From assembly GCF_019134595.1 (NCBI RefSeq), contig NZ_CP077770.1, positions 888,001-952,000 on the forward strand: a stretch of DNA of 64,000 nt. Direction: 5' to 3'. This document shows, one piece after another, positions 1-64,000 of this stretch; position 1 is the stretch's first letter, and each line of letters begins with the position of its first letter. Both the position numbers and the translations under genes were made by a program. The DNA is from Pseudoalteromonas shioyasakiensis. Lineage in GTDB: Bacteria > Pseudomonadota > Gammaproteobacteria > Enterobacterales > Alteromonadaceae. Below the pieces are notes generated by a model that worked only from the letters and a program-made list of their open reading frames with translations, made no database searches and was not told the origin of the DNA.

Positions 1-1
1 T

Positions 2-805
2 CAGCCCGTTGCCGCCAATACCGATTTGGAAGGCCTTTTGAGTATGTTTGAGCATGACAGAACCCACTATTCCAAGATGGTGGCCTCATTGATGCCGGTG
101 CTCAATATGCTCACATCAAGTGACCTTGGCCCACTGCTATCACCGATTGCAAACGATGTGGATGACAGCCGGATAATTACGGATTCTGGCCGTATTATCA
201 ACAATGCCCAAGTGGCGTATATCGGCTTGGATTCATTGACCGACGCCATGGTTGGCAGCGCCATTGGTTCGTTGCTTTTATCCGATCTCACCGCCGTGGC
301 CGGTGACCGCTATAACTATGGTGTTGAAAATCGTCCCGTAAATATCTTCATCGATGAGGCGGCTGAAGTCGTCAACGATCCCTTCATTCAACTGCTCAAC
401 AAAGGCCGTGGCGCAAAAATGCGTTGTGTGATTGCTACTCAGACCTTTGCTGACTTTGCAGCTCGTACAGGCAGTGAAGCTAAGGCTCGCCAGGTGTTAG
501 GTAACATCAACAACCTGATAGCTCTTCGGGTGATGGATGCCGAAACTCAGCAGTACATTACTGACAATCTGCCAAAGACTCGGTTGCAGTACATCATGCA
601 AACTCAAGGTATGTCGTCCAACTCGGACAGCCCCGCGTTATTTACCGGCAATCATGGCGAACGCTTGATGGAGGAAGAAGGCGATATGTTTCCACCGCAG
701 TTATTAGGCCAGCTTCCCAACCTGGAGTACATCGCCAAGCTTTCAGGTGGCCGCGTGATCAAAGGTCGAATTCCTATTTTAACCAGCTCTACACAGGCAG
801 CATAA
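2..805 (+). CDS. traD: TraD, conjugative coupling protein (C-terminal part)
   Basis: This is the C-terminal portion of the type IV coupling protein, the inner-membrane ATPase that brings the relaxase-bound DNA to the mating channel. The reading frame is open from the window edge, so the start lies upstream. The Walker B strand VNIFIDEAAE is followed by a sensor-like VIATQTFAD segment, as in VirD4/TraD ATPases. The tail ends in a basic strand, VIKGRIPIL. It is followed within 10 bases by the next gene of the traI-traD operon. Family assignment is firm; the exact length cannot be seen. Confidence 0.9.
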   Translation, partial: QPVAANTDLEGLLSMFEHDRTHYSKMVASLMPVLNMLTSSDLGPLLSPIANDVDDSRIITDSGRIINNAQVAYIGLDSLTDAMVGSAIGSLLLSDLTAVAGDRYNYGVENRPVNIFIDEAAEVVNDPFIQLLNKGRGAKMRCVIATQTFADFAARTGSEAKARQVLGNINNLIALRVMDAETQQYITDNLPKTRLQYIMQTQGMSSNSDSPALFTGNHGERLMEEEGDMFPPQLLGQLPNLEYIAKLSGGRVIKGRIPILTSSTQAA

Positions 806-814
806 GGAGTCTGT

Positions 815-1375
815 ATGCATCATTCTGTCTGTCTGAAAATGACAACACTTACCAGTAAAGAAATGCTCGCTCAGTGGCAGCAACATAACCCCCAGTTCAA
901 GGAAACCTTAAGACTGCTTGAAACCGACTGGCCTCATGCTTTGGCCTCGGTGTATTGCTTGGCGGACTACTTAACGGATGCGTTCACGTTAGATGGCCAT
1001 TCCATCTTTGATTTGTGTCTGTGTAATGGCTTGGGCAGTTATGAAGAAGTCAGTTGTGATGATGACAGTGTACGCCTGTGGCATTTCATTGAGGCACTGA
1101 CCTGGACTGCCGCCAGTGCTTTAACGGGGATTCGCCTGCGTGATCCTGACCATTTCGAGTGGGCCGCCGTAGATGGTGTGTATTTCCACACCTGGATTCG
1201 TAATCGTCCAAATCGAATGGGGTATCTGGCTGAAGGACGCATCGATGTGCGTTATGTCAGTGGTCATACGACGACAAAGCGGCTTCAACAAGTGATTAAA
1301 GCCCGGATTATGACGCCAACCGTTGCAGCCATGCTGGCGCGAGTAGAAGAGGATGTTTGGCATGAGCAAGCATAA
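815..1375 (+). CDS. Conserved ICE protein between traD and traJ
   Basis: A 186-residue soluble protein with no signal peptide, membrane segment or motif that I recognise. An AAGGAG-type ribosome binding site lies about 5 bases before the ATG at 815; a second in-frame ATG at 839 is possible. It overlaps the start of the DUF4400 membrane gene, so it is almost certainly part of the traD operon. Its position matches the conserved gene that follows traD in SXT/R391 and IncC elements. I cannot assign a molecular function; a role in DNA processing or coupling is only suggested by position. Confidence 0.7.
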   Translation: MHHSVCLKMTTLTSKEMLAQWQQHNPQFKETLRLLETDWPHALASVYCLADYLTDAFTLDGHSIFDLCLCNGLGSYEEVSCDDDSVRLWHFIEALTWTAASALTGIRLRDPDHFEWAAVDGVYFHTWIRNRPNRMGYLAEGRIDVRYVSGHTTTKRLQQVIKARIMTPTVAAMLARVEEDVWHEQA

Positions 1376-1997
1376 GTCGGTTTGGCTGCTGTGTCTGGCA
1401 CTGATGCTGGAGATTATTGCCATTGGCGTGTTAGTGCCCGGTGATTGGACTGGCCGGGTTATTAATAAAGAGAAGCAGATGATTCAAAACCAATTGGGCG
1501 CACAAACAAGCTATTGGATTGGTCAAACTAGCCATGGCTGGTATCAGTCATGGATTGTGGATACACAGATGGAGCAATCTGTGCGTGATTTTCTAATCCC
1601 CACTGAAGAGCAACGACTGCGCTCTAAAGGGATGGAGAACATGGGAGGCTTTTGGTTTGTGTGGGTAGAAGACCGTATTCAGGCATTTTTTGATGTGTTG
1701 TACCAAGTGTTCACTCGATTTGCTTTGCTGATGGTCTGGTTGCCCTTTGCGCTTATTCTCATGTTACCGGCGTTGTGGGACGGCTTGATGACCTGGAAGA
1801 TTAAGAAGACAACCTTTGATTTTTCGAGCCCAATCATTCACCGCTACAGCATGATTATCCTGGGCTCAGGTGTCATTTTGCTGTTTATGGGATTGTTCGC
1901 CCCGCTGGCTATTCCACCGGTGGTGTTACCGTCGCTGATCATCGGTTTGGCATTGATGGCGGGGTTGGCGTTAAGTCACTTGCAGAAGAAGATATGA
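1362..1997 (+). CDS. traJ: TraJ-like membrane protein (DUF4400)
   Basis: A protein of about 211 residues with an N-terminal membrane segment (LLCLALMLEIIAIGVLV), a periplasm-like stretch, and three further hydrophobic segments, near residues 115-135, 155-175 and 180-200. This layout matches the DUF4400 integrating-element membrane proteins found next to traD. An upstream ATG at 1353 is also in frame; I prefer 1362 because AGAGG lies just before it. It overlaps the previous gene by 14 bases. The role is not established in detail; it probably belongs with the coupling complex in the inner membrane. The left border of hotspot 1 follows its stop codon. Confidence 0.7.
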   Translation: MSKHKSVWLLCLALMLEIIAIGVLVPGDWTGRVINKEKQMIQNQLGAQTSYWIGQTSHGWYQSWIVDTQMEQSVRDFLIPTEEQRLRSKGMENMGGFWFVWVEDRIQAFFDVLYQVFTRFALLMVWLPFALILMLPALWDGLMTWKIKKTTFDFSSPIIHRYSMIILGSGVILLFMGLFAPLAIPPVVLPSLIIGLALMAGLALSHLQKKI

Positions 1998-2023
1998 GGC
2001 CAGTTGGGCCTCATCTTGTAGAG

Positions 2024-2611
2024 CTAAAACCTTACGCCTACTGCATTGCCATTCTCGTCTTCCGCTGGCAAATGATAAGTATCAATAAGGTGACCTTGAA
2101 GCCAAATATATTGCGGCATCCAAAACGAGTACTGTCGTATAAGAGCCAATACTTCTTTCAGCGGTTTGTTTGCATGAGGCTCGGCAAGACGAAAGTACAT
2201 GAATGAGCAATAATCTCGAAAATACTCATGAAGCTCTGAATCCGATAGCGTTTCTTTTAGTGGCCTGTTTTGCTCATCGTCCTCATCAGGGGAATTGGCA
2301 TAAATTTCGAATAGCTGCTTTTCAGTAAGCGTCTCCAAGAAGTGGTCTTCAATTAAGATCCCATCACTGGTATCGACATCCATACCATCTTTGACATCAA
2401 AAGCCATGACACATCCAGAAGATAATGCCACCTCTGATGGTTTCAGTACGTCATTAGCTTGTACAACCTGATGCCAATGATTAAAACCAGCAGATACTGC
2501 AATTTCATCGAGTGCTTCAGTGTGTGTAATGGATTGTTCACGTTTAAGCTTTCGTGCTTTTTGCTTTAAACGTTCAACCGTGGCAGAGGAAATGATTTTA
2601 GTAATTTGCAT
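2024..2611 (-). CDS. Hotspot 1 cargo protein, unknown function
   Basis: A 195-residue protein coded opposite to the tra genes, between traJ and traL, which is a known variable insertion site of SXT/R391 elements. The start at 2611 is chosen because AGGAGA lies about 7 bases upstream; a longer frame reaches 2644 without a ribosome binding site. The N-terminal 55 residues are a basic helical domain ending in AGFNHWHQVV, a motif I associate with plasmid-borne proteins, some of them joined to glyoxalase-like domains. The rest is acidic, with EDHFLETLTEKQLFEIYANSP. No catalytic site is recognisable. It may be a single-gene cargo. Function unknown. Confidence 0.55.
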   Translation of the reverse strand: MQITKIISSATVERLKQKARKLKREQSITHTEALDEIAVSAGFNHWHQVVQANDVLKPSEVALSSGCVMAFDVKDGMDVDTSDGILIEDHFLETLTEKQLFEIYANSPDEDDEQNRPLKETLSDSELHEYFRDYCSFMYFRLAEPHANKPLKEVLALIRQYSFWMPQYIWLQGHLIDTYHLPAEDENGNAVGVRF

Positions 2612-2868
2612 TGAGTTTCTCCTATTAGCGAATACGGTGCCCACTGCCGAGGTCGCAGAAAAAACCTAAGCAAAAAATAAATTTGATATGCATGTCGTCC
2701 CGTCCGGGTTTGCTAAAGTGGGCAGCTGGTCTCGACACGACCAATATCCCCATCATATCAACCGCATCAAAAAGATCAATTGTTAGTATTGTCTGAGTAG
2801 AACCCTCAAAACCTTCAAGAATTCGGCATCTAGCTGACCACTGAACCTGCCAATCCCAAGGCATCCTT
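2612..2868. other. Intergenic stretch of hotspot 1
   Basis: About 260 bases between the minus-strand cargo gene and the traL leader. It should hold the cargo promoter and the traL operon promoter. I see no convincing coding region: the 79-residue minus-strand frame here has no ribosome binding site and no protein-like composition. A short TGCC/GGCA stem at 2848-2863 is the only structure near the traL leader. Confidence 0.4.
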
Positions 2869-2896
2869 CACTTCTCAATTCAAACAACGAGGAGTG
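2869..2896 (+). promoter_or_regulatory. traL leader hairpin covering the Shine-Dalgarno
   Basis: CACTTCTC (2869-2876) pairs with GAGGAGTG (2889-2896): seven Watson-Crick pairs and one G-U, around a 12-base loop. The 3' arm contains the GAGGAG ribosome binding site of traL, whose ATG is at 2900. When folded, the site would be hidden. It is one of twelve such leaders in this element. Confidence 0.6.
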
Positions 2897-2899
2897 ACT

Positions 2900-3181
2900 A
2901 TGGAACCTGTGAGTATTCCGTCCTATATCGATGACCCGCCGCACTTCCTGCTTTGGAGTGCCGACGAGATGGCTCCCATTCTGTTGGGGCTAGTGATCGG
3001 CATTTTTACCGGTAATGCCTTGGTTTTATGCCTGTTGGGGTTGGTAACAACCAAGCTCTATCGGCGTTTTCGTGATGGTCGCCCAGATGGTTTTATTCTT
3101 CACGCCATCTACTGGGCTGGACTGTTGCCAACCAAAGCCAAGACGATCCCTAACCCATTTATCAGGAGCTATCTGCCGTGA
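2900..3181 (+). CDS. traL: TraL, pilus assembly protein
   Basis: A 93-residue inner-membrane protein, the first gene of the traLEKBVA block. It has two hydrophobic segments near residues 25-55 (MAPILLGLVIGIFTGNALVLCLLGLV), as TraL of F-type systems does, and a basic C-terminal half. The start at 2900 has GAGGAG at the right spacing; the frame also allows a GTG six bases earlier. The stop overlaps the TraE start by four bases. TraL helps assemble the base of the F-type pilus. Confidence 0.88.
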   Translation: MEPVSIPSYIDDPPHFLLWSADEMAPILLGLVIGIFTGNALVLCLLGLVTTKLYRRFRDGRPDGFILHAIYWAGLLPTKAKTIPNPFIRSYLP

Positions 3182-3798
3182 AGTTCGACGTGTTTTTAAA
3201 ATCATGGCAAGGCACGCAATTAGAGAACCGATGGCAACGGTTTCTGATTGCAGTGCTGGTGCTATCTAACTTGCTGCTTGCGGCATTTTCTCGCAATACC
3301 GTGGTAGCCATTCAACCGCCAACCTTGTCTGAAACGGCTGAAGTGTCACGAAACCAGGCTACTCAGCCTTACTTGGAATCCTGGGGGCTCTACCTAGCTG
3401 AGCTTATGGGCAACGTGACGCCGGGCAATGTGTCTTTTATCCGGGTTGCTATCGAGCCGCTGCTTTCACCTGCGGTGTACCAGCAAGTGGTCGATGCACT
3501 GGAGATTCAGGCAAGACAGATCCGTGAAGACCGAGTCACGCTCAAATTCCAACCCAGACAAGTGGAGTATGAGTATGAAACCGGCCATGTCTTTGTGACC
3601 GGTTATTCCTTGGTCTCTGGACCATCTGGAGATGAACAGCGCCAAACTCGCACCTATGAGTTTGACATCGATATTGAGCAATACCGTCCAAAGCTCAGTT
3701 GGATGGATACGTATGAGGGGCAAGCTAGAACGAAGCGAGTTCGTGAAAAGTTGACCCAAGAGCAAAGCCGGAGGGTGAATGATGCGAACCAAAATTAG
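3178..3798 (+). CDS. traE: TraE, mating channel core protein (VirB8-like)
   Basis: A 206-residue protein with a single N-terminal membrane segment (LIAVLVLSNLLLAAFS, near residues 24-40) and a periplasmic domain, the layout of TraE/VirB8 proteins. These join the inner-membrane complex to the outer-membrane core of the type IV secretion channel. The gene starts with GTG, overlapping the traL stop (GTGA), and ends inside the start region of traK, so all three are translationally coupled. Length and position agree with the family. Confidence 0.87.
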   Translation: MKFDVFLKSWQGTQLENRWQRFLIAVLVLSNLLLAAFSRNTVVAIQPPTLSETAEVSRNQATQPYLESWGLYLAELMGNVTPGNVSFIRVAIEPLLSPAVYQQVVDALEIQARQIREDRVTLKFQPRQVEYEYETGHVFVTGYSLVSGPSGDEQRQTRTYEFDIDIEQYRPKLSWMDTYEGQARTKRVREKLTQEQSRRVNDANQN

Positions 3799-4678
3799 TC
3801 GATGGATGACACCAAGCTTAATCGCAATGAGCTTGAGTGGCGTCCTGTTATCTCAAGCGTCGTATGCAGACGTGGAATTGCCAATTGTGCCAGCCAGTGT
3901 GATGAAGCAGTCTGCTACTGCAAATCCACCGGTTCAAAGCAATACGGTTTCAACGGATACGCCAACAACGCTACTGATGACACCGGGGGTTAATGAACTG
4001 ATCCCTGTAGCACTTGGTCATCTGAATCGAATTGTGACGCCGTTTGAATCGCCTCAGGTGAGAACAACCAGTGATGCTCAGACGCAAATTAAGGGGAATG
4101 TTGTATATGTGGCCACGGACAAAGAATCACCGGTTTCACTCTACATCACTCCGCCTGGTCAGGAAGCGCCCGCGTTATCTGTCACCTTAGTCCCTCGTCG
4201 TATTCCACCGCGTGAAATTACCTTAGCTATTGATGGTCAGCAGTGGCCTATCAAGGGCGTCGTGAACCGCAAAGCCGCCACTTGGGAAACGGCTCAGCCA
4301 TACGTCGATAGCTTACGTGATTTACTCAGAAGCCTTGCACTAAATGAGTTACCACAAGGCTATGACATCCGTTTAGCTGGCCAAACTGACACAAGCCCGA
4401 AATGTTTTCAGCCTGGCTTAAAGTTTGGTTTTAAGCAGGGGCAAATTGTGACGGGACATTACTTCACCGTCTATGTAGGACTGGTTGAAAGCTTTGCCGA
4501 TGAGCCGATAGAAGCCAGTGAAATAGCCTGTCATGCACCAGATATAGTGGCAAGCGCCTACTGGCCTCGCAATATCTTGTTGCCGGGTGAAAAGACTGAG
4601 TTGTATGTGGTTGTTCGCAATCATCGTGAAGAAGCGGTGGAAAGTCAGCGACCTTCGCTTCTTGTGGGAGGTGAATAA
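3779..4678 (+). CDS. traK: TraK, outer-membrane core secretin-like protein
   Basis: A 299-residue exported protein. The signal peptide is at the N-terminus (MTPSLIAMSLSGVLLSQASYA), followed by a periplasmic beta-rich domain with HLNRIVTPFESPQVRTTSDAQ, typical of TraK/VirB9-like proteins. The segment ITPPGQEAPALSVTLVPRRIPP also fits. TraK binds TraV and TraB to form the envelope-spanning core ring. Two adjacent ATGs (3779, 3782) follow a GGAGG site; either could be used. It overlaps traE by 20 bases and lies two bases before traB. Confidence 0.87.
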   Translation: MMRTKISRWMTPSLIAMSLSGVLLSQASYADVELPIVPASVMKQSATANPPVQSNTVSTDTPTTLLMTPGVNELIPVALGHLNRIVTPFESPQVRTTSDAQTQIKGNVVYVATDKESPVSLYITPPGQEAPALSVTLVPRRIPPREITLAIDGQQWPIKGVVNRKAATWETAQPYVDSLRDLLRSLALNELPQGYDIRLAGQTDTSPKCFQPGLKFGFKQGQIVTGHYFTVYVGLVESFADEPIEASEIACHAPDIVASAYWPRNILLPGEKTELYVVVRNHREEAVESQRPSLLVGGE

Positions 4679-4680
4679 CG

Positions 4681-5970
4681 ATGAAAGCACAATGGGAACA
4701 AATGAGCCCGAACATGAAGCGGGGCCTATCGGTTGCCGGTATTGCTGGTGGTCTCATCCTTATGGTGATGGTGTTTTCACCTAATCCTGACGATGGCTCA
4801 AGCAGTCGGAACCGACAGGAAACGATCCGGCACATTCTTACGGATACCAATACTCGTGATGTTGGGGTCGATAGTTTGGCTGCGAACGTAAAACTACTCA
4901 GTGAGCGCAATGAACAGTTACGTCGTGAAGTTGAGCGCTTGCGTCGTGACGTCGATTCAGGACGGCTAAGCCCAGGTTCGCCTTCAATACCAAGTGAGGT
5001 CAATGCGGAGTTGGCTCGGCTTAGAGCGGAGCTTGATGATGTTCGCGCTGGAGGTGATTCAGTAGCTGAAGGCACAAATAGCCGTTTTGAAGTGCCTTTA
5101 TCTGCCATGGAATTGCCTAAAGAAGAAAAGCCACTGCCGTCTAACCCAGACGACTATTTTGCCAATGCGCCGCTGCCTGATCCGCTCTATCAGCAGCCAG
5201 CCAATGGCCAAGGTACACGAGCACGAGATGTTCCATTGCCGCCAATCACGATTCGTATGATTGAGCCTGAAGTGGTTGTCGAGCCAGAAGTTGTAGTGCA
5301 AGAAGCGCCGCCTTTGTATTTACCGGCGGGCAGCATCATCTCAGGTACTTTGATCACGGGTTTGGATGCACCTACTCACGAGTCTGCAAGACGTGAACCT
5401 TTTCCTGCATTGCTGAGGATTCAAAAGGAAGCCATTTTACCCAACCGATTTAGAGCGGATATCAAAGAGTGTTTCTTGATCGCCGCAGGTTACGGTGATT
5501 TGAGCTCTGAGCGTGCCTATTTGCGAGGCGAGACCATTTCATGTGTGAGAGAAGATGGCGGCGTCATTGAAACACGACTGGATTCTTATGCCGTAGGTGA
5601 AGACGGCAAAGCCGGTATTCGTGGCCGATTAGTGTCGAAACAAGGCCAACTGGTGGCTAAATCGATGATGGCCGGATTCCTACAGGGCTTGGCAGGCGCA
5701 TTTGATGTGAATCCTGTACCAACGATTCAGACGGGTAATGCCGGTGATACTCAGCTGTACCAGCAAGTCATGAGCCAAGAAGCATTACAAGGCGCTGCGA
5801 TTAAAGGCACAGGTAAAGCATTGGATCGAGTGGCCAAGTTCTATTTGGACATGGCTGAAAATATGTTCCCAGTCATAGAGGTAGACGCTGCCAGGAAAAT
5901 TGAAGTCATAGTCACTCGTGGTGCCTCGTTGTCGTTGGCCACTTCGCAAGGGGGAGGTGCAAGAAGATGA
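4681..5970 (+). CDS. traB: TraB, envelope-spanning core protein (VirB10-like)
   Basis: A 429-residue protein. A membrane segment lies at about residues 13-33. A predicted coiled coil follows (LLSERNEQLRREVERLRRDV, about 65-90), then a proline- and acid-rich linker. The C-terminal TrbI/VirB10 domain has IISGTLITGLDAPTHES and FRADIKECFLIAAGYGDLSSERAYLRGE. TraB spans both membranes and transmits energy to the outer-membrane ring. AGGTG-type coupling to traV follows: the TraV frame begins before the TraB stop. Confidence 0.9.
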   Translation: MKAQWEQMSPNMKRGLSVAGIAGGLILMVMVFSPNPDDGSSSRNRQETIRHILTDTNTRDVGVDSLAANVKLLSERNEQLRREVERLRRDVDSGRLSPGSPSIPSEVNAELARLRAELDDVRAGGDSVAEGTNSRFEVPLSAMELPKEEKPLPSNPDDYFANAPLPDPLYQQPANGQGTRARDVPLPPITIRMIEPEVVVEPEVVVQEAPPLYLPAGSIISGTLITGLDAPTHESARREPFPALLRIQKEAILPNRFRADIKECFLIAAGYGDLSSERAYLRGETISCVREDGGVIETRLDSYAVGEDGKAGIRGRLVSKQGQLVAKSMMAGFLQGLAGAFDVNPVPTIQTGNAGDTQLYQQVMSQEALQGAAIKGTGKALDRVAKFYLDMAENMFPVIEVDAARKIEVIVTRGASLSLATSQGGGARR

Positions 5971-6044
5971 AAAAATCCTGCATGTTGCTAACCGATCGAA
6001 GTCCGTTTCAGACAATAAGATGTGTATCCAGAGGAGAGTTAACC

Positions 6045-6617
6045 ATGACGACATCAATGCAGAACAACCCAAAGCACCAGTCAAAACAGTGGTCTAAAGC
6101 TGGATTACTTTTATTGGCAGTCGGCTCAACCTTATTGTCTGGCTGTAGTTCATTGGGTCTTGGGAGTAGTGAATATGGATGCCCAGGTATGCCTGACGGT
6201 GTGCGCTGTTTATCCGCTCGTGAAGTCTATGAGCTGACCAGTAATGGCGCTGCACCCAAGACGATTGATGCTGTGGCGACTCGAATTGGTTCTCCCTCTG
6301 GGTATTCACAATCTGATTTAGAGACAGGACTGCTGAGCCATCCAGCATTACCTGAGACGCAGCAATCTGCACCTATTCGCATTCCTTCAAGGGTAATGCG
6401 GATTTGGATTGCGCCTTGGGAGGATGACCGTGGAGATCTGAATTTATCCAGCTACGTGTTTACCGAAATTGAACCGCGCCGGTGGGATATTGGGGTGTCA
6501 GCACCTCGAATGGTTTCGCCTGTGCTACGTCCACTTCAGACTCAGAGCGATTCAACCTCAGCGGGAGCTGATGGTAAGCGCGATAACTTGAGTATCTACG
6601 GAGAAACTAACGAATGA
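6045..6617 (+). CDS. traV: TraV, outer-membrane lipoprotein of the core complex
   Basis: A 190-residue lipoprotein: basic N-region, hydrophobic core LLLLAVGSTLLSGCSS with lipobox LSGC, then GCPGMPDGVRCLSAREVYELT, which is typical of TraV. I choose ATG 6045 with a GAGGAG site because it places the lipobox near residue 34. The frame runs back to an ATG at 5967 that overlaps the traB stop and also has a good ribosome binding site, but that would put the lipobox near residue 60, too far for a signal peptide. TraV anchors the TraK ring in the outer membrane. The stop overlaps the traA start. Confidence 0.85.
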   Translation: MTTSMQNNPKHQSKQWSKAGLLLLAVGSTLLSGCSSLGLGSSEYGCPGMPDGVRCLSAREVYELTSNGAAPKTIDAVATRIGSPSGYSQSDLETGLLSHPALPETQQSAPIRIPSRVMRIWIAPWEDDRGDLNLSSYVFTEIEPRRWDIGVSAPRMVSPVLRPLQTQSDSTSAGADGKRDNLSIYGETNE

Positions 6618-7000
6618 CAAATGCAGTTCGCACCATTCAAACTCAGCGCCTAATGACCATTAGTGCGCTTGGTTTGATGGCGTTAATGATTTCGGAGCCC
6701 TCATTTGCGGGCACCGGTGGTGATGCTTTCACTGATGTGTGGGATACCCTAAAAGATTGGACCCAAGGTACTTTGGGACGGATCGTAGCGGGAGCCATGG
6801 TACTGGTGGGTATTGTGGGCGGTATCGCCCGCCAAAGCTTGATGGCTTTTGCCTTGGGCATTGGTGGCGGTATGGGTCTCTACAATACGCCAACCGTCGT
6901 TGAAAGTGTTATGTCTGCAACCTTACCTGTTGTTGCCAGCACTCAAGAAGTTATTGGCACAACTGTTCCAGCAATCAGCGCCGTTTTACTGGGCACCTGA
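6614..7000 (+). CDS. traA: TraA, conjugative pilin precursor
   Basis: A 128-residue pilin precursor. An N-terminal leader ends in MISEPSFAG, a plausible signal peptidase site, followed by the mature subunit with two hydrophobic helices rich in glycine and alanine (GRIVAGAMVLVGIVGGIAR and LMAFALGIGGGMGLY). This fits the F-type pilin family. It is the last gene of the traLEKBVA run: it overlaps the traV stop by four bases and is followed by a strong terminator. Confidence 0.85.
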   Translation: MTNAVRTIQTQRLMTISALGLMALMISEPSFAGTGGDAFTDVWDTLKDWTQGTLGRIVAGAMVLVGIVGGIARQSLMAFALGIGGGMGLYNTPTVVESVMSATLPVVASTQEVIGTTVPAISAVLLGT

Positions 7001-7041
7001 ATGTGAGCCATAGTAGGCAGTTCACTTAAGGTAATCAAACT

Positions 7042-7088
7042 AGGTCTACACAACATCGGGTTATTGGTGATGTTGTGTAGACCTTTTC
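7042..7088 (+). terminator. Rho-independent terminator after traA
   Basis: A 15-base-pair perfect stem, GGTCTACACAACATC (7043-7057) with its complement at 7069-7083, is followed by TTTTC. It closes the pilus operon and separates it from the hotspot-2 cargo. Confidence 0.85.
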
Positions 7089-7133
7089 ATTTCAACAACG
7101 CCGCATTAGCGGGCTTGGTTTACAGTATTTGGT

Positions 7134-7221
7134 ATATTAATACCTAAAGTGTTAAAATCACTGTCACAATAAACTATATGGTTTATACTGTTTGTGATAT
7201 TCATACTTTGGGTGTTAAAAT
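7134..7221 (+). promoter_or_regulatory. Repeated putative operator of the mosAT promoter
   Basis: Two 25-base direct repeats, 7134-7158 and 7197-7221, match at 20 of 25 positions and both end in GTGTTAAAAT. Between them lies an inverted repeat, ATAAAC/GTTTAT (7169-7186). The second repeat runs into the mosA start codon at 7220. AbiEi-type antitoxins repress their own promoter by binding repeats, so this is the likely autoregulatory site; that is inference. Confidence 0.45.
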
Positions 7222-8011
7222 GTCATCTAAGATAAACTGGCTTGTTGCTCATACTTCTCCTGGTGCGCTAGTACTTCAGCAATGGCTGACTGAAAACGGT
7301 GTGAGCTATTCCTTGGCTCAAAAGTACGCGCAGAACGGTTGGCTAAAGAAGCTATGTTCTGGCGTGTATTATCGTCCAGATGCGCGGGGCGATATAAAGC
7401 CAACTTGGGTTGATGCCATTCAAGCATTAGATGTGCAATTGGGCGTTTCAGTTCATTTGGCTGGATTGAGCAGCTTAACTCACCAAGGACTGAGTCACTA
7501 TTTACAGCTGAACAAAGAGCAAGTTTGGATTTGCGTTAAAAACAAGTCGTCCTTACCGAAATGGTTTCGTGAATTCCCTTATCAGAATTGGTTTTACTGT
7601 GGAAACCATAAGCTTGAAGTGAATCCCGAGAAAGATTTGAAAAGGATCACGGTTAAAGAGAAAGAACTCACTGTCAGCTGTGCAGAACTTGCTGCCTATG
7701 AAGTGGTAGATGCGATTGGAAAGCTGATTTCATTTGAGCATGTCGCAGAATTATTTCAGGGTTTAGTCAATCTTAGCCCTAGAAAAGTACAAGATATTCT
7801 TGAACGAAGCAGCTCTGTTCAGGCAAACCGAATATTTCTATTTCTGGGTCGATACTACGATCACCAGTGGGTCAATCGCATAGATGAAACAAGAATTAAA
7901 TTGGGGGCAGGAAAGCGGCAGGTTGTCGAAAAAGGACGTTTTGATGAGCGATATCAAATCACAGTGCCAGAGATATTAAGCGTCAAAAAAGGTGAACAAC
8001 ATAATGGATAA
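7220..8011 (+). CDS. mosA: MosA-like antitoxin (AbiEi family)
   Basis: A 263-residue antitoxin of the type IV AbiE class. The N-terminal winged-helix region (ALVLQQWLTENGVSYSLAQK, then LKKLCSGVYYRP) is characteristic of AbiEi proteins and binds the operator; the C-terminal part is thought to counter the toxin. I chose ATG 7220; the frame extends to 7178, but neither start has a clear ribosome binding site, possibly a leaderless or weak start. The stop overlaps mosT. The mosAT pair between traA and dsbC is known in SXT, where it promotes ICE maintenance, especially after excision. Confidence 0.75.
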   Translation: MSSKINWLVAHTSPGALVLQQWLTENGVSYSLAQKYAQNGWLKKLCSGVYYRPDARGDIKPTWVDAIQALDVQLGVSVHLAGLSSLTHQGLSHYLQLNKEQVWICVKNKSSLPKWFREFPYQNWFYCGNHKLEVNPEKDLKRITVKEKELTVSCAELAAYEVVDAIGKLISFEHVAELFQGLVNLSPRKVQDILERSSSVQANRIFLFLGRYYDHQWVNRIDETRIKLGAGKRQVVEKGRFDERYQITVPEILSVKKGEQHNG

Positions 8012-8942
8012 AGATAGCCCATATTACAAACAGGTTTCTTTGCTCATAAGAATGCTGCCTGTGGTAGCAACAGAGACGGTTTTTGCACTTAAAGGTGGCA
8101 CCGCCATTAATTTATTTGTGAGAGATTTTCCTCGGTTATCTGTAGATATTGATCTTGCTTATCTTCCACTTGAACCAAGAGATGAGGCTTTGATTAATGT
8201 CAGGGCTGCATTGCAGCGCATTACAGACAGAATCAATACTCAACCAGATATCAGAGCGGCATTTCAGGATAATAAAGCTGATGAACTGAGAATAGTTGTA
8301 TCAAGTCCGGTTGCGACGATCAAAATTGAAGTGTCGCCCGTCGCCAGAGGTACATTGCATAGTGCAGAAATAATGGCAGTTCAAGAGTCTGTTGAATACG
8401 AGTTTGGTTATGCTGAGATTCAGGTAGTCAGTCTTCCCGATCTGTATGGTGGGAAATTGTGTGCTGCAATGGATCGCCAACATCCTCGCGACTTATTTGA
8501 TGTGCGTATGTTACTTGGCAGTGAAGGGGTTTCGAGAGAGATTTTAGTGGGTTTTTTAACCTATACATTAAGTCATCCTCGGCCTATTAATGAAGTCATG
8601 TCGCCAAACTGGCAGCCTCTGAATGAGAAATTTCAGGCAGAATTTGACGGAATGACTTTTGAAAAAGTTGAATGCGAAGACTTAGCCTCTGTTAGGCCCA
8701 TGATGTTAATTGAACTGCAAAAACATTTCACAGAAAGAGATCATGCTTTCCTTATGTCATTCAAAAGAGGGCAACCTGACTGGGCATTGTTTGACTATCC
8801 TAATGCAGCAGACTTGCCAGCGATTCGTTGGAAATTGCAGAACATTAACAAATTGGCAAAGAATCAAGCAAAACACCAAGAGCAATTAGATAAATTGAAG
8901 CAAGTGCTTGATGATTGGCTTGTTAACGCAAACGCCGAGTAA
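8004..8942 (+). CDS. mosT: MosT-like toxin, nucleotidyltransferase (AbiEii family)
   Basis: A 312-residue toxin with the nucleotidyltransferase signature GGTA (residues 31-34) and SVDID (46-50), which supplies the metal-binding acidic pair of AbiEii enzymes. The segment LPDLYGGKLCAAMDRQHPRDLFDVRML is the conserved second half of the fold. AbiEii enzymes transfer nucleotides, in characterised cases to tRNA. The ATG at 8004 has AAAGGTG upstream and overlaps the antitoxin stop by eight bases, so translation is coupled. The active-site residues look intact, so the toxin is presumably functional and held by MosA. Confidence 0.8.
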   Translation: MDKDSPYYKQVSLLIRMLPVVATETVFALKGGTAINLFVRDFPRLSVDIDLAYLPLEPRDEALINVRAALQRITDRINTQPDIRAAFQDNKADELRIVVSSPVATIKIEVSPVARGTLHSAEIMAVQESVEYEFGYAEIQVVSLPDLYGGKLCAAMDRQHPRDLFDVRMLLGSEGVSREILVGFLTYTLSHPRPINEVMSPNWQPLNEKFQAEFDGMTFEKVECEDLASVRPMMLIELQKHFTERDHAFLMSFKRGQPDWALFDYPNAADLPAIRWKLQNINKLAKNQAKHQEQLDKLKQVLDDWLVNANAE

Positions 8943-8981
8943 TTCGTTTATAACAAACCTCAACGAGCTATAAGCCCCCTA

Positions 8982-9071
8982 GTTAGATTGCGATTTCTTC
9001 AATCTATCTAACCGAGTCCACATAGGACAACTGCATAGACTGGAGCCTCGATTTACATTAACGAGGACTCC
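8982..9071 (+). promoter_or_regulatory. dsbC leader: two stem-loops, second covers the ribosome binding site
   Basis: First stem: GTTAGATTG (8982-8990) with CAATCTATCTAAC (9000-9012), several registers possible. Second stem: GGAGCCTCG (9042-9050) with CGAGGACTCC (9062-9071), nine pairs with one bulged A. The 3' arm carries the GAGGA site of dsbC (ATG 9074). The layout matches the leaders in the ssb-radC block. Confidence 0.55.
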
Positions 9072-9073
9072 TC

Positions 9074-9766
9074 ATGCGAAAACTATCTCCAATCATTCTG
9101 GCGCTTGCGCTGTCTCCTTTGGTTCAAGCTGAACCTGTGTCTGAAGTGTCGCCCGTTGGCAAAATTGACGGCATGGTTTCTTTACCTGTCACGGGTATGA
9201 AAGCGGTCGAAAGCAATGGCCGTATTGTTTTCATGTCAGACAGTGGCCGGTTCGTCATTGATGGCACGCTCTATGATGCCTGGTCCAAAAAGCCGCTTAC
9301 CAGCCTTGAAGAAATTCGTGAAGCGGGGAACACGCTGGACTTAGGTCGTCTTGGCCTAAAAATGGATGATTTGAATCCACTGACGCTGGGTGAAGGCAAA
9401 AAGAAAGTGGTGGTCTTTGTTGACCCACGATGCCCGCACTGCCATGAGCTTTTGAAACAAGCTTTACCGTTAACCAAAGAATACACCTTCCAAATACTCC
9501 CTGTGCCAGTGCTTGGTCCTGATTCAGAGCGTCAGGTTCGCCAGCTTGGCTGTGCGCGTGACAAAAAAGCGGCCACCGATGCATTGCTGAATGGCCGGAT
9601 TGGTAACCTAGAACAGGATGATGCCTGCAACTTAGAACCAATGCAGCGTACCTTGGTGACGGCTCAAATCCTGGGCATTCAAGGTGTGCCTTTCATCGTC
9701 GCCAATGATGGTCGCATCAGCCGAGGCCGTCCTTATGATCTTTCTGCTTGGTTGGAGGGGCGTTAA
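9074..9766 (+). CDS. dsbC: DsbC-like periplasmic disulfide isomerase
   Basis: A 230-residue exported thioredoxin-fold protein. The signal peptide is MRKLSPIILALALSPLVQA. An N-terminal dimerisation-like domain follows, then the redox site CPHC at residues 120-123 in VVFVDPRCPHCHE, and a cis-proline loop (GIQGVPFIV). It should correct disulfides in cysteine-rich transfer proteins such as TraU and TraN, coded in the same operon. The stop TAATG overlaps the traC start. It is the first conserved gene after hotspot 2. Confidence 0.88.
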   Translation: MRKLSPIILALALSPLVQAEPVSEVSPVGKIDGMVSLPVTGMKAVESNGRIVFMSDSGRFVIDGTLYDAWSKKPLTSLEEIREAGNTLDLGRLGLKMDDLNPLTLGEGKKKVVVFVDPRCPHCHELLKQALPLTKEYTFQILPVPVLGPDSERQVRQLGCARDKKAATDALLNGRIGNLEQDDACNLEPMQRTLVTAQILGIQGVPFIVANDGRISRGRPYDLSAWLEGR

Positions 9767-12177
9767 TGAAAGCCTCTCTGTATTCAGGGCAACGCGCTTC
9801 AGAGCTCTTGCCAGTATTGGCCTATTCCGACGATGAGCAACTGTTTTTCATGGAAGACCAGAGTGTTGGCTTTGGTTTTCTATGTGACCCATTGCCTGGT
9901 GGTGATGAGTCTGTTGCAGACAGGGTTAATGTTCTACTCAACAACGACTGGCCAAAAGACACTTTGCTGCAATTTGGCCTGTACGCCTCGCCTGATATTC
10001 AAACCGACCTTCAGCGCATGATGGGCTTACGGCATCGTCAATCCGATCCATTGCTTAGGGCGTCGATACGCAAACGTGCGGATTTCCTCGATGGGGGCAC
10101 GGTTCAATCGATAGAAGAATCGACCCAGACTCAGGTACGCAACTTTCAACTGATCGTCACCTGCAAATTGCCTTTGGAAAGTCCTATACCGACGGAGCGT
10201 GAGTTGAGTCGAGCATCCGCGCTTCGAGCTTCTTTCTCTCAGGCGTTGGCAACGGTTGGTTTTCGCGTCACTGAGATGACTGACCGAAATTGGCTCGCGG
10301 CATTAAGTGCGCAACTTAACTGGGGAAAAGATGCTTCTTGGCGTAATCCATCTCCAATCCGCAGTGAGGCAGATAAACCACTTCGAGAGCAAGTGTTGGA
10401 TTATGACCGAGCTATCAAGGTGGATAGCCAAGGTCTGATGCTGGGTGATTACCGAGTTAAAACCTTATCGTTTAAGCGCTTGCCTGAGCGGATCTGGTTT
10501 GGTCATGCCGCAAGTTTTGCGGGCGATATGATGACGGGCAGTCGCGGCTTACGCGGCAGCTTTTTGCTAAATGTCACCATTCACTTTCCTTCAGCCGAGG
10601 CGATGCGATCTCGTTTAGAGACGAAGCGTCAATGGGCGGTCAATCAGGCTTATGGCCCGATGCTCAAGTTTGTGCCGGTGCTGGCAGCCAAGAAAAAGGG
10701 GTTTGATGTTCTTTTTGAAGCCTTGCAAGAAGGTGATCGTCCTATTCGGGCAAATATGACCTTAACGCTGTTTTCCCCGACGGAAGAGGCGTCCATCAGC
10801 TCTGTTTCAAATGCTCGAACTTATTTCAAAGAACTCGGGTTTGAGCTGATGGAAGACAAGTACTTCTGTTTGCCCATTTTCCTGAATGCCTTGCCATTTG
10901 GTGCCGACCGCCAGGCGATGAACGACTTGTTTCGATTTAAGACCATGGCGACACGACATGTGATCCCACTGTTGCCTTTGTTTGCAGATTGGAAAGGCAC
11001 GGGCACGCCAGTGATTAACTTTGTTTCCCGCAATGGCCAGATCATGAGTGTGTCCCTTTATGACTCGGGCAGTAATTACAACTGTTGCATCGCGGCGCAA
11101 TCGGGATCGGGCAAGTCATTCCTGGTGAACGAAATCATCTCCTCCTACTTATCTGAAGGCGGGCAATGCTGGGTAATTGATGTTGGCCGCTCTTATGAAA
11201 AGCTGTGTGAAGTCTATGATGGTGAGTTCTTACAGTTCGGGCGGGACAGTGGCATTTGCTTAAACCCGTTTGAAATCGTTGAGGACTATGACGAAGAAGC
11301 GGATGTACTGGTTGGGTTATTGGCCGCAATGGCCGCACCTACGCAGTCATTAACCGATTTTCAGATGGCCAACCTAAAACGTCAGACCCGTGAACTGTGG
11401 GAGAAAAAAGGTCGTGCCATGTTGGTTGATGATGTGGCAGAGGCTTTAAAAAATCATGAAGACCGACGTGTGCAGGACGTGGGTGAGCAGCTCTATCCGT
11501 TTACGACACAGGGCGAATATGGCCGCTTCTTTAATGGTCACAACAATATTCGCTTCAAAAACCGATTCACCGTTCTGGAGTTAGAAGAGCTCAAGGGGCG
11601 TAAGCATCTGCAACAAGTGGTGTTGCTTCAGCTTATCTACCAAATCCAACAGGAGATGTACTTAGGTGAGCGGGATCGTCGCAAGATTGTGTTCATTGAC
11701 GAAGCCTGGGATCTGCTGACTCAAGGTGATGTCGGTAAGTTTATCGAGACGGGTTACCGTCGATTTCGAAAATATGGCGGCAGTGCTGTAACAGTAACGC
11801 AGTCGGTCAACGATTTATACGACAGCCCTACAGGTAAAGCCATCGCTGAAAACTCGGCCAATATGTACCTGCTTGGCCAAAAAGCCGAAACCATCAACGC
11901 GCTCAAAAAAGAAGGCCGTTTGCCATTAGGTGAAGGCGGCTACGAATACCTGAAAACGGTTCATACCGTCACGGGTGTCTATTCCGAGATTTTCTTTATT
12001 ACCGAGATGGGCACCGGGATTGGCCGCCTTATCGTCGATCCGTTTCACAAGCTGTTGTACTCGTCCCGTGCAGAAGATGTAAACGCGATTAAACAGTTAA
12101 CGCGCAAAGGCCTTTCTGTTGCTGATGCCATCTCTCAGTTGTTGAAGGAGCGAGGCTTTGACTGCTCCCCTCCCTAA
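9766..12177 (+). CDS. traC: TraC, conjugation ATPase (VirB4-like), C-terminus altered by an IS
   Basis: An 803-residue cytoplasmic ATPase that powers pilus assembly. Walker A is AAQSGSGKSFLVNE and Walker B is KIVFIDEAWDLL; the segment LLPLFADWKGTGTP before the P-loop is typical of TraC. The ATG at 9766 overlaps the dsbC stop and follows GGAGGGG; the frame also opens 18 bases earlier. The last codons (from about 12158, DCSPP) lie inside the right end of the IS element, so the native C-terminus has been replaced by a few IS-coded residues. The ATPase domain itself is complete. Confidence 0.9.
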   Translation: MKASLYSGQRASELLPVLAYSDDEQLFFMEDQSVGFGFLCDPLPGGDESVADRVNVLLNNDWPKDTLLQFGLYASPDIQTDLQRMMGLRHRQSDPLLRASIRKRADFLDGGTVQSIEESTQTQVRNFQLIVTCKLPLESPIPTERELSRASALRASFSQALATVGFRVTEMTDRNWLAALSAQLNWGKDASWRNPSPIRSEADKPLREQVLDYDRAIKVDSQGLMLGDYRVKTLSFKRLPERIWFGHAASFAGDMMTGSRGLRGSFLLNVTIHFPSAEAMRSRLETKRQWAVNQAYGPMLKFVPVLAAKKKGFDVLFEALQEGDRPIRANMTLTLFSPTEEASISSVSNARTYFKELGFELMEDKYFCLPIFLNALPFGADRQAMNDLFRFKTMATRHVIPLLPLFADWKGTGTPVINFVSRNGQIMSVSLYDSGSNYNCCIAAQSGSGKSFLVNEIISSYLSEGGQCWVIDVGRSYEKLCEVYDGEFLQFGRDSGICLNPFEIVEDYDEEADVLVGLLAAMAAPTQSLTDFQMANLKRQTRELWEKKGRAMLVDDVAEALKNHEDRRVQDVGEQLYPFTTQGEYGRFFNGHNNIRFKNRFTVLELEELKGRKHLQQVVLLQLIYQIQQEMYLGERDRRKIVFIDEAWDLLTQGDVGKFIETGYRRFRKYGGSAVTVTQSVNDLYDSPTGKAIAENSANMYLLGQKAETINALKKEGRLPLGEGGYEYLKTVHTVTGVYSEIFFITEMGTGIGRLIVDPFHKLLYSSRAEDVNAIKQLTRKGLSVADAISQLLKERGFDCSPP

Positions 12178-12300
12178 AGGAAGGGGATTCTTGTTTCAAG
12201 GCGTTATGCCCGAAGTTCATTAGAACAATCGGGACTTACTTACGCTCCACAAGCTAACACCGCTTGCCCAGCGGCTTTGATATTAATAGCGGCATTGGTA
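12142..12300 (-). ncRNA. Predicted TnpB guide RNA (omegaRNA) region
   Basis: TnpB proteins use an RNA made from the 3' end of tnpB and the right end of the element, with the guide supplied by the flanking DNA. Here that would be the minus strand from inside tnpB to the GTCAA end at 12158, followed by a guide copied from traC. The first 16 guide bases would be AGCCTCGCTCCTTCAA (complement of 12142-12157). The scaffold includes the terminal hairpin near 12163-12190 and a CCCGA/TCGGG stem near 12210-12232. Exact ends cannot be set from sequence. Confidence 0.45.
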
Positions 12301-13470
12301 TCACGGTCTAAGCGCGCTTCACACGCTGGACAAGTCCAATGCCTTATATGTAACGGTAGAGAATCAACTACGTGACCACAGCAATTACAACGCTTACTAG
12401 ACGGATACCACTTGTCAATCTGGACAAGTGTTCTGCCGCGCCATTCTGCTTTGTACTCAAGCTGCCTAACCATTTCGCCCCAATTGGCGTCACCAATGGC
12501 CTTAGCAAGTCGCGGATTCTTGACCATGTTTTTAACGCTCAAACTCTCACAGCTAATCACTTGGTTTTCGTTTATCAACGTAGTGGTGAGTTTGTGGGTA
12601 AAGTCGCGGCGGCAGTCGGCAATCTTCGCCTGAATGCGAGCAACTTTGATTCTGGCTTTGTGGAAGTTGGCAGTTCCTTTCTTCTTCTTGGAAAGGCGGC
12701 GTTGCGCCTGAGCCAATTTCTTCTCGTACTTTGCAGTATGGCGGGGATTGCCAGATTTAAACCCGTCAGCGGTAATCACAAGGTCGGTCAAACCCAAATC
12801 AATACCCGTTGTCTTTTTGGTAACAGGCAGTGGTTTAGGCTCGAAGCGGCAAAGCATAGACACGAAGTAGCGGCCTGCACTGTCTTTCGAGATAGTGACG
12901 GTAGTTGGTTCGCTAGGAAGTTCACGCGACCAGCGAATATCAAGCGGCTGTTTGGACTTGGCAATGTAGATATTGCCATCTTTGAACTTAAACTCCGACT
13001 TCGTGAATTCTGCGCTTTGCTTGCTGCGCTTCTTCTTAAAGGCTGGATACTTCGCCCTTCCTTCAAAGAAGTTCTTAAACGCAGTTTGTTGATGGCGCAA
13101 AGATTGTTGGAGCGGTACACACGACACGCTGTTAAGCCATTCAAACTCAGTTTGCTTCTTGAGTTCGGTCAGCTTAGAGCTTGCCGTGTTGTAGTTAACC
13201 TTTTTGCTTTCGTTGTAGAAAGCGTCGGTACGCCATTTAAGGATCGCGTTATAAACGAAACGCACACAGCCGAAAGTCTGCGCAAGCAATTGAGCCTGTT
13301 CAGTCGTTGGGTAAAAGCGTTGTTTAATAGCGATCTCTTTCATAGTTCACAAGAATACAGTTGTTTTTGTGAAAGTAAATATTAACATTAACCAATCGGG
13401 TAGTTTTTGCTCCTTCGGAGCAACCGCTATCCCTCCTCGCCCTAGAAGGACGGGGTTTCTCGCGGGATTT
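12158..13470 (-). mobile_element. IS200/IS605-type element with tnpB only
   Basis: About 1.3 kb inserted between traC and the trbI-like gene, oriented against the operon. The right end, read on the minus strand, has the hairpin AATCCCCTTCCTTTAGGGAG and ends in GTCAA, typical of this family. The left end holds a CCCCGTCCT-type hairpin near 13430-13460. No TnpA gene is present and there is no target duplication, as expected. Joining the bases outside 12158 and 13470 restores GGAGCGAGGCT-AG-ATG: a stop for traC and a start with a ribosome binding site for the next gene, which supports these borders to within a few bases. Confidence 0.75.
12240..13343 (-). CDS. tnpB: TnpB, RNA-guided nuclease of the IS605 OrfB family
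   Basis: A 367-residue TnpB. The split RuvC-like site appears intact: D182 in GIDLGLTDL, E266 in ISCESLSV, and the DRD of LDRDTNAAINI (346-348). A zinc finger of CxxC pairs lies at C319/C322 and C338/C341. The basic N-terminus (AIKQRFYPTTEQAQLLAQTFGCVRFVYN) is the usual OrfB start. Length is within the family's normal range. TnpB cuts DNA matching the guide next to a short target-adjacent motif and favours retention of the element. It is transcribed against the tra operon. Confidence 0.88.
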   Translation of the reverse strand: MKEIAIKQRFYPTTEQAQLLAQTFGCVRFVYNAILKWRTDAFYNESKKVNYNTASSKLTELKKQTEFEWLNSVSCVPLQQSLRHQQTAFKNFFEGRAKYPAFKKKRSKQSAEFTKSEFKFKDGNIYIAKSKQPLDIRWSRELPSEPTTVTISKDSAGRYFVSMLCRFEPKPLPVTKKTTGIDLGLTDLVITADGFKSGNPRHTAKYEKKLAQAQRRLSKKKKGTANFHKARIKVARIQAKIADCRRDFTHKLTTTLINENQVISCESLSVKNMVKNPRLAKAIGDANWGEMVRQLEYKAEWRGRTLVQIDKWYPSSKRCNCCGHVVDSLPLHIRHWTCPACEARLDRDTNAAINIKAAGQAVLACGA

Positions 13471-13472
13471 AG

Positions 13473-13820
13473 ATGAATAAGACCACGCTTTGGCCATTTA
13501 TGGCCTCTATTACTTTGTCTATTGCTGGTAGCGGTTTAATGACCAGCTGGCTTTTAATGAAAACACTCGAACCCATCCACAGCCAGTTGGCGTTAAGTAC
13601 GCCCATTGCAGTCGTGGATTTTGGGGATGCGGTGTTGTCACTGGGTCCTAATGCCAGCGAACAAGACATCGAATCCAGGTTGCTTCAGACCAATCAGCAA
13701 ATTGAAAAGTTAAAAGCAGCCGGTTTTATCGTGCTGGATGCCCAAGCGGTGGTTGGCGCTGATGATTCTGTTTTCGTGCCAGTAGGCTCAAAGGAGGTGT
13801 CTCATGCAGATACTCCGTAA
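13473..13820 (+). CDS. TrbI-like pilus assembly protein
   Basis: A 115-residue protein with an N-terminal membrane segment (FMASITLSIAGSGLMTSWLLM) and the motifs IAVVDFGDAV and FIVLDAQAVVGADD, which match the F-type TrbI family, an inner-membrane protein affecting pilus extension and retraction. The start at 13473 now lies three bases from the IS end and has only a weak GCGGG upstream. The natural ribosome binding site (GGAGCGAGG, 12147-12155) is separated from it by the IS. The stop overlaps trhF by 17 bases. Confidence 0.72.
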   Translation: MNKTTLWPFMASITLSIAGSGLMTSWLLMKTLEPIHSQLALSTPIAVVDFGDAVLSLGPNASEQDIESRLLQTNQQIEKLKAAGFIVLDAQAVVGADDSVFVPVGSKEVSHADTP

Positions 13821-14316
13821 AAGAATGCCTTGGCGGCCATATCTCATCCGGCTGACCATTCTTGCGTTAATCATGGCCTTGGTAGGCACCTATGCCATGA
13901 TGCGCTACCGAATAGGTATTGATACCCAGCAAGAGCGCTGCCTTCCTGATACCACGGTATATCTGATTGACTTATGGAATAAAGAGCCCGTTAAGGATGG
14001 TCTGTATGCCTTCCACTCAAAAGGACTCGCTCCGTTATATAACGACGGTACTCGGATGCTGAAACGCCTAACAGGGATGCCAGGGGATGAAGTCAAGGTG
14101 ACGCCTGAGCATGTGCTGGTGAATGGTGCTGAAGTCTCTACCGGCATGGCATTAGCCCAGCGTCTTGGTGTGGCTGAAACAGAATTTAGCCGCTCATTGA
14201 CGCTGCAAGAAAACGAGTATTGGTTTTCCGGTGAGGCCGCAACGAGTTTCGACTCCCGTTATTGGAATGCCGTTAAGCGCGAGCAGATTGTCGGTCGCGC
14301 TTGGCCGCTTTGGTAG
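13804..14316 (+). CDS. trhF: TrhF-like conjugative signal peptidase (S26 family)
   Basis: A 170-residue inner-membrane protein with one N-terminal membrane segment (LTILALIMALVGTYAMM). The S26-type segments are CLPDTTVYLIDLW, then MLKRLTGMPGDEV with the general-base lysine, and a C-terminal GEAATSFDSRYWNAV segment. Such enzymes mature pilin or relaxase partners in F-type systems. The residue at the usual nucleophile position (S of SLP) reads as cysteine here (ERCLPD). It overlaps the TrbI-like gene and lies seven bases before traW. Confidence 0.75.
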   Translation: MQILRKRMPWRPYLIRLTILALIMALVGTYAMMRYRIGIDTQQERCLPDTTVYLIDLWNKEPVKDGLYAFHSKGLAPLYNDGTRMLKRLTGMPGDEVKVTPEHVLVNGAEVSTGMALAQRLGVAETEFSRSLTLQENEYWFSGEAATSFDSRYWNAVKREQIVGRAWPLW

Positions 14317-14323
14317 GAGGTGG

Positions 14324-15451
14324 ATGATGAGAAGACTATGCCTCTTATTTTTGTTGGTTGCTCCATTGGCTTGGGTGCAAGTGTCCTGGGCACAAGAGCC
14401 TTATCCGTTGTCTGACGAGGACAAAAAGATCGTCGAAATGAGCCGCAGCATTTTACAAAGTGCTGTGGATGGTGCATCTGAATTTATAGAGCCTTTTGCA
14501 CCGGTTGAACAACCTGCGTCGCTCAAACACAGCGATGAATGGTTGATATTTGCGTCGTCCTCACTGGGAGATTCGTCACTGAAGCAGCTTTTCAAAGAGG
14601 CCAGTGCTACCGGCGCTATTGTGTTGTTTCGGGGAATTCCTGAAGGAAAGACCTTGGGGGCAGCTATCCGTGATTGGCATACCCTGATGACGGGGCTTGA
14701 TCCTGTTCCTCAGGTTCGAATCGATCCGAAAGCCTTTGTGCACTGGCGGGTGACTAGCGTGCCTGCCATTTTTCGCATAGACGATGACAAGGTGACTGCA
14801 AGTGCACTAGGGGTTTACAGCAAGGACTGGTTGCAGCGTCAAATTGAAACCGGCAATACCGGTTCATTGGGTCAACGCGGTCCGATTCATTCGATTTTAG
14901 AACCGGATTTGATGCAAGTGGCGATGCAGCGATTACAGTCGATTGACCTGGGCGCATTAAAGAAAAAAGCCATTGAGCGTTTCTGGTCTCGCCAAACATT
15001 CACTGACTTACCCAAAGCCACGCAGTATCGGATAAGAACGGTTGATCCAACCATCGTCATGCAGCGGCCACTATTGGATGCTAATGGTCGAACATTGATC
15101 CCAGCAGGAACGCGTGTTAACCCGCTCAAAGCCTTGCCATTTACTCAGCAGCTTGTGGTGTTTAATGCGTCGAACGCTGAAGAGGTGGACGCAGTTGCGC
15201 ATTGGCTTGAGGGACAAGATAGGACACTGCGCCGCATTACGCTTATCACCACGCAGCTCGACCGTGCGCAAGGTTGGAATCGCCTCAATGCGCTCGAAAA
15301 GACATTGGACAGTCCGGTTTACCTTCTCAATGCCTCGCTAAAGCAGCGCTTTGATCTGCAAGTCACTCCATCGTTTGTTCAAGCAAAGGGACTCGCGTTT
15401 GAAATAGAAGAAATTCCAGCAAAGGAGCTTGTTCATGAAAAAGCTCAATAA
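14324..15451 (+). CDS. traW: TraW, pilus assembly protein fused to a TrbC domain
   Basis: A 375-residue periplasmic protein with signal peptide LCLLFLLVAPLAWVQVSWA. The N-terminal half carries a TrbC-like domain (DEWLIFASSSLGDSSLKQLF, FRGIPEG, VTSVPAIFRI) and the C-terminal half a TraW-like domain (ERFWSRQTF, LIPAGTRVNPLK, PVYLLNASLKQRFDLQVTPSF). In F these are separate proteins that form a complex for pilus assembly; here they are one chain. The ATG at 14324 follows GGAGGTGG; the frame opens earlier at 14231 inside trhF. The end overlaps traU. Confidence 0.85.
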   Translation: MMRRLCLLFLLVAPLAWVQVSWAQEPYPLSDEDKKIVEMSRSILQSAVDGASEFIEPFAPVEQPASLKHSDEWLIFASSSLGDSSLKQLFKEASATGAIVLFRGIPEGKTLGAAIRDWHTLMTGLDPVPQVRIDPKAFVHWRVTSVPAIFRIDDDKVTASALGVYSKDWLQRQIETGNTGSLGQRGPIHSILEPDLMQVAMQRLQSIDLGALKKKAIERFWSRQTFTDLPKATQYRIRTVDPTIVMQRPLLDANGRTLIPAGTRVNPLKALPFTQQLVVFNASNAEEVDAVAHWLEGQDRTLRRITLITTQLDRAQGWNRLNALEKTLDSPVYLLNASLKQRFDLQVTPSFVQAKGLAFEIEEIPAKELVHEKAQ

Positions 15452-16463
15452 TACGTATCGTCTGATGCGGACTCTCGTTGTCATGTTTGTCCTAAGCGCC
15501 TCTATTCCTGCAAAAGCCGAATTGACTTGCCCAGACGCGGGGTTATTGTCCGGCAAGTTGCTGACGGATGTTTGCTGGTCATGCATTTTTCCTATCCGGG
15601 TTGCCGGTCTTCCTCTTGGCTCTGGTAATGTCCCAAGCGGCGCATCAAACAAGTCGTTTTGCTTATGTGAAGATAACTTAGGTGTGCCAAGGCCAGGTAT
15701 TGTTACCAGCATGTGGGAGCCAGCGCGTTTGATTGAACTGGTCAGAACGCCAGGTTGTTCGCCTTCACTGGGAGGGATTCGCTTACCGTTAGGTGATAGG
15801 CGATTGCAAGGTGGTCATGGTGAGGGTGAATACGATACCGGTGATCTCGCTTTCTACCATTACCATTATTACGCCTTTCCGCTTTTGGTCATGCTCGATT
15901 TGTTCATGGATGGCAATTGCAATGCCGATGGTTACATGGACTTTGACTTGATGTATTTGTCGGAATTGGACCCGACATGGCTGAACGATGAACTGGCCTT
16001 TTTTACTCAGCCTGAAGCGGCTGCCGTTGCCAATCCATTAGCTATCTCTGCTTGTACCGCTGACGCTGCCTCATCAACGCTTGGTAAACCCATCGACCAG
16101 TTGTTTTGGTGTGCTGGCAGTTGGGGACATCTCTATCCGTTATCTGGCCACACCTTAGCCTTTGGTTCATTAGCAGAAAACACCAGTCATTTAGCGGCGC
16201 GTGCAATCGCGGCTCAACACAGGCGTGGTCTTGCAAGACGAACAATGGGGAACAGTGCGCTATGCCGACCTGTTATCGAACCCATGCTGCCGAAATCACA
16301 ATACAAGATGAGTATGTTCTTCCCTGTGCCGGAAACTGAAAGTGCGCATGTCATCGGTGAAAGCACCATGAAATGGGGAGAGTGGCGAACAATCCCTGGT
16401 GCCGGTGAAGATGCGCTCTACATTTTGTGGCGCTGGCAAGACTGCTGTAACTCGGGAGGTTAA
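15435..16463 (+). CDS. traU: TraU, pilus assembly / DNA transfer protein
   Basis: A 342-residue exported, cysteine-rich protein. The signal peptide is LVVMFVLSASIPAKA, followed by LTCPDAGLLSGKLLTDVCWSC, the conserved TraU start. Other signatures are FCLCEDNLGVPRPG and the tail segment WGEWRTIPGAGEDALYILW. TraU is needed for DNA transfer and efficient pilus formation. The ATG at 15435 has AAAGGAG at the right spacing; the frame also opens six bases earlier. The many cysteines fit a dependence on the ICE DsbC. traN follows after two bases. Confidence 0.9.
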   Translation: MKKLNNTYRLMRTLVVMFVLSASIPAKAELTCPDAGLLSGKLLTDVCWSCIFPIRVAGLPLGSGNVPSGASNKSFCLCEDNLGVPRPGIVTSMWEPARLIELVRTPGCSPSLGGIRLPLGDRRLQGGHGEGEYDTGDLAFYHYHYYAFPLLVMLDLFMDGNCNADGYMDFDLMYLSELDPTWLNDELAFFTQPEAAAVANPLAISACTADAASSTLGKPIDQLFWCAGSWGHLYPLSGHTLAFGSLAENTSHLAARAIAAQHRRGLARRTMGNSALCRPVIEPMLPKSQYKMSMFFPVPETESAHVIGESTMKWGEWRTIPGAGEDALYILWRWQDCCNSGG

Positions 16464-16465
16464 AT

Positions 16466-19400
16466 ATGAAACCAACACTTTTTACCCGAGTTTTAGCGGG
16501 TGTTTTATCAATCACTATGGCGTGCTTGCCCTTACATGGTGTGGCCGCTGATGTACAGCGCCAATCCGGCCTAAGCGGACAACAAGAAGGTAAGCAATTG
16601 CTGCAAAACTGGACGATGCCCGCACTCAATGGCAATACATTGTCGGTGCCGAATGGCAGTGGTAATGAGTCCATTAACTTGCAAGAGCTTTTCCCTGGTA
16701 TGGATCAGGGCTCATTGGATGTCTTAACGGGCGTTTATGGCTCTGATGCCAGCATGAATCAATTGGGGACGCAGCGCCAAGAGAGCATGGCATCCGAAAG
16801 TGGCGCTACGGGTGAGGCATTTCGTTCGCTACAACAAATCAAAGACAGGTCTCGGCCAGATATGGTCAATGATCCCCTTTGGGCATTAACCGATGCGGTT
16901 CAAACTGACCCCAATCTATTAACTCAAAGCTTCCCCGGCTGTGAGTCTCAAGGTGAAGGCAGCCCAAATTACCTGCAATGTGACAGGCTCAATACAGCGG
17001 TTAACAGCTGCACTATTACTCACGATTACACGGCAGGCATTATTGAGCATGTTTCAGGGCCGATGAACCTTCGCTCTTGTGGTGAGGGGTGTCTTGAAGT
17101 TTGGATAGGACGTATTGGCGACAACTACTGGAGTGGTAGTTGTAAAGTGTTCGAACAGGCCATCACACTCAAAGTCGTGAACCCCGATGCGATTACCTCA
17201 GCCGTTCTTGAGTACGCAAAATGGGATGACTACATGCAAGTGTGGCTTGGCGATCAGAAAGTCTGGTCTGGGCCGAACAATAATTTTCCACCAGAGACGG
17301 CAGGTCGCTGCGAGCTCAGTACCAGTTGGGAGCGCAATCCTAATACCGATCTCACAGCCAGGCTAAAAGCGGTAGAACCAGGTTTAGAAGTGCCAGTCAA
17401 AATTCGCGTATCGGTAACGGGTAGTGGTGAGGGGTATGCACGCATCAAGGTGCGCTTTGATCCAACCAAGGTGGTGATGAATGATAGTTGGTCACCAGAG
17501 TCCTGTATCGAACAAGCAGCGGATATCCCGACGAAGTTTTCAGACTACAGCATTCAATGCACGGATCAGCCTTCTTCAACCAACGGATGTACGGTGGTCA
17601 ATGGTGTTTCAGTTTGTGAATCCTATTTTGCCCCTAGCCCTGTGGCTGGCATATCGCCTTTGTGTAGGCGTGTACAAGTCAGTGTGGATGATGAAAGCTA
17701 TAAGGGGATTGAAAATCAGGCCTGCCAAGTGCTTGAAGAGAATCCTTCATGTGGCTTCATGTCGTCAGAATGTGCCGAAACCAATGATAAAGGTGAATGC
17801 ATTCGTTTTACCGATACCTATGACTGTGGATTGCAAACCAGCGATCCAAAGTGTGTGGTATCCAACCTTATGCCAAGTAGTTTTGAGGCCTGTGATCCTA
17901 CTCAGACGATTACGCCATTTACTGAAACCAAGCATGTACCGGATTACCAGGTGTGCGAGAAGATCAGCACGCTTACTGAGTGTCAGTTAGAACGACGTGT
18001 ATCCGCTGAAACCCATCAACAAAGCTGGTCCATTGAGCGCGGTTGCTTTAGCTCTGAAACGCTCAGCTTTGTTCCACAGCACAGCAGCACTATGCAAACT
18101 GGAAACGCGACACTGAGGATTTTTGATAATCAAAATACTGAGATAAAAATCACTGAGTCGCCATCTAAGGCAAATGGTTGGAAAACGACACTCTCTCTGA
18201 AGGGCAACAAGGAGACGGTCACAGAGACGAAACCGTCCATTAAATACCCTGAAATGACCTGTCCAAAAGGAACCTTGGTTGGCTCATTGTGCAAGGTCGT
18301 TAATGGGTCGATTATTTCGTGGCATGAACCGCAGGAAGTCACGCGTTCCAGATGTGAGTCCGGCTGGAACAAAGTCGATTTCGATACTTGCAGCCGAGAA
18401 GTTCAGAAGTGTTTGGCTCCTGCGAAACTGAGTGCTTCCTTGACCTTCTCTGGCAAATACTTAGAGCAAGACGTTGGTCATCAATCAAGTGATCCAGGGA
18501 TAGACCAATGCTTGATGCAAACGGATCAGTTTACTGCCGTGCAGTGGCAGTGTTTGGATACGGGCACAAAACGAATCGACGGGTTAACGGTTGGTAGTGG
18601 CGAGTTGGCCAATCTTGGAAGCCTTTATCCGGCTGTTGTTTCGTCTCCTGCTCATTTAACCAGTCGCGGCAGTTCTGATGGACTGGGGCTCTCATGCTGG
18701 AGGGCAAAAGCGACCTACAATGCTTCGACTGCTCATCCAGAGTTCAACATGGGCAGCTCGGATAGCTGGGTAGATGCCAATGGTAATACACAAACCATCG
18801 TCAATAACGGACAAAACACGACCACCAATACGTGTTCCGAGCTGGAGCAAAAACCGGCCTGCCAGTATGTCAGAACCGAATGCACTGAAGGCGGGGCTGG
18901 TCATGAAGGCTTCTGTTATATCCAAAGTTTGGTGTATGACTGCGGACAAAGCGTTGAAGTGCAAAACGCTCGAATGGAAACTCAATACAACTGTGAGGGG
19001 CCAGTTCGCTGTATGGGCACAGATTGTTTAGAGCCAGAGTCAATTAAGCAGGCTAACTTTGCAGAAGCCGCTGCGATGCTTAATGCGGCGCAGTTTATGA
19101 CCAATGATATGTCATGCACGGGAGCTGATGGCCAAGATAACGTCGAGTGTACGGTTTTTAAAGGTAATGCAGGTCAGTGCAAAAAAGCCGTTGGCGGTAT
19201 AGTGGATTGCTGTGAAAAGCCAAGTGGCGTGTCGTTATCGGATTACATCACGATGATAGTGGCAGTTAACAAGCTTGATACAGCAGTCATGGCCATGAAT
19301 CCGTCGTCGGCAATCTATGGTTCGTGGAATACGCTTAGGGAACCGATAACGAGTACCTGGAGTGCGGTTAAAGAGCCTTTTGTGTCTGCATGGGACTCTC

Positions 19401-20158
19401 TCATGGGGGCTGGGCCATCAACGGCTGCTGGCGCGGGAGCGGAGCAAGCTGCGACAGGCTTCATGCAGGTGTTGACCAACAAAACGGCTGAATGGGTAGG
19501 CACTACCTTTGGTTCGGGGGCGCAATCGGCACTGTTTAGTAACGTTGGTGGCGCGGTTGGAGCCGATGGTGTTGTTTCGGGTGGTAACTTCGCGCTGGGT
19601 GGCGCTGCTGGCGCGGTTCTGAGTACGGTTATGACGGCCTACATGATTTATTCAGTCACCATGATCCTCATTCAGCTTATCTGGAAATGTGAGCAGAGTG
19701 AGTTTGAGATGAACGCCAAGCGGGTATTGAAGAGTTGCCACTATGTAGGCTCTTACTGCAAGTCTAAGTTCTTAGGTGCCTGTGTTGAGAAACGGCAATC
19801 ATATTGCTGCTTTACTTCGCCGCTTTCACGGATCATTCAAGAACAAGTTCGTCCGCAATTGGGCCTTGGCTGGGGCAGTGCGAAATCTCCCAACTGTGAA
19901 GGATTGACCGCGAGTCAGTTAAACCAGGTGGATTGGAGCCAAGTCAATCTGGATGAATGGATAGGTATCTTATCGATAACAGGCAACCTACCCGAAGTAC
20001 CGTCACTGGATCTGGAACGACTCACAGGCTCAGGAAGTACGCTAAACGTTGATGGAAACCGTCAAAGTGCCGCAGATAGAGCCATTGAAAGGCTAAACGG
20101 AATGGATGCTCAGAAATTACGCCAGGAGGCGACGGAAGAAATTTCGGGGAATAATTGA
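16466..20158 (+). CDS. traN: TraN, mating-pair stabilisation protein
   Basis: A 1230-residue outer-membrane protein with signal peptide FTRVLAGVLSITMACLPLHGVAA and dozens of cysteines, many in C-x-C and CC pairs. Late signatures include GGIVDCCEKPSGVSLSDYITM, a hydrophobic region near residues 1045-1075, and KRQSYCCFTSPLSRIIQEQVRPQLGLGWG, which is the conserved TraN C-terminal domain. TraN is longer here than in F, as is usual in this ICE family; the extra central region probably contacts the recipient surface. It starts two bases after traU and is followed by a terminator, closing the operon before hotspot 4. Confidence 0.9.
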   Translation: MKPTLFTRVLAGVLSITMACLPLHGVAADVQRQSGLSGQQEGKQLLQNWTMPALNGNTLSVPNGSGNESINLQELFPGMDQGSLDVLTGVYGSDASMNQLGTQRQESMASESGATGEAFRSLQQIKDRSRPDMVNDPLWALTDAVQTDPNLLTQSFPGCESQGEGSPNYLQCDRLNTAVNSCTITHDYTAGIIEHVSGPMNLRSCGEGCLEVWIGRIGDNYWSGSCKVFEQAITLKVVNPDAITSAVLEYAKWDDYMQVWLGDQKVWSGPNNNFPPETAGRCELSTSWERNPNTDLTARLKAVEPGLEVPVKIRVSVTGSGEGYARIKVRFDPTKVVMNDSWSPESCIEQAADIPTKFSDYSIQCTDQPSSTNGCTVVNGVSVCESYFAPSPVAGISPLCRRVQVSVDDESYKGIENQACQVLEENPSCGFMSSECAETNDKGECIRFTDTYDCGLQTSDPKCVVSNLMPSSFEACDPTQTITPFTETKHVPDYQVCEKISTLTECQLERRVSAETHQQSWSIERGCFSSETLSFVPQHSSTMQTGNATLRIFDNQNTEIKITESPSKANGWKTTLSLKGNKETVTETKPSIKYPEMTCPKGTLVGSLCKVVNGSIISWHEPQEVTRSRCESGWNKVDFDTCSREVQKCLAPAKLSASLTFSGKYLEQDVGHQSSDPGIDQCLMQTDQFTAVQWQCLDTGTKRIDGLTVGSGELANLGSLYPAVVSSPAHLTSRGSSDGLGLSCWRAKATYNASTAHPEFNMGSSDSWVDANGNTQTIVNNGQNTTTNTCSELEQKPACQYVRTECTEGGAGHEGFCYIQSLVYDCGQSVEVQNARMETQYNCEGPVRCMGTDCLEPESIKQANFAEAAAMLNAAQFMTNDMSCTGADGQDNVECTVFKGNAGQCKKAVGGIVDCCEKPSGVSLSDYITMIVAVNKLDTAVMAMNPSSAIYGSWNTLREPITSTWSAVKEPFVSAWDSLMGAGPSTAAGAGAEQAATGFMQVLTNKTAEWVGTTFGSGAQSALFSNVGGAVGADGVVSGGNFALGGAAGAVLSTVMTAYMIYSVTMILIQLIWKCEQSEFEMNAKRVLKSCHYVGSYCKSKFLGACVEKRQSYCCFTSPLSRIIQEQVRPQLGLGWGSAKSPNCEGLTASQLNQVDWSQVNLDEWIGILSITGNLPEVPSLDLERLTGSGSTLNVDGNRQSAADRAIERLNGMDAQKLRQEATEEISGNN

Positions 20159-20206
20159 TTCAGATAATTCACCATAACCGTGTGTGCTAAATTGTTGTTT
20201 GGCTCG

Positions 20207-20237
20207 GGATGGCCTGAAATAAGAGGCCATCCTTTTT
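20207..20237 (+). terminator. Terminator after traN
   Basis: GGATGGCCT (20207-20215) pairs perfectly with AGGCCATCC (20224-20232), followed by five T residues. It ends the dsbC-traN operon. Confidence 0.85.
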
Positions 20238-20266
20238 GCTCACAGGAATAGTTACTTTACTGCTAA

Positions 20267-21583
20267 CTAAATATCGAGCCGCAAGTTTTCTTGTATTTCA
20301 TCTATCAGTGTTTTTGGCACATCCCATTCCTCAGCAAGCTGACGCCAAGTTGATACGTGCTCAATCGTTGCATCAATAATATCGTCGATCTTTTTCTTGT
20401 TAAAAACAGGGCTAAGTTTCTCTAAACTATAGAAATCACTTCGTGCAAAGTTATCTCTTTTACCATTCAAGCTCATCCAATGGCTGTTCACCCATTTACT
20501 GCCAGGTTTATAGCTATAAGCTAAATCATAAGCTGGTGCGAGAGACCATTTGTCTTTTTTCAGAATAAAGGCAAAGTTCTTTGAGTGGTCGTCATGATTT
20601 CGAGCAATGATATTGAACGTCATGCGCTTGAATAGCTGCTCAGCTTCAACAGCAGAAAGCTTCAATTGTCTGGCAATGCCAAATAACTCTGCGTAAGAAA
20701 ATGCCCCCGGCTTTTTATAATCAACGTGGGCAAGCCCGTTTAGCGTTTGTACGTGTACCTTGTTGTTTTTAATTCGATCAAACCGTTGTGTAATAAAGTG
20801 GCGTCGGTTGCCTTCTTGGAGTAAGCGGCATGGCATCATATCGACACCGCATTTGTTTGCCATTAGATGATAAACAAACTCCATTGCTCCATAGCCTAAT
20901 GGGTCACCGAAGGTTTCTTGATTTTTGTTATGTTCACTAACACCGTCAAATTTCATCAAATAATGAGTAAAACCACTTGGCACTTTGGCTTGGCCGGAGC
21001 GAACTTGAGTGAAATCTTCATTAAATGCTAATACGGCTTTCGGTCGTGCTCCTCCCGCACTCATGCCAACTGATAATAAAGACATCATTGCCTCTCTATC
21101 GTCTTGGCCATTTTGTTTGAGTTCTACTTCAAAATTACCTCGTGAATCTAAGATTTCTTGTGCAATAGAAACGAGCGATTGGATTTCTACTTGTTGTGAA
21201 GCATTTAAGCTTCGTAACTTTGTAGCTGGCGCATACTCAAGAGCTCCCATGCCTCGCTTTCCCGTATATTGGAGGCGTTGCAGTGGTGTAATGTCACCCG
21301 GTGAACGACCTTGACCTGCAACCCATGCGTTGAGAACTGCGTTACCAAAATCATCAGGTAAGGAGTCAGCTATTAAACCTGGTAGTCCTTTAAAGGTATT
21401 GAAATCCAGTTCGGGAAAGCTATAAATGCGATTCGATAATGGCATTTTGATTGGGGACAGCTCGACACCTTTTTTTATGAATCCTGGATCATATTCAAAT
21501 GATCCAAGTCCCTTTTCAGTGTCAAAACTCACTGCTCCAACAACATCGTCTTGGTATGTTATTGTAATGACTTCCATTACCAT
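20267..21583 (-). CDS. hipA: HipA-like toxin kinase
   Basis: A 438-residue serine/threonine kinase toxin, close to the length of E. coli HipA. Features: N-terminal couple-hipA region (LSPIKMPLSNRIY), GGARPK loop (177-182), substrate and nucleotide region HYLMKFDG, RHFITQRFDR, catalytic HDDHSKN (330-336) and the metal-binding aspartate in APAYDLAY (353). HipA of E. coli inactivates glutamyl-tRNA synthetase and causes growth arrest. The start overlaps the hipB stop; ATGs at 21583 and 21577 are both possible. The pair sits between traN and the conserved gene at 22.1 kb, hotspot 4, and is transcribed opposite to traN. Confidence 0.85.
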   Translation of the reverse strand: MVMEVITITYQDDVVGAVSFDTEKGLGSFEYDPGFIKKGVELSPIKMPLSNRIYSFPELDFNTFKGLPGLIADSLPDDFGNAVLNAWVAGQGRSPGDITPLQRLQYTGKRGMGALEYAPATKLRSLNASQQVEIQSLVSIAQEILDSRGNFEVELKQNGQDDREAMMSLLSVGMSAGGARPKAVLAFNEDFTQVRSGQAKVPSGFTHYLMKFDGVSEHNKNQETFGDPLGYGAMEFVYHLMANKCGVDMMPCRLLQEGNRRHFITQRFDRIKNNKVHVQTLNGLAHVDYKKPGAFSYAELFGIARQLKLSAVEAEQLFKRMTFNIIARNHDDHSKNFAFILKKDKWSLAPAYDLAYSYKPGSKWVNSHWMSLNGKRDNFARSDFYSLEKLSPVFNKKKIDDIIDATIEHVSTWRQLAEEWDVPKTLIDEIQENLRLDI

Positions 21584-21900
21584 TCTGGTGCTTCCTCATC
21601 TTTGTTACTGCGCTGGCCAGAGGCTCTCTGCCTTTTCTTGCCTTGCAGTTTGGCCAGCTGTAAGGGAGAAATTTCTTGTTTAGGGAGAAAAAGATCAATC
21701 TGCTGTGTGAGGTCTAATGCCATTAATATAGCAATCATGATGTCGAGCTGAACTTTTCCCTTTTCTGCATTCAAAACCGTTTTGCGGGCAATGCCAGCAA
21801 GTTGTGCAACTTCAGATTGTGTTAGGTCTCTATTTAGTCGAGCTTGCTTCAATCTGTCGCCGATCTCTTCTGCTAATGCTGTAGCTGTCACGCCTTTCAC
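21577..21900 (-). CDS. hipB: HipB-like antitoxin and repressor
   Basis: A 107-residue protein with an XRE-type helix-turn-helix (IGDRLKQARLNRDLTQSEVAQLAGIARKTVLNAEKGK shows the fold over residues 12-48) and a basic, flexible tail. It should neutralise HipA and repress the operon. The start codon is GTG at 21900. The stop TAATGG overlaps the hipA start. A palindromic operator lies just upstream of the gene. Confidence 0.82.
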   Translation of the reverse strand: MKGVTATALAEEIGDRLKQARLNRDLTQSEVAQLAGIARKTVLNAEKGKVQLDIMIAILMALDLTQQIDLFLPKQEISPLQLAKLQGKKRQRASGQRSNKDEEAPEW

Positions 21901-21937
21901 TGTAAAGTCCTACTTTGGTTACACTATGCGAGATTCT

Positions 21938-21974
21938 CTCACTTAATGTCCTTAATTTAGGACTTTAATGTGAG
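21938..21974. promoter_or_regulatory. Palindromic operator of hipBA
   Basis: An interrupted palindrome of about 37 bases: CTCACTTAATGTCCT (21938-21952) and AGGACTTTAATGTGAG (21959-21974), matching except for one inserted base and one mismatch. A further AAAGTCCT half site lies at 21904-21911 near the GTG. Two GGTTACA copies flank it (21918 and about 22008). It is the probable HipB binding site. Confidence 0.55.
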
Positions 21975-22071
21975 ATTGTCAACTAATGGTTTTAGCGAGC
22001 CTAATTGGTTACATTAAGTGGGTTTTCATTCGTTAGAGTAACCATATGTGGACTCTATGTGCTTTATATGA

Positions 22072-22090
22072 AGCCCCTTCGAGAGGGGCT
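22072..22090 (-). terminator. Hairpin after the s063-like gene
   Basis: AGCCCCT and AGGGGCT (22072-22078, 22084-22090) form a seven-pair stem just after the minus-strand stop at 22104. The T-tract on that strand is weak, so this is a probable rather than certain terminator. Confidence 0.5.
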
Positions 22091-22103
22091 GGTTGATGGG
22101 AGC

Positions 22104-22706
22104 CTAGTTGGCGGGGGTATCTGTTTCCTCTTCAGTGATATCGTCATCGGTTAAAGGCACCGCTTGTTCAACCTCTGCTTCTTTACCCTTAGCTTGGGCT
22201 GATTTTCGTGCTCGAATTTCGATATCAATAATGCGTCGAGCCAGTTTGATAATGCGCTGTTGCCATGCGTAGTTGCCATCAACACGTTGCTTGTTGCTAA
22301 GCACGCTAGATAACCAGAGTGTGTCCATTGAGATCATCAACGCATCGAGTTTGCGCACTAAGCCAACAAACTGGCCAACCTGAGGCGAGCTGATTTTGGC
22401 GTTGAAGGTAATCGGATCGGTGTAGTCAGGTACTTCATCGATACCGTTGGACTCCATCAGTTTGTCCAAACGAGCTTGTTCGTTGTCTACCGCCTTAGCG
22501 CAATCCTCGATCAGCTGGCTAATGATCTGTTCCACTTCATCAATTTCGTTCTCATCGCCAATGATGCGCAGGATGACATCGATTCCGTAAAGCGCACTGA
22601 CCGTCCGTCTAAAAACACGGTCAACGACACGTTGTGCCTGTAAGCTGTTAATTGTGAATGATTGTTCAAAGATGGGTTTTGAGTAATTGGGTTTTGCTTG
22701 GGCCAT
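22104..22706 (-). CDS. Conserved ICE protein (s063-like, DUF1845/AcaB-type)
   Basis: A 200-residue, mostly helical, charged protein with no membrane segment. The pattern QSFTINSLQAQRVVDRVFRRTVSALYGIDVIL, followed by a segment around SPQVGQFVGLVRKLDALMISMDTLWLSSVL, resembles the DUF1845 family, in which the IncC activator AcaB has been placed. The C-terminal tail is acidic. In SXT/R391 the conserved gene at this place marks the right border of hotspot 4. It is coded opposite to the ssb block, and its promoter shares the 370-base intergenic region with it. A regulatory role is plausible but is inferred from family only. Confidence 0.6.
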   Translation of the reverse strand: MAQAKPNYSKPIFEQSFTINSLQAQRVVDRVFRRTVSALYGIDVILRIIGDENEIDEVEQIISQLIEDCAKAVDNEQARLDKLMESNGIDEVPDYTDPITFNAKISSPQVGQFVGLVRKLDALMISMDTLWLSSVLSNKQRVDGNYAWQQRIIKLARRIIDIEIRARKSAQAKGKEAEVEQAVPLTDDDITEEETDTPAN

Positions 22707-23007
22707 AAGTTTGCTCCTGATATGACAATAATCAGTCCCTAGCCTAATCCTCTGTGAGGTAATGGCCTCTCAGCTAGGTGGAAGAATTGAGCATCTTTCT
22801 AACTATCCTGTCTGGATAAGACGGTTACACTGACTATCAAATATTGCTGATCTGTTTCAGTGATATCTGCGCCTGAGAGCATGAGCTCAAAGGAAGCCCG
22901 CCGCTGAGTTTTCTCAGTGGTACTAAGAGGTAGCTAGCCTCCTTAAACAAATAGCCTGCATGTTTTTACATGCGCAACCATGCGTTCCTTACGGTTCGCT
23001 TTTTCAC
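22707..23007. promoter_or_regulatory. Structured intergenic region upstream of the ssb block
   Basis: About 300 bases without a gene between divergent genes. It holds several small stem-loops: CCGCTGAG/CTCAGTGG (about 22901-22921, with four T residues as the loop), GAGG/CCTC near 22927-22942, and GCATGT/ACATGC around TTTT near 22957-22972. The promoters of both flanking genes must lie here; I cannot place them with confidence. The density of hairpins suggests a long structured 5' leader for the rightward operon. Confidence 0.4.
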
Positions 23008-23009
23008 CA

Positions 23010-23071
23010 CCCAACTGGGGGAGTTTTCCCCAGTTGGGGGTGACTCCTTCACAACCAAATTAAGGAGTCAC
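23010..23071 (+). promoter_or_regulatory. Dual stem-loop leader of the 108-residue gene
   Basis: Stem 1: CCCAACTGGGG (23010-23020) and CCCCAGTTGGG (23028-23038), 11 perfect pairs around a 7-base loop. Stem 2: GTGACTCCTT (23040-23049) and AAGGAGTCAC (23062-23071), 10 perfect pairs around a 12-base loop. The 3' arm of stem 2 contains the AGGAG ribosome binding site; the ATG is at 23074. This is the cleanest member of the leader family. Confidence 0.7.
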
Positions 23072-23073
23072 CA

Positions 23074-23400
23074 ATGGAATATATCTTCGGATTTATTATC
23101 CAAATCGCAGGCATTATGTTGCTTGCAAAACTGAGCTGGTCGCTTTTGCGATTGCTTGCTCGTCAAAGCGTGCGCCCGTTTCGATTTGTACTTACTCAAA
23201 TCAAGCGATTGCTCACACCAAAACCAAAACGTCGTCCAATGGCAGTGCCTAAAGCTCCTGGTATGCCCCGTTTGACATCTGCGTTTTACAAAGAGCCACA
23301 TCAGTACGACATGGCTTTACTCGAAATACCAACCTATCTGCGTCGTCAGTCTTCTTTGCCCAGCCGGGTAGAAGCGACTGTGTGCACAGAGTTCAACTAA
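23074..23400 (+). CDS. Small membrane protein with a basic cytoplasmic tail, unknown function
   Basis: A 108-residue protein: one N-terminal hydrophobic segment (IFGFIIQIAGIMLLAKLSWSLL, about residues 4-26), then a strongly basic segment (QIKRLLTPKPKRRPMAVPKAPG) and a polar tail. It is not a lipoprotein. It is the first gene of the ssb-bet-exo block, 15 bases before ssb. I do not recognise a family; the basic stretch could bind nucleic acid or phospholipid head groups. It is conserved by position in SXT/R391 elements as far as I know. Confidence 0.6.
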   Translation: MEYIFGFIIQIAGIMLLAKLSWSLLRLLARQSVRPFRFVLTQIKRLLTPKPKRRPMAVPKAPGMPRLTSAFYKEPHQYDMALLEIPTYLRRQSSLPSRVEATVCTEFN

Positions 23401-23415
23401 GACGAGGAGAACATC

Positions 23416-23835
23416 ATGAAAAACCAAGTAACACTCATAGGCTACGTTGGCTCTGAGCCAGAGACGCGAGCCTATCCATCAGGTGATTTGGTGACCAGCA
23501 TTTCGCTGGCCACTTCTGAGAAATGGCGCGACCGTCAATCCAATGAGCTCAAAGAGCATACGGAATGGCATCGGGTCGTTTTTCGAGATCGTGGTGGATT
23601 TAAGTTAGGGCTAAGGGCAAAAGATTTGATCCAAAAAGGAGCGAAGCTTTTTGTTCAAGGGCCCCAGCGCACGCGCTCATGGGAGAAAGATGGCATTAAG
23701 CATCGATTGACCGAAGTGGACGCGGACGAGTTTCTGCTTCTTGATAGTGTGAATAAAGCATCTGAGCCATCACCGGCGGATGATGCAGGCTCCCAAACTA
23801 ATTGGGCACAAACTTATCCTGAACCAGATTTTTAA
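23416..23835 (+). CDS. ssb: Single-stranded DNA-binding protein
   Basis: A 139-residue SSB. The OB-fold starts with KNQVTLIGYVGSEPETRAYPSGDLVTSISLATSEKW (pattern over residues 2-37) and continues with EWHRVVFRDR and KGAKLFVQGPQRTRSW. The C-terminal tail ends YPEPDF, an acidic tip ending in phenylalanine as in other SSBs, though the classical DDDIPF is not kept. It protects single strands during transfer and works with Bet and Exo. It has an ordinary GAGGAG site with no hairpin over it, unlike most neighbours. Confidence 0.9.
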   Translation: MKNQVTLIGYVGSEPETRAYPSGDLVTSISLATSEKWRDRQSNELKEHTEWHRVVFRDRGGFKLGLRAKDLIQKGAKLFVQGPQRTRSWEKDGIKHRLTEVDADEFLLLDSVNKASEPSPADDAGSQTNWAQTYPEPDF

Positions 23836-23853
23836 CCGAGCAAAAACGCTTTA

Positions 23854-23910
23854 ACCCAGCCGGGAGTACTTTCCCGTCAGGGTCAGACTCCCACTTTGAT
23901 TGTCGGAGTC
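23854..23910 (+). promoter_or_regulatory. Dual stem-loop leader of bet
   Basis: Stem 1: ACCCAGCCGGGA (23854-23865) with TCCCGTCAGGGT (23872-23883), 10 of 12 positions paired. Stem 2: GACTCC (23886-23891) with GGAGTC (23905-23910), six perfect pairs around a 13-base loop. Stem 2 hides the GGAG ribosome binding site of bet (ATG 23915). Confidence 0.6.
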
Positions 23911-23914
23911 CACA

Positions 23915-24733
23915 ATGGAAAAACCAAAGCTAATCCAACGCTTTGCTGAGCGCTTTAGTGTCGATCCAAACAAGTTGTTCGATACACTAAAAGCAACAGC
24001 ATTCAAGCAACGTGACGGTAGTGCACCGACCAATGAGCAGATGATGGCGCTTTTGGTGGTTGCAGATCAGTACGGCTTGAACCCTTTCACCAAAGAGATT
24101 TTTGCGTTCCCTGATAAGCAAGCTGGAATTATTCCAGTGGTAGGTGTCGATGGATGGTCTCGCATCATCAATCAACACGACCAGTTTGATGGCATGGAGT
24201 TTAAGACTTCAGAAAACAAAGTCTCACTGGATGGCGCGAAAGAATGCCCTGAATGGATGGAATGCATCATCTATCGGCGCGACCGTTCGCACCCAGTCAA
24301 AATCACTGAGTATCTGGATGAAGTCTATCGACCGCCTTTTGAAGGTAACGGCAAAAATGGCCCTTACCGTGTAGATGGTCCATGGCAGACGCACACTAAG
24401 CGAATGCTAAGGCATAAATCCATGATCCAGTGTTCCCGCATTGCGTTTGGCTTTGTGGGAATTTTCGATCAAGACGAAGCGGAGCGAATTATCGAAGGCC
24501 AAGCAACACACGTTGTTGAGCCATCGGTGATTCCACCCGAGCAAGTTGATGATCGTACCCGAGGGCTTGTTTACAAGCTTATCGAGCGGGCGGAAGCTTC
24601 AAACGCTTGGAATAGTGCATTGGAATACGCCAATGAACATTTTCAGGGTGTTGAACTGACGTTTGCGAAACAAGAAATATTTAATGCACAGCAACAAGCA
24701 GCCAAAGCGCTCACACAGCCTTTAGCTTCTTAG
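23915..24733 (+). CDS. bet: Bet, single-strand annealing recombinase (RecT/Redbeta family)
   Basis: A 272-residue recombinase of the Redbeta/RecT family. The conserved region includes KATAFKQRDGSAPTNEQMMALL, QYGLNPFTKEIFAFPDKQAG, PVVGVDGWSRIINQH and a C-terminal part of the core around TKRMLRHKSMIQCSRIAFGF. It anneals complementary strands and, with Exo, lets co-resident SXT/R391 elements form hybrid ICEs. I use ATG 23915, which has GGAG 7 bases upstream; the frame opens 15 bases earlier within the leader. Length matches lambda Bet. Confidence 0.92.
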   Translation: MEKPKLIQRFAERFSVDPNKLFDTLKATAFKQRDGSAPTNEQMMALLVVADQYGLNPFTKEIFAFPDKQAGIIPVVGVDGWSRIINQHDQFDGMEFKTSENKVSLDGAKECPEWMECIIYRRDRSHPVKITEYLDEVYRPPFEGNGKNGPYRVDGPWQTHTKRMLRHKSMIQCSRIAFGFVGIFDQDEAERIIEGQATHVVEPSVIPPEQVDDRTRGLVYKLIERAEASNAWNSALEYANEHFQGVELTFAKQEIFNAQQQAAKALTQPLAS

Positions 24734-24755
24734 CGCCACGCATTCATTTTACTAA

Positions 24756-24814
24756 CCCTGGCGGGATTATTCTCCCGTCAGGGGGAAGGTCTCGTCTTTT
24801 TTTGGAGATCTTCC
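24756..24814 (+). promoter_or_regulatory. Dual stem-loop leader of a 47-residue gene
   Basis: Stem 1: CCCTGGCGGGA (24756-24766) with TCCCGTCAGGG (24773-24783), 11 pairs including one G-U. Stem 2: GGAAGGTCTC (24784-24793) with GAGATCTTCC (24805-24814), 10 pairs including one G-U. The stems abut, so they could stack. The 3' arm of stem 2 ends directly at the ATG and covers the GGAG site. Confidence 0.65.
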
Positions 24815-24958
24815 ATGACTAAATCAGCCTCACTTTTTCGCTTGGTATTGGTTGTTGCCCTTGTCTTAGGTTCGATTCAAGCCGGTAAAGCGGCAATTGA
24901 TTCGGTTCAAGCAAGTGTTGTTCAGCACCAAACAGCGTTAGCACAAGCAGCAAAGTAA
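24815..24958 (+). CDS. 47-residue membrane or secreted peptide between bet and exo
   Basis: A short open frame, MTKSASLFRLVLVVALVLGS then a polar, alanine- and glutamine-rich stretch ending HQTALAQAAK. The N-terminus is basic followed by a hydrophobic core, and AGKAA could be a signal peptidase site, so it is either an anchored or a secreted peptide. It has a GGAG site at correct spacing, and its own dual stem-loop leader of the same kind as its neighbours, which is the best evidence that it is real. No family recognised. Its position suggests a function tied to the Bet-Exo block. Confidence 0.6.
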   Translation: MTKSASLFRLVLVVALVLGSIQAGKAAIDSVQASVVQHQTALAQAAK

Positions 24959-24966
24959 CCACTTAA

Positions 24967-25015
24967 CCCTGAAGGGGAGTTCTCTCCTTCAGGGGAGTCT
25001 CCCCTCAAAGGAGAC
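24967..25015 (+). promoter_or_regulatory. Dual stem-loop leader of exo
   Basis: Stem 1: CCCTGAAGG (24967-24975) with CCTTCAGGG (24986-24994), nine perfect pairs. Stem 2: GTCTCC (24997-25002) with GGAGAC (25010-25015), six perfect pairs around a 7-base loop, covering the GGAG site; the ATG is at 25019. An alternative palindrome, GGGGAGTCTCCCC (24992-25004), would compete with both stems. Confidence 0.65.
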
Positions 25016-25018
25016 AAT

Positions 25019-26035
25019 ATGAAGGTTATCGACCTATCACAACGTACTCCTGCATGGCACCAGTGGCGCATTGCAGGGGTTACGGCATCTGAAGCCCCAA
25101 TTATTATGGGGCGTTCACCCTACAAAACACCTTGGCGATTATGGGCAGAAAAAACTGGATTCGTATTACCGGAAGACCTGTCGAATAATCCTAATGTGCT
25201 TCGCGGTATTCGGTTGGAGCCTCAAGCAAGGCGAGCATTTGAGAATGCGCATAATGACTTTCTTCTGCCGCTATGTGCAGAAGCCGATCATAACGCAATC
25301 TTTCGAGCCAGCTTTGATGGCATCAACGATGCGGGCGAACCCGTTGAACTGAAATGTCCTTGCCAGTCAGTTTTTGAGGATGTGCAAGCTCACCGAGAAC
25401 AAAGCGAGGCGTACCAGTTGTATTGGGTACAAGTACAGCATCAAATACTGGTCGCCAATAGCACGCGAGGTTGGTTGGTTTTCTATTTTGAGGATCAACT
25501 GATTGAGTTTGAAATACAACGAGACGCATTGTTCTTAACTGAATTGCAAGAAACGGCGCTTCAGTTTTGGGAGTTAGTACAGACCAAAAAAGAACCGTCA
25601 AAATGCCCTGAGCAAGATTGTTTTGTTCCTAAGGGTGAAGCCCAATACCGTTGGACATCGCTGTCTCGACAGTATTGCTCAGCACATGCCGAAGTGGTCC
25701 GACTGGAAAATCACATCAAATCTTTGAAAGAAGAAATGCGAGACGCCCAGTCGAAATTGGTCGCTATGATGGGTAACTACGCTCATGCCGATTATGCTGG
25801 GGTCAAACTCAGCCGCTACATGATGGCGGGTACGGTGGACTATAAGCAATTGGCCACCGATAAATTAGGCGAGCTGGACGATCAGGTTTTAGCTGCTTAC
25901 CGAAAAGCGCCACAAGAGCGGTTGCGTATCAGCACCAATAAGCCAGAGCAGCCCGTTGAAACACCAATCAAAATCAGCCTTGAGCAAGAGAACTTGGTTC
26001 TGCCAGGTGACTCGCCGAGCTCATTTTATTTTTAA
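25019..26035 (+). CDS. exo: Exo, lambda-type (YqaJ) 5'-3' exonuclease
   Basis: A 338-residue exonuclease of the YqaJ/lambda Exo fold. The start QRTPAWHQWRIAGVTASEAP is typical; the catalytic metal site is formed by the aspartate of RASFDGI, then VELKCP with the E-x-K pair. QVQHQILV gives the helix after the active site. It resects double-strand ends so that Bet can anneal them. A polar C-terminal extension of about 100 residues ends in SPSSFYF, a tail shared with two proteins downstream. It is followed by a short inverted repeat with T residues. Confidence 0.88.
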   Translation: MKVIDLSQRTPAWHQWRIAGVTASEAPIIMGRSPYKTPWRLWAEKTGFVLPEDLSNNPNVLRGIRLEPQARRAFENAHNDFLLPLCAEADHNAIFRASFDGINDAGEPVELKCPCQSVFEDVQAHREQSEAYQLYWVQVQHQILVANSTRGWLVFYFEDQLIEFEIQRDALFLTELQETALQFWELVQTKKEPSKCPEQDCFVPKGEAQYRWTSLSRQYCSAHAEVVRLENHIKSLKEEMRDAQSKLVAMMGNYAHADYAGVKLSRYMMAGTVDYKQLATDKLGELDDQVLAAYRKAPQERLRISTNKPEQPVETPIKISLEQENLVLPGDSPSSFYF

Positions 26036-26044
26036 CGTTCACTT

Positions 26045-26065
26045 GGAGCCGATTTCGGCTCCTTT
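26045..26065 (+). terminator. Putative terminator after exo
   Basis: GGAGCCGA (26045-26052) and TCGGCTCC (26055-26062) with TTTC after it. The stem is perfect but the T-tract is short, so it may be a weak or partial terminator. Confidence 0.5.
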
Positions 26066-26182
26066 CTCATGTACTTACATCGAGTGCATCAGAAAGCAGT
26101 TTCACTCGTAGCCAATGCTGGGTACGAATGATAGAGCGAGCTGAACTCTTATATACACAGCCATACCACAATCAACACACCA

Positions 26183-26238
26183 CCCGACGGGGACTTCATT
26201 CCCTGTTGGGGCATGGGGCCTCGTCAAAACAGATGAGG
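26183..26238 (+). promoter_or_regulatory. Dual stem-loop leader of the cobS-like gene
   Basis: Stem 1: CCCGACGGGGA (26183-26193) with TCCCTGTTGGG (26200-26210), 11 pairs with two G-U. Stem 2: CCTCGTC (26219-26225) with GATGAGG (26232-26238), seven pairs with one G-U around six bases. Stem 2 covers the GAGG site; the ATG is at 26245. Confidence 0.6.
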
Positions 26239-26244
26239 TTTACC

Positions 26245-27204
26245 ATGACTGAACAATCCCCATTTTTGGTTCAAGTGAATCAAGCGTTTAATGTCCCGGC
26301 TCCTGATGCTTTCGTTCTGGAAGGATTTGGTGCCGACACTACCCATCCAAACATTCCCGTTCGCAAGGACGAGTATGTTTTTAGAAAAGAAGACTTACGT
26401 GACGTATTGGCGTTTTTGTCTAACCCAGACGGTGACGGTTTGTATATTACAGGCCCCACTGGATGCGGTAAGACCTCGCTAATTTGCCAAGTTGCTTCTC
26501 GATTGAATTGGCCTGTTCAGCAAATTACTGCGCACGGTCGATTGGAGTTGTCCGATCTTATCGGTCACCACACGCTGGTTAATGGCAACATGACCTTTGT
26601 GTATGGACCGCTGGCACTGGCTGTAAAGCATGGCCATTTGCTGATCATTAATGAAATGGATCTTGCTGAGCCTGCTGAACTGGCTGGGCTCAATGACATT
26701 TTGGAAGGTGCCCCGTTGGTCATCGCACAAAATGGCGGTGAGATCATCATGCCACATAACAAGTTTCGTTTTATCGCAACCGGCAACAGTGCGGGCAGCG
26801 GTGACCAAACGGGCTTGTATCAAGGTGTGCTTCAACAGAATTTGGCTTTTCTTGATCGCTTTAGAATCATCGAAGCGACCTATGCAGAGCCTTCTGTAGA
26901 GGAAGCCATTCTGGAGAACATTGCGCCGGGCTTGCCAGAAGTCTTTCGCCAAAAAATGGTGAAGGTGGCTGGTGACATTCGTCGTCTTTTTATTGGGGGC
27001 GCGGATGGCGGTGCTGAGCTTAGTATCACCATGTCCACTCGGACCTTGGTGCGCTGGGCAAAGTTAACACTTGCTTTTAAAGGTGCTCCTAACGCAGTGG
27101 AGTATGCACTGGTTCGGTCTTTGACGGCTCGTGCTGAGTTGGAGCAACGTGAAGCCATTCACCGTATTGCCGCTGATGTCTTCGGTGATCACTGGGAGGA
27201 TTGA
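26245..27204 (+). CDS. cobS: MoxR/CobS-type AAA+ ATPase
   Basis: A 319-residue AAA+ ATPase. Walker A is ITGPTGCGKTSL at about residues 68-79, Walker B is LLIINEMDLAEPAELAGL, where asparagine-glutamate replaces the usual DE, as is common in CobS/MoxR proteins. Sensor 1 is FRFIATGNSAGS and an arginine-finger region follows in LAFLDRFRII. It is named cobS in SXT by similarity to the cobalt chelatase ATPase, but nothing here points to cobalamin. With the DUF3150 and VWA proteins downstream it looks like a MoxR-VWA remodelling set. The start at 26245 has GAGG upstream; the frame opens earlier at 26128. Confidence 0.82.
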   Translation: MTEQSPFLVQVNQAFNVPAPDAFVLEGFGADTTHPNIPVRKDEYVFRKEDLRDVLAFLSNPDGDGLYITGPTGCGKTSLICQVASRLNWPVQQITAHGRLELSDLIGHHTLVNGNMTFVYGPLALAVKHGHLLIINEMDLAEPAELAGLNDILEGAPLVIAQNGGEIIMPHNKFRFIATGNSAGSGDQTGLYQGVLQQNLAFLDRFRIIEATYAEPSVEEAILENIAPGLPEVFRQKMVKVAGDIRRLFIGGADGGAELSITMSTRTLVRWAKLTLAFKGAPNAVEYALVRSLTARAELEQREAIHRIAADVFGDHWED

Positions 27205-27971
27205 TGATGGAAAAGTGCTTTGCTCTTTACCGTTACAGTCATTCTGATGGGACAGCCAAAGAATGGGCCATTTATGTTGGATCAGACACCCAGGAGATTG
27301 AAGTTCGGTTTGGAAAAGCTGGTCAATTGTCGCAGCAGCGATTGATTGATTCGACTGATCCTAACGCTGAAGCAGACCGACGAATCAATGAGAAAATCAA
27401 CAAGGGTTATCGATTGGTTGGACAAGTCGGCATTGATCATCAAGGGCGGCCATTTGAACTCTCAAATGCGCTAGATAGCGTCGCGTGCGCCAATAACGTC
27501 AGTTGGGAGTTTCGTACTCGCAAGGACGTCAATGGCCAAGTCTCGCTGGCTCAAAAAGCGTTGTTCGATATGGCAAAGCTGCTTGAAGCCTATGGCTTGG
27601 CTGTTATTGATGATAACCAGGTCAGGATTGGAGAATGGTCATTAGGGTTTTGCAAAAGCGAATTACCTAGTACCAATCAAATCAGCATGGTGTCAGGTGA
27701 AGGCGCTGGCATTGTTAACACTGATGATGGCCCGTGGCCATTGTTGCTGTTACTGGCCTTTAAGCGTCAATTACCACCACTGTGTTCGCTCACAGTAGCG
27801 AGTCCTGAAGGGATAAAAGTATCCGACCAACTGAAGTTGGAAAAAGATGTATTGCGGTTGCTAGGCAGTGATTTAGAGCGGGTTCGCCCGATTGCTGAAG
27901 CACTGGACTTAATGCCTGCGAAAATCGATCTCAACCAATCGTCGCCTGATTCGCAAAATTACTATTTTTGA
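27204..27971 (+). CDS. WGR-domain-like conserved ICE protein with YYF tail
   Basis: A 255-residue protein. The N-terminal 75 residues (CFALYRYSHSDGTAKEWAIYV, VRFGKAGQLSQQR, ADRRINEKINKGYRLVG) resemble a WGR domain, a fold often seen in nucleic-acid-linked proteins. The rest has no recognised motif. TGATG couples it to the upstream ATPase gene, so no stem-loop leader is present. The C-terminus is QNYYF, like the ends of Exo and the DUF3150 protein. Probably a partner of the MoxR-like ATPase, by position. Confidence 0.6.
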   Translation: MMEKCFALYRYSHSDGTAKEWAIYVGSDTQEIEVRFGKAGQLSQQRLIDSTDPNAEADRRINEKINKGYRLVGQVGIDHQGRPFELSNALDSVACANNVSWEFRTRKDVNGQVSLAQKALFDMAKLLEAYGLAVIDDNQVRIGEWSLGFCKSELPSTNQISMVSGEGAGIVNTDDGPWPLLLLLAFKRQLPPLCSLTVASPEGIKVSDQLKLEKDVLRLLGSDLERVRPIAEALDLMPAKIDLNQSSPDSQNYYF

Positions 27972-28002
27972 TAGTGATGTTGCCATTAGCGCGTCAACTA
28001 CT

Positions 28003-28068
28003 ACCACCCAAACGGGGGCCATTGCTCCTGTTGGGAGTGGTGCGTCCCCATCTCGCATGAGGATGCAC
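28003..28068 (+). promoter_or_regulatory. Dual stem-loop leader of the DUF3150 gene
   Basis: Stem 1 lies in 28003-28041: CCCAAACGGGGG with CTCCTGTTGGG, one bulged A and two G-U pairs; outer ACCAC and GTGGT can also pair. Stem 2: GTGCGTCC (28040-28047) with GGATGCAC (28061-28068), eight pairs with one G-U around 13 bases, covering the AGGA site. The ATG is at 28070. The outer pairs of stem 1 and the 5' arm of stem 2 share bases 28040-28041. Confidence 0.6.
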
Positions 28069-28069
28069 T

Positions 28070-29023
28070 ATGAGTATTCAAACCCTCGACAAACTCTTGA
28101 TTTGTCACATCGACTGTTCCATCTGGAGCGGTAGAAAAAAACTAAGGCCTGAAGATTTCAGACTAGCCAATGGCAGCCAACTTCCACCGAAGGATGTTGC
28201 CAGCTTAGGGAGTAAAAAAATTTGCGACCCTGAGGCATTGGCGAACTTTGAAAGGCTTAAGAAAGAAGCGCAACGCTTGTGTGAGCAAGTCGGTGTGCGG
28301 TTTTTAGGTGGCTATGCCGTCCCTGAAGACCGAATTGATCAGATTGTTCCAGAGCTTGACCGGATCGGTCAGGAGTTTGCGCAGTGCAAGCAGTTGTTCT
28401 TGGACAACTATGATCAGGTGACGTTTGACTGGGTTGCAAAACACCCGGAATTTGCAGATGCAATCCGGCGTGCGCTGTCACCCATCGAAGACGTGGAACA
28501 ACGGCTTCAGTTCGATTATGCCATCTATCGAATGCAACCGGCTGAACAAGCTGGTGGCTTAGATGACAAGGTCAATGGCATGGGACACACCCTCTTTAGG
28601 GAGGTGGCTCGTGATGCCAATGAACTGTTTGAGCGTTCCGTTGCAGGTAAGAATCAAATCAGCCAGCGAGCCCTTAATCCTCTCAAGCGATTAAGAGACA
28701 AGTTGGATGGTTTGTCATTCCTGGATCATCGAGTTCAGCCGATGGTTGAAGCGATGGACAATTTATTTGTTCGTCTGCCGAAGACCGGCCCTGTGACAGA
28801 CAATCTCTATCACGAACTGATGGCGACCATTTTAATTTTGTCTGATCCAGACAAGATGAGAATGCACGGTGAAGGTCAATTGGATATCAGACAACTGATG
28901 CCCAAACCTGAACCTAAACCCGCACAGCCAGTATCTGCTCAGGCAGATAACTTACGTGCAATACCACAACCAACCGTCAGACCAAACCTTGGTTCGACTG
29001 TACCAAACTCATTTTATTTCTAA
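28070..29023 (+). CDS. DUF3150 protein with NSFYF tail
   Basis: A 317-residue soluble, mostly helical protein. The start TLDKLLICHIDCSIWSGRKKL and the block PVLDRIGQEFAQ-like EFAQCKQLFLDNYDQVTFDWV match the DUF3150 family, which sits beside MoxR-type ATPases and VWA proteins in plasmids, phages and ICEs. No catalytic site is visible. A proline-rich linker near residue 280 leads to the C-terminal NSFYF. It likely acts in a complex with the ATPase at 26.2 kb and the VWA protein at 29.6 kb; function unknown. Confidence 0.65.
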   Translation: MSIQTLDKLLICHIDCSIWSGRKKLRPEDFRLANGSQLPPKDVASLGSKKICDPEALANFERLKKEAQRLCEQVGVRFLGGYAVPEDRIDQIVPELDRIGQEFAQCKQLFLDNYDQVTFDWVAKHPEFADAIRRALSPIEDVEQRLQFDYAIYRMQPAEQAGGLDDKVNGMGHTLFREVARDANELFERSVAGKNQISQRALNPLKRLRDKLDGLSFLDHRVQPMVEAMDNLFVRLPKTGPVTDNLYHELMATILILSDPDKMRMHGEGQLDIRQLMPKPEPKPAQPVSAQADNLRAIPQPTVRPNLGSTVPNSFYF

Positions 29024-29026
29024 CGT

Positions 29027-29080
29027 CCTTGAGGGCATGTTGCCCTGAAGGGCGCATGTCCTCTGAACTATGTAAGAGGA
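29027..29080 (+). promoter_or_regulatory. Dual stem-loop leader of the 146-residue gene
   Basis: Stem 1: CCTTGAGGGCA (29027-29037) with TGCCCTGAAGG (29041-29051), 10 of 11 paired, 3-base loop. Stem 2: TCCTCT (29059-29064) with AGAGGA (29075-29080), six perfect pairs around 10 bases, covering the AGAGGA ribosome binding site; the ATG is at 29085. Confidence 0.6.
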
Positions 29081-29084
29081 AATT

Positions 29085-29525
29085 ATGCAATCAACCATCC
29101 ATAACCCCAGCCAACTGAACCAGTTTGAACCACATTTTCGTGGTGTGACTGATGCGGTTGAAAGCGAATCGATACCAGAAGTGGCGTGTTGTCGAGCGTT
29201 AGTACAACGGTCGTACTCAACACATAGTGTTTTGATCCCCAAGAACCCTGTGCTGATCGCAGATGCGGACGGGCAAGGTGTTTGGGTAACGGCCATGGTA
29301 TTTGTTCCAAACATGGCATTGCAGCAAACCGCTTTTGAGCGGGCCTGGCTGCAATATCAACACGAGGTGTCTACTCAGTTACAAGACCAGTACGGTCTGA
29401 CATTGGATGACATCCTGAGTTTAGACCAGCTTAAAACGTCATTTGAACAGCACGAGAGTCCAGCTCAATTGGTGGCTTGGTTAGGTCAAAAATACGACCT
29501 GGATAAGCTAAAAGCACAGGTTTAA
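29085..29525 (+). CDS. Conserved ICE protein, unknown function
   Basis: A 146-residue soluble acidic protein with no recognisable motif. It contains SYSTHSVLIPKNPVLIADADGQGVWVTAMVFVPN, a beta-rich core, then a helical C-terminal half (LQDQYGLTLDDILSLDQLK). It lies between the DUF3150 and VWA genes and has its own structured leader. A role with the MoxR-VWA set is suggested only by position. Confidence 0.55.
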   Translation: MQSTIHNPSQLNQFEPHFRGVTDAVESESIPEVACCRALVQRSYSTHSVLIPKNPVLIADADGQGVWVTAMVFVPNMALQQTAFERAWLQYQHEVSTQLQDQYGLTLDDILSLDQLKTSFEQHESPAQLVAWLGQKYDLDKLKAQV

Positions 29526-29535
29526 ACATCCACAT

Positions 29536-29594
29536 TCCCAGCGGGGAAACGCTCCCGCTGAGGGAGTATTCCCCTTAATGATTAGGAGACTCCC
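29536..29594 (+). promoter_or_regulatory. Overlapping stem-loop leader of the VWA gene
   Basis: Stem 1: CAGCGGG (29539-29545) with CCCGCTG (29554-29560), extended by TCCC (29536-29539) with GGGA (29562-29565). Stem 2: GGGAGT (29562-29567) with ACTCCC (29589-29594), enclosing the AGGAG site. GGGA belongs to both, so the two folds partly exclude each other, like a switch. The ATG is at 29595. Confidence 0.6.
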
Positions 29595-31244
29595 ATGAAT
29601 CATCCATTAAAAAACGCACTGCCAATCGTTGCCGCCGCTTATGGCGAAAAGTTTGGTGTGAAGGTGCTTATTCAAGGACAAGATGCGTTTACCGATGGTG
29701 AGCGGATTGTGATCCCAACAGCAAACCCAGACGACCCACACTATCAACAGATAGCTTGGGGTTATCTGGCTCATGAAGCGGCGCATATTCGGCATACTAA
29801 TTTTGACATGGTGCAGAAGGCGTCGTCCAAACCGATCCGTAAGGCACTTCTCAATATCATTGAGGACGTTCGCATTGAAAACGAATTGGCAAAGGATTAC
29901 CCCGGAACCCGGCGCAGTATTTCGCAAGTGATTGAGTACATGGTGGACACTCAGCAAATGTGTGTACCTGAACAGCTTGAGCCTGCATCTAACTTGCAAG
30001 CATGGTTGTTGTTCCGCTTGAGATGCCATTTTCTCGGTCAGAAAGCACTGACGCCTTTGTATCAAGTTGTTGATGAAAGAGTGAGACAACTCTTTCCTGC
30101 CGCAGCGATGAGCCGGTTAAGCGCCATGCTGACAGCAGTGCCTAGCTTAGGCTCTACAGGTGAAGTGCTGAAACTTGTCGATGCCATCGTTGCCATGTTG
30201 GAAGACGAATCTCGTCCACCACAGGATGAGTCGGATGCTGATAGCGGTAATGACATTGGACAAGCTGCGAGTAATGACAGCAGTAGTGACAGTCAAACCC
30301 CAAAAACAGACTCGTCTGCAACAGGGGATGCTGCTGAAACGGGTGATTCTGATAACTCTGCTCAAGCTGACAATTTGCGACAAGCCTTAGAGGCCAGTGC
30401 CGCTCAGTTTGAACCCGATACCTTTGCACAAGTGGCAGAAGTGTTGTCGGAACAAGCTGAAGGACATCAGGGCGTCACTCCACTCAGTTTGCCCCAAGCA
30501 GAGCAAGCTATGTTGGGTGATGAGGAAATTTTGACTTTATCGGCTTCCGAGTCCGCTCAAATTCGAGCCCGACTTAGGGGCATGGTTCAGTCCAGTCAGG
30601 ACAATCGGAATCATGCAAAACGGCACGGTCTTCGAGTGGCAACCCATCGTCTTGCCGCTTCACAAGCAGGTGAGTCGAGATTGTTTATTCAAAGGCAACC
30701 TCGCATTGCGCCTAATGCTGCTGTGCACTTGCTGGTCGATATATCGGGTTCAATGGGTAAACCCATTGGCGAAGGTAATCGAAAGTACTTTCATGTTGCC
30801 AATGAAGCCGCTTTGGCTTTGGCCATGGCACTGGAAGGCATACCGGGTGTTGTACCTGCGGTCAGTTATTTTCCTGGTATTCATCAGGAAGTTTCTATCG
30901 CGTTATTGCCCAAGCAATCGGTTCGACATCGGGCCGCCTGTTTTGACCAAAAACCACGAGGTTGTACGCCTATGGCACAAGCGATGTGGTTTGCGGCAAA
31001 CAGTTTGTTAGCGCAAAAACAGAAGCGAAAGCTAATGATAGTGCTAACGGATGGTGACCCAGATGATTGGGCTGCCACGCATGACATTGTTGACCGGTGC
31101 AGACGCAGTGGCTTTGAGCTGCTGGGGATCGGGATTCAAACACGCAGTGTTGAGAAATTCTTTCCTCAAAGCATTGTGATTAATGACGTCAAAGATCTGA
31201 AGCGTGAGTTATTCGAAGTAACACAACAACTGTTAATTCAGTAA
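29595..31244 (+). CDS. VWA-domain protein (CobT-like)
   Basis: A 549-residue protein. The N-terminal part has HEAAHIRH at residues 60-67, a zincin-like HExxH pattern. The centre is acidic and low-complexity (serine, aspartate, glutamine-rich, about residues 200-260). The C-terminal VWA domain has the metal site HLLVDISGSMG near residue 380, with threonine and aspartate contacts in GCTPMAQAM and IVLTDGDPDDW. This layout is that of CobT-like partners of MoxR ATPases. It may recruit substrates for the ATPase. The HEAAH motif could be a metalloprotease site or a structural one. Confidence 0.75.
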   Translation: MNHPLKNALPIVAAAYGEKFGVKVLIQGQDAFTDGERIVIPTANPDDPHYQQIAWGYLAHEAAHIRHTNFDMVQKASSKPIRKALLNIIEDVRIENELAKDYPGTRRSISQVIEYMVDTQQMCVPEQLEPASNLQAWLLFRLRCHFLGQKALTPLYQVVDERVRQLFPAAAMSRLSAMLTAVPSLGSTGEVLKLVDAIVAMLEDESRPPQDESDADSGNDIGQAASNDSSSDSQTPKTDSSATGDAAETGDSDNSAQADNLRQALEASAAQFEPDTFAQVAEVLSEQAEGHQGVTPLSLPQAEQAMLGDEEILTLSASESAQIRARLRGMVQSSQDNRNHAKRHGLRVATHRLAASQAGESRLFIQRQPRIAPNAAVHLLVDISGSMGKPIGEGNRKYFHVANEAALALAMALEGIPGVVPAVSYFPGIHQEVSIALLPKQSVRHRAACFDQKPRGCTPMAQAMWFAANSLLAQKQKRKLMIVLTDGDPDDWAATHDIVDRCRRSGFELLGIGIQTRSVEKFFPQSIVINDVKDLKRELFEVTQQLLIQ

Positions 31245-31261
31245 CCACATCAATTTTACCA

Positions 31262-31322
31262 CCCTGCGGGGACGATTCCGTCTCCGTCAGGGCATGGGTT
31301 CGTCTCCGCTTTTTTTGGAGAC
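31262..31322 (+). promoter_or_regulatory. Dual stem-loop leader of radC
   Basis: Stem 1: CCCTGCGGGGAC (31262-31273) with GTCTCCGTCAGGG (31280-31292), 12 pairs with one G-U and one bulge. Stem 2: GTCTCC (31302-31307) with GGAGAC (31317-31322), six perfect pairs around GC plus seven T. Stem 2 covers the GGAG site; the ATG is at 31327. Note that GTCTCC also occurs in the 3' arm of stem 1, so GGAGAC could pair there instead. Confidence 0.65.
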
Positions 31323-31326
31323 TCCT

Positions 31327-31824
31327 ATGAAAAACAGAAAGTTCTTAGCTGGCGAAGAAGCCGGTACTTACATCGTTCCTGAGCAAGTGACTGAAGCGGA
31401 TATCTTAGATATGGCGCTTAAACTTGCCCGTGGTCGATTGAGTAAAGGTCGCAAAATTGAACAGCCATCATCGGCGTTCTCATACCTGCAAACTCTGATG
31501 CACGAGTATGAGCACGAAGTCTTTGGCGTACTGTTTCTTGATACAAAGCATCGCGTCATTCGATTTGAAGAGCTATTCAAAGGTACTTTAGATGCGGCGA
31601 GCGTGTATCCAAGGGAAGTAACAAAACGAGCGCTAGAACTTAATGCAGCAGCAGTGATACTGGTTCATAACCATCCATCGGGTGATCCTGAACCCAGTGA
31701 AGCTGATAAACGCATCACTCATCGACTCCGTGACGCCTTGTCACTTGTTGATATTCGAACGCTTGACCATGTCGTGGTCGCATCCGAGGGCTGCGTTTCG
31801 CTTGCCGAACGCGGTTATCTTTAA
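31327..31824 (+). CDS. radC: RadC-family JAMM-domain protein
   Basis: A 165-residue RadC protein of the short, mobile-element type. The JAMM metalloprotease motif is HNHPSGDPEPSEAD, with an upstream glutamate in VFGVLFLDTKHRVI. RadC proteins are common in ICEs, prophages and islands; their biochemical role is not settled. The start is ATG 31327, after GGAG; a longer frame to 31294 runs into the leader hairpin. The TAATG stop overlaps the next gene. Confidence 0.85.
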   Translation: MKNRKFLAGEEAGTYIVPEQVTEADILDMALKLARGRLSKGRKIEQPSSAFSYLQTLMHEYEHEVFGVLFLDTKHRVIRFEELFKGTLDAASVYPREVTKRALELNAAAVILVHNHPSGDPEPSEADKRITHRLRDALSLVDIRTLDHVVVASEGCVSLAERGYL

Positions 31825-32165
31825 TGAATGGGCGCATTGCCCATTCTCCTTCATCACAAAAGCAGTCCCATCAACACACGTCATCACAGCTCGAATTTCT
31901 ATTTGAGTTTGATGATGCCCCAGTCACTTGGTCTGACACGGAAATCTGGCAGTTACGCGAAGGCATTCTATTGGATGCGATCCGTGTATTGCTGGACGGT
32001 CGTGTTAGTACTCGGTTGCGCAAGGATGTGTTGTCGTGGATTAAAAATGACGAATTAGCGCCATTTTGCTTTCGTGTTTGCGCGATGGCTGCGGTTGTCG
32101 ATCCTGATGTGCTTCGTGATTCCATCATGTGGCTATTAAGACGACATGGTATCCAGCTTGACTAA
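31824..32165 (+). CDS. Conserved ICE protein after radC, unknown function
   Basis: A 113-residue protein; its ATG overlaps the radC stop (TAATG), so it is coupled. The C-terminal half (SDTEIWQLREGILLDAIRVLLDGRVSTRLRKDVLSWI) is helical and basic; DAIRVLLDGR might contact nucleic acid. No membrane segment. No family recognised. The stop codon context TAACGTTC matches those of exo and the DUF3150 gene. Confidence 0.55.
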   Translation: MNGRIAHSPSSQKQSHQHTSSQLEFLFEFDDAPVTWSDTEIWQLREGILLDAIRVLLDGRVSTRLRKDVLSWIKNDELAPFCFRVCAMAAVVDPDVLRDSIMWLLRRHGIQLD

Positions 32166-32166
32166 C

Positions 32167-32240
32167 GTTCCTGCATTAACCAAACGGCTTAATGCAGGAA
32201 CCAAGCTGACTTTTACCACCAGTGGTAGGAGTCGGCTTTT
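32167..32240 (+). promoter_or_regulatory. Two stem-loops before the primase gene
   Basis: Stem 1: GTTCCTGCATTAA (32167-32179) with its 13-base complement at 32189-32201. Stem 2: GACTTTTACCAC (32208-32219) with GTGGTAGGAGTC (32222-32233), 12 pairs with two G-U, followed by GGCTTTTT. Stem 2 with its T-run could be an intrinsic terminator or attenuator. Unlike the other leaders, the ribosome binding site AAGGAGG (32246-32252) is left free. Confidence 0.6.
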
Positions 32241-32256
32241 TACTTAAGGAGGTTAT

Positions 32257-33330
32257 ATGGCGTTACCTTTACAAATTGAAACAGTAAGGCCATATCTTAA
32301 TGGCCAATGGCTTCAAGTATTAGCGGCATTGGTGCCAGAACTTGATGCCGCTATTGCTCGAAAAGGCCGTCATGTGGCTTGCCCTGTTCATGGCGGTCGT
32401 GATGGCTTTAGGCTGTTCAAAGATGCTGAATATACCGGAGGTGGCGTTTGTAACACCTGCGGTATCTTTCATGATGGTTTTGAACTGTTGTCTTGGATCA
32501 ATGGATGGAACTTTGCTCAGTCTATTGAGGCAATCGGCCAGGTTCTTGGTATTCAACCCGGACAAATACAAGCGCCTACTCGGCCAATACCGAGTAACGC
32601 TGTTGATTGGAAGGCTAAAAAGCAGGAAGAGGACAAAGCGATTATCTATCGCTTGAATCAAACCTGGGGAGAAACGTTATCCCTTGCAGATACTCGTGCG
32701 CAACCAGTTTGGAACTACTTGCATCGTCGTGGCATTGTTACCCGGCTTCGTCCTGAATGGGATTCGGTGCTGAGGTTTCATCCAAACTTGCCTTACCATG
32801 ATGAAGATGGTCTGTTTATCGATAGCTACCCAGCGCTGCTAGGTAAAATCGTTACTCAGCAAGGGCGTTCGGCCACGTTTCATCGGATCTACCTAAGTGA
32901 AGATGGATTTAAAGCACCGGTTGAAAAGCCAAAAAAGATGATGCCCATACCCAGTGACCGAACAATCACCGGTGGTGCCATTCCGATAGGTGAGCCTGGT
33001 GAAGTACTAGGTGTTTCTGAAGGTATAGAGACGGCTTTAGCTGTTACCAGAGCAACGGGGCAAACATGTTGGTCGGTTGTGAATGCAACGCTACTGGCTA
33101 GGTTTGAACCACCAAGTAATGTGAAAATGCTGTACATCTGGGCAGACCACGATCTCTCTGAGACTGGCCTGAATGCAGCGAATGAACTCAAGAAAAAAGC
33201 CTGGCAAAAAGGCATTCTGACACAAGTCCTGATCCCTCCGATACCAACGTCACTCGGCGTGAAAAGTTGGGATTGGAATGATGTGCTGAATGTTTACGGT
33301 GCCATGGGCTTTCCGAAAGTTCATGTCTGA
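32257..33330 (+). CDS. DNA primase-like protein (zinc ribbon and Toprim)
   Basis: A 357-residue protein. An N-terminal zinc-binding region (HVACPVHGGRDGFRLF, then VCNTCGIFHDGFELL) is followed by a Toprim domain: the glutamate in GVSEGIETALAVTRATG and the DxD pair in LYIWADHDLSETG. This matches plasmid and ICE primases that prime the complementary strand in the recipient. AAGGAGG gives a strong ribosome binding site. It is followed by a strong terminator, so the conserved block ends here. Confidence 0.8.
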   Translation: MALPLQIETVRPYLNGQWLQVLAALVPELDAAIARKGRHVACPVHGGRDGFRLFKDAEYTGGGVCNTCGIFHDGFELLSWINGWNFAQSIEAIGQVLGIQPGQIQAPTRPIPSNAVDWKAKKQEEDKAIIYRLNQTWGETLSLADTRAQPVWNYLHRRGIVTRLRPEWDSVLRFHPNLPYHDEDGLFIDSYPALLGKIVTQQGRSATFHRIYLSEDGFKAPVEKPKKMMPIPSDRTITGGAIPIGEPGEVLGVSEGIETALAVTRATGQTCWSVVNATLLARFEPPSNVKMLYIWADHDLSETGLNAANELKKKAWQKGILTQVLIPPIPTSLGVKSWDWNDVLNVYGAMGFPKVHV

Positions 33331-33334
33331 TCCA

Positions 33335-33357
33335 AGGGGCTTCGGCCCCTTTTTTTG
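33335..33357 (+). terminator. Terminator after the primase gene
   Basis: AGGGGC (33335-33340), tetraloop TTCG, GCCCCT (33345-33350), then seven T. A strong intrinsic terminator. Confidence 0.9.
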
Positions 33358-33419
33358 CGCCTTGCATATTTGAAAAAACATGGAGAATGAAAAATAGATA
33401 ACCAATAGGAGAAACAAAT

Positions 33420-34148
33420 ATGATGGTATTAACCCTGTTAACAAAGCAGATTGATGATGAGTTTACGGTTTACTGGAAGACCGGCCTTCGAAGAGGTGGT
33501 GAGCTAAAGGTCGATTTAGGTGAGCAGTACGACAAGCTTCCTGAGCAGCAAAAGCCAATTGCAGCTGAGCTTTATGCGATTCACCACCTATTGTCAGTGA
33601 AAGAGGTGATGGGGAGTAACCGAAGCGGCAATGGCCTTCAAATCCGGGTCAGTAAAGGAGCTATCAAAAAGTTACAGAAACAACGCTCAACTCAGCATTC
33701 ACTTTACAGCCTGACCAGGTTCTTGCTCACCCGTTACCAAGAAGCACAGATATCGGTAGAGAAGCGGGACGATTGGCTCTCAAATTCCTTCGAAGAATAC
33801 AGCGTCGATAATGCTACAGTGAGAGAAATCGATGAGGTCATCAACGTTCCGAACATTGGACCTGTCGTGGTGACTCGTCATGCACTGCAACGGTTTGTGG
33901 AACGGCTTTCAGACGGTGCTCCTAAGCATCCTTGGAAGGCTTTGTGCTCAAAGCTGCTATGTTCGGGGCTAACTAAAACTCAGTTGCCAGAAAACGTTGC
34001 TATCCAAAAAGCAAAAAAATATGCTCAAGAGGCTGAGTTCTGGCAACATGTTGGTAGCAAAATGCACTTTGTTCTGATACCCACAAGTGGATCATTTAAG
34101 ATTTTAGTTTCTGTTGTTAATCAGTGCGTAACGTATGAACCAAGTTAG
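33420..34148 (+). CDS. Hypothetical protein at the left side of hotspot 3
   Basis: A 242-residue soluble protein preceded by AGGAGA; ATGs at 33420 and 33423 are both possible. The N-terminal part is a beta-rich segment (LTKQIDDEFTVYWKTGLRRG), followed by a basic helical region (IKKLQKQRSTQHSLYSLTRFLL) and a C-terminal region with VVVTRHALQRFVERLSDG. I do not recognise the family. It may be a conserved ICE gene or the first gene of the hotspot-3 cargo; its base composition is closer to the ICE backbone than to the genes that follow. Confidence 0.55.
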   Translation: MMVLTLLTKQIDDEFTVYWKTGLRRGGELKVDLGEQYDKLPEQQKPIAAELYAIHHLLSVKEVMGSNRSGNGLQIRVSKGAIKKLQKQRSTQHSLYSLTRFLLTRYQEAQISVEKRDDWLSNSFEEYSVDNATVREIDEVINVPNIGPVVVTRHALQRFVERLSDGAPKHPWKALCSKLLCSGLTKTQLPENVAIQKAKKYAQEAEFWQHVGSKMHFVLIPTSGSFKILVSVVNQCVTYEPS

Positions 34149-34248
34149 TTTATAAAGTATCAATGTACAATTCGAATATTTTGCTTATTTCGTTTATTTC
34201 GATTAAGGTGATTACTCAAGTTTTATGTTTAAATTGGAGCGAGCAAGG

Positions 34249-34656
34249 ATGTCAGTACGAAAACGCCTCAGTCCATTTCCTTCTGCTAACGACATTGAGT
34301 TAGCGCATGAGGGTAAACGGGTATTGCGCGAATTGCTGAAAAACAATGCACCTTGCTACTCTGTTGAAGTGTTAAGTAGCGATGGCGAATCAAATGTTAT
34401 TCAATTACCCGCAATTGCTTTTAGCCTTCTTGCAGAGGCGTTACATGAAATTAGCAATGGAAGTTCAGTCAAGGTCATGCCACAGCAACCTGAACTGACA
34501 ACCCAAGAAGCTGCAGATGCTCTTAACGTCTCTCGCCCATTTCTAATTAAGCTCCTTGAAAGCGGTCAAATTCCCTTTCATCGAGTTGGGACCCATCGTC
34601 GCATCAAACATAAAGACATTATTGAATTTACGCTTAACGGCGATAATAAAAAATAA
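34249..34656 (+). CDS. Excisionase-type HTH protein (antitoxin-like)
   Basis: A 135-residue protein. The C-terminal part, LTTQEAADALNVSRPFLIKL with GQIPFHRVGTHRRIKHKDI, is a MerR/excisionase-like DNA-binding domain. The N-terminal half resembles the dimerisation region of antitoxins that pair with PIN-domain toxins. No PIN gene follows, so it is either an orphan or the regulator of the helicase pair that starts 61 bases downstream. I prefer ATG 34249 (GGAG nine bases upstream) over 34225, which lacks a ribosome binding site. Confidence 0.65.
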   Translation: MSVRKRLSPFPSANDIELAHEGKRVLRELLKNNAPCYSVEVLSSDGESNVIQLPAIAFSLLAEALHEISNGSSVKVMPQQPELTTQEAADALNVSRPFLIKLLESGQIPFHRVGTHRRIKHKDIIEFTLNGDNKK

Positions 34657-34717
34657 AAAACCAATTGATATGAAGAATTACGAAGATAAAAAGCGGTTGA
34701 AATAAAAGGAATTAATC

Positions 34718-37540
34718 ATGCCCAATAAGAACTTTGAATTGTTAAAAAACCGCTGGCCTCAACTATATGAACATGCCAATTTCGCTGAGAAATATGCACA
34801 TACTGATCCTCACACTGCAATTATCAAATTACGTTGCTTTGCTGAACAGTTAGTAGGGATTCTCTATAGAGAACTAAATTTACCTTGCGAGCGAAGTGAT
34901 GGGTTCTTCGAAAAACTAAAATCCAATATTTTCATCGAAGTAATTGATGAAAATATTTTGGAAAAGCTGCACGCAATCCGGATGTTAGGAAATAAAGCGG
35001 CACATGGCCGAAGCGTTCATTCAGATGATGCGTTAGCACTACTGAGAGATGCATATTTGATCGGTCAGTGGATGTTCAAAACATATAGCGGCTCAACATA
35101 TGAAAGTTACCCAGCATATATAGAGCCCTGCCACCCTGATATAGGGCTAAACGTGCTAAGCCAGAGTAACAAAGAACTTGAAGAGCAATTAGAAAAAGTA
35201 AAAGAAGAGCTCTTGAAACTCGAAGAATCAGAACAAATTGCTCAAAACCAGGCACTCGAACTTAAAAAAGAACTAGATCAAGTTAAACTAGCCGATTTCA
35301 AGGAAGCATCATCAAGGGCTGCATCAACATTCGACCTGGCACCCGAAAACACTCGAGAGCTAATTAAACTTCACGACGCTTTTTCTGAATACAATTTAAC
35401 TGATGGACAAAGTTTATTGGTTGATAAGCTTGATTCGTTTCTCAACAATAAAGAAGAAAGCGTATTCTTATTAAAAGGTTACGCCGGAACAGGTAAGACA
35501 TTTATAACTAAAGGCCTAACAGAGTATTTTAGGGCTATCGGAAGAAACTATGTCCTAGCCGCGCCTACTGGAAAGGCATCAAAAGTAATTGCTAAAAAAA
35601 CACAATCCCCCGCTTACACGATTCACAAGACAATCTATTCATTCAAAGATATTTCTGAGTATAAAGAAGACAACCTTGATGGGTCTGAGACATTTAAGTT
35701 CTATGCTCAACTGGCTGTTAATGAAATGTCTGCTGATACTGTCTACATTGTTGATGAATCCTCAATGATTGCAGATGTATATCATGAGGAAGAATTCTTT
35801 AGATTCGGTACTGGCTACTTGCTCAGAGACTTTTTCAAGTTTGTAAATCTAGACCATAATGACCACAGAAAAAAAGTAATCTTTATTGGCGATGATGCCC
35901 AGCTCCCACCTGTCGGGATGAATTTCTCTCCTGCTCTTGACCAGAAGTATCTATCTATAGAGCACAATATCAAAAGCACTCTGTTTGAATTGACTGAAGT
36001 TGTTCGTCAAAAGTCAGGTAGCGGAGTCATGCTAAACTCTATAAACCTTCGTAAATCTTTAAAGAACGGGGTATTTAACCAGCTATCAATAGACTCAAGT
36101 TACCCAGACATCATAAACGTAAGCCATGTAGACTTGCTAGATATATATCTTGAATCCTGCAATAGAAAAATTAATGCAGAGTCTATAGTCCTTGCACACT
36201 CTAATTCTGATGTCGCTGCTTACAATCGAAAAATAAGACAGCATTTTTTCCCAGAAACCCCAGAGGTTTCTGCGGGCGATAAAGTGATGGCTGTAAACAA
36301 CAGTAATGCTTATGGGTTCTTTATATCAAATGGTGACTTCGGCCTGGTCAGGGAGATTTTAAGTCCGACCGAACGCAGACAAATAACCTTGCGCAGAAAG
36401 AACTCAGAAACGAACGAAGTTGAAGAGATTTCAGTTTCGCTAGCTTTTAAAAACGTAATTATTGGCTTTAAAGACTTAGAAGGAACTCCACATTTCTTCA
36501 ACGCAAAAATTCTAGAAGACTTACTTTACAGCGAACATCCAGGCCTTACTTCAGACGAGAGCAAGGCCTTGTATTTGGATTTTTGTATCCGTCATCCACA
36601 TTTAAAGCGCGGAAGTTTAGAATTCAAAGAAACCCTTCGATCAGATTCATATTTTAATGCTTTGAGACTTAAGTTTGGCTATGCCATTACTTGCCATAAA
36701 GCACAGGGCAGTGAATGGAATCACGTGTTTGTAAAATGTAAAACACATCAGAGTCAGCTATCCGCTGATTACTTTCGCTGGCTCTATACGGCAATCACCA
36801 GAACATCAAAAAACCTATACCTTTTAGACCCGCCAAATATTAAGATTGGTGCTGGCATCAAAGCTGTTAACTCTCCAAATATATTAAGCCCTAAGCTAAG
36901 CAGCCAGGATACTCCAAAGTCAAACCATCAACATATAAACGCTAGCGACAACCCCATTGGCACAGAAGAAGACGATAACTTCGGCATTCCATCTCATGCA
37001 AACTTTTCACTTGAGGTATTAGGACGAGTTCGAAGGCTGTTAAAGGGATCCGACGTTAAGATCCAAGATGTTAGCCAAGGTCAGTACCTAGAAGTTTATT
37101 TTTTTGAAGTAAATAATGAGATAACGCGGATAGATATCGGCTATAACGGTAAGGGAAAAATTACGAGAATTACCGCCCCCACACAATCAGATCTTGGCCT
37201 TAGATTACTAGACATACTTTCTCCCATTAATGGAATACTCATTGTTCCAGAGACCTCAGATTCGAACTCTGACTTCACGTTCAACGAAGAGTTTCTGAAC
37301 GAATTTCACTCAAGGATTACACCTCTTGTGAGTGAGCGAGGAATCAAGATCAACAATGTTGAGTCAATGGATTGGAAACAGCGCTACACATTTATTCAAT
37401 CTGGAGAGTGTGCTGTGATTGACATTTTTTATAATGGGAAAAATCAATTCACCAAGTACGCCCCCGTTAATAATTCCTGCACATCAGATACGTTAGTTTC
37501 TGAAATTCAGACTGTTATAACAGAAGGACTTAGCTCGTGA
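34718..37540 (+). CDS. HEPN-like (DUF4145) RecD-type helicase, candidate defence protein
   Basis: A 940-residue protein. Residues 1-125 resemble DUF4145, a HEPN-like helical domain (RCFAEQLVGILYREL, and R88-x3-N92-x3-H96 in RMLGNKAAHG). Residues 148-200 form a coiled coil. A superfamily 1 helicase follows: Walker A GYAGTGKT (254-261), VYIVDESSM, FIGDDAQLPPVG, and the late motif YAITCHKAQGSEWNHVFV near 654. Residues 770-940 hold two copies of a small domain with IDIGYNGKGK and IDIFYNGKNQ. Helicase residues are intact; the HEPN R-x4-6-H spacing is not classical. It lies in a variable hotspot, is AT-rich, and overlaps its partner gene by four bases. Anti-phage function is inference. Confidence 0.7.
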   Translation: MPNKNFELLKNRWPQLYEHANFAEKYAHTDPHTAIIKLRCFAEQLVGILYRELNLPCERSDGFFEKLKSNIFIEVIDENILEKLHAIRMLGNKAAHGRSVHSDDALALLRDAYLIGQWMFKTYSGSTYESYPAYIEPCHPDIGLNVLSQSNKELEEQLEKVKEELLKLEESEQIAQNQALELKKELDQVKLADFKEASSRAASTFDLAPENTRELIKLHDAFSEYNLTDGQSLLVDKLDSFLNNKEESVFLLKGYAGTGKTFITKGLTEYFRAIGRNYVLAAPTGKASKVIAKKTQSPAYTIHKTIYSFKDISEYKEDNLDGSETFKFYAQLAVNEMSADTVYIVDESSMIADVYHEEEFFRFGTGYLLRDFFKFVNLDHNDHRKKVIFIGDDAQLPPVGMNFSPALDQKYLSIEHNIKSTLFELTEVVRQKSGSGVMLNSINLRKSLKNGVFNQLSIDSSYPDIINVSHVDLLDIYLESCNRKINAESIVLAHSNSDVAAYNRKIRQHFFPETPEVSAGDKVMAVNNSNAYGFFISNGDFGLVREILSPTERRQITLRRKNSETNEVEEISVSLAFKNVIIGFKDLEGTPHFFNAKILEDLLYSEHPGLTSDESKALYLDFCIRHPHLKRGSLEFKETLRSDSYFNALRLKFGYAITCHKAQGSEWNHVFVKCKTHQSQLSADYFRWLYTAITRTSKNLYLLDPPNIKIGAGIKAVNSPNILSPKLSSQDTPKSNHQHINASDNPIGTEEDDNFGIPSHANFSLEVLGRVRRLLKGSDVKIQDVSQGQYLEVYFFEVNNEITRIDIGYNGKGKITRITAPTQSDLGLRLLDILSPINGILIVPETSDSNSDFTFNEEFLNEFHSRITPLVSERGIKINNVESMDWKQRYTFIQSGECAVIDIFYNGKNQFTKYAPVNNSCTSDTLVSEIQTVITEGLSS

Positions 37541-39450
37541 TTACTAGCAGGGACGTTTTTTCTACTCGCAAGGAAGGCAAGCTTGATGAAGCCTACAAAA
37601 TGGCGATTGAGCTGATTAATAAGCCGGATAATGATGAATGGGACATAAAGGCTTTTGCTTGGTGCGTAATCGATTTGATTAAAAGAGACGCACAATCTGG
37701 AAAAAGTGAAAATATTCACCACTACTCTGATCAACTTCGAAACTTGAATATTGATGCATCAGACAAAATACTAACGGATCAAAGAGAGTATGCACTCAGG
37801 CTCAGCAACCCCAATGGCCAAGAAATTCTCGAAGCAAAATCTTTAAGTAAGAAAGGAGATCATCATGGAGCGTTAAATCTTTATAAACGTATATACAATA
37901 ACGGAGATCAGTCTATTGATGTTCAAACCGGCTTAGCATGGGAGCTATACCGTGTCGCAAAAGGCATGACAGAACAAACGCCGGTTAATTTCAATGGCGC
38001 GAAAAGGTTCATTAATGACTACTTCAAACTAAACACGGAAAAACCATCTTTGTTGCACACTTGCATTCTTCAACTAGCAGACAAAATAGCTAAAGAAGGC
38101 AAGTTAAATATGGGAGCTTTTGCTCGCATATGGGGTTTAGAAAATCTTCGTCCTGAGGACTATGACCCATATATTTCCGATGATGGAAATTCATATCCGT
38201 CTCTAGCAGAACGTGTTATTCAACACGCCAGTAAAGATTCCTTCACGAACGATGCTTACGAAGAACTAATCTATCTGCTCCCCTATATCAATGTTTGTAT
38301 TAATAGATATCCAGATAATATCTGGCTAAAACTGAGCAAGGCCAGAGCATTGATGGCAACAAAGCAAAGTAATGAAGCTTTTTCCTATGGTCTAGAAGTT
38401 GTCAAAAATAAGATCAACGACTACTGGGCATGGGAGCTTCTCGGCGATATTCATCAATCAAACTCTCTCGATCTGGCAATGTCTTGTTACTGCAAGGCAT
38501 TACTTTGCTCAAAAGATATTAATTTTGTTGGCAAAGTTAAAATCAAGCTTGCGGAACTCCTTTCAAAAAACGGCCTAGCTTCAGAAGCTAAATTGGAAGT
38601 TGATCAACTTGTCAATTATCGATCAGAGAACAATCAAAAAATCCCTGAATCGGCAGAGATACTCATGCGCAGCACTTGGTATCAAGGCGCTATCAGCAGT
38701 AAATCGAATCATCAGCTTTACTTAGATAAAGCCACCCATGCAGAGGAGCTTTTGTACAGTGATTTGCCATGGATAAATGCAGTGTTAGGCGACACTTTTA
38801 TTATCGAAGGAAAAAAAGACCAAGTTAAACGCAAACTTTACGTTCAATCAAGTTCAATACCGGTGGAAGTCACAATACCTGAATCAAAACTAACTTTTAA
38901 TGTTGGCAAACCAGGGGACGCTTTAAAGATTAAGGGCGAGCTTGATAAAGAAAACCGATTCCAAGTCTATTCCATTGAGAATCGAACCTCAAATGAAGAC
39001 TGGGATATTTTCGAAGAGCAAATAGGGATTGTAGACCATGTAAATACAAACAAGCGACTAATTCATTTTATGATTAGCCGAACAATTGATGGCGTTATTA
39101 ATTTTTCAGATCTGCCAGAAGAGTTCAAAGAAGGTGATGCCATTGCATTGCGTTTGGCCAAGTTCACAAGCAGGCAAGGAACCCGTTACAGGGTGCTCAC
39201 ATCTTCTAGAACAACAAAACCTATTCCAAGCAGTATCTTGAAGCCTTTTAGCGATGATGTTCGAGAAGAAAATGGTATGGGGTTTACCGATGACGGAATT
39301 TTCATTCCACCGCCTCTGATAAGAGAAAATAGCATTAATGATGGCGACTTTGTCACCGGCTATGCAGTTCTAAATTACAATAAGAAAAGGTCAGAATGGG
39401 GTTGGAAGGCAATTAGCATACTCGAAGCGAAAAGTAACGCTGATGATTAG
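37537..39450 (+). CDS. TPR-like protein with OB-like tail, partner of the helicase
   Basis: A 637-residue soluble protein. It starts with GTG overlapping the helicase stop (GTGA), with GAAGGA upstream, so the two are coupled. Residues 1-400 are helical repeats of TPR type (for example AWELLGDIHQSNSLDLAMSCYCKALL). The C-terminal third is beta-rich: EEQIGIVDHVNTNKRLIHFMI resembles a cold-shock or S1-like OB-fold, and GDFVTGYAVLNYNKKRSEWGWKAI may be a second copy. It may bind nucleic acid and act as scaffold or sensor for the helicase. I know no characterised homologue. Confidence 0.6.
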   Translation: MITSRDVFSTRKEGKLDEAYKMAIELINKPDNDEWDIKAFAWCVIDLIKRDAQSGKSENIHHYSDQLRNLNIDASDKILTDQREYALRLSNPNGQEILEAKSLSKKGDHHGALNLYKRIYNNGDQSIDVQTGLAWELYRVAKGMTEQTPVNFNGAKRFINDYFKLNTEKPSLLHTCILQLADKIAKEGKLNMGAFARIWGLENLRPEDYDPYISDDGNSYPSLAERVIQHASKDSFTNDAYEELIYLLPYINVCINRYPDNIWLKLSKARALMATKQSNEAFSYGLEVVKNKINDYWAWELLGDIHQSNSLDLAMSCYCKALLCSKDINFVGKVKIKLAELLSKNGLASEAKLEVDQLVNYRSENNQKIPESAEILMRSTWYQGAISSKSNHQLYLDKATHAEELLYSDLPWINAVLGDTFIIEGKKDQVKRKLYVQSSSIPVEVTIPESKLTFNVGKPGDALKIKGELDKENRFQVYSIENRTSNEDWDIFEEQIGIVDHVNTNKRLIHFMISRTIDGVINFSDLPEEFKEGDAIALRLAKFTSRQGTRYRVLTSSRTTKPIPSSILKPFSDDVREENGMGFTDDGIFIPPPLIRENSINDGDFVTGYAVLNYNKKRSEWGWKAISILEAKSNADD

Positions 39451-39545
39451 GTGAAGTCAGTACCTAATAAATAATTGAGTTAGTCAGAAACACTCACAAT
39501 TCCTTCATCTATCTGGCCAATCGCTCTAACGGGGATCTTTAGCAT

Positions 39546-39575
39546 GTTAGCTCTATGAAATTTTCTGGAGCTGAC
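39546..39575 (+). promoter_or_regulatory. traF leader hairpin covering the ribosome binding site
   Basis: GTTAGCTC (39546-39553) pairs with GAGCTGAC (39568-39575): eight pairs, one G-U, 14-base loop. The 3' arm includes GGAG (39567-39570); the ATG is at 39577. The 5' arm can instead pair with CTAAC at 39526-39530, so two folds compete. Confidence 0.55.
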
Positions 39576-39576
39576 A

Positions 39577-40521
39577 ATGAGAACCCCCTTGTTACCTTGG
39601 TTCATCCTATGGGTGACTATCCCAATCATTATTTTCTTTCTTTTTATCCTGCCCGCCCATGCCAGTGATGGGCCATTCTATCAGCGTGGTCAGGAAGGCT
39701 GGTTTTGGTATCAGGTCATTCCTGAACCTGAGCAGCCTGATGAGCTGATAGAGCCGGAAGCTGGTGTCGTGGAGTCCAGTCAGAGCGAACTAAAGCCCTT
39801 CAGTGCCGCATGGTTCCGAGAGCATATGCAATCGTTTATGGACAAGGCAATTGATGAGCCAACGAGTGAGAATGTCAGAGCCTATCTGTATCTTCAGCGC
39901 GTCATGATGGATAAGGGCTCACTATTTGCTGATGTTAGTCAGCAGGTGGTCATGGGCGATCCTGTTTTGGATGAAATCAGTCGAAGACCCTTGGCGACTT
40001 ATGCCGCCAATCGGATGGATAGAGAAGCTGGCACTCAACGGGATGTTGCTTTAGGTGAGGTAGCAAAACGAGCTGGCTTGTTCTTCTTCTATCGTTCGGA
40101 TTGCCCTTACTGCCATGCTCAAGCGCCTATCATCGAATCCATGGCTTTGAACTACGGTTTTGAGGTGTTTGCTATTGCTGTTGATGGCTTGCCTTTACCC
40201 GGTGGAGAGTTTCCCAATTACAAAGTTGATTCAGGACAAGCACAATCCTTGTCCGTTACGACTGTCCCTGCCGTGTTCTTAGTTGATCCGCCTAATGTCA
40301 TCACTCCGATTGGCCAAGGCGCAATGAGCCTTGATGAGCTCAATAATCGAATCATTCTCGCAGCCCATCAAGCCGGTTGGATTGACGATCAAACTTACTA
40401 TGCCACCAGACCTGTTCAACCCGGCGTGTCACTCGCGATGTCAGCCCAAGAGCTTAACGAAAAGATATTACAGGACCCTGAGTTCCTTGTTCGCTATCTG
40501 CGTGCACAAGGAGGGTTATAA
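39577..40521 (+). CDS. traF: TraF, thioredoxin-like pilus assembly protein
   Basis: A 314-residue exported protein. The signal peptide or anchor is LPWFILWVTIPIIIFFLFILPAHA up to residue 28. The C-terminal thioredoxin fold has CPYC at residues 176-179 in FFFYRSDCPYCHAQAPIIE and the cis-proline loop VTTVPAVFLV. F-type TraF is needed for pilus assembly; the CxxC site, absent in F TraF itself, suggests a redox role here. It starts the traF-traH-traG operon after hotspot 3. Confidence 0.88.
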   Translation: MRTPLLPWFILWVTIPIIIFFLFILPAHASDGPFYQRGQEGWFWYQVIPEPEQPDELIEPEAGVVESSQSELKPFSAAWFREHMQSFMDKAIDEPTSENVRAYLYLQRVMMDKGSLFADVSQQVVMGDPVLDEISRRPLATYAANRMDREAGTQRDVALGEVAKRAGLFFFYRSDCPYCHAQAPIIESMALNYGFEVFAIAVDGLPLPGGEFPNYKVDSGQAQSLSVTTVPAVFLVDPPNVITPIGQGAMSLDELNNRIILAAHQAGWIDDQTYYATRPVQPGVSLAMSAQELNEKILQDPEFLVRYLRAQGGL

Positions 40522-40523
40522 CG

Positions 40524-41912
40524 ATGAAAAAAGTATTCCGAGTATCGCTAATCGCCTGTGCGATTGGTTTTTCATCTATGAGCCAAGCAAGCTTGCAACA
40601 GGAGATGAACCAGTTGTTTGGTTCAATGACCAACGCCACTGCGCCAGGTGTATTCGAGAGTCAGCGGCGTGGCGTTATATCTGGTGGAAGCGTTGTTGTC
40701 CGTAACAGGATCATGAACGAGAACCTCGTCTCTATGGTGCCTCCGTCATTCCAAGCCGGTTGTGGTGGCATTGATATGTTCGCGGGAAGTTTGTCATTTG
40801 TTAACGCGGATCAGTTTGTTCAATTACTTCGCTCTGTTGCTGCAAACGCCAAGGGGTACGCATTCCAATTGGCGCTCAGTGCTATGTGTGAGAAATGCTC
40901 CCAGCACATGGAGACACTGCAAAAGAAAATCCAGCAGTTGAACGAGTATTTTGGCAATTCCTGTCAAATGGCTCAGGGAGTCGTGAACGATACCCTGGCT
41001 GCTTTTGGTAAAAAGGGGCAAACAGAAGCCAGCATGTTGAGCTCACTAAAAGGGGCTGGAGACGTTTTTACCAGTTGGAGTGAGTCCAATGGTAAGAACC
41101 CATATGAGAACGCTTCGAGTGTCGCGGCATCTGATGTAAACAGAACGATTAAAGGTAACTTGGTCTGGCGAGCACTGAAACGTCATTCGGCATCAAGCTG
41201 GTTTGCATCGGGGGATGACCGTTTTCTTGAAGCAGTTATGTCGGTGACTGGTTCGATCATTGTTGGTGATCTAGCTAATGCCGCTGATGGCCAAGGTAAA
41301 GCCCCAAAACTGACCAGGCTGAATGGCAATAAAGTGACTATTGAGCATCTAATTCATGGCGGTAACGTCGCTATGTACCGATGTGACACAGTGACGCAAG
41401 ACGGTTGTCTGAACCCAATAATCACTAACGTGACTCTTACCGGGTTATCAACTCAGGTAGAAAATTTACTTCTTGGTACAGGTTCTAGTAACGGCATTAT
41501 TTTTAAGTTTGCTCGAAATACAGGGGCTGCTAGCGCCACCGAAAAGGCTTTTATGACCTCGGCTCCTGCCAGCATTGGGGGCATGATTCGAACTCTTTCT
41601 GCATTAAATGAAGGGGCCGCTAGGTCGTTTGCTTCACGAGCGGCACCATTTATTGCTGTTGAGATGGCCCGAGCATTGGTTGAAGACATGCTCAATGCAG
41701 CTAGAAGTACCTCCGGTGTGGAAGATCATGCCTATGCGAAGTTATTAACTGAAGACCTTGAACGTGCACGTCGCCAAATCAATGAGGAGTACGCCGCGTT
41801 GCAGCGAAGATACGGCTCAGAGCAAGAGTTGCTGGCACATTTTAACCAGGTGATTCAGACCATTCGCAAACAGCGTTATTACACCGTTAAATCTACGGCG
41901 CTGGGGGAATAG
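40524..41912 (+). CDS. traH: TraH, pilus assembly protein
   Basis: A 462-residue periplasmic protein with signal peptide VFRVSLIACAIGFSSMSQA. Signature segments are PPSFQAGCGGIDMFAGSLSFVNADQF, the C-x2-C in MCEKCSQHMETLQ, and a C-terminal coiled region. TraH works in pilus extension with TraF and TrbI. The ATG at 40524 follows GGAGGG and sits two bases after the traF stop. Confidence 0.9.
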   Translation: MKKVFRVSLIACAIGFSSMSQASLQQEMNQLFGSMTNATAPGVFESQRRGVISGGSVVVRNRIMNENLVSMVPPSFQAGCGGIDMFAGSLSFVNADQFVQLLRSVAANAKGYAFQLALSAMCEKCSQHMETLQKKIQQLNEYFGNSCQMAQGVVNDTLAAFGKKGQTEASMLSSLKGAGDVFTSWSESNGKNPYENASSVAASDVNRTIKGNLVWRALKRHSASSWFASGDDRFLEAVMSVTGSIIVGDLANAADGQGKAPKLTRLNGNKVTIEHLIHGGNVAMYRCDTVTQDGCLNPIITNVTLTGLSTQVENLLLGTGSSNGIIFKFARNTGAASATEKAFMTSAPASIGGMIRTLSALNEGAARSFASRAAPFIAVEMARALVEDMLNAARSTSGVEDHAYAKLLTEDLERARRQINEEYAALQRRYGSEQELLAHFNQVIQTIRKQRYYTVKSTALGE

Positions 41913-41915
41913 GTC

Positions 41916-44900
41916 ATGTGGGAAATCTATTCCATCGGGGATTCGGCTTTTTTAGAGCAGGTCCTGAACGCTGTCGCGATGATCACTGGTACAGGCGATT
42001 TTACTTCAATGGTTCGCATTGGCTTGCTCATTGGGGTATTGATGGTCTCTGTCCAGGCCTTAATGCAAGGCGGTCGTGGGATTAACTTTCAACACGTTTT
42101 AGTCTCATGGCTAGTCTTTGCAACCATGTTTGGACCCAGTACCCGAGTGAGCATTGAGGATGCGTACACCGGACAAGTTCGAGTGGTTGATAATGTGCCC
42201 ATCGGTGTTGCTGCCGCAGGTAGTACGATTTCGACTGTTGGCTTTCAAATCACGCGATTGTTTGAAACCGCCTTCTCAACTCCCGCGATGACGGAATACG
42301 GCTTTGCATCCAGTTTACAGTCACTGATTAAAGTGAGAAAACAGGTGATGGATCGCTCTGGGTTGGGTGATGCAAATCGTGTCGGCGGCTCGGACATCGA
42401 GCAATCGTGGTTTAACTACATCAAAGAGTGCACCTTGATTGGTATCGACATCGGCCAAAAGAACCTCGATCAGGTGCTGAGTGATCCTAACCCGATGACA
42501 GCGATTAGGTTTGATTCGCGCATTTATGGCACTCGAATCATGCTCAGTGGTAGCAGTAGCGATCTGGACTGCACCGATGCCTATAGCCAACTGAAACTCA
42601 TGACAGAATCAACCTTCATTCCAAGGCTTAAACAGGTTCTGTCAGCCTCATTGGGGACTTCGTCAGCAACGGACACTGATGACGTGATCCGAAATGCACT
42701 GAATAACCTTGGTTTGGCTTCGGTTAACACCCAAGAGTATATGACCGCGTCAGTGCTTTTGCCTATTTATGAGCAAAGCGTGACGGGCAAGTATATGGAT
42801 GATCAAGCTTTCACCGCAGCCGTTATGGTTAACCAAGCGATTGAGCAGCGTAATACGCAATGGGCGGCGGAGCAGACCCTGTTCCAGAGTATCGTTCGTC
42901 CGATGATGACGTTTTTTGAGGGGTTCATTTACGCCATCACCCCATTGATGGCCTTTGTGATAGCCCTTGGCCAAATCGGGATGCGAATGGCTGGGAAGTA
43001 CTTGTTAATCCTGCTTTGGATTCAACTTTGGATGCCTGTCATGGCCATCATTAACCTATATATTCATTTAACCGTTGCAGGGAAAATGTCTGCTCTTGAT
43101 GCCTTTGCAGGTACAGAAGTGCCATCTTTTGCTGGGATGATGCAGATGGATTCAGTGCTGCAAACCTGGATAGCTACTGGCGGCATGTTGGCGTCGAGTG
43201 TTCCGGCGATTTCGCTCATGCTCGTTTATGGCTCAGCAATAACCGCTACCCACTTGGCTGGGCGTCTACAAAACGGTGATGCCATTGATGAAAAGCTGGC
43301 AAGTCCAGATGTCGCGAAAAATGCCCCGGTAATGCAATCACAGTCAATGTTCCAAAATTCAGCCCTCACTGGTTCTGCTATGACCGGCGCGTCAAACCTA
43401 CTAAGCAGTTTCTCTGTCGGAAACGCAGTGGGTTCAATGGTCGGCTCTGCAAAAGAATCCATGACTCAGGCAACTCAAGCCTTTAGCCGTCAGGTTGGCA
43501 ATACCATGAGTCGAACCTTTGGTGAAAAGCTAAGTTACGACAACCTTTCTTCGGTTGGACGTCAGATCGGTTCTTCTAATTCCGCATCTAGCGCCGTTGT
43601 TAATCAGGTTACTGATGACCTGCAAACACGGTATGGTTTCGGAGACGATAAAAAAGACGCTGTACGTGGCTTGGTATCGGGCGTGTTATCGGGAGGCCTT
43701 AGGGTCGGTGGAGATGGAACCATTACAAATACCGGTGATAAAGAAGTAGCAGATAAAGGGTTCTTGGGAAGATTACTTGGTACAGGGGGGAATGACTCCC
43801 CACAAGGCAACCTACCAGGAGTGGATAAGCCTGAATCATCAAGAGTGCCAAAAATATCACGGTTACGAGCAGGCTTGGATTTAGGTGGTAACTTTAGTGG
43901 CCAAGTTGAGTCATCAGAGGGCAGTTCTCGGTCAACGACCGCAAATACGCTCACTGGGGAGATGCAAAGCTTGGCATCAAGTGATTCACGACGTGCTGAG
44001 TATCGCGATGCAATGGTTAAAGACCTTTCAGATTCAAGACGCTCTGGCGTTGAGATGTCGTTGTCTAATCAAGACTATCAGTCACTTCAGAGTTCAGCAC
44101 AAGACGTTATCACGGCATCAAACCGCTTTAGTGAGCTTGATCAGGCCAGCTACAGTCTATCAGGACAAAGGAACACGGATGGTGCGACGTTAACTCGATT
44201 AGCAGCGGATAATCCTGAAGTCATGGATTATTTAGGTCGCTATATGAACCAGCATGTTGAAGCAGGTAACCGATTACGTGAAAACCTTCCAATGTATCAG
44301 CGCTTGCTACCTGATGATAATCAGGCGTATGTGGCCGCAGCTATGGAGTCTTTAACCTATAGCAACTCCTCAACGCCCGCTGAACGAGACAATGACTATC
44401 AAGCAGCAATGACTGTTATGGCCATGGCTACCGGAGCCGATTTACGATCTATTCAGCCACGCTCTAATGAAGGCTTGTCATCAACTGCACCTACTTTTGG
44501 TGGCACTCAAAGCCAAGTGGAATCGGGTGTATTGAGAGGCTACGAGGATGCTGCAACTGTTCAAACTCAGTTCAACGCAGCTCAATCAGCTTACCAAACT
44601 AATTTGTCTGGTGTTGATGGACAACTAAATGCGCATCAACAACAAGCCCAACAGGCCGTAGTTTCTGACACAAGTACCTATCAATCTGGACTAAACAGTG
44701 AAGCTGGCTCTCAGTGGCGATCTCGCATTATGGCTGATGATAGCGGAGTTTCTGGTGCTGAAATGTTCTTCAACAGCGCCAGTGCTATTGGTGACTTCAG
44801 TGGCAAGCATACTGATGCAGCACTGCATACCTTGAATCACTTTGGCGAAGACTATGAGAGTTACAAGGAGCAAGCACTTGAAGACCCTAGCTCACGAGGT

Positions 44901-45485
44901 TTCTTGCACAATGCAACGGTGGCCAGTAAATCAACCTGGGATGGCTTAAAAGCAGCCGTTGACGCCGGAACCTCTTTGGAAAACCCATTGACGGCGTTTA
45001 ATGATGCATACAGTGGATCGAGTGCGCAGTATGCCTCCGAAGTAAACTGGGGTACTAAGTCTGAAGCCATGTTGGCTGGGGCATTCGGTGCGGCAGTTAA
45101 CAATCGATATGGTGAGTTCTTAGAACAGTATGCCGATGATTTTAAACAGGAAGCATACAGCGAAGGGCAGAGAATGGGATTGACCCCGATTCAAAGTCAA
45201 GTGTTCGCTCAAGCTTTCAATGAAGGTTTGGCGGGGCGCGTTTTCAACTCTGAAGACTCATCGAGTTGGTCGCCTGAAATGCTTGGTCTAAGGGAGCAAA
45301 TGCTAAATGAGTATCGTCAAAAAGATGAGAGCGGTGCTTACATCCCCGACAGTGTGTCCGAAGAAGATAAAGCATTTGTGGATAAGCAGATTGCAGTGAT
45401 CTCAAATGCATCCCTTGCTGGAGATTATGCTCAGAACAACTTGATCGATATTAGGGCCTATAACCAGGCTTCAGGAAGGAACTAA
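41916..45485 (+). CDS. traG: TraG, mating-pair and entry-exclusion specificity protein
   Basis: A 1189-residue inner-membrane protein. The N-terminal third has several membrane segments (MVRIGLLIGVLMVSVQALM, LMAFVIALGQIGMRM, LLILLWIQLWMPVMAI, and one near residue 435). The C-terminal two thirds are periplasmic or cytoplasmic, serine- and glutamine-rich. TraG is needed for pilus assembly and mating-pair stability and is sensed by Eex of the recipient. In SXT and R391 residues 606-608 decide exclusion group (PGE versus TDD); here codons at 43731-43739 give T-G-D. It starts three bases after traH and ends at a strong terminator. Confidence 0.9.
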   Translation: MWEIYSIGDSAFLEQVLNAVAMITGTGDFTSMVRIGLLIGVLMVSVQALMQGGRGINFQHVLVSWLVFATMFGPSTRVSIEDAYTGQVRVVDNVPIGVAAAGSTISTVGFQITRLFETAFSTPAMTEYGFASSLQSLIKVRKQVMDRSGLGDANRVGGSDIEQSWFNYIKECTLIGIDIGQKNLDQVLSDPNPMTAIRFDSRIYGTRIMLSGSSSDLDCTDAYSQLKLMTESTFIPRLKQVLSASLGTSSATDTDDVIRNALNNLGLASVNTQEYMTASVLLPIYEQSVTGKYMDDQAFTAAVMVNQAIEQRNTQWAAEQTLFQSIVRPMMTFFEGFIYAITPLMAFVIALGQIGMRMAGKYLLILLWIQLWMPVMAIINLYIHLTVAGKMSALDAFAGTEVPSFAGMMQMDSVLQTWIATGGMLASSVPAISLMLVYGSAITATHLAGRLQNGDAIDEKLASPDVAKNAPVMQSQSMFQNSALTGSAMTGASNLLSSFSVGNAVGSMVGSAKESMTQATQAFSRQVGNTMSRTFGEKLSYDNLSSVGRQIGSSNSASSAVVNQVTDDLQTRYGFGDDKKDAVRGLVSGVLSGGLRVGGDGTITNTGDKEVADKGFLGRLLGTGGNDSPQGNLPGVDKPESSRVPKISRLRAGLDLGGNFSGQVESSEGSSRSTTANTLTGEMQSLASSDSRRAEYRDAMVKDLSDSRRSGVEMSLSNQDYQSLQSSAQDVITASNRFSELDQASYSLSGQRNTDGATLTRLAADNPEVMDYLGRYMNQHVEAGNRLRENLPMYQRLLPDDNQAYVAAAMESLTYSNSSTPAERDNDYQAAMTVMAMATGADLRSIQPRSNEGLSSTAPTFGGTQSQVESGVLRGYEDAATVQTQFNAAQSAYQTNLSGVDGQLNAHQQQAQQAVVSDTSTYQSGLNSEAGSQWRSRIMADDSGVSGAEMFFNSASAIGDFSGKHTDAALHTLNHFGEDYESYKEQALEDPSSRGFLHNATVASKSTWDGLKAAVDAGTSLENPLTAFNDAYSGSSAQYASEVNWGTKSEAMLAGAFGAAVNNRYGEFLEQYADDFKQEAYSEGQRMGLTPIQSQVFAQAFNEGLAGRVFNSEDSSSWSPEMLGLREQMLNEYRQKDESGAYIPDSVSEEDKAFVDKQIAVISNASLAGDYAQNNLIDIRAYNQASGRN

Positions 45486-45495
45486 AAACAGAAGG

Positions 45496-45527
45496 TAGCC
45501 AGCTTGTGATGGGCTGGCTATTTTTTT
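45496..45527 (+). terminator. Terminator after traG
   Basis: TAGCCAGC (45496-45503) and GCTGGCTA (45513-45520) followed by seven T. It ends the traFHG operon and overlaps the end of the convergent eex gene. Confidence 0.9.
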
Positions 45528-45949
45528 GGCCTTTTGGGGAGGATAGATGAGCGACCGTCTGCAAATTCGTTTACCCAGTACCAATATTTTTTTTCGCTCA
45601 GGCTTAGTTCTCGACCGGTATCTTTCAGTTGTCTTTGAAATAAATGGATTAGTCCGCTTAAGCCTAAGAAAGCTAAACCGACACATAAAATTGCCCAACT
45701 CGCTTGCCAATATGCGATTGCTAAACACATAGTGGTGATGGTTATAAGTCCGATAGGACTAGCAGTTGCTTTGAATCCCAAGTAGCTGAAAAAAACGATG
45801 GTGCAAATCAGAAATGGCAAAGCCGCTAACTTGGCAGATGCCGTAAATATTTCTGATGGAAAAAAATGAGCCGCTGCCAAAGTCGCCAGAAAAAGCCCCA
45901 GTGATATAAACCAGCAGCGTGCTGGTAAAGATTTAAGTAAGTTTGTCAT
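45518..45949 (-). CDS. eex: Eex, inner-membrane entry exclusion protein
   Basis: A 143-residue membrane protein, the same length as SXT Eex by my recollection. It has four hydrophobic segments (near residues 15-35, 40-58, 63-80, 85-105) and a polar C-terminal tail of about 30 residues. Eex in a recipient blocks entry of an element of the same exclusion group by recognising TraG. The start at 45949 follows AAGAAG; a GTG 24 bases upstream is in frame but lacks a site. Convergent with traG. Confidence 0.8.
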   Translation of the reverse strand: MTNLLKSLPARCWFISLGLFLATLAAAHFFPSEIFTASAKLAALPFLICTIVFFSYLGFKATASPIGLITITTMCLAIAYWQASWAILCVGLAFLGLSGLIHLFQRQLKDTGRELSLSEKKYWYWVNEFADGRSSILPKRPKK

Positions 45950-46006
45950 CTTCTTAGTACTCTCAAAGTGCACGGGCGGTGCCCAATCAAATCATGCATC
46001 AGCATG

Positions 46007-46540
46007 TTAGTCCTCAAAAAGTGCTCTAGTGGTTTGCTCGGCCATAATCTCGCACACAGGACATTTAAGCTGAATGCGCTGTTGAGATACCGTCAAATAC
46101 AGACTGCCGCATCGACACCGGTGTAAGGATGCTAGCTGTGATCTTAAATCACGAGCTAGAACCCAACCTTCATTAATGGTTAGTTTTTTCCAGGGGATCT
46201 CAGATGGAAGATCTGCTTCTTCCCTTGCAACCAAGTACGCATCGTAAGCCTTCATCAAAGCATCAATATTTAATTGCTTGTAGACATTATCACCACCAAT
46301 ATTGACATAAAGCGCCATCAGCAGGGAGCCTTCAACTAGGGCTCTTCTGCTTTTAACAATGGCATCAGATTCTGGTAATTGACCAGGACAAGGTGACTTG
46401 CCAGTCACTTCTTTGTGCAGCCTTCTGATAATGTGGATTGGCAAACCAGTATCGAGCGCGATGATCGTTGTTCGAAATCCGTATTTAATAAGCAGTGAGG
46501 CTCGGGTAAACAGCTCACTTTTGGACAGGTTATCAATCAT
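46007..46540 (-). CDS. setC: SetC, master activator subunit (FlhC-like)
   Basis: A 177-residue FlhC-like protein. The N-terminal helical part includes LIKYGFRTTIIALDTGLPIHIIRRL. A C-terminal zinc site is formed by CRCGSLYL and CPVCEIM. With SetD it forms the hetero-oligomer that activates int, xis and the transfer operons. It overlaps setD by four bases. Confidence 0.9.
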   Translation of the reverse strand: MIDNLSKSELFTRASLLIKYGFRTTIIALDTGLPIHIIRRLHKEVTGKSPCPGQLPESDAIVKSRRALVEGSLLMALYVNIGGDNVYKQLNIDALMKAYDAYLVAREEADLPSEIPWKKLTINEGWVLARDLRSQLASLHRCRCGSLYLTVSQQRIQLKCPVCEIMAEQTTRALFED

Positions 46541-46836
46541 GCATCCCCCTTGTTGTTTAGGGTTGATAATAAATAAGCGATTCTTGGGATACCTGTGCCT
46601 TTGCTCTTCACCATCTCAATCAGTTGGCTTTGGTTACCCCTTGGTTGAAACAGCATGAATGATGAGGTCGCCACTCGTTGCAGGTCATCAACACCAGCAT
46701 TAATCAAAGCATCAACCACGTCGCGTGTAAGTCCAAAGCGCAAGACGGCCTCTTGCGGATCAATTCGCGCTAATTCTCGTGCTGCGTGCAGGTACGCCAA
46801 ATTTAATTGATAGAAGTCTTGTTGATTGGTTGTCAT
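46537..46836 (-). CDS. setD: SetD, master activator subunit (FlhD-like)
   Basis: A 99-residue FlhD-like protein (DFYQLNLAYLHAARELARID, then VRFGLTRDVVDALI-type helices). It partners SetC. ATGs and stops overlap with setC downstream and the transglycosylase gene upstream, forming one leftward operon that also contains the replication-like genes and croS. The operon is controlled by SetR at the switch region. Confidence 0.9.
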   Translation of the reverse strand: MTTNQQDFYQLNLAYLHAARELARIDPQEAVLRFGLTRDVVDALINAGVDDLQRVATSSFMLFQPRGNQSQLIEMVKSKGTGIPRIAYLLSTLNNKGDA

Positions 46837-47381
46837 TGACGGACCTCCAGTTCATGTAAAATATTACGATAGATAGAAAGCACTCTTTGCCCATACCAGC
46901 GTGCACGCTCTTCGTTCCAACTGTGATAGCGGCCTATGCCAAGCTCTAAATCGTTTGGTGAAGATTTGATTGCTTCGGCCAAAATACTGGAGCCGACGGT
47001 AAGGTTGGTGATGGGGTCTAGCAGTTCTGCCGCTGAGCTCACCCGATGTCCGTGCCAATGCAAATTGATTTGCATTAGGCCAATATCGAGCTGGTATTTT
47101 TCACTCTCTTGCAGTGCCTGGTTTAACAGTTGCTCAGCTTCTGTCTTAGATTTGGCGTAGGTTGCGTTTGAACCATTGCGAATTGCGTATGGCCATGGAC
47201 TGGTCATGTTGAGACCACGATGTGAGGCGGACTCAGCCAAGGCAACGGCGTAGAGCATGACTGGATCAATACCAACACTTTTTGCTGCTTTTTCCCACTG
47301 ATAGCCCGGAAACGCATAGACTGAAGTGCTTGCGGACATGGCTATCACTAGGGCAATGGTTTTTGCTTTAATCGTTTTCAT
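46833..47381 (-). CDS. Lytic transglycosylase
   Basis: A 182-residue exported enzyme of the Slt family. Signal peptide IALVIAMSASTSVYA, catalytic glutamate in AVALAESASHRG, and the conserved GLMQINLHWHG. It cuts peptidoglycan locally so the transfer apparatus can cross the envelope. It overlaps setD by four bases and the gene upstream by 14. Confidence 0.88.
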   Translation of the reverse strand: MKTIKAKTIALVIAMSASTSVYAFPGYQWEKAAKSVGIDPVMLYAVALAESASHRGLNMTSPWPYAIRNGSNATYAKSKTEAEQLLNQALQESEKYQLDIGLMQINLHWHGHRVSSAAELLDPITNLTVGSSILAEAIKSSPNDLELGIGRYHSWNEERARWYGQRVLSIYRNILHELEVRQ

Positions 47382-48096
47382 TTTTGTCCTCTAATTGATT
47401 TCCGAGAAGCGCCTGAATGGCTTTCGGGCTTATTCTTTTTAATGGCACTGCGCTAAAGTCGGCGATGCCTCTCGTATAAACTTGTGCCGCTTTTGACCAG
47501 TCGCCCACGGCAACCGGCGCTTGCATATCAAATCCTTTTTGCTGGTTCTGATGGTCTGCAATACCCTGTAATAGCCTTGGGTATTCACCCACTTCGTCCC
47601 GGAGCAAGTAAGCCTGGTAGCGTGCTAAAAACTCTTTTTGCTTAAAGGGGTATTCCCTGTCGTCAACCTTGCAGAGTTCAACCCATCCCCCCATGTCTGA
47701 AATAACGCGGTGAATAAACGCATCGTCAAACATCACGGATGTCCAAGCGCCAACCTGACGAACAGCCTTGTCAACTTTGTTCCAAGCAACCATGGCTCTT
47801 GAGCCAGAGTTGCCATCGATATGCTTGATGACGTCAGCGGGCTTTGGAAAAAATTGCCCAGTATCCGGGGATTGAATATGCCGAGTCAGACCGATTCGCA
47901 CTTCTTCAATGCTGTAAGCACGAAGGGCTTCAAATGCGATGGATAGCAATTGTGGTGATACGCTTTTGCCATACATGGCCCAAGCTGCTCCCCAAACTTC
48001 AGCAAACTCGCGTTTATCAACCTCCTGCACTTGAACGAACCTCCCGAATACCTGGTCCGGCCCAGCTTTCAGCAATGCGGCGATTGCTTTCTTCAA
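47368..48096 (-). CDS. Conserved ICE protein (phage replication-module-like)
   Basis: A protein of up to 242 residues, helical, with no membrane segment. The segment IGLTRHIQSPDTGQFFPKPADVIKHI resembles proteins that follow O-like replication genes in phages and may act as a helicase loader; I cannot confirm this. The ATG at 48096 would overlap the upstream gene by 80 bases, which is long for this operon; the next in-frame ATG is 40 codons later, so the start is uncertain. Confidence 0.55.
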   Translation of the reverse strand: MKKAIAALLKAGPDQVFGRFVQVQEVDKREFAEVWGAAWAMYGKSVSPQLLSIAFEALRAYSIEEVRIGLTRHIQSPDTGQFFPKPADVIKHIDGNSGSRAMVAWNKVDKAVRQVGAWTSVMFDDAFIHRVISDMGGWVELCKVDDREYPFKQKEFLARYQAYLLRDEVGEYPRLLQGIADHQNQQKGFDMQAPVAVGDWSKAAQVYTRGIADFSAVPLKRISPKAIQALLGNQLEDKNEND

Positions 48097-48886
48097 TATT
48101 CAATTGGTGATTGCTGCCCTTTAGGCTCGTCGATGATTGCTGTACTTCATCAATGCGAACGTACTCGTCTTCCCATTGCCGGTTTAAAAGCCAGTTATGT
48201 GGCATAGGGGTCTTAGTCCGATCTTGATACTGCAATCGGTTGTCTCGTTGCTCTTTCCAGCGTGTTAGCACTTCCAAGGCGAGTTCATGGTCTTCATTGA
48301 GGCCCATGCGTAGCCATTCTTCTTTGGCTTTCGCTTTTTTTTCTTTGCGTATTTGTACATCCCAGAAGTCTTCAAACTGTATGTGGTCAACAGTTTTAAC
48401 TGTTGGTTTATTGCTTCTCTCAGAGTCATCCGACCGTTGAGAGTCCCTTGCCGGGTTGCCATCAGGCATAAACAATGATGAAAATTCTTCTGGTAGCCGA
48501 GCTTGAAAAGCGGCAAGAGATTTCAAAAGCGATGCCATACCAATGAAGTCGGCAGGTACATCTTTAAGCAACCGAAAGGCTGCCTTACCTTGGTTTGGGT
48601 TTTCGATTGGGTTGTGCTTCAGAAAGCTCCGAATCAAAGTCCAACCGGATTCCTCGCAACGAATGAGGAACTGATCTTGTTCTAACTCATTTAGAGCCTT
48701 GGCAACCTGTTGCTCATCCCAGTTCAAGTCAGAAGCAACGTAACCAATCGGCAATCGAAAGCAGCCAAGCAAATTACAATGCGGGCATGTAAGCAAATAC
48801 AGTCCTAGCAACTTCGCTGAGTCACTCCAGGACAAAACATTTTGCTTTAGCCAAAAGCGGGTATAGACCTTGCCATAATCACGCAT
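48017..48886 (-). CDS. Replication-initiator-like protein (phage O type)
   Basis: A 289-residue protein. The N-terminal 95 residues form a winged-helix-like region (SAKLLGLYLLTCPHCNLLG, LNWDEQQVAKALNELEQDQF), as in phage O-like and DnaT-like proteins. The second half is charged, with FEDFWDVQIRKEKKAKAKEEW, and MPHNWLLNRQWEDE near the end, both common in replication proteins of phages. It lies after croS in the lambda-like arrangement Cro-O-P. A role in intracellular copying of the excised ICE is possible but is inference. Confidence 0.6.
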   Translation of the reverse strand: MRDYGKVYTRFWLKQNVLSWSDSAKLLGLYLLTCPHCNLLGCFRLPIGYVASDLNWDEQQVAKALNELEQDQFLIRCEESGWTLIRSFLKHNPIENPNQGKAAFRLLKDVPADFIGMASLLKSLAAFQARLPEEFSSLFMPDGNPARDSQRSDDSERSNKPTVKTVDHIQFEDFWDVQIRKEKKAKAKEEWLRMGLNEDHELALEVLTRWKEQRDNRLQYQDRTKTPMPHNWLLNRQWEDEYVRIDEVQQSSTSLKGSNHQLNIEESNRRIAESWAGPGIREVRSSAGG

Positions 48887-48941
48887 GGAGTTACTCGCTT
48901 TTGTGTTTACGTAAAATGCTGACCATTACTTGCCCTTAATC

Positions 48942-49193
48942 CTACTGGTTACTGGCTTTCAGCTCGCTTGGGCATTCGGGGTAGATGTCCGGTCTTAACT
49001 GAGATCGGGTTACTTGTCCTTGCGTAGCTTGTTCGATGGGTAAAACGAATTCAGCGGGAACACGCCCTGATTTATTCAACCAAAACCAGACGTTTTGCTG
49101 TTTTGAGTTGATGGCTCGTGCTAATGCTGATTGCCCGCCGACCAAGTCAATGGCACGGCGGAGATGTTTTTGTGTCGTGTTGAACACTTCCAT
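48942..49193 (-). CDS. croS: CroS, Cro-like repressor
   Basis: An 83-residue protein with a YdaS/Cro-type helix-turn-helix (HLRRAIDLVGGQSALARAIN, then NVWFWLNKSGRVPAEFVLPIE). In SXT the Cro-like protein is needed for induction because it represses setR. It is divergent from setR across 117 bases containing four operators. Confidence 0.85.
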   Translation of the reverse strand: MEVFNTTQKHLRRAIDLVGGQSALARAINSKQQNVWFWLNKSGRVPAEFVLPIEQATQGQVTRSQLRPDIYPECPSELKASNQ

Positions 49194-49204
49194 ACCGTCT
49201 CCTG

Positions 49205-49299
49205 TTACAATAATAACTGTTACAAGATTGAATGTTACAGTTTAAACTGTAGATAAGTCAACAGTTAAAATTGTTGAAAGGCTACAGTTTTATTTGTAG
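49205..49299. promoter_or_regulatory. Four SetR/CroS operators
   Basis: Four related 18-base dyads: 49205-49222, 49235-49252, 49259-49276 and 49282-49299. The second has a perfect 16-base palindrome, TACAGTTTAAACTGTA. Centre spacings are 30, 24 and 23 bases, so three of them lie on nearly the same face of the helix. They lie between the divergent starts of croS and setR. Confidence 0.8.
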
Positions 49300-49310
49300 A
49301 ATACGGGCTT

Positions 49311-49958
49311 ATGAAAACTTTATCCGAACGACTAAACCATGCCTTGCAGCTTACTGGGGTGACTCAGTCTGAGTTGGCTCGTCGCATTGGTATCAAACAG
49401 CAGTCGATCAGCCAGATTTGCTCTGGTAAATCGGCTAGATCTCGTTACACCATGCAGATCGCGGAGGCGCTTCGCGTGAATGCTCATTGGCTCGCCACAG
49501 GTGATGGCGAGATTGGCTTGGGGGTCGGTAATGTAGAAGTTGGGCCTGACATTAAGGGAAGAATTCCTCTCATTAACTGGGTTCAGGCCGGTGATTGGAC
49601 TGAAATAGCGGAGGGATTTGCCCATGAAGATGCTGAGGAGTGGCGTGAAGTCACAGGGAAAGCACATGAGGGTTGTTTCGCACTTCGCGTAAAAGGCGAC
49701 AGTATGGAAAATCCAAGCGGAAAAAAATCCATACCTGAGGGAGCAGTGATCGTTGTTGATCCTGAATTACCTTACTCTTCAGGTTCATTGGTTGTTGCGC
49801 GTTTGGATGATTCGAAAGAAGCAACCTTTAAGCAGTTAGTTATTGATGGTGAACAGAAGTACCTAAAACCTTTGAACCCCCAATACCCTGCAATACCGAT
49901 CAACGGCAACTGCACCATCATCGGTGTAGTACGACAAGCTATCATCGATTTCTGGTAG
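49311..49958 (+). CDS. setR: SetR, CI-like SOS-sensitive repressor
   Basis: A 215-residue repressor. The N-terminal helix-turn-helix is ALQLTGVTQSELARRIGIKQ with QSISQICSGKS; the hinge has the A-G cleavage pair at 93-94 (WVQAGDW). The C-terminal S24 domain has S131 in VKGDSM and K174 in EATFKQL. RecA-stimulated self-cleavage relieves repression of the setCD operon after DNA damage. All catalytic residues are present, so the element should be inducible. Confidence 0.93.
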   Translation: MKTLSERLNHALQLTGVTQSELARRIGIKQQSISQICSGKSARSRYTMQIAEALRVNAHWLATGDGEIGLGVGNVEVGPDIKGRIPLINWVQAGDWTEIAEGFAHEDAEEWREVTGKAHEGCFALRVKGDSMENPSGKKSIPEGAVIVVDPELPYSSGSLVVARLDDSKEATFKQLVIDGEQKYLKPLNPQYPAIPINGNCTIIGVVRQAIIDFW

Positions 49959-50137
49959 CGAAGGAATTTGTGGTTTAGCCACAGTTGTTCATGAGCTGAA
50001 GAAGCAACGATTGCAAACAGCTACAACTGAGCATTGGCGCACGCTGAGAGTAAATGGTAACCGATTAGATAACCATTGATTGTTTATAAAGTCAAGATCA
50101 GCGAAAATAGCGGCCAATTACGATTAACACGACGGAT
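49959..50137. other. Right end of the ICE
   Basis: About 180 bases after setR without a gene. A short stem, TGTGG/CCACA (49970-49984), may end the setR transcript. The attR core must lie a little further right, in the 5' codons of prfC, because the sequence is ICE-like up to about 50250 and the RF3 reading frame is conserved from about 50254. I cannot name the core bases from this window alone. Confidence 0.5.
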
Positions 50138-50165
50138 TTGACAAGCGAAGAACTGAAAATAGAGT
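50138..50165 (+). promoter_or_regulatory. ICE-borne promoter for prfC
   Basis: A consensus -35 box TTGACA (50138-50143) and a weak -10 TAGAGT (50160-50165) spaced by 16 bases, about 50 bases before the prfC ATG. SXT insertion is known to replace the native prfC promoter and first codons; this is the likely substitute. Confidence 0.5.
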
Positions 50166-50214
50166 ACTTCCAAAAGTGTGTACAAATCCGTGTACAAACT
50201 AAAAGAATTTATAC

Positions 50215-51804
50215 ATGGCAAACCAAGATTTTCTTAATGAAATCAATAAGCGAAGGACCTTTGCTATCATCTCTCACCCGGATGCGGGTAAAACCACCAT
50301 TACAGAAAAAGTTCTGTTATTCGGACAAGCGATTCAAAAAGCGGGTACCGTAAAGGGTCGTGGCTCAAACCAGCACGCAAAATCAGACTGGATGGAAATG
50401 GAAAAAGAACGTGGTATCTCGGTAACTACGTCTGTTATGCAATTTCCTTACAATGAGCGTCTAGTTAACTTACTTGATACTCCGGGACACGAAGACTTCT
50501 CTGAAGATACTTATCGTACACTGACTGCGGTTGACTCATGCCTAATGGTAATCGACGCAGCGAAAGGTGTTGAGGATCGTACTCGTAAATTAATGGAAGT
50601 AACACGCTTACGTACCACACCTATCGTAACTTTCATGAATAAGTGTGACCGTGATATTCGTGACCCAATGGAGTTATTAGACGAAGTTGAAACTGAGCTA
50701 AACATTGCCTGTGCGCCGGTAACTTGGCCAATTGGTTGTGGTAAAGAGTTTAAAGGTGTTTACCACATTCACCGTGAAGAAACGATTTTGTATAGCACAG
50801 GTCAAGGCCACACAATTCAAGAAGTTCGCGTTATTAAAGGTTTAGATAACCCTGAGCTTGATACTGCGATTGGTAGCGAACTTGCTGAGCAGCTTCGTGA
50901 AGAGCTAGAGCTGGTAATTGGTGCATCACATGAGTTTGATTTAGATCTGTTCTTAGCGGGTGAGCTATCACCAGTCTACTTTGGTACAGCACTAGGTAAC
51001 TTTGGTGTTGACCATGTTCTTGATGGCTTAACTGAGTGGGCTCCTGCGCCATTACCTCGTGAAACAGAAGACCGCCAAGTTGCGGCAACGGAAGATAACT
51101 TCTCTGGTTTCGTATTTAAAATCCAAGCGAACATGGACCCTAAACACCGTGACCGTATCGCCTTTATGCGTATTGTATCAGGCAAATATAGCCAAGGTAT
51201 GAAAATGAACCATGTGCGTATTGGTAAGCAAGTGAGTATTTCTGATGCGGTAACCTTCATGGCCGGTGACCGTGAGCGAGCGCAAGATGCTTACGCAGGT
51301 GACATCATTGGTTTACACAACCACGGTACAATTCAAATCGGTGATACCTTCACGCAAGGTGAAAAAATGAAGTTTGGTGGTATTCCTAACTTCGCGCCAG
51401 AATTATTCCGTCGTATTCGCTTAAAAGATCCATTAAAACAAAAGCAATTACTAAAAGGCTTAGTTCAGCTATCTGAAGAAGGTGCTGTGCAAGTATTTAG
51501 ACCGCTTATTAATAACGACCTTATCGTTGGTGCGGTCGGTGTACTACAGTTTGACGTGGTTGTTGCGCGCTTAAAAGCAGAATACAACGTTGATGCGATT
51601 TACGAAGGTGTGAGTGTTAACACTGCACGTTGGGTAAGCTCAGACGATACCAAAAAGCTTGAAGAGTTTAAGCGTAAGTGCGAAAGCAACTTAGCGCTTG
51701 ATGGTGGCGATAACCTTACTTATATCGCGCCAAGCCGTGTAAACCTAAACTTGTCGATGGAACGCTATCCAGACATCAAGTTTAACCATACGCGCGAAAA
51801 CTAA
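50215..51804 (+). CDS. prfC: Peptide chain release factor 3, with ICE-derived 5' end
   Basis: A 529-residue GTPase that recycles RF1/RF2. G-motifs are SHPDAGKTT, the switch region near [21 protein letters not shown] and NKCDRD. Length is normal for RF3, so insertion of the ICE has kept the frame, with the first dozen or so codons ([12 protein letters not shown]) probably supplied by the element. GTG and ATG choices: the ATG at 50215 gives the family-typical start. No good ribosome binding site is visible; AAAAG lies about 10 bases upstream. argS follows after 61 bases. Confidence 0.93.
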
Positions 51805-51865
51805 TACGCTAAGTCTGCTTCAAATTTAAGTGCCCGTACAGCGGGCCATAAAGGTAAAAATTACA

Positions 51866-53608
51866 ATGAATATTCGTACTCTTTTAATCGACAAAGCAAT
51901 TGCTGCTATGGTTGCAGCAGGGTTACCTGAAGACACTAATCCAGCGGTAACACAAAGCACACGTCCACAGTTTGGTGATTACCAAATCAATGGCGCAATG
52001 GGGGCTGCAAAAAAATTAAAATCAAACCCGCGTGAGCTTGCACAAAAAATTATCGATAACCTAGACCTTGCTGATATTGCAGAAAAAACTGAAATCGCGG
52101 GCCCTGGTTTTATCAATATTCACTTAAAGCCAGCGTTTTTATCAGCTAGCTTAAAAGCGGCAAACGAAGACGAAAAGCTAGCAGTTTCGCCACATACAAC
52201 AGCGCAAAAAGTGGTTGTTGATTACTCATCACCTAACCTTGCTAAAGAAATGCACGTAGGCCATTTACGTTCAACCATCATTGGTGATGCAGTTGTTCGT
52301 GCTCTTGAGTTCCGTGGTGATGAAGTTGTTCGTCAAAACCACATGGGTGACTGGGGTACTCAGTTTGGTATGTTAATCGCGCACTTAGAAGATCAAATCA
52401 ACCAAGGTGTAGACTTAGAGTCTGTAGCGCTGGCCGATCTTGAAACCTTCTATCGCGATGCGAAAAAACGCTTTGATGATGAAGAAGGGTTTGCCGACAA
52501 AGCCCGTAATTACGTAGTTAAATTACAAGGCGGCGACGCACACTGTGAAAAACTTTGGAAGTTATTCATTGCCACTTCTGTAAAGCATTCTGAAGAAGTT
52601 TATAAGCGTCTAAACGTAACACTTACGCAAGATGACATCATGGCAGAAAGTGCTTACAACAGTGAACTTGCAAACATCATCGCACTATTAAAAGACAAAG
52701 ATATTGCTGTTGAATCTAATGGCGCACAAGTGGTGTTCTTAGATGAGCTTGCTAACAAAGACGGCGAGCCTTCAGTGTTTATCGTACAGAAATCAGGTGG
52801 TGGTTTCTTATATGCGACAACCGACTTAGCTGCTTGTGATTACCGTTCTAATAAACTGGGTGCTGATCGTATCTTAATCTTTGTAGATGCACGTCAAAGC
52901 TTACACTTCAATCAAGTTGAGCTAACAGCACGTAAAGCCGGTTTATTACGTGATGAAACAAGTTATGAATTCTGCCCATTCGGCACCATGATGGGTGAAG
53001 ACGGTAAGCCATTCAAAACACGTACTGGCGGTACCGTTAAACTTGCTGACTTACTTGAAGAGTCAATCACTCGTGCGTCAGCCAAACTTGCTGAGCGTGA
53101 GTCAGATTTAAGCGACGAAGAGCGTAGCGAAATTGCCCGTAAAGTAGGTATTGGCGCAGTAAAATATGCGGATCTTTCTAAGCACCGTACTAGCGACTAT
53201 ATCTTCAACTGGGATACTATGCTGAGCTTTGAAGGTGCTACAGCGCCTTACTTACAATATGCATACACGCGTGTTCGCAGTATCTTTCGTAAGTCAGGTA
53301 TCGATGCTGGGTCATTAACAGCAGACGTTGCAATCAACGAGCCACAAGAAAAAGCGCTAGCGCTTAAACTTCTTCAGTTAGAAGAAGTACTTGATCTAAT
53401 GATCAGCGAAGCAACACCGCACGTATTATGTGGATACCTATACGAACTAGCAAGCCTATACATGACGTTCTACGAAGCATGCCCAGTTCTAAAAGAAGGC
53501 GTAGAGCCAAGTGTTCGTGACAGCCGTTTAGTTCTGTGTAATTTGGTTGCGAAGACGCTGAAGTCAGGATTGGATCTTTTAGGTATCGAAGTAATGGAGC
53601 AAATGTAA
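51866..53608 (+). CDS. argS: Arginyl-tRNA synthetase
   Basis: A 580-residue class I synthetase that charges tRNA-Arg. The N-terminal Add-1 domain precedes the HIGH-type motif in [17 protein letters not shown]; the second signature region reads [14 protein letters not shown], since ArgS lacks a strict KMSKS. The C-terminal DALR domain ends in [11 protein letters not shown] use ATG 51866; the frame begins 36 bases earlier without a ribosome binding site. Normal length. Confidence 0.95.
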
Positions 53609-53642
53609 TCACCGTCGTATTTTAACCTAATACTGCGTTGTC

Positions 53643-53700
53643 AAACCGACTGACCCTAATCACATACAAAACACGTATGCTCATAGGGATAAGTCGGTTT
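53643..53700. repeat. Three-tier inverted repeat after argS
   Basis: AAACCGACT (53643-53651) with AGTCGGTTT (53692-53700), CCCTA (53654-53658) with TAGGG (53684-53688), and CATAC (53662-53666) with GTATG (53675-53679) are nested. It could end argS transcription or be a small palindromic interspersed repeat. Confidence 0.5.
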
Positions 53701-53795
53701 TCCGCCTTGTCTTAGGCTAAACTACTTAGGTGAATTCTGCTTCGTGTAGTTCGCTTTGAAAGCACTCCTACACTTGCAGATGATGTGCTTCGTAG

Positions 53796-53822
53796 GTTGG
53801 GTAGAGCGTAGCGAAACCCAAC
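53796..53822. repeat. REP-like palindrome
   Basis: GTTGGGT (53796-53802) and ACCCAAC (53816-53822) around AGAGCGTAGCGAA. This GGTTGGGT-n-CGAAACCCAAC form is a common repeat in gammaproteobacterial genomes, as far as I know. Confidence 0.5.
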
Positions 53823-53855
53823 AAAATTGACAGCTCAATAACCTTGATTAATCTT

Positions 53856-53974
53856 TAGCTGATAGCTGATAGCTGATAGCTGATAGCTGATAGCTGATAG
53901 CTGATAGCTGATAGCTGATAGCTGATAGCTGATAGCTGATAGCTGATAGCTGATAGCTGATAGCTGATAGCTGA
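53856..53974. repeat. Seventeen perfect copies of a 7-base repeat upstream of pdxH
   Basis: The unit TAGCTGA is repeated 17 times without error over 119 bases, ending 22 bases before the pdxH start codon. The array spans the place where the pdxH promoter would be expected, within a 388-base gap after argS. Slippage could change the promoter distance. Confidence 0.95.
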
Positions 53975-53996
53975 TAGTAGCGATAGAGGGAATTTT

Positions 53997-54635
53997 ATGA
54001 AACTTGAAGATATTCGCCGTGAATATTTACAGGATGGTTTATCTGAAGATATGCTTGATGCGTCTCCAATCAAGCAGTTTGAAAAATGGCTTGAACAAGC
54101 TGTTGCCACTAATTTGCCTGATCCTACGGCGATGGTCGTTGCAACGGTTGATGAACATGGTCAGCCGTCGCAGCGTATTGTGCTGTTAAAGCATCTTGAT
54201 GAAAATGGTTTTGTGTTTTTTACCAATACTGGCTCGCGCAAGGCGCAGGAGCTCAAAGGTAATAACAAAATCTCTCTGCACTTTCCATGGCACCATATGG
54301 AGCGACAAGTCATTGTCTATGGTGAAGCTAAACCTTTACCTACAACTGCTGTGGCTAAGTACTTCTTATCGCGTCCTAAAGAAAGTCAGTTAGCTGCATG
54401 GGCATCTCAGCAAAGTCGTCCGGTGTCATCGCGTAAGGTGCTAATGGAAACATTTGCGAAAATGAAGCAAAAGTTTTCAGAGGGTGAAATTCCATTGCCT
54501 GATTTTTGGGGAGGCTATTGTGTTGAGCCTACTAAAATCGAATTTTGGCAAGGTGGTGCACACCGCTTACACGACCGCTTTATGTATCAACGCCAAGCCG
54601 ACGGTAGTTGGCAGTTTGGTCGTTTAAATCCGTAA
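53997..54635 (+). CDS. pdxH: Pyridoxamine 5'-phosphate oxidase
   Basis: A 212-residue FMN enzyme that makes pyridoxal phosphate. Typical segments are [58 protein letters not shown] and the C-terminal [13 protein letters not shown]. Length is normal. GAGGG lies just upstream. The stop is directly followed by the tatD ATG, so the two are cotranscribed. Confidence 0.95.
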
Positions 54636-55409
54636 ATGCGTTTTATCGATTCCCACTGTCACCTTGATTTTAGCGAATTTGATGAGACTCGCACAGAGCT
54701 CATCAAAGCATGCAAGCAAGTAGGGATCGAGCATTTTATTGTGCCGGGTGTGAGCTTGGCACAATCTACAAAACTATTCTCTTTTGTTAAATCAGAGCCA
54801 AGTATTTCAGTTGCTTTAGGCCTACATCCTTATTTTTTATCTGATCACCAAACTCATCACCTCGCTGAACTAGAGCAATTAGCGAAAACCCACTCCGGGC
54901 AGTTTATTGCCATCGGCGAGTGCGGACTCGATCGCAGTATCGACAACCTCGATAAACAAACGCAGCTTTTTGAAGGACAAATAGAGCTTGCCAACCAACT
55001 TGCTTTACCACTGATTGTGCATCACAGACAAAGCCATGACTTAATTGCTCGCTCATTTAAACGCTGCAAGCCAAAGTTTGGTGGTGTTATTCATGCCTTC
55101 TCAGGCTCCGAACAACAAGCTCTGAGTTATATTAAACAAGGGTTTAAGCTTGGTGTAGGAGGTGTGATAAGTTACCCGCGGGCTGCTAAAACTCGCAAAG
55201 TTATAAGCGCAATTGAATCGCAGCATTTAGTTCTTGAAACCGACTCGCCATCAATGCCGTTAGCTGGCTTTCAAGGGCAGGTTAATACACCACTTAAGGT
55301 GCGCGATGTGTTTGCTCATCTATGTGAGCTTAAAGGCGTTACAGGCGATACAAAGCAGAAATTGGCTGCTGAACTTTATGATTCTTGCTCTGCACTTTTT
55401 TTGATATAA
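54636..55409 (+). CDS. tatD: TatD-family DNase / metallohydrolase
   Basis: A 257-residue TIM-barrel hydrolase of the TatD family. Metal ligands: H-x-H in DSHCHLDF, the glutamate in IAIGECGLD, histidines in LIVHHRQS and VIHAFSG, and the aspartate of LETDSPSMP. Members act on DNA ends. It overlaps the end of the convergent ytjB-like gene by 34 bases. Confidence 0.88.
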   Translation: MRFIDSHCHLDFSEFDETRTELIKACKQVGIEHFIVPGVSLAQSTKLFSFVKSEPSISVALGLHPYFLSDHQTHHLAELEQLAKTHSGQFIAIGECGLDRSIDNLDKQTQLFEGQIELANQLALPLIVHHRQSHDLIARSFKRCKPKFGGVIHAFSGSEQQALSYIKQGFKLGVGGVISYPRAAKTRKVISAIESQHLVLETDSPSMPLAGFQGQVNTPLKVRDVFAHLCELKGVTGDTKQKLAAELYDSCSALFLI

Positions 55410-55996
55410 CGATTTATTTGCCAAAGCTTCAAGCCCCGACCCAATTGCCAAGTGAATATACAGGTGATAACTAACATTAATAACACTTGGCGACCTAAAT
55501 CATGAAAACTACTGTGACTGGTCGCAATAGAAGCCTGCGTTAAATAGGTAATCGACACAAAACCAATTGGCCTTTCATTATCACTTATCACCGGCTCTAC
55601 AAATGGGGTTTTAAGTTTGCTAATACCCGGCGTTGAATCGGGTAATAAACCAAAAGTGTGGTGACTTTGCCAATTATCGCTGGCTGCAATTTGAATACCT
55701 TGTTGATCGTAAATCGTTGCCGCTAACACATACTCATCTTCAGCAATATGATTACACAACGCATTTAACTCGGGTTTGTTTTTTTCTTGCAGTGGGGTTT
55801 TTGCATTTAATGCCATAAACTTGGTTAAGCTTATCGCTGTGCTGTCAGCACTATCATAAAGTAACTGGTGGCTTTGAAAGCTACTATTCATGGCAACCCA
55901 ACTTAGCAGCACAAAACAGGCTGTAGCCAAGCTCAAGCGCACAACACGTTGGCGATAAGTGGCTGAAAAGGGAATTTTAAGTTGGTTATTTTTCAT
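55376..55996 (-). CDS. YtjB/AhpA-like membrane protein
   Basis: A 206-residue membrane protein with segments at about residues 20-40 and near 175-190, and a periplasmic domain between (AEDEYVLAATIYDQQGIQIAAS, resembling a PAS-like sensory fold). In gammaproteobacteria the ytjB (smp) gene is divergent from serB, as here. Role unknown. The start could be 56002 or 55996. Confidence 0.72.
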   Translation of the reverse strand: MKNNQLKIPFSATYRQRVVRLSLATACFVLLSWVAMNSSFQSHQLLYDSADSTAISLTKFMALNAKTPLQEKNKPELNALCNHIAEDEYVLAATIYDQQGIQIAASDNWQSHHTFGLLPDSTPGISKLKTPFVEPVISDNERPIGFVSITYLTQASIATSHSSFHDLGRQVLLMLVITCIFTWQLGRGLKLWQINRYIKKSAEQES

Positions 55997-56121
55997 AGTC
56001 ACCGTATACGTTACTGACAGCTTTTAAATTTGATGGTACAACATGATAACTTTAACAGCCCCTTGAGTGCGAGTGCCAAATGCACGACCAAGGACAGACA
56101 TAAGTCTAATGTGGAGCCACT

Positions 56122-57141
56122 ATGTCACAGCTTAGCTTAGCTGCTACAACTTCAGCAAATTTAGCAGAACAAATCAGCCTAAATTGCTGGTATAAAATTG
56201 AAAACAAACACCTTATTACAACAGACTTTACGCCAAAAGCAAATCAAGGCGTGTTCAGTGTTGCTTTTGGTAATGAGCTTAATGCTGAGCAATTACTTGC
56301 GATTAGCGATTTTTTAGCGGCCCAAGGGTTTGGCAATTTATCGCTTTGTTGTTATCAACCAATCGCAGACATGCCAGTGGCGTGGAGCTTTCATGGAGAT
56401 ACAACAACTGCACTAAGCCCTCTGGTATTAGCTGAATTTGCTAAGCAATTGGGTATTCAATTGGTGCAATTAACTAATCCACCCACAGTGAATGAGCCTG
56501 GCTTATTGCTGATGGATATGGACTCAACAGCCATTACTATTGAGTGCATCGACGAAATAGCGCGCCTTGCCGATGTGTATGATGAAGTTGCCGCTGTGAC
56601 CGCGCAAGCAATGGCCGGTCAGCTGGACTTTGCACAAAGCTTAAAGCAACGTGTCGCTAAACTTGAAGGTATTGATGTTGACTTAATTGATGGCTTAAAA
56701 GCGCGTTTACCGCTAATGCCTGGCGTGAGTGAATTATGCCAATACTTAAAAGCACATAACTGGCATTTAGCAATTGCATCGGGTGGCTTTGTGCCTTTTG
56801 CTGAGCAAGTACAGTCACTGCTTGATTTAGATGAAGTGCATGCCAATACCCTTGAATTCAAAGATAATCGTTTAACTGGTAAGGTCATAGGCACGATTGT
56901 TGATGCTGAAGAAAAAGCCCGTGTACTTAAACGAATTGAAGAAAAGCTTACCTTAAATAACCGCCAAACTGTTGCTATGGGTGATGGTGCTAACGATTTA
57001 AAAATGATGGCAGCGGCAGGGCTTGGTGTTGCTGTGCATGGAAAACCTAAAGTAGTTGAGCAAGCACAAACGGCAATTAATGAAGGCTCATTACTGCAAG
57101 TTGCTTACTTACTCTCTCTACCGTTAGATTACTCGCTTTAA
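56122..57141 (+). CDS. serB: Phosphoserine phosphatase
   Basis: A 339-residue HAD phosphatase for the last step of serine synthesis. The nucleophile motif is LLMDMDSTAITIECIDEIA near residue 132; motif II is IASGGFVPF; motif III and IV are GDGANDLKMM with the upstream lysine. An N-terminal regulatory region precedes them. It overlaps the end of the PilZ gene by 18 bases. Confidence 0.93.
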   Translation: MSQLSLAATTSANLAEQISLNCWYKIENKHLITTDFTPKANQGVFSVAFGNELNAEQLLAISDFLAAQGFGNLSLCCYQPIADMPVAWSFHGDTTTALSPLVLAEFAKQLGIQLVQLTNPPTVNEPGLLLMDMDSTAITIECIDEIARLADVYDEVAAVTAQAMAGQLDFAQSLKQRVAKLEGIDVDLIDGLKARLPLMPGVSELCQYLKAHNWHLAIASGGFVPFAEQVQSLLDLDEVHANTLEFKDNRLTGKVIGTIVDAEEKARVLKRIEEKLTLNNRQTVAMGDGANDLKMMAAAGLGVAVHGKPKVVEQAQTAINEGSLLQVAYLLSLPLDYSL

Positions 57142-59604
57142 CCAAGTCGCTTTGCGTTTACTCATTTCATTGATCAGCCTTCGGTCAATATCAAAATGGG
57201 TAAGCGCTTCTTCGGTTATATCAATTAAATCACCCACACCAGCTACTGCCCATAGCGCTTCCTCTAAGTCTTTCGCTTTATGTAATGCGTACTGGCTAAT
57301 GTATTTGAGTTCATTCGCTAAGTAATCAATATCTGGGCGGCCAGTTCGTGACACATATAAACGAAATACAAAGACTAAATCGTTTTTCAGGGCTTTTTTC
57401 ACAAACAAAGTTTGTGGTTTGTAGTCATCTTCACTAATACAGCGGCTGGTAATTGCATCACTTATTTCTGCTTGGCGCGGATCAAAGCGAACAAATAGGG
57501 TAAATGGCAGAGGTGGATCTTGGCGACTACGGTCTTTGATCAACGGGGTGATCACTTCTGTAATTTGATCCGTTGATAAAAATCCGTCGATGCTGGTTGT
57601 TTCGTTCAATAACGCAAAATTTTGCAGTAGTACATGAAGAGGGCTTGGATATAAGCCTTGGCCAATAGCGCCAGCTTTAAAGTGGGCAGCTTCTTTATGT
57701 AAATAAAACGGGAATTGGCATACGCTTTTGGTCACCATATTTCTGAGTGCAGTTGATAGCCCCGGAATTTTAGGGGTTTCTTCACAAACACGTAATTTGT
57801 CTTTGTTGTTATCGATTAATACGGTGAAAAACTTAATCGCCATATGCGGTAAGTCACCAACTTTATGCACTTTTAAATTTACCGTTGTCAGTGATTTACT
57901 TATAGCCATTACTTCATAAGCCAGATTTGTTAAATCGTGCTTTTTGGTAATTTTTTGCAAATCAGGCAAGTTTAGTTTGATGATATCGCCTTTTTTGAAC
58001 TCAACCGGTTGGTCGCATTCAATTTGCAAGCCCATCACAGATAAATCACGAGTATGGCCTGTAATTGATTGCTCATGATGTTCAATGCTGATAGCTGTTT
58101 TGTATAAATAGCGTTTATGAGCACGAAGGTTCACATACTCAAGCGCCACAGGCTCTAAATGAGGAGGCGTTTTATGCTTACTGTGACCAAACTGTTTAAG
58201 TTGGTTTACCGCATCTTTATTATAATCAAGCTGTTGGTATGTTTGTTGTTCAAACTTAGTACCCACCGAGGTCAAAATCAGTAGATATTTAACATCTTTA
58301 ATCAACCCCTGCACCCGTGGTGTCGGTGGCTTATTTAGTTTTTCGATGTTTTTACCAGCACTGCTTGGTAGCGACAGTGGAATATACGAATCTTCCGGGT
58401 GGCTTGGCATCAACTGAAGCTTAAAGCATTGCCAGCTGTCTTTTTGGCTACCAAAGCCGAGGAATAAATCTCTCAGTTGTGGTTGGCTATCAAGCTCAGT
58501 TCGCGTAGCTGAGTAGTAATAAATTTTGCCAGCAACGGTATGAGTGAAGGTATACAGATATTCTTCTTTTACCGCATCAGGTGAGCTGAGCAAGTGACCT
58601 AAACGTTGTTGATTGATAATGCTATATAAGCATGACAACTTACGCTCATCACAAAAATAGCGCTGAATAAAAATGTTATTTTCTGTGGTTAACGCAAGGC
58701 TAGGATAAAGCTTGTCGCCTTGTAAGCTTAAAAATGTATAAAACGAGGTAACACGTGGAATGTAGTATTGCTCGTAGCCTTTCGATACAACCGCATCTAA
58801 GGTATTGTCTAAGTTCACTTTATAGCGACGTTTATTACCGTGAATAAAGCTCTCTAAAAACTCATCAAACTTATCATTATTTTCAATAAACGTGCGCTTC
58901 AAGCGTACATGGTTGTATTCACGGGATACTTTTTCTACCGCAACCACTTCATATTGAATACCGTTTTTTAAGCCCAGTTCAAAATCTTGCTCTAGGCCAA
59001 CTAAGCGCAGACCAATTAATTGGCCTTTTTTAACTTTATACCGTGGTGCTAACTTGATTTTTGCGCCACTTAAAGAGATGTCCGAGGTAGTTGCGGCAAC
59101 CTTGTTGTTTTTATCAAGCTCGACGGTGATTTTAATTGAGTAGTTCATCCGCTCTTCGCGGCGACTTTCATAGGATGCAAACTTAATGACCTTAGCTGAC
59201 TGCTCTGTCGTGGCACTATCGTCAGTTAAAGCTTGTTCTGCGGCTTTTTTTTGCATCACTCGGTGATTATTTTCGGTATTCATTACCGCTTCGTAAACGG
59301 CAAGGGTGTAACCACCGTGGCGTTTTATAGCATCTTCAAACACTTCAATGGCGGTATCGTCCATAAAGTGTTGCTTACCATCATATTCGTAGGGTTTGAC
59401 TTGGCCGGTTACTTGACCACGTAAATCAATAAAGCGTGCTACAGGCTGAGATAAGCGCGACATTTCCATTTTGATCAGAAACTGCTCTGGCTTTGTTAAG
59501 CTAGCTGTCTTTGATTTAAACAGTTTGTCGAACTGGGGTGTGCCTAAATGCGCCTTTAGTTCTTCAACTAGGCTTTCATATTTAAGCAGTATGTCTTCAG
59601 CCAT
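57124..59604 (-). CDS. Large protein with two PilZ domains
   Basis: An 826-residue soluble protein. Two PilZ domains are visible: one near residues 150-260 (RREERMNYSIKITVELD with the D-x-S-x-x-G motif in TSDISLSGAKIKL) and one near 500-600 (RAHKRYLYKTAISIEH, TRDLSVMGLQIEC). PilZ domains with R-x3-R and D/N-x-S-x-x-G bind cyclic di-GMP. The rest is unassigned. Large double-PilZ proteins between serB and radA are typical of Alteromonadales, as I recall. Likely a c-di-GMP effector. Confidence 0.8.
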   Translation of the reverse strand: MAEDILLKYESLVEELKAHLGTPQFDKLFKSKTASLTKPEQFLIKMEMSRLSQPVARFIDLRGQVTGQVKPYEYDGKQHFMDDTAIEVFEDAIKRHGGYTLAVYEAVMNTENNHRVMQKKAAEQALTDDSATTEQSAKVIKFASYESRREERMNYSIKITVELDKNNKVAATTSDISLSGAKIKLAPRYKVKKGQLIGLRLVGLEQDFELGLKNGIQYEVVAVEKVSREYNHVRLKRTFIENNDKFDEFLESFIHGNKRRYKVNLDNTLDAVVSKGYEQYYIPRVTSFYTFLSLQGDKLYPSLALTTENNIFIQRYFCDERKLSCLYSIINQQRLGHLLSSPDAVKEEYLYTFTHTVAGKIYYYSATRTELDSQPQLRDLFLGFGSQKDSWQCFKLQLMPSHPEDSYIPLSLPSSAGKNIEKLNKPPTPRVQGLIKDVKYLLILTSVGTKFEQQTYQQLDYNKDAVNQLKQFGHSKHKTPPHLEPVALEYVNLRAHKRYLYKTAISIEHHEQSITGHTRDLSVMGLQIECDQPVEFKKGDIIKLNLPDLQKITKKHDLTNLAYEVMAISKSLTTVNLKVHKVGDLPHMAIKFFTVLIDNNKDKLRVCEETPKIPGLSTALRNMVTKSVCQFPFYLHKEAAHFKAGAIGQGLYPSPLHVLLQNFALLNETTSIDGFLSTDQITEVITPLIKDRSRQDPPLPFTLFVRFDPRQAEISDAITSRCISEDDYKPQTLFVKKALKNDLVFVFRLYVSRTGRPDIDYLANELKYISQYALHKAKDLEEALWAVAGVGDLIDITEEALTHFDIDRRLINEMSKRKATWLKRVI

Positions 59605-59957
59605 TTATAAAACCATCACCGTCTATCTAAAAAAGTAGGTATACTAGCGGGCTATTGAAAGCCAAAGCAGTGTAACTAGTTTTTTATTTTATTAGTTATT
59701 GTTATATGTATTCGCCAATTAAATGGCAAGCACTGTAAAGTTTTATTTGTAAGCAAAAACTGTGCCCTTAACCATTTCTTAATTAAGCACTTAGCATGAT
59801 TAAGCGTTTCTCATGGGGCAAGTTACAGCATATTATCTTTTGTGACTACAAAAGTGACTCTAGCTTAATTACCTGAGTCATATGTTTTACTTTAGCTATT
59901 ATATGCTTGAAAATACAGAAATAGTCACAAAACAGCGACCAAAATAGGTAAGGCCGA
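59605..59957. other. AT-rich divergent intergenic region
   Basis: 353 bases between the PilZ gene and radA. No open frame of note, no clear repeat. It must hold both divergent promoters; I cannot place them. Confidence 0.4.
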
Positions 59958-61343
59958 ATGGCAAAATCAGCAAAAATCGAATTTGTCTGCACTGAGTGCG
60001 GCATGAACTATCAGCGCTGGCAAGGTCAGTGTAAGTGTGGAGCGTGGAATACGCTGGCAGAATTTAAGCCTTCAGCAGGGCAATCAAAGCAAGCGGCAAG
60101 CCGTGCGGCGGTGGCAGGTTATGCTGGTATCGCTAGCGGTGGCTCAAAGAAAATCAACGAAGTGGCGACCACTGAGGCCGAAAAACGCCTCACTGAAATT
60201 GGTGAGCTAGACAGGGTGCTAAGTGGTGGCGTAACGACAGGCTCTGTGAACATTATTTCTGGCGACCCAGGTGCCGGTAAAACCACCTTGCTGTCAGATT
60301 TAGTCGCACGTATGTCAAAACTTATGCCTTCTTTATACTGTACTGCCGAAGAGTCTCTATCGCAGTTTAAAAACCGTGTTAATCGCTTACGTTTAGATTA
60401 CAACGAAGACGAGCTTTACTTGCTGTCTGAAACCAGTGTTGAAGCCATCATTGAAGAGCTTGATAAAAACAAAATTAAGTTCGCGGTGATTGACTCAATT
60501 CAGGCCGTGGTAACAGAAACGGCAAATGGTAGCCCTGGTTCACCCTCACAGGTAAAAAGTGCAGCTCAGGCACTAACGCAATACTGTAAGCAAAATGATG
60601 TAACTATGTTCATCATTGCCCATGTAAACAAAAATAACGAAATTGCTGGACCGCAAACACTCGTGCACATAGTCGATGCCTTGTTACATATCGATACTAA
60701 CGATGGCCAAGTCAGAACATTGCGTGCTAATAAAAACCGTTTTGGCGATATCGACACCGTGGGTATTTTCAGAATGTGTGAACGCGGAATGTTGAGCGTT
60801 GATAACCCAAGCGAAATCTTTTTATCTGGTTCTAGTACTGAATCTCCAGGATCAGCTATTACCTGTATTCGTAAGGGTAACCGTAACTTACTACTCGAAA
60901 TACAATGTTTAACCACAGAAACCGAAGCTGAATTCCCGCAGCGGGTATGTGTTGGTCTAAATATGAACCGTATCAAAATGCTCACGGGTATTTTACGTAA
61001 GCACACAAAAACAAAAATCTTTCACGATACCTTTTTTAACATTGTTGGTGGTTTAAAAATCGATGAGTCAGAGACTTGTATTGATTTAGCATTGGTTGCT
61101 GCGTTATTAAGCAGCTTGAACGAATTTGTGGTGCCGCGTACCACTTGTATTATGGGCGAGCTAAGTTTAAATGGCGATGTAAGACCAATCGACAGCGGCG
61201 TACCTCGAGTAAAAGAAGCGGCGCAACACGGTTTTACTGAGATCTTTATTCCATATCGTAATTACCATAAATCAATGGAAGGCCTTGGGGCTAAGATCAC
61301 CCCAGTAAAAACCGTGCATGAGCTATTGTCGTTAATAAACTAA
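59958..61343 (+). CDS. radA: RadA, DNA repair ATPase
   Basis: A 461-residue RadA. A C4 zinc finger (CTECGMNYQRWQGQCKCGAW), RecA-like core with Walker A SGDPGAGKTTLL, the RadA-specific KNRFG, and a C-terminal Lon-like domain (MGELSLNGDVRPID, KEAAQHGFTEIFIP). It promotes branch migration in recombination. Complete and of normal length. Confidence 0.95.
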   Translation: MAKSAKIEFVCTECGMNYQRWQGQCKCGAWNTLAEFKPSAGQSKQAASRAAVAGYAGIASGGSKKINEVATTEAEKRLTEIGELDRVLSGGVTTGSVNIISGDPGAGKTTLLSDLVARMSKLMPSLYCTAEESLSQFKNRVNRLRLDYNEDELYLLSETSVEAIIEELDKNKIKFAVIDSIQAVVTETANGSPGSPSQVKSAAQALTQYCKQNDVTMFIIAHVNKNNEIAGPQTLVHIVDALLHIDTNDGQVRTLRANKNRFGDIDTVGIFRMCERGMLSVDNPSEIFLSGSSTESPGSAITCIRKGNRNLLLEIQCLTTETEAEFPQRVCVGLNMNRIKMLTGILRKHTKTKIFHDTFFNIVGGLKIDESETCIDLALVAALLSSLNEFVVPRTTCIMGELSLNGDVRPIDSGVPRVKEAAQHGFTEIFIPYRNYHKSMEGLGAKITPVKTVHELLSLIN

Positions 61344-61393
61344 ATACAATTTGATACACTGATAAAAAATTTACACCAATTAAAGGAAATAAA

Positions 61394-62326
61394 ATGAAGA
61401 AGTTAATTATTGCAGCGGTTGTTGCTGCGGCTGTCGGTGGCGTAGCTTACGCAAATTACGCAGCTACACAGGAAGTGAAAAAGGTGGTTGATAAGCAAAT
61501 TAGTGCGTTATCCATCCAAAGCGGTGTAGAAATTAAATACAGCGATATCTCAGCCAGTATTTTTGATAGCAGCATGCAGTTATCTGAGATCACGGTTTCA
61601 AATAGTTTAAGCAATGAGCCAGTTGCAACAATCGATAGTATTGATGTGTCGGGTTACGAAGTAGATGCGGTGCCGCCTCACACTGGTTTTGTTATGAAGA
61701 ACTTTCGTTTTAGCGATGAATTTTTAGCGCAGCTGCCAGAAAATTCTAATAACAAGCTAGCATCAACAAGCTATAACGTTGACTCATCGCTTGATTATAA
61801 TAAAGATTCAGGCGACAGCGACTTTGCTCTTAAAGTGACTGCGAATGAGGTGGCTGACGTTAACTTTAATCTTGGTTTAGCTAAAACCACAGCTTTAATG
61901 GAAGCATCATTGTCTGTGAGTCAGATGCAAAATGAAGCTGCTGATGGCCAGCTTACTTTAGAGCAGCAGTTACAACAGCAATCGAAGATGATGGCAGCCC
62001 TCACTCAGTTAGAGCCACGTAGCATTAATATGTCGATTGCTGATGAAGGTGAGCTTAAAGCGGTTGTTGATAGCTTTTTAACTGCGCAAGGTATGACTCA
62101 TGATCAATTTAAGCAAGTCGTTGCGATGCAATTACAGCAAGTACCAGTGAGCGAAGAGCTTGCTACAGCGATTAGCAACTTTGTGAATGGTTTATCGTCT
62201 TTCTCTGTATCAGCTAAATTACCTGAAGGTAAAACTATGATGGAGATTAATCAGCAAATTCAAATGCTGATGGGTCAACCTGAAGAGCTTGCGAAATTTA
62301 TCAACCTACAAGCAAGCGGCGAATAA
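61394..62326 (+). CDS. Exported or anchored protein, possibly YdgA/DUF945-like
   Basis: A 310-residue protein with an N-terminal signal anchor (LIIAAVVAAAVGGVAYANYAA) and a periplasmic part of beta- and helix-rich segments. ISASIFDSSMQLSEITVSN resembles the start of AsmA/DUF945-like proteins, but the match is weak. AAAGGA precedes the ATG. Function unknown. Confidence 0.6.
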   Translation: MKKLIIAAVVAAAVGGVAYANYAATQEVKKVVDKQISALSIQSGVEIKYSDISASIFDSSMQLSEITVSNSLSNEPVATIDSIDVSGYEVDAVPPHTGFVMKNFRFSDEFLAQLPENSNNKLASTSYNVDSSLDYNKDSGDSDFALKVTANEVADVNFNLGLAKTTALMEASLSVSQMQNEAADGQLTLEQQLQQQSKMMAALTQLEPRSINMSIADEGELKAVVDSFLTAQGMTHDQFKQVVAMQLQQVPVSEELATAISNFVNGLSSFSVSAKLPEGKTMMEINQQIQMLMGQPEELAKFINLQASGE

Positions 62327-62349
62327 TCTCAAGCCTCTTTTGTAAACCT

Positions 62350-62398
62350 AACCTTAAAGTGACGAGTGATTTAACTTACTCACTTTAAGGTTGTTTTT
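62350..62398. terminator. Bidirectional terminator
   Basis: AACCTTAAAGTGA (62350-62362) and its complement (62380-62392) form 13 perfect pairs, followed by a T-rich tract on the plus strand. It lies between convergent genes. Confidence 0.8.
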
Positions 62399-62692
62399 TA
62401 TTTGCATCACACCTTGGCTGTGCTCTAAAAATTTCTGTGCTAAAGCGCGTTGAAAGCCAGTTTCTGCAATACCTTTTAGTTCAACAGTTTCACCTTCAAC
62501 AATCACTTGTAAGCTTTCAATGTGAAAGTTAGGGTTACGAGTTAACTTCTGCAAAGCCATTTGCTGTAAGCGCGGTTGCGCAGATGTGCTTGTTGTTAGC
62601 ACACTGGTGTTAGCGCTTACGTTCGTTGCGCATGCAAGTAAAAAAATACAGCTTAATGATGTAAGTACTACGGTTAATTTGAAGCGGCTCAT
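62354..62692 (-). CDS. Small lipoprotein, BON-like
   Basis: A 112-residue lipoprotein. The signal is VVLTSLSCIFLLACATN, with lipobox LLAC. The mature part (HIESLQVIVEGETVELKGIAETGFQRALAQKFLEHSQGV shows the pattern over residues 57-95) resembles a single BON domain of the OsmY type. Probable outer-membrane or periplasmic stress protein. Confidence 0.6.
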   Translation of the reverse strand: MSRFKLTVVLTSLSCIFLLACATNVSANTSVLTTSTSAQPRLQQMALQKLTRNPNFHIESLQVIVEGETVELKGIAETGFQRALAQKFLEHSQGVMQIKNNLKVSKLNHSSL

Positions 62693-62864
62693 ACAATTCC
62701 CTCGTTAATGTAGTCTGCTGTGAACTATTGCTGAACCAGTTACAATTATTATTCCAACATTCAAACGTCTGATTTTAAATGTTTTTATTTTTATTGGTGG
62801 GATGGGTGAGTAATAAAGTGTGAACTAATTACACACTCAATGAGTAAAAAGGGTAAGGCACAAA

Positions 62865-62891
62865 AATGCCGAGACAAGCTCGGCATTTTCA
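62865..62891 (-). terminator. Terminator after srmB
   Basis: AAAATGCCGAG (62865-62875) and CTCGGCATTTT (62881-62891), 11 perfect pairs, giving a T-run on the minus strand. It follows the srmB stop at 62912. Confidence 0.85.
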
Positions 62892-62911
62892 CAGTGAAGT
62901 TAAAGTTAAAA

Positions 62912-64000
62912 CTACTTTTTCTTCTTCGTTTTAGCTTTAGCTTTTTTCTTTGCCTTTATTTTTACTGGATCTTTTTTCTTTTTAGATGGGATTTTCGCTT
63001 CTTTATGTTGTGGCTCAAGTCCTTTAATTACTCGGCGTTTAAGTTTTTGCTCAATGTAGCGCTCAACCTTACCAACAATTGCCACGTCATGCGCTTCAAT
63101 AAATGAAATCGCAATGCCTTTTTTACCTGCACGACCAGTACGTCCAATACGGTGTACGTACACGTCTGCGGTGCGTGGCATATCAAAGTTGATAACATGG
63201 CTGATATCAGCAACATCAATACCACGAGCAGCAACATCCGTTGCAACTAAGATATTGTTACGACCAGAGTGAAAGTTCTCCATCGCTTTCATGCGCTTGT
63301 CTTGTGGCATTTCACCGCGTAACCAAGCAACACGAAGGCCTTCGTTGTTTAACTCACCAACTAATGTTTCTAGGCGCTCACGGGTTTTAACAAACACAAT
63401 TGCTTTATGAATGTCGTCACCATTTAATGTTTCAATTAACATTTTTAGCTTGTGGTCGTAGTCATCAGCAAGGTGAACCCATTGGTGGATTTTGCCTTTC
63501 TCTTTGCGTGAAGATTCGGCTTCAAGCAGTGCAGGGTCGTTTAAGATACGTTCTGCAAATAACTCAACGCTGTCACCTTCAAGGGTAGCTGAGAATAAGA
63601 AACATTGACGGCGGTTACGTGCTTCATCACAAATACGTAGCATTTCTTTACGAAAGCCCATGTCTAGCATGCGGTCAGCTTCATCAAGAATAAGCATTTC
63701 AACGTTTTCAGCGTGGAAGTTCTCTGTTTCGAGATACTCCATTAAACGCCCTGGTGTGGCAATCAGAATGTCGTTATTGCTTTCGAAAATTTCTCTGTGT
63801 GTCCCGTAGTTTATACCACCTGTCACAACCCCAATTTTAAGATGAGTTTGTGCTGCAAGTAATTCACATTGCTCATGAATTTGATAAGCAAGCTCACGGG
63901 TTGGTGTCATGATCAATACGCGCGCAAAGCCAGGATCGCGACGTGGGAAATCAAGCAAGTATTGAATTGCAGGGATCAAAAACGCGGCTGTTTTACCCGT
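62912..64000 (-). CDS. srmB: SrmB, DEAD-box RNA helicase (N-terminus outside window)
   Basis: The 3' 362 codons of a DEAD-box helicase; the frame runs off the window at the Walker A (TGKTAAFLIPAIQYLL). Motifs: PTRELAYQ, ATPGRLMEYL, LDEADRMLDMGF, SATLEG, VFVKTRERLETL, TDVAARGIDV and HRIGRTGRAGKKG. A lysine-rich tail (KKKKDPVKIKAKKKAKAKTKKKK) follows. These fit SrmB, which helps assemble the large ribosomal subunit. Confidence 0.88.
   Translation of the reverse strand, partial: TGKTAAFLIPAIQYLLDFPRRDPGFARVLIMTPTRELAYQIHEQCELLAAQTHLKIGVVTGGINYGTHREIFESNNDILIATPGRLMEYLETENFHAENVEMLILDEADRMLDMGFRKEMLRICDEARNRRQCFLFSATLEGDSVELFAERILNDPALLEAESSRKEKGKIHQWVHLADDYDHKLKMLIETLNGDDIHKAIVFVKTRERLETLVGELNNEGLRVAWLRGEMPQDKRMKAMENFHSGRNNILVATDVAARGIDVADISHVINFDMPRTADVYVHRIGRTGRAGKKGIAISFIEAHDVAIVGKVERYIEQKLKRRVIKGLEPQHKEAKIPSKKKKDPVKIKAKKKAKAKTKKKK

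Follow-up and report, generated by a model that had tools for sequence, protein, structure and literature searches.

SXT/R391 and IncC elements move antibiotic resistance between bacteria. In ColIb-P9, translation of one replication gene, repZ, involves a pseudoknot, a leader peptide and an antisense RNA, and ermC-type translational attenuators respond to ribosome stalling on a leader peptide; a precedent of the protein type is Com, which switches mom in phage Mu. The published accounts of SXT/R391 and IncC elements consulted here describe transcriptional control, through SetCD and AcaCD. STAXI has been described as a repeated pseudoknot (PMC2864571).

Nine genes of an SXT/R391-type element, and no more, were found by a covariance model to carry a two-hairpin leader in the window (the whole 64-kb stretch of DNA analysed here). 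Each leader can be read as segments in the order 1 (CCC), A (GGGG and the loop), A' (CCCC), 4 (GGG), B (anti-Shine-Dalgarno) and C (Shine-Dalgarno, SD, in some leaders together with the start codon). As in the repZ pseudoknot, where the top of an upstream hairpin can pair with the strand masking the start site and exclusive pairings decide translation, segment A, at the top of hairpin 1, is complementary to B, the hairpin 2 arm that hides the SD sequence. However, repZ is a single gene, whereas up to 27 genes per element carry the leaders described here; repZ has a leader peptide, whereas no general one was found for these leaders; and by reasoning A:B seems to need the unfolding of hairpin 1, a pseudoknot with hairpin 1 intact being sterically unlikely on the same reasoning alone. 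The leaders share with ermC-type attenuators segments with alternative partners and an SD sequence hidden by default, but here it is A, not A', that pairs with B.

For the choice of training leaders, 66 gene starts from the window and three related plasmids (L078-L080) were folded and 52 were picked by eye, of which seven with an ambiguous hairpin 1 were dropped before the first permutation test; the covariance model was built from the remaining 45. On the + strand of the window, its matches are the nine leaders (31.5-45.6 bits), all of them among the training leaders. The initial annotation had placed two hairpins before each of the nine starts, which was borne out by folding as well as by the model: the plain minimum-energy fold of the 125 nt before the start contained both hairpins at eight starts (23074, 24815, 25019, 26245, 28070, 29085, 29595 and 31327), with hairpin 1 shortened at 29595, while bet (23915) showed the two hairpins only when the pairing span was restricted to 45 nt.

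All nine leaders lie on the + strand. The leader of the 108-aa gene (start 23074) spans 23005..23076 (40.9 bits), with hairpin 1 at 23010-23038 and hairpin 2, which hides the SD sequence, at 23039-23072; part of A (23015-23025) is pairable with part of B (23041-23052). In the bet leader (start 23915; 23850..23917, 35.7 bits), hairpin 1 (23854-23883) and hairpin 2 (23886-23910) offer A 23861-23868 for B 23886-23893. The 47-aa gene (start 24815) has its leader at 24751..24817 (44.3 bits; hairpins 24756-24783 and 24784-24814; A 24759-24772 with B 24784-24797), and exo (start 25019) at 24962..25021 (31.5 bits; hairpins 24967-24994 and 24997-25015; A 24969-24982 with B 24995-25008). The highest score belongs to the gene of an AAA/CbbQ-type (CobS-like) ATPase (start 26245; 26178..26247, 45.6 bits), where hairpin 1 (26183-26210) is followed by a hairpin 2 (26212-26247) that contains the start codon, and A 26186-26199 is pairable with B 26212-26226. 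The leader of the DUF3150 gene (start 28070) occupies 28002..28072 (44.1 bits; hairpins 28007-28035 and 28037-28071; A 28013-28023 with B 28039-28050). That of the 146-aa gene (start 29085) occupies 29019..29087 (33.4 bits; hairpins 29024-29054 and 29059-29080; A 29030-29040 with B 29055-29064), and here the upstream stop codon (29021-29023) adjoins hairpin 1. The two remaining leaders precede the CobT-like VWA gene (start 29595; 29531..29597, 32.9 bits; hairpins 29539-29560 and 29562-29594; A 29542-29551 with B 29565-29575) and radC (start 31327; 31257..31329, 35.6 bits; hairpins 31262-31292 and 31293-31329; A 31265-31276 with B 31299-31310). What the leaders share is the core of hairpin 1 with its AACCC start; B and C vary.

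Two genes on the + strand that overlap the end of the gene before them, 27204..27971 behind the CobS-like gene and 31824..32165 behind radC, had been said to lack the leader, and indeed the starts 27204, 31824 and 32257 gave no covariance-model match up to E = 10. The same claim for ssb (23416..23835, + strand) holds in the window, where the best + strand match beyond the nine leaders lies before this gene (23354-23421) and reaches only 9.4 bits, but not in general, since ssb of the IncC plasmid has a leader of 46.2 bits; the lack in the window therefore goes with the place of ssb directly behind the preceding gene, 15 bases after its end. Nor do the hairpins look like intrinsic terminators or transcription attenuators, which have a GC-rich hairpin with a run of T right behind it: the 17 terminator-like sites in 22700-32400 all lie off both hairpins of each of the nine leaders.

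The pairing of A with B, absent from the initial annotation, was compared between each leader's own segments and permuted leaders of the same locus. Own pairs were more stable in the 45 training leaders (-15.4 vs -10.8 kcal/mol), in 115 matches outside training (-14.8 vs -10.2 kcal/mol; + strand, at least 24.9 bits, 16 loci outside the window, L012 and L078-L080) and in 102 matches from 20 further regions (-16.0 vs -13.0 kcal/mol; at least 25.0 bits, out of 148 at E up to 0.01), as well as after dereplication to 237 of the 262 leaders (-15.2 vs -11.2 kcal/mol); in each of these sets 0 of 20,000 permutations reached the observed value. The model contains no A:B pairs, and its matches are thus not selected for them. 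The advantage of the own leader appeared in 32 of the 33 loci having at least three leaders; the A:B signal was absent from L122 and barely present in L120. Against the shuffled own B region, A reached an empirical p of 0.05 or less in 213 of 262 leaders. The excess over permutation was 2.03 for A:B, 1.77 for B:C and 0.50 for A=C identity, which marks B as the hub; A:B scored above A=C in 155 of 160 leaders and equally in five, and with Watson-Crick pairs only A fitted B better than C in 122, equally in 24 and worse in 14. These comparisons show, at the level of sequence, that each leader preserves its own B:C as well as its own A:B pairing, and B would thus have two exclusive partners, the SD arm in the closed state or A in the open state.

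Covariation among paralogous leaders had been put forward as a sign of selected RNA structure. RNAalifold predicted no pairs on the MAFFT alignment of the 45 leaders, because the registers of hairpin 2 differ between leaders, and the structure was therefore set by hand from pair counts. In an alignment fitted to the model, with 146 distinct rows from its 150 best matches, two-sided changed cells (161 vs 105 in shuffles) and the covariation score (0.243 vs 0.183) were each reached by 0 of 500 shuffles, which upholds the proposal; the number of pairs with two-sided change showed no excess (12 vs 10.6, reached in 89 of 500). The leaders are not fully independent, as many of the elements are related.

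On computational grounds throughout, we infer, also for its operation in cells and its trigger, that each leader is probably a translational switch in the mRNA gated at hairpin 1. In the closed state, 1:4 and A:A' would form hairpin 1 and B:C hairpin 2, hiding the ribosome binding site; in the open state, A:B would form, A' could pair with 4, as it does in example folds, to give one long hairpin, and C and segment 1 would be freed, so that occupation or unfolding of the base of hairpin 1 may expose the start site. When the first five bases of hairpin 1 were kept unpaired in silico, the probability of an unpaired GGAG rose from 0.170 to 0.341 in 160 leaders, compared with 0.176 when the five bases before hairpin 1 were masked and a change from 0.166 to 0.197 when hairpin 1 came from another leader of the same locus; in the second batch of 102 leaders, the change was from 0.152 to 0.229 with the own and from 0.147 to 0.174 with the swapped hairpin 1. 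A gain of at least 0.2 was seen in only 71 of the 160 leaders and a loss as large in five, so masking of segment 1 is computed to open the start site in part of the leaders. Exposure of the SD sequence cost on average 7.5 kcal/mol with the own hairpin 1 and 9.1 with a swapped one. The closed fold is favoured in the models, the open state being less stable by a median of 6.4 kcal/mol and by about 16 for the window leaders 23074 and 24815, and the SD region was on average 40% paired even in the forced open fold, compared with 68% in the closed one. Within this explanation, the switch logic itself is likely.

A common hairpin 1 core with differing B and C fits one common trigger for many genes. 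Our first guess would be a 30S subunit on standby at the A/U-rich, G-poor stretch before hairpin 1, where G makes up 1-9% of the ten bases and the bases are mostly unpaired (0.68 vs 0.44 further upstream); alternatively, a terminating ribosome might act where an upstream stop codon is near. If the leaders are switches, a ribosomal trigger is conceivable but doubtful, and an RNA-binding protein or small RNA in that role is somewhat less probable. General coupling to upstream termination was rejected: UAA before CCC is not enriched over 262 leaders (72 vs 66 expected from base composition) and upstream stops are widely spread, which excludes a terminating ribosome as the general trigger. The frequency of stop triplets before hairpin 1 is the one expected from base composition, an ORF of at least 40 codons with an SD sequence ends immediately before 14 of the 262 leaders, and the UAA of UAACCC is the stop of the annotated upstream gene in five of the 27 IncC leaders.

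The interpretation in the initial annotation is partly supported. Equal translation rates would not explain the leader-by-leader match of hairpin 1 to hairpin 2; blocking the translation of read-through messages and binding of a shared factor are possible, and the leader data point to a switch, each leader having two folds that exclude each other. Instead of ribosomes, a shared RNA-binding protein or small RNA could read the hairpin 1 core and switch the whole gene set, with A:B relaying the binding to the start site. The common core and AACCC start beside variable B and C, and the 9 to 27 leaders in one block of a single element, fit this account; however, Pfam scans of ten proteins (eight from the window block, two from L078) found DUF3150, a primase-type zinc ribbon with Toprim, DUF7146 and one sub-threshold match, with no candidate factor among them, and elements with different gene sets carry the leaders, for which ribosomes or a host factor would be simpler. 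We consider it unlikely. The dominance of the closed fold in silico is also what static leaders would give, in which hairpin 2 would keep basal translation low and uncouple neighbouring genes, hairpin 1 would protect the message or aid its processing, and A:B would be a by-product; such a by-product should not match its own B better than the B of other leaders, and the account is improbable.

The palindromes might also act in DNA, as folded single strands after transfer, recombination sites or single-strand promoters, an idea that Weinberg et al. raised for STAXI. Several of the genes belong to DNA metabolism, a deletion joins two leaders in two ICEs (L027 and L033), and one IncC leader is nearly a copy of another. 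However, the leaders sit at the SD sequence and start codon, on the strand of the gene that they precede, and A:B helices prefer G-U over A-C (0.805 vs 0.737 in permuted pairs, reached in 1 of 2000), which favours the mRNA strand, although B:C has no such preference (ratio 1.07 vs 0.99); action in DNA seems very improbable. Hardly more credible, and if anything less so, is a mutational origin. Inverted repeats are the substrate of template switching in quasi-palindromes, and A-B and B-C are such repeats, so that the complementarity of A, B and C could arise without selection, but this process alone would not place repeats at gene starts in many elements, and A differs from C, yet both pair with B.

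Beyond the window, a second cluster in the same 4.7-Mb genome holds nine more leaders by the covariance model, giving 18 strong matches (17 under stricter filters), and the rest of the genome has no further match above 20.7 bits. A 160-kb IncC plasmid carries 27 leaders, all in one 27-kb block; the call for a model search of other SXT/R391 and IncC elements was thus answered by the presence of the leader. In a sample of 274 genomes of the same class, 34 had matches, a count that includes the genome of the window, and leaders occur in elements with differing gene sets. The start codon at the end of each match is partly built in, as the model includes it; better tests of gene-start position are the median lengths of the ORFs behind the matches (179 aa for 115 matches, 163 aa for 102) and the 23 of 27 IncC leaders at annotated starts. 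The leader is useful for locating gene starts and draws attention to small genes that annotation has missed. More boldly, and with somewhat less than even odds, it could be a portable, self-contained translational switch that has spread through unrelated conjugative elements of Proteobacteria, with many genes of a DNA-processing block (27 in one plasmid) under a common trigger and each with private complementarity. If true, the switch might make expression of these genes coincide with transfer or establishment. A second layer of control of the recombination block, at translation and on top of transcription, would to our knowledge be new; the A:B pairing rule is simple enough for a reporter assay.

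Searches of an open-access library turned up no description of such leaders, and Rfam, at curated and relaxed thresholds, has no family for those of the window or L078-L080. The radC RNA motif (RF01754) is likewise a structured leader RNA of mobile-element genes, but a separate structure of 149 positions, and STAXI (RF01728) and EFASI (RF02957) differ in structure and position; none of their covariance models had a match in the window or L078-L080, and the leaders were not recovered as members. Among such elements checked, STAXI and EFASI matches occurred only in L133, which also has the leader; none overlaps a leader match, and one STAXI match ends 42 bases before one. The radC RNA had four matches in L128 and L131. 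In L128, one is directly before a leader, a second overlaps a 21.7-bit leader match by 36 bases, and a third place has no leader match nearby. The nearness of the leader to radC RNA and STAXI suggests that the families share one RNA-rich layout of such blocks; in L131, the radC RNA ends at 8854 and the two-hairpin leader begins at 8873.

The block in question lies on the + strand of the window, from 23074 to about 33300, and begins with a 108-aa gene and ssb. These are followed by bet, a gene of 47 aa, exo, the gene of a CbbQ-type ATPase (CobS-like), a DUF3150 gene, the VWA gene resembling CobT, radC, and a primase-like gene; a few genes in between are unnamed. The names ssb, bet, and exo were taken from annotated relatives. 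The stretch 22900-32300 occurs whole, at about 97% identity, in seven of 5426 E. coli genomes and in four records of the plasmid collection. Bet at ≥95% identity is encoded by 43 of the 77 loci that were retrieved with this protein, and most of these 43 loci have the same neighbours. From this gene order, we take the element of the window to be of the SXT/R391 type.

The initial annotation placed paired stem-loops before nine gene starts (23074, 23915, 24815, 25019, 26245, 28070, 29085, 29595, and 31327), the first hairpin being GC-rich and the second hiding the Shine-Dalgarno (SD) sequence. Plain folding showed both hairpins at eight of the nine starts, and at bet they appeared only with a limited pairing span. 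A covariance model of the leader (R1), trained on 45 leaders from the window, IncC plasmid L078, Vibrio owensii plasmid L079, and Aeromonas hydrophila plasmid L080, recovered exactly this nine-gene set in the window (31.5 to 45.6 bits), which bears out the initial annotation, and no other match on the + strand of the window scored above 9.4 bits. Across the 4.72 Mb of the same genome, 18 matches reached at least 31.5 bits, consisting of the nine of the window plus a second cluster of nine on the other strand (G000:C1:3500629-3508965, at 3.50-3.51 Mb), which presumably represents a second related element; no further match exceeded 20.7 bits. None of the nine window leaders carries a terminator-like site.

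In IncC plasmid pVC1447 (159,635 bases, searched with R1 in four pieces), 27 matches of at least 22.9 bits were found on one strand, in a single block of about 27 kb. The leaders end at annotated starts in 23 of the 27 cases, two end at a different in-frame start of an annotated gene, and those at 19726 and 43454 (locus L140) precede unannotated small reading frames (30 aa and 48 aa). For thirteen annotated genes of this block, including the two with shifted starts, R1 gave no match at the annotated start. R1 matches at E ≤ 1e-4 were present in 34 of 274 genomes of a class sample and in 21 of 299 of a phylum sample, counts that both include the own genome, overlap in some genomes, contain some genomes with one match only, and come from a tool that scores only part of its candidates when genomes are many. 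Seven of the 21 positive genomes of the phylum sample belong to other classes. Strong matches were obtained in untrained loci of Marinobacter, Alcanivorax, Methylobacter, Comamonas, Halomonas, Paraglaciecola, and an Edwardsiella plasmid, among others, and twenty regions from the sampled genomes yielded 148 matches with E ≤ 0.01. Some leader-bearing elements differ in type and carry STY4534-family, DUF6094, DUF6573, and RadC genes.

Hairpin 1 offers a further pairing: its upper 5' arm together with its loop (A) can also pair with the SD-hiding arm (B) of hairpin 2, a helix that is absent from R1. The leader's own A:B energy was better than that obtained by permuting leaders within a locus in the 45 training leaders, in 115 matches in loci outside training, and in 102 matches from fetched regions (0 of 20,000 permutations each). 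After dereplication (237 of 262 leaders), it was -15.2 kcal/mol against -11.2 kcal/mol for permuted leaders (0 of 20,000). The advantage was seen in 32 of 33 loci; locus L122 showed none and L120 barely any. Against its own B region A scored -15.3, compared with -9.6 for reversed and -8.2 for shuffled B. B is the common partner of A and of the SD arm (C): the fit of A to B exceeds its resemblance to C in 155 of 160 leaders when G-U pairs are counted, and in 122 of 160 with Watson-Crick pairs only.

The two predicted folds of the leader are mutually exclusive. Hairpins 1 and 2 would both stand in the closed fold; in the alternative fold A:B would form, the 3' half of hairpin 1 could close on itself, and the SD arm would be left without a partner. 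The closed fold is preferred by a computed median of 6.4 kcal/mol, so the leader alone should be mostly off. In silico, SD core access across 160 leaders rose from 0.170 to 0.341 when the five bases at the start of hairpin 1 were kept unpaired. Masking the five bases ahead of hairpin 1 as a control had no effect (0.176), and when hairpin 1 was exchanged for that of a different leader at the same locus, the effect was nearly lost (0.166 to 0.197). A second batch of leaders responded to masking in the same direction, with a smaller effect. Such a pattern would be expected of a switch gated at the base of hairpin 1. Easy switching is not needed in every leader, since the gap between the folds is about 16 kcal/mol in two window leaders and only 71 of 160 leaders gained at least 0.2 in SD access on masking.

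The ten bases ahead of hairpin 1 are G-poor and mostly unpaired, and ribosomes or a factor could land there. Of the 27 leaders in the IncC plasmid, 18 begin no more than 34 bases after an annotated stop codon, including five that follow it immediately, and eight are at least 131 bases away from it; UAA before the CCC of hairpin 1 showed no excess over composition among 262 leaders. A terminating ribosome can therefore serve only some leaders. A passage of PMC4344509 describes a strong SetCD peak ahead of a large operon for RecA-independent recombination, according to which transcription would be controlled as well; we read this operon as the block of the window.

Rfam gave no match in the window or in L078-L080. 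In 14 of the 20 fetched regions searched, it returned radC RNA (RF01754) four times, STAXI twice, EFASI once, group II introns, and a tRNA. The radC RNAs lie in leader-bearing elements L131 (8712-8854) and L128 (12078-12226, 13586-13738, and 15331-15476); two are directly ahead of a leader, one overlaps a weak leader match, and one stands alone. Such leaders are not mentioned in passages of PMC4344509, PMC4207636, PMC2786100, PMC3118119, PMC9299015, PMC2864571, and PMC12370729. No description was found in searches of an open-access library, and an earlier notice may exist in full texts, subscription papers, or supplements.

Two loci carry junctions between leaders. L027 has the flank of the CobS-like leader fused to the leader of radC, and no gene from CobS-like through CobT-like was detected there; in L033, the upstream flank of the 47-aa gene is fused to hairpin 1 of exo, and the 47-aa gene was not detected. 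Whatever their main role, leaders can thus also serve as short homologies.

Other features were noted as well. Single long hairpins, unlike the leader family and differing in sequence between the two plasmids, precede a 61-aa gene in L078 (about 6930-7000) and a 59-aa gene in L080 (about 7540-7605). In the window, a terminator-like hairpin with a short T run lies behind exo (26045-26062), which suggests that a new transcript may begin at the CobS-like gene. Two strong hairpins (32167-32238) ahead of the primase-like gene (32257) do not match the leader model and leave the SD of that gene uncovered; no terminator-like site in the block is stronger than the second of them. On the - strand (20267-21900), a 438-aa gene adjoining a 107-aa helix-turn-helix-like gene looks, by eye, like a HipA/HipB pair.
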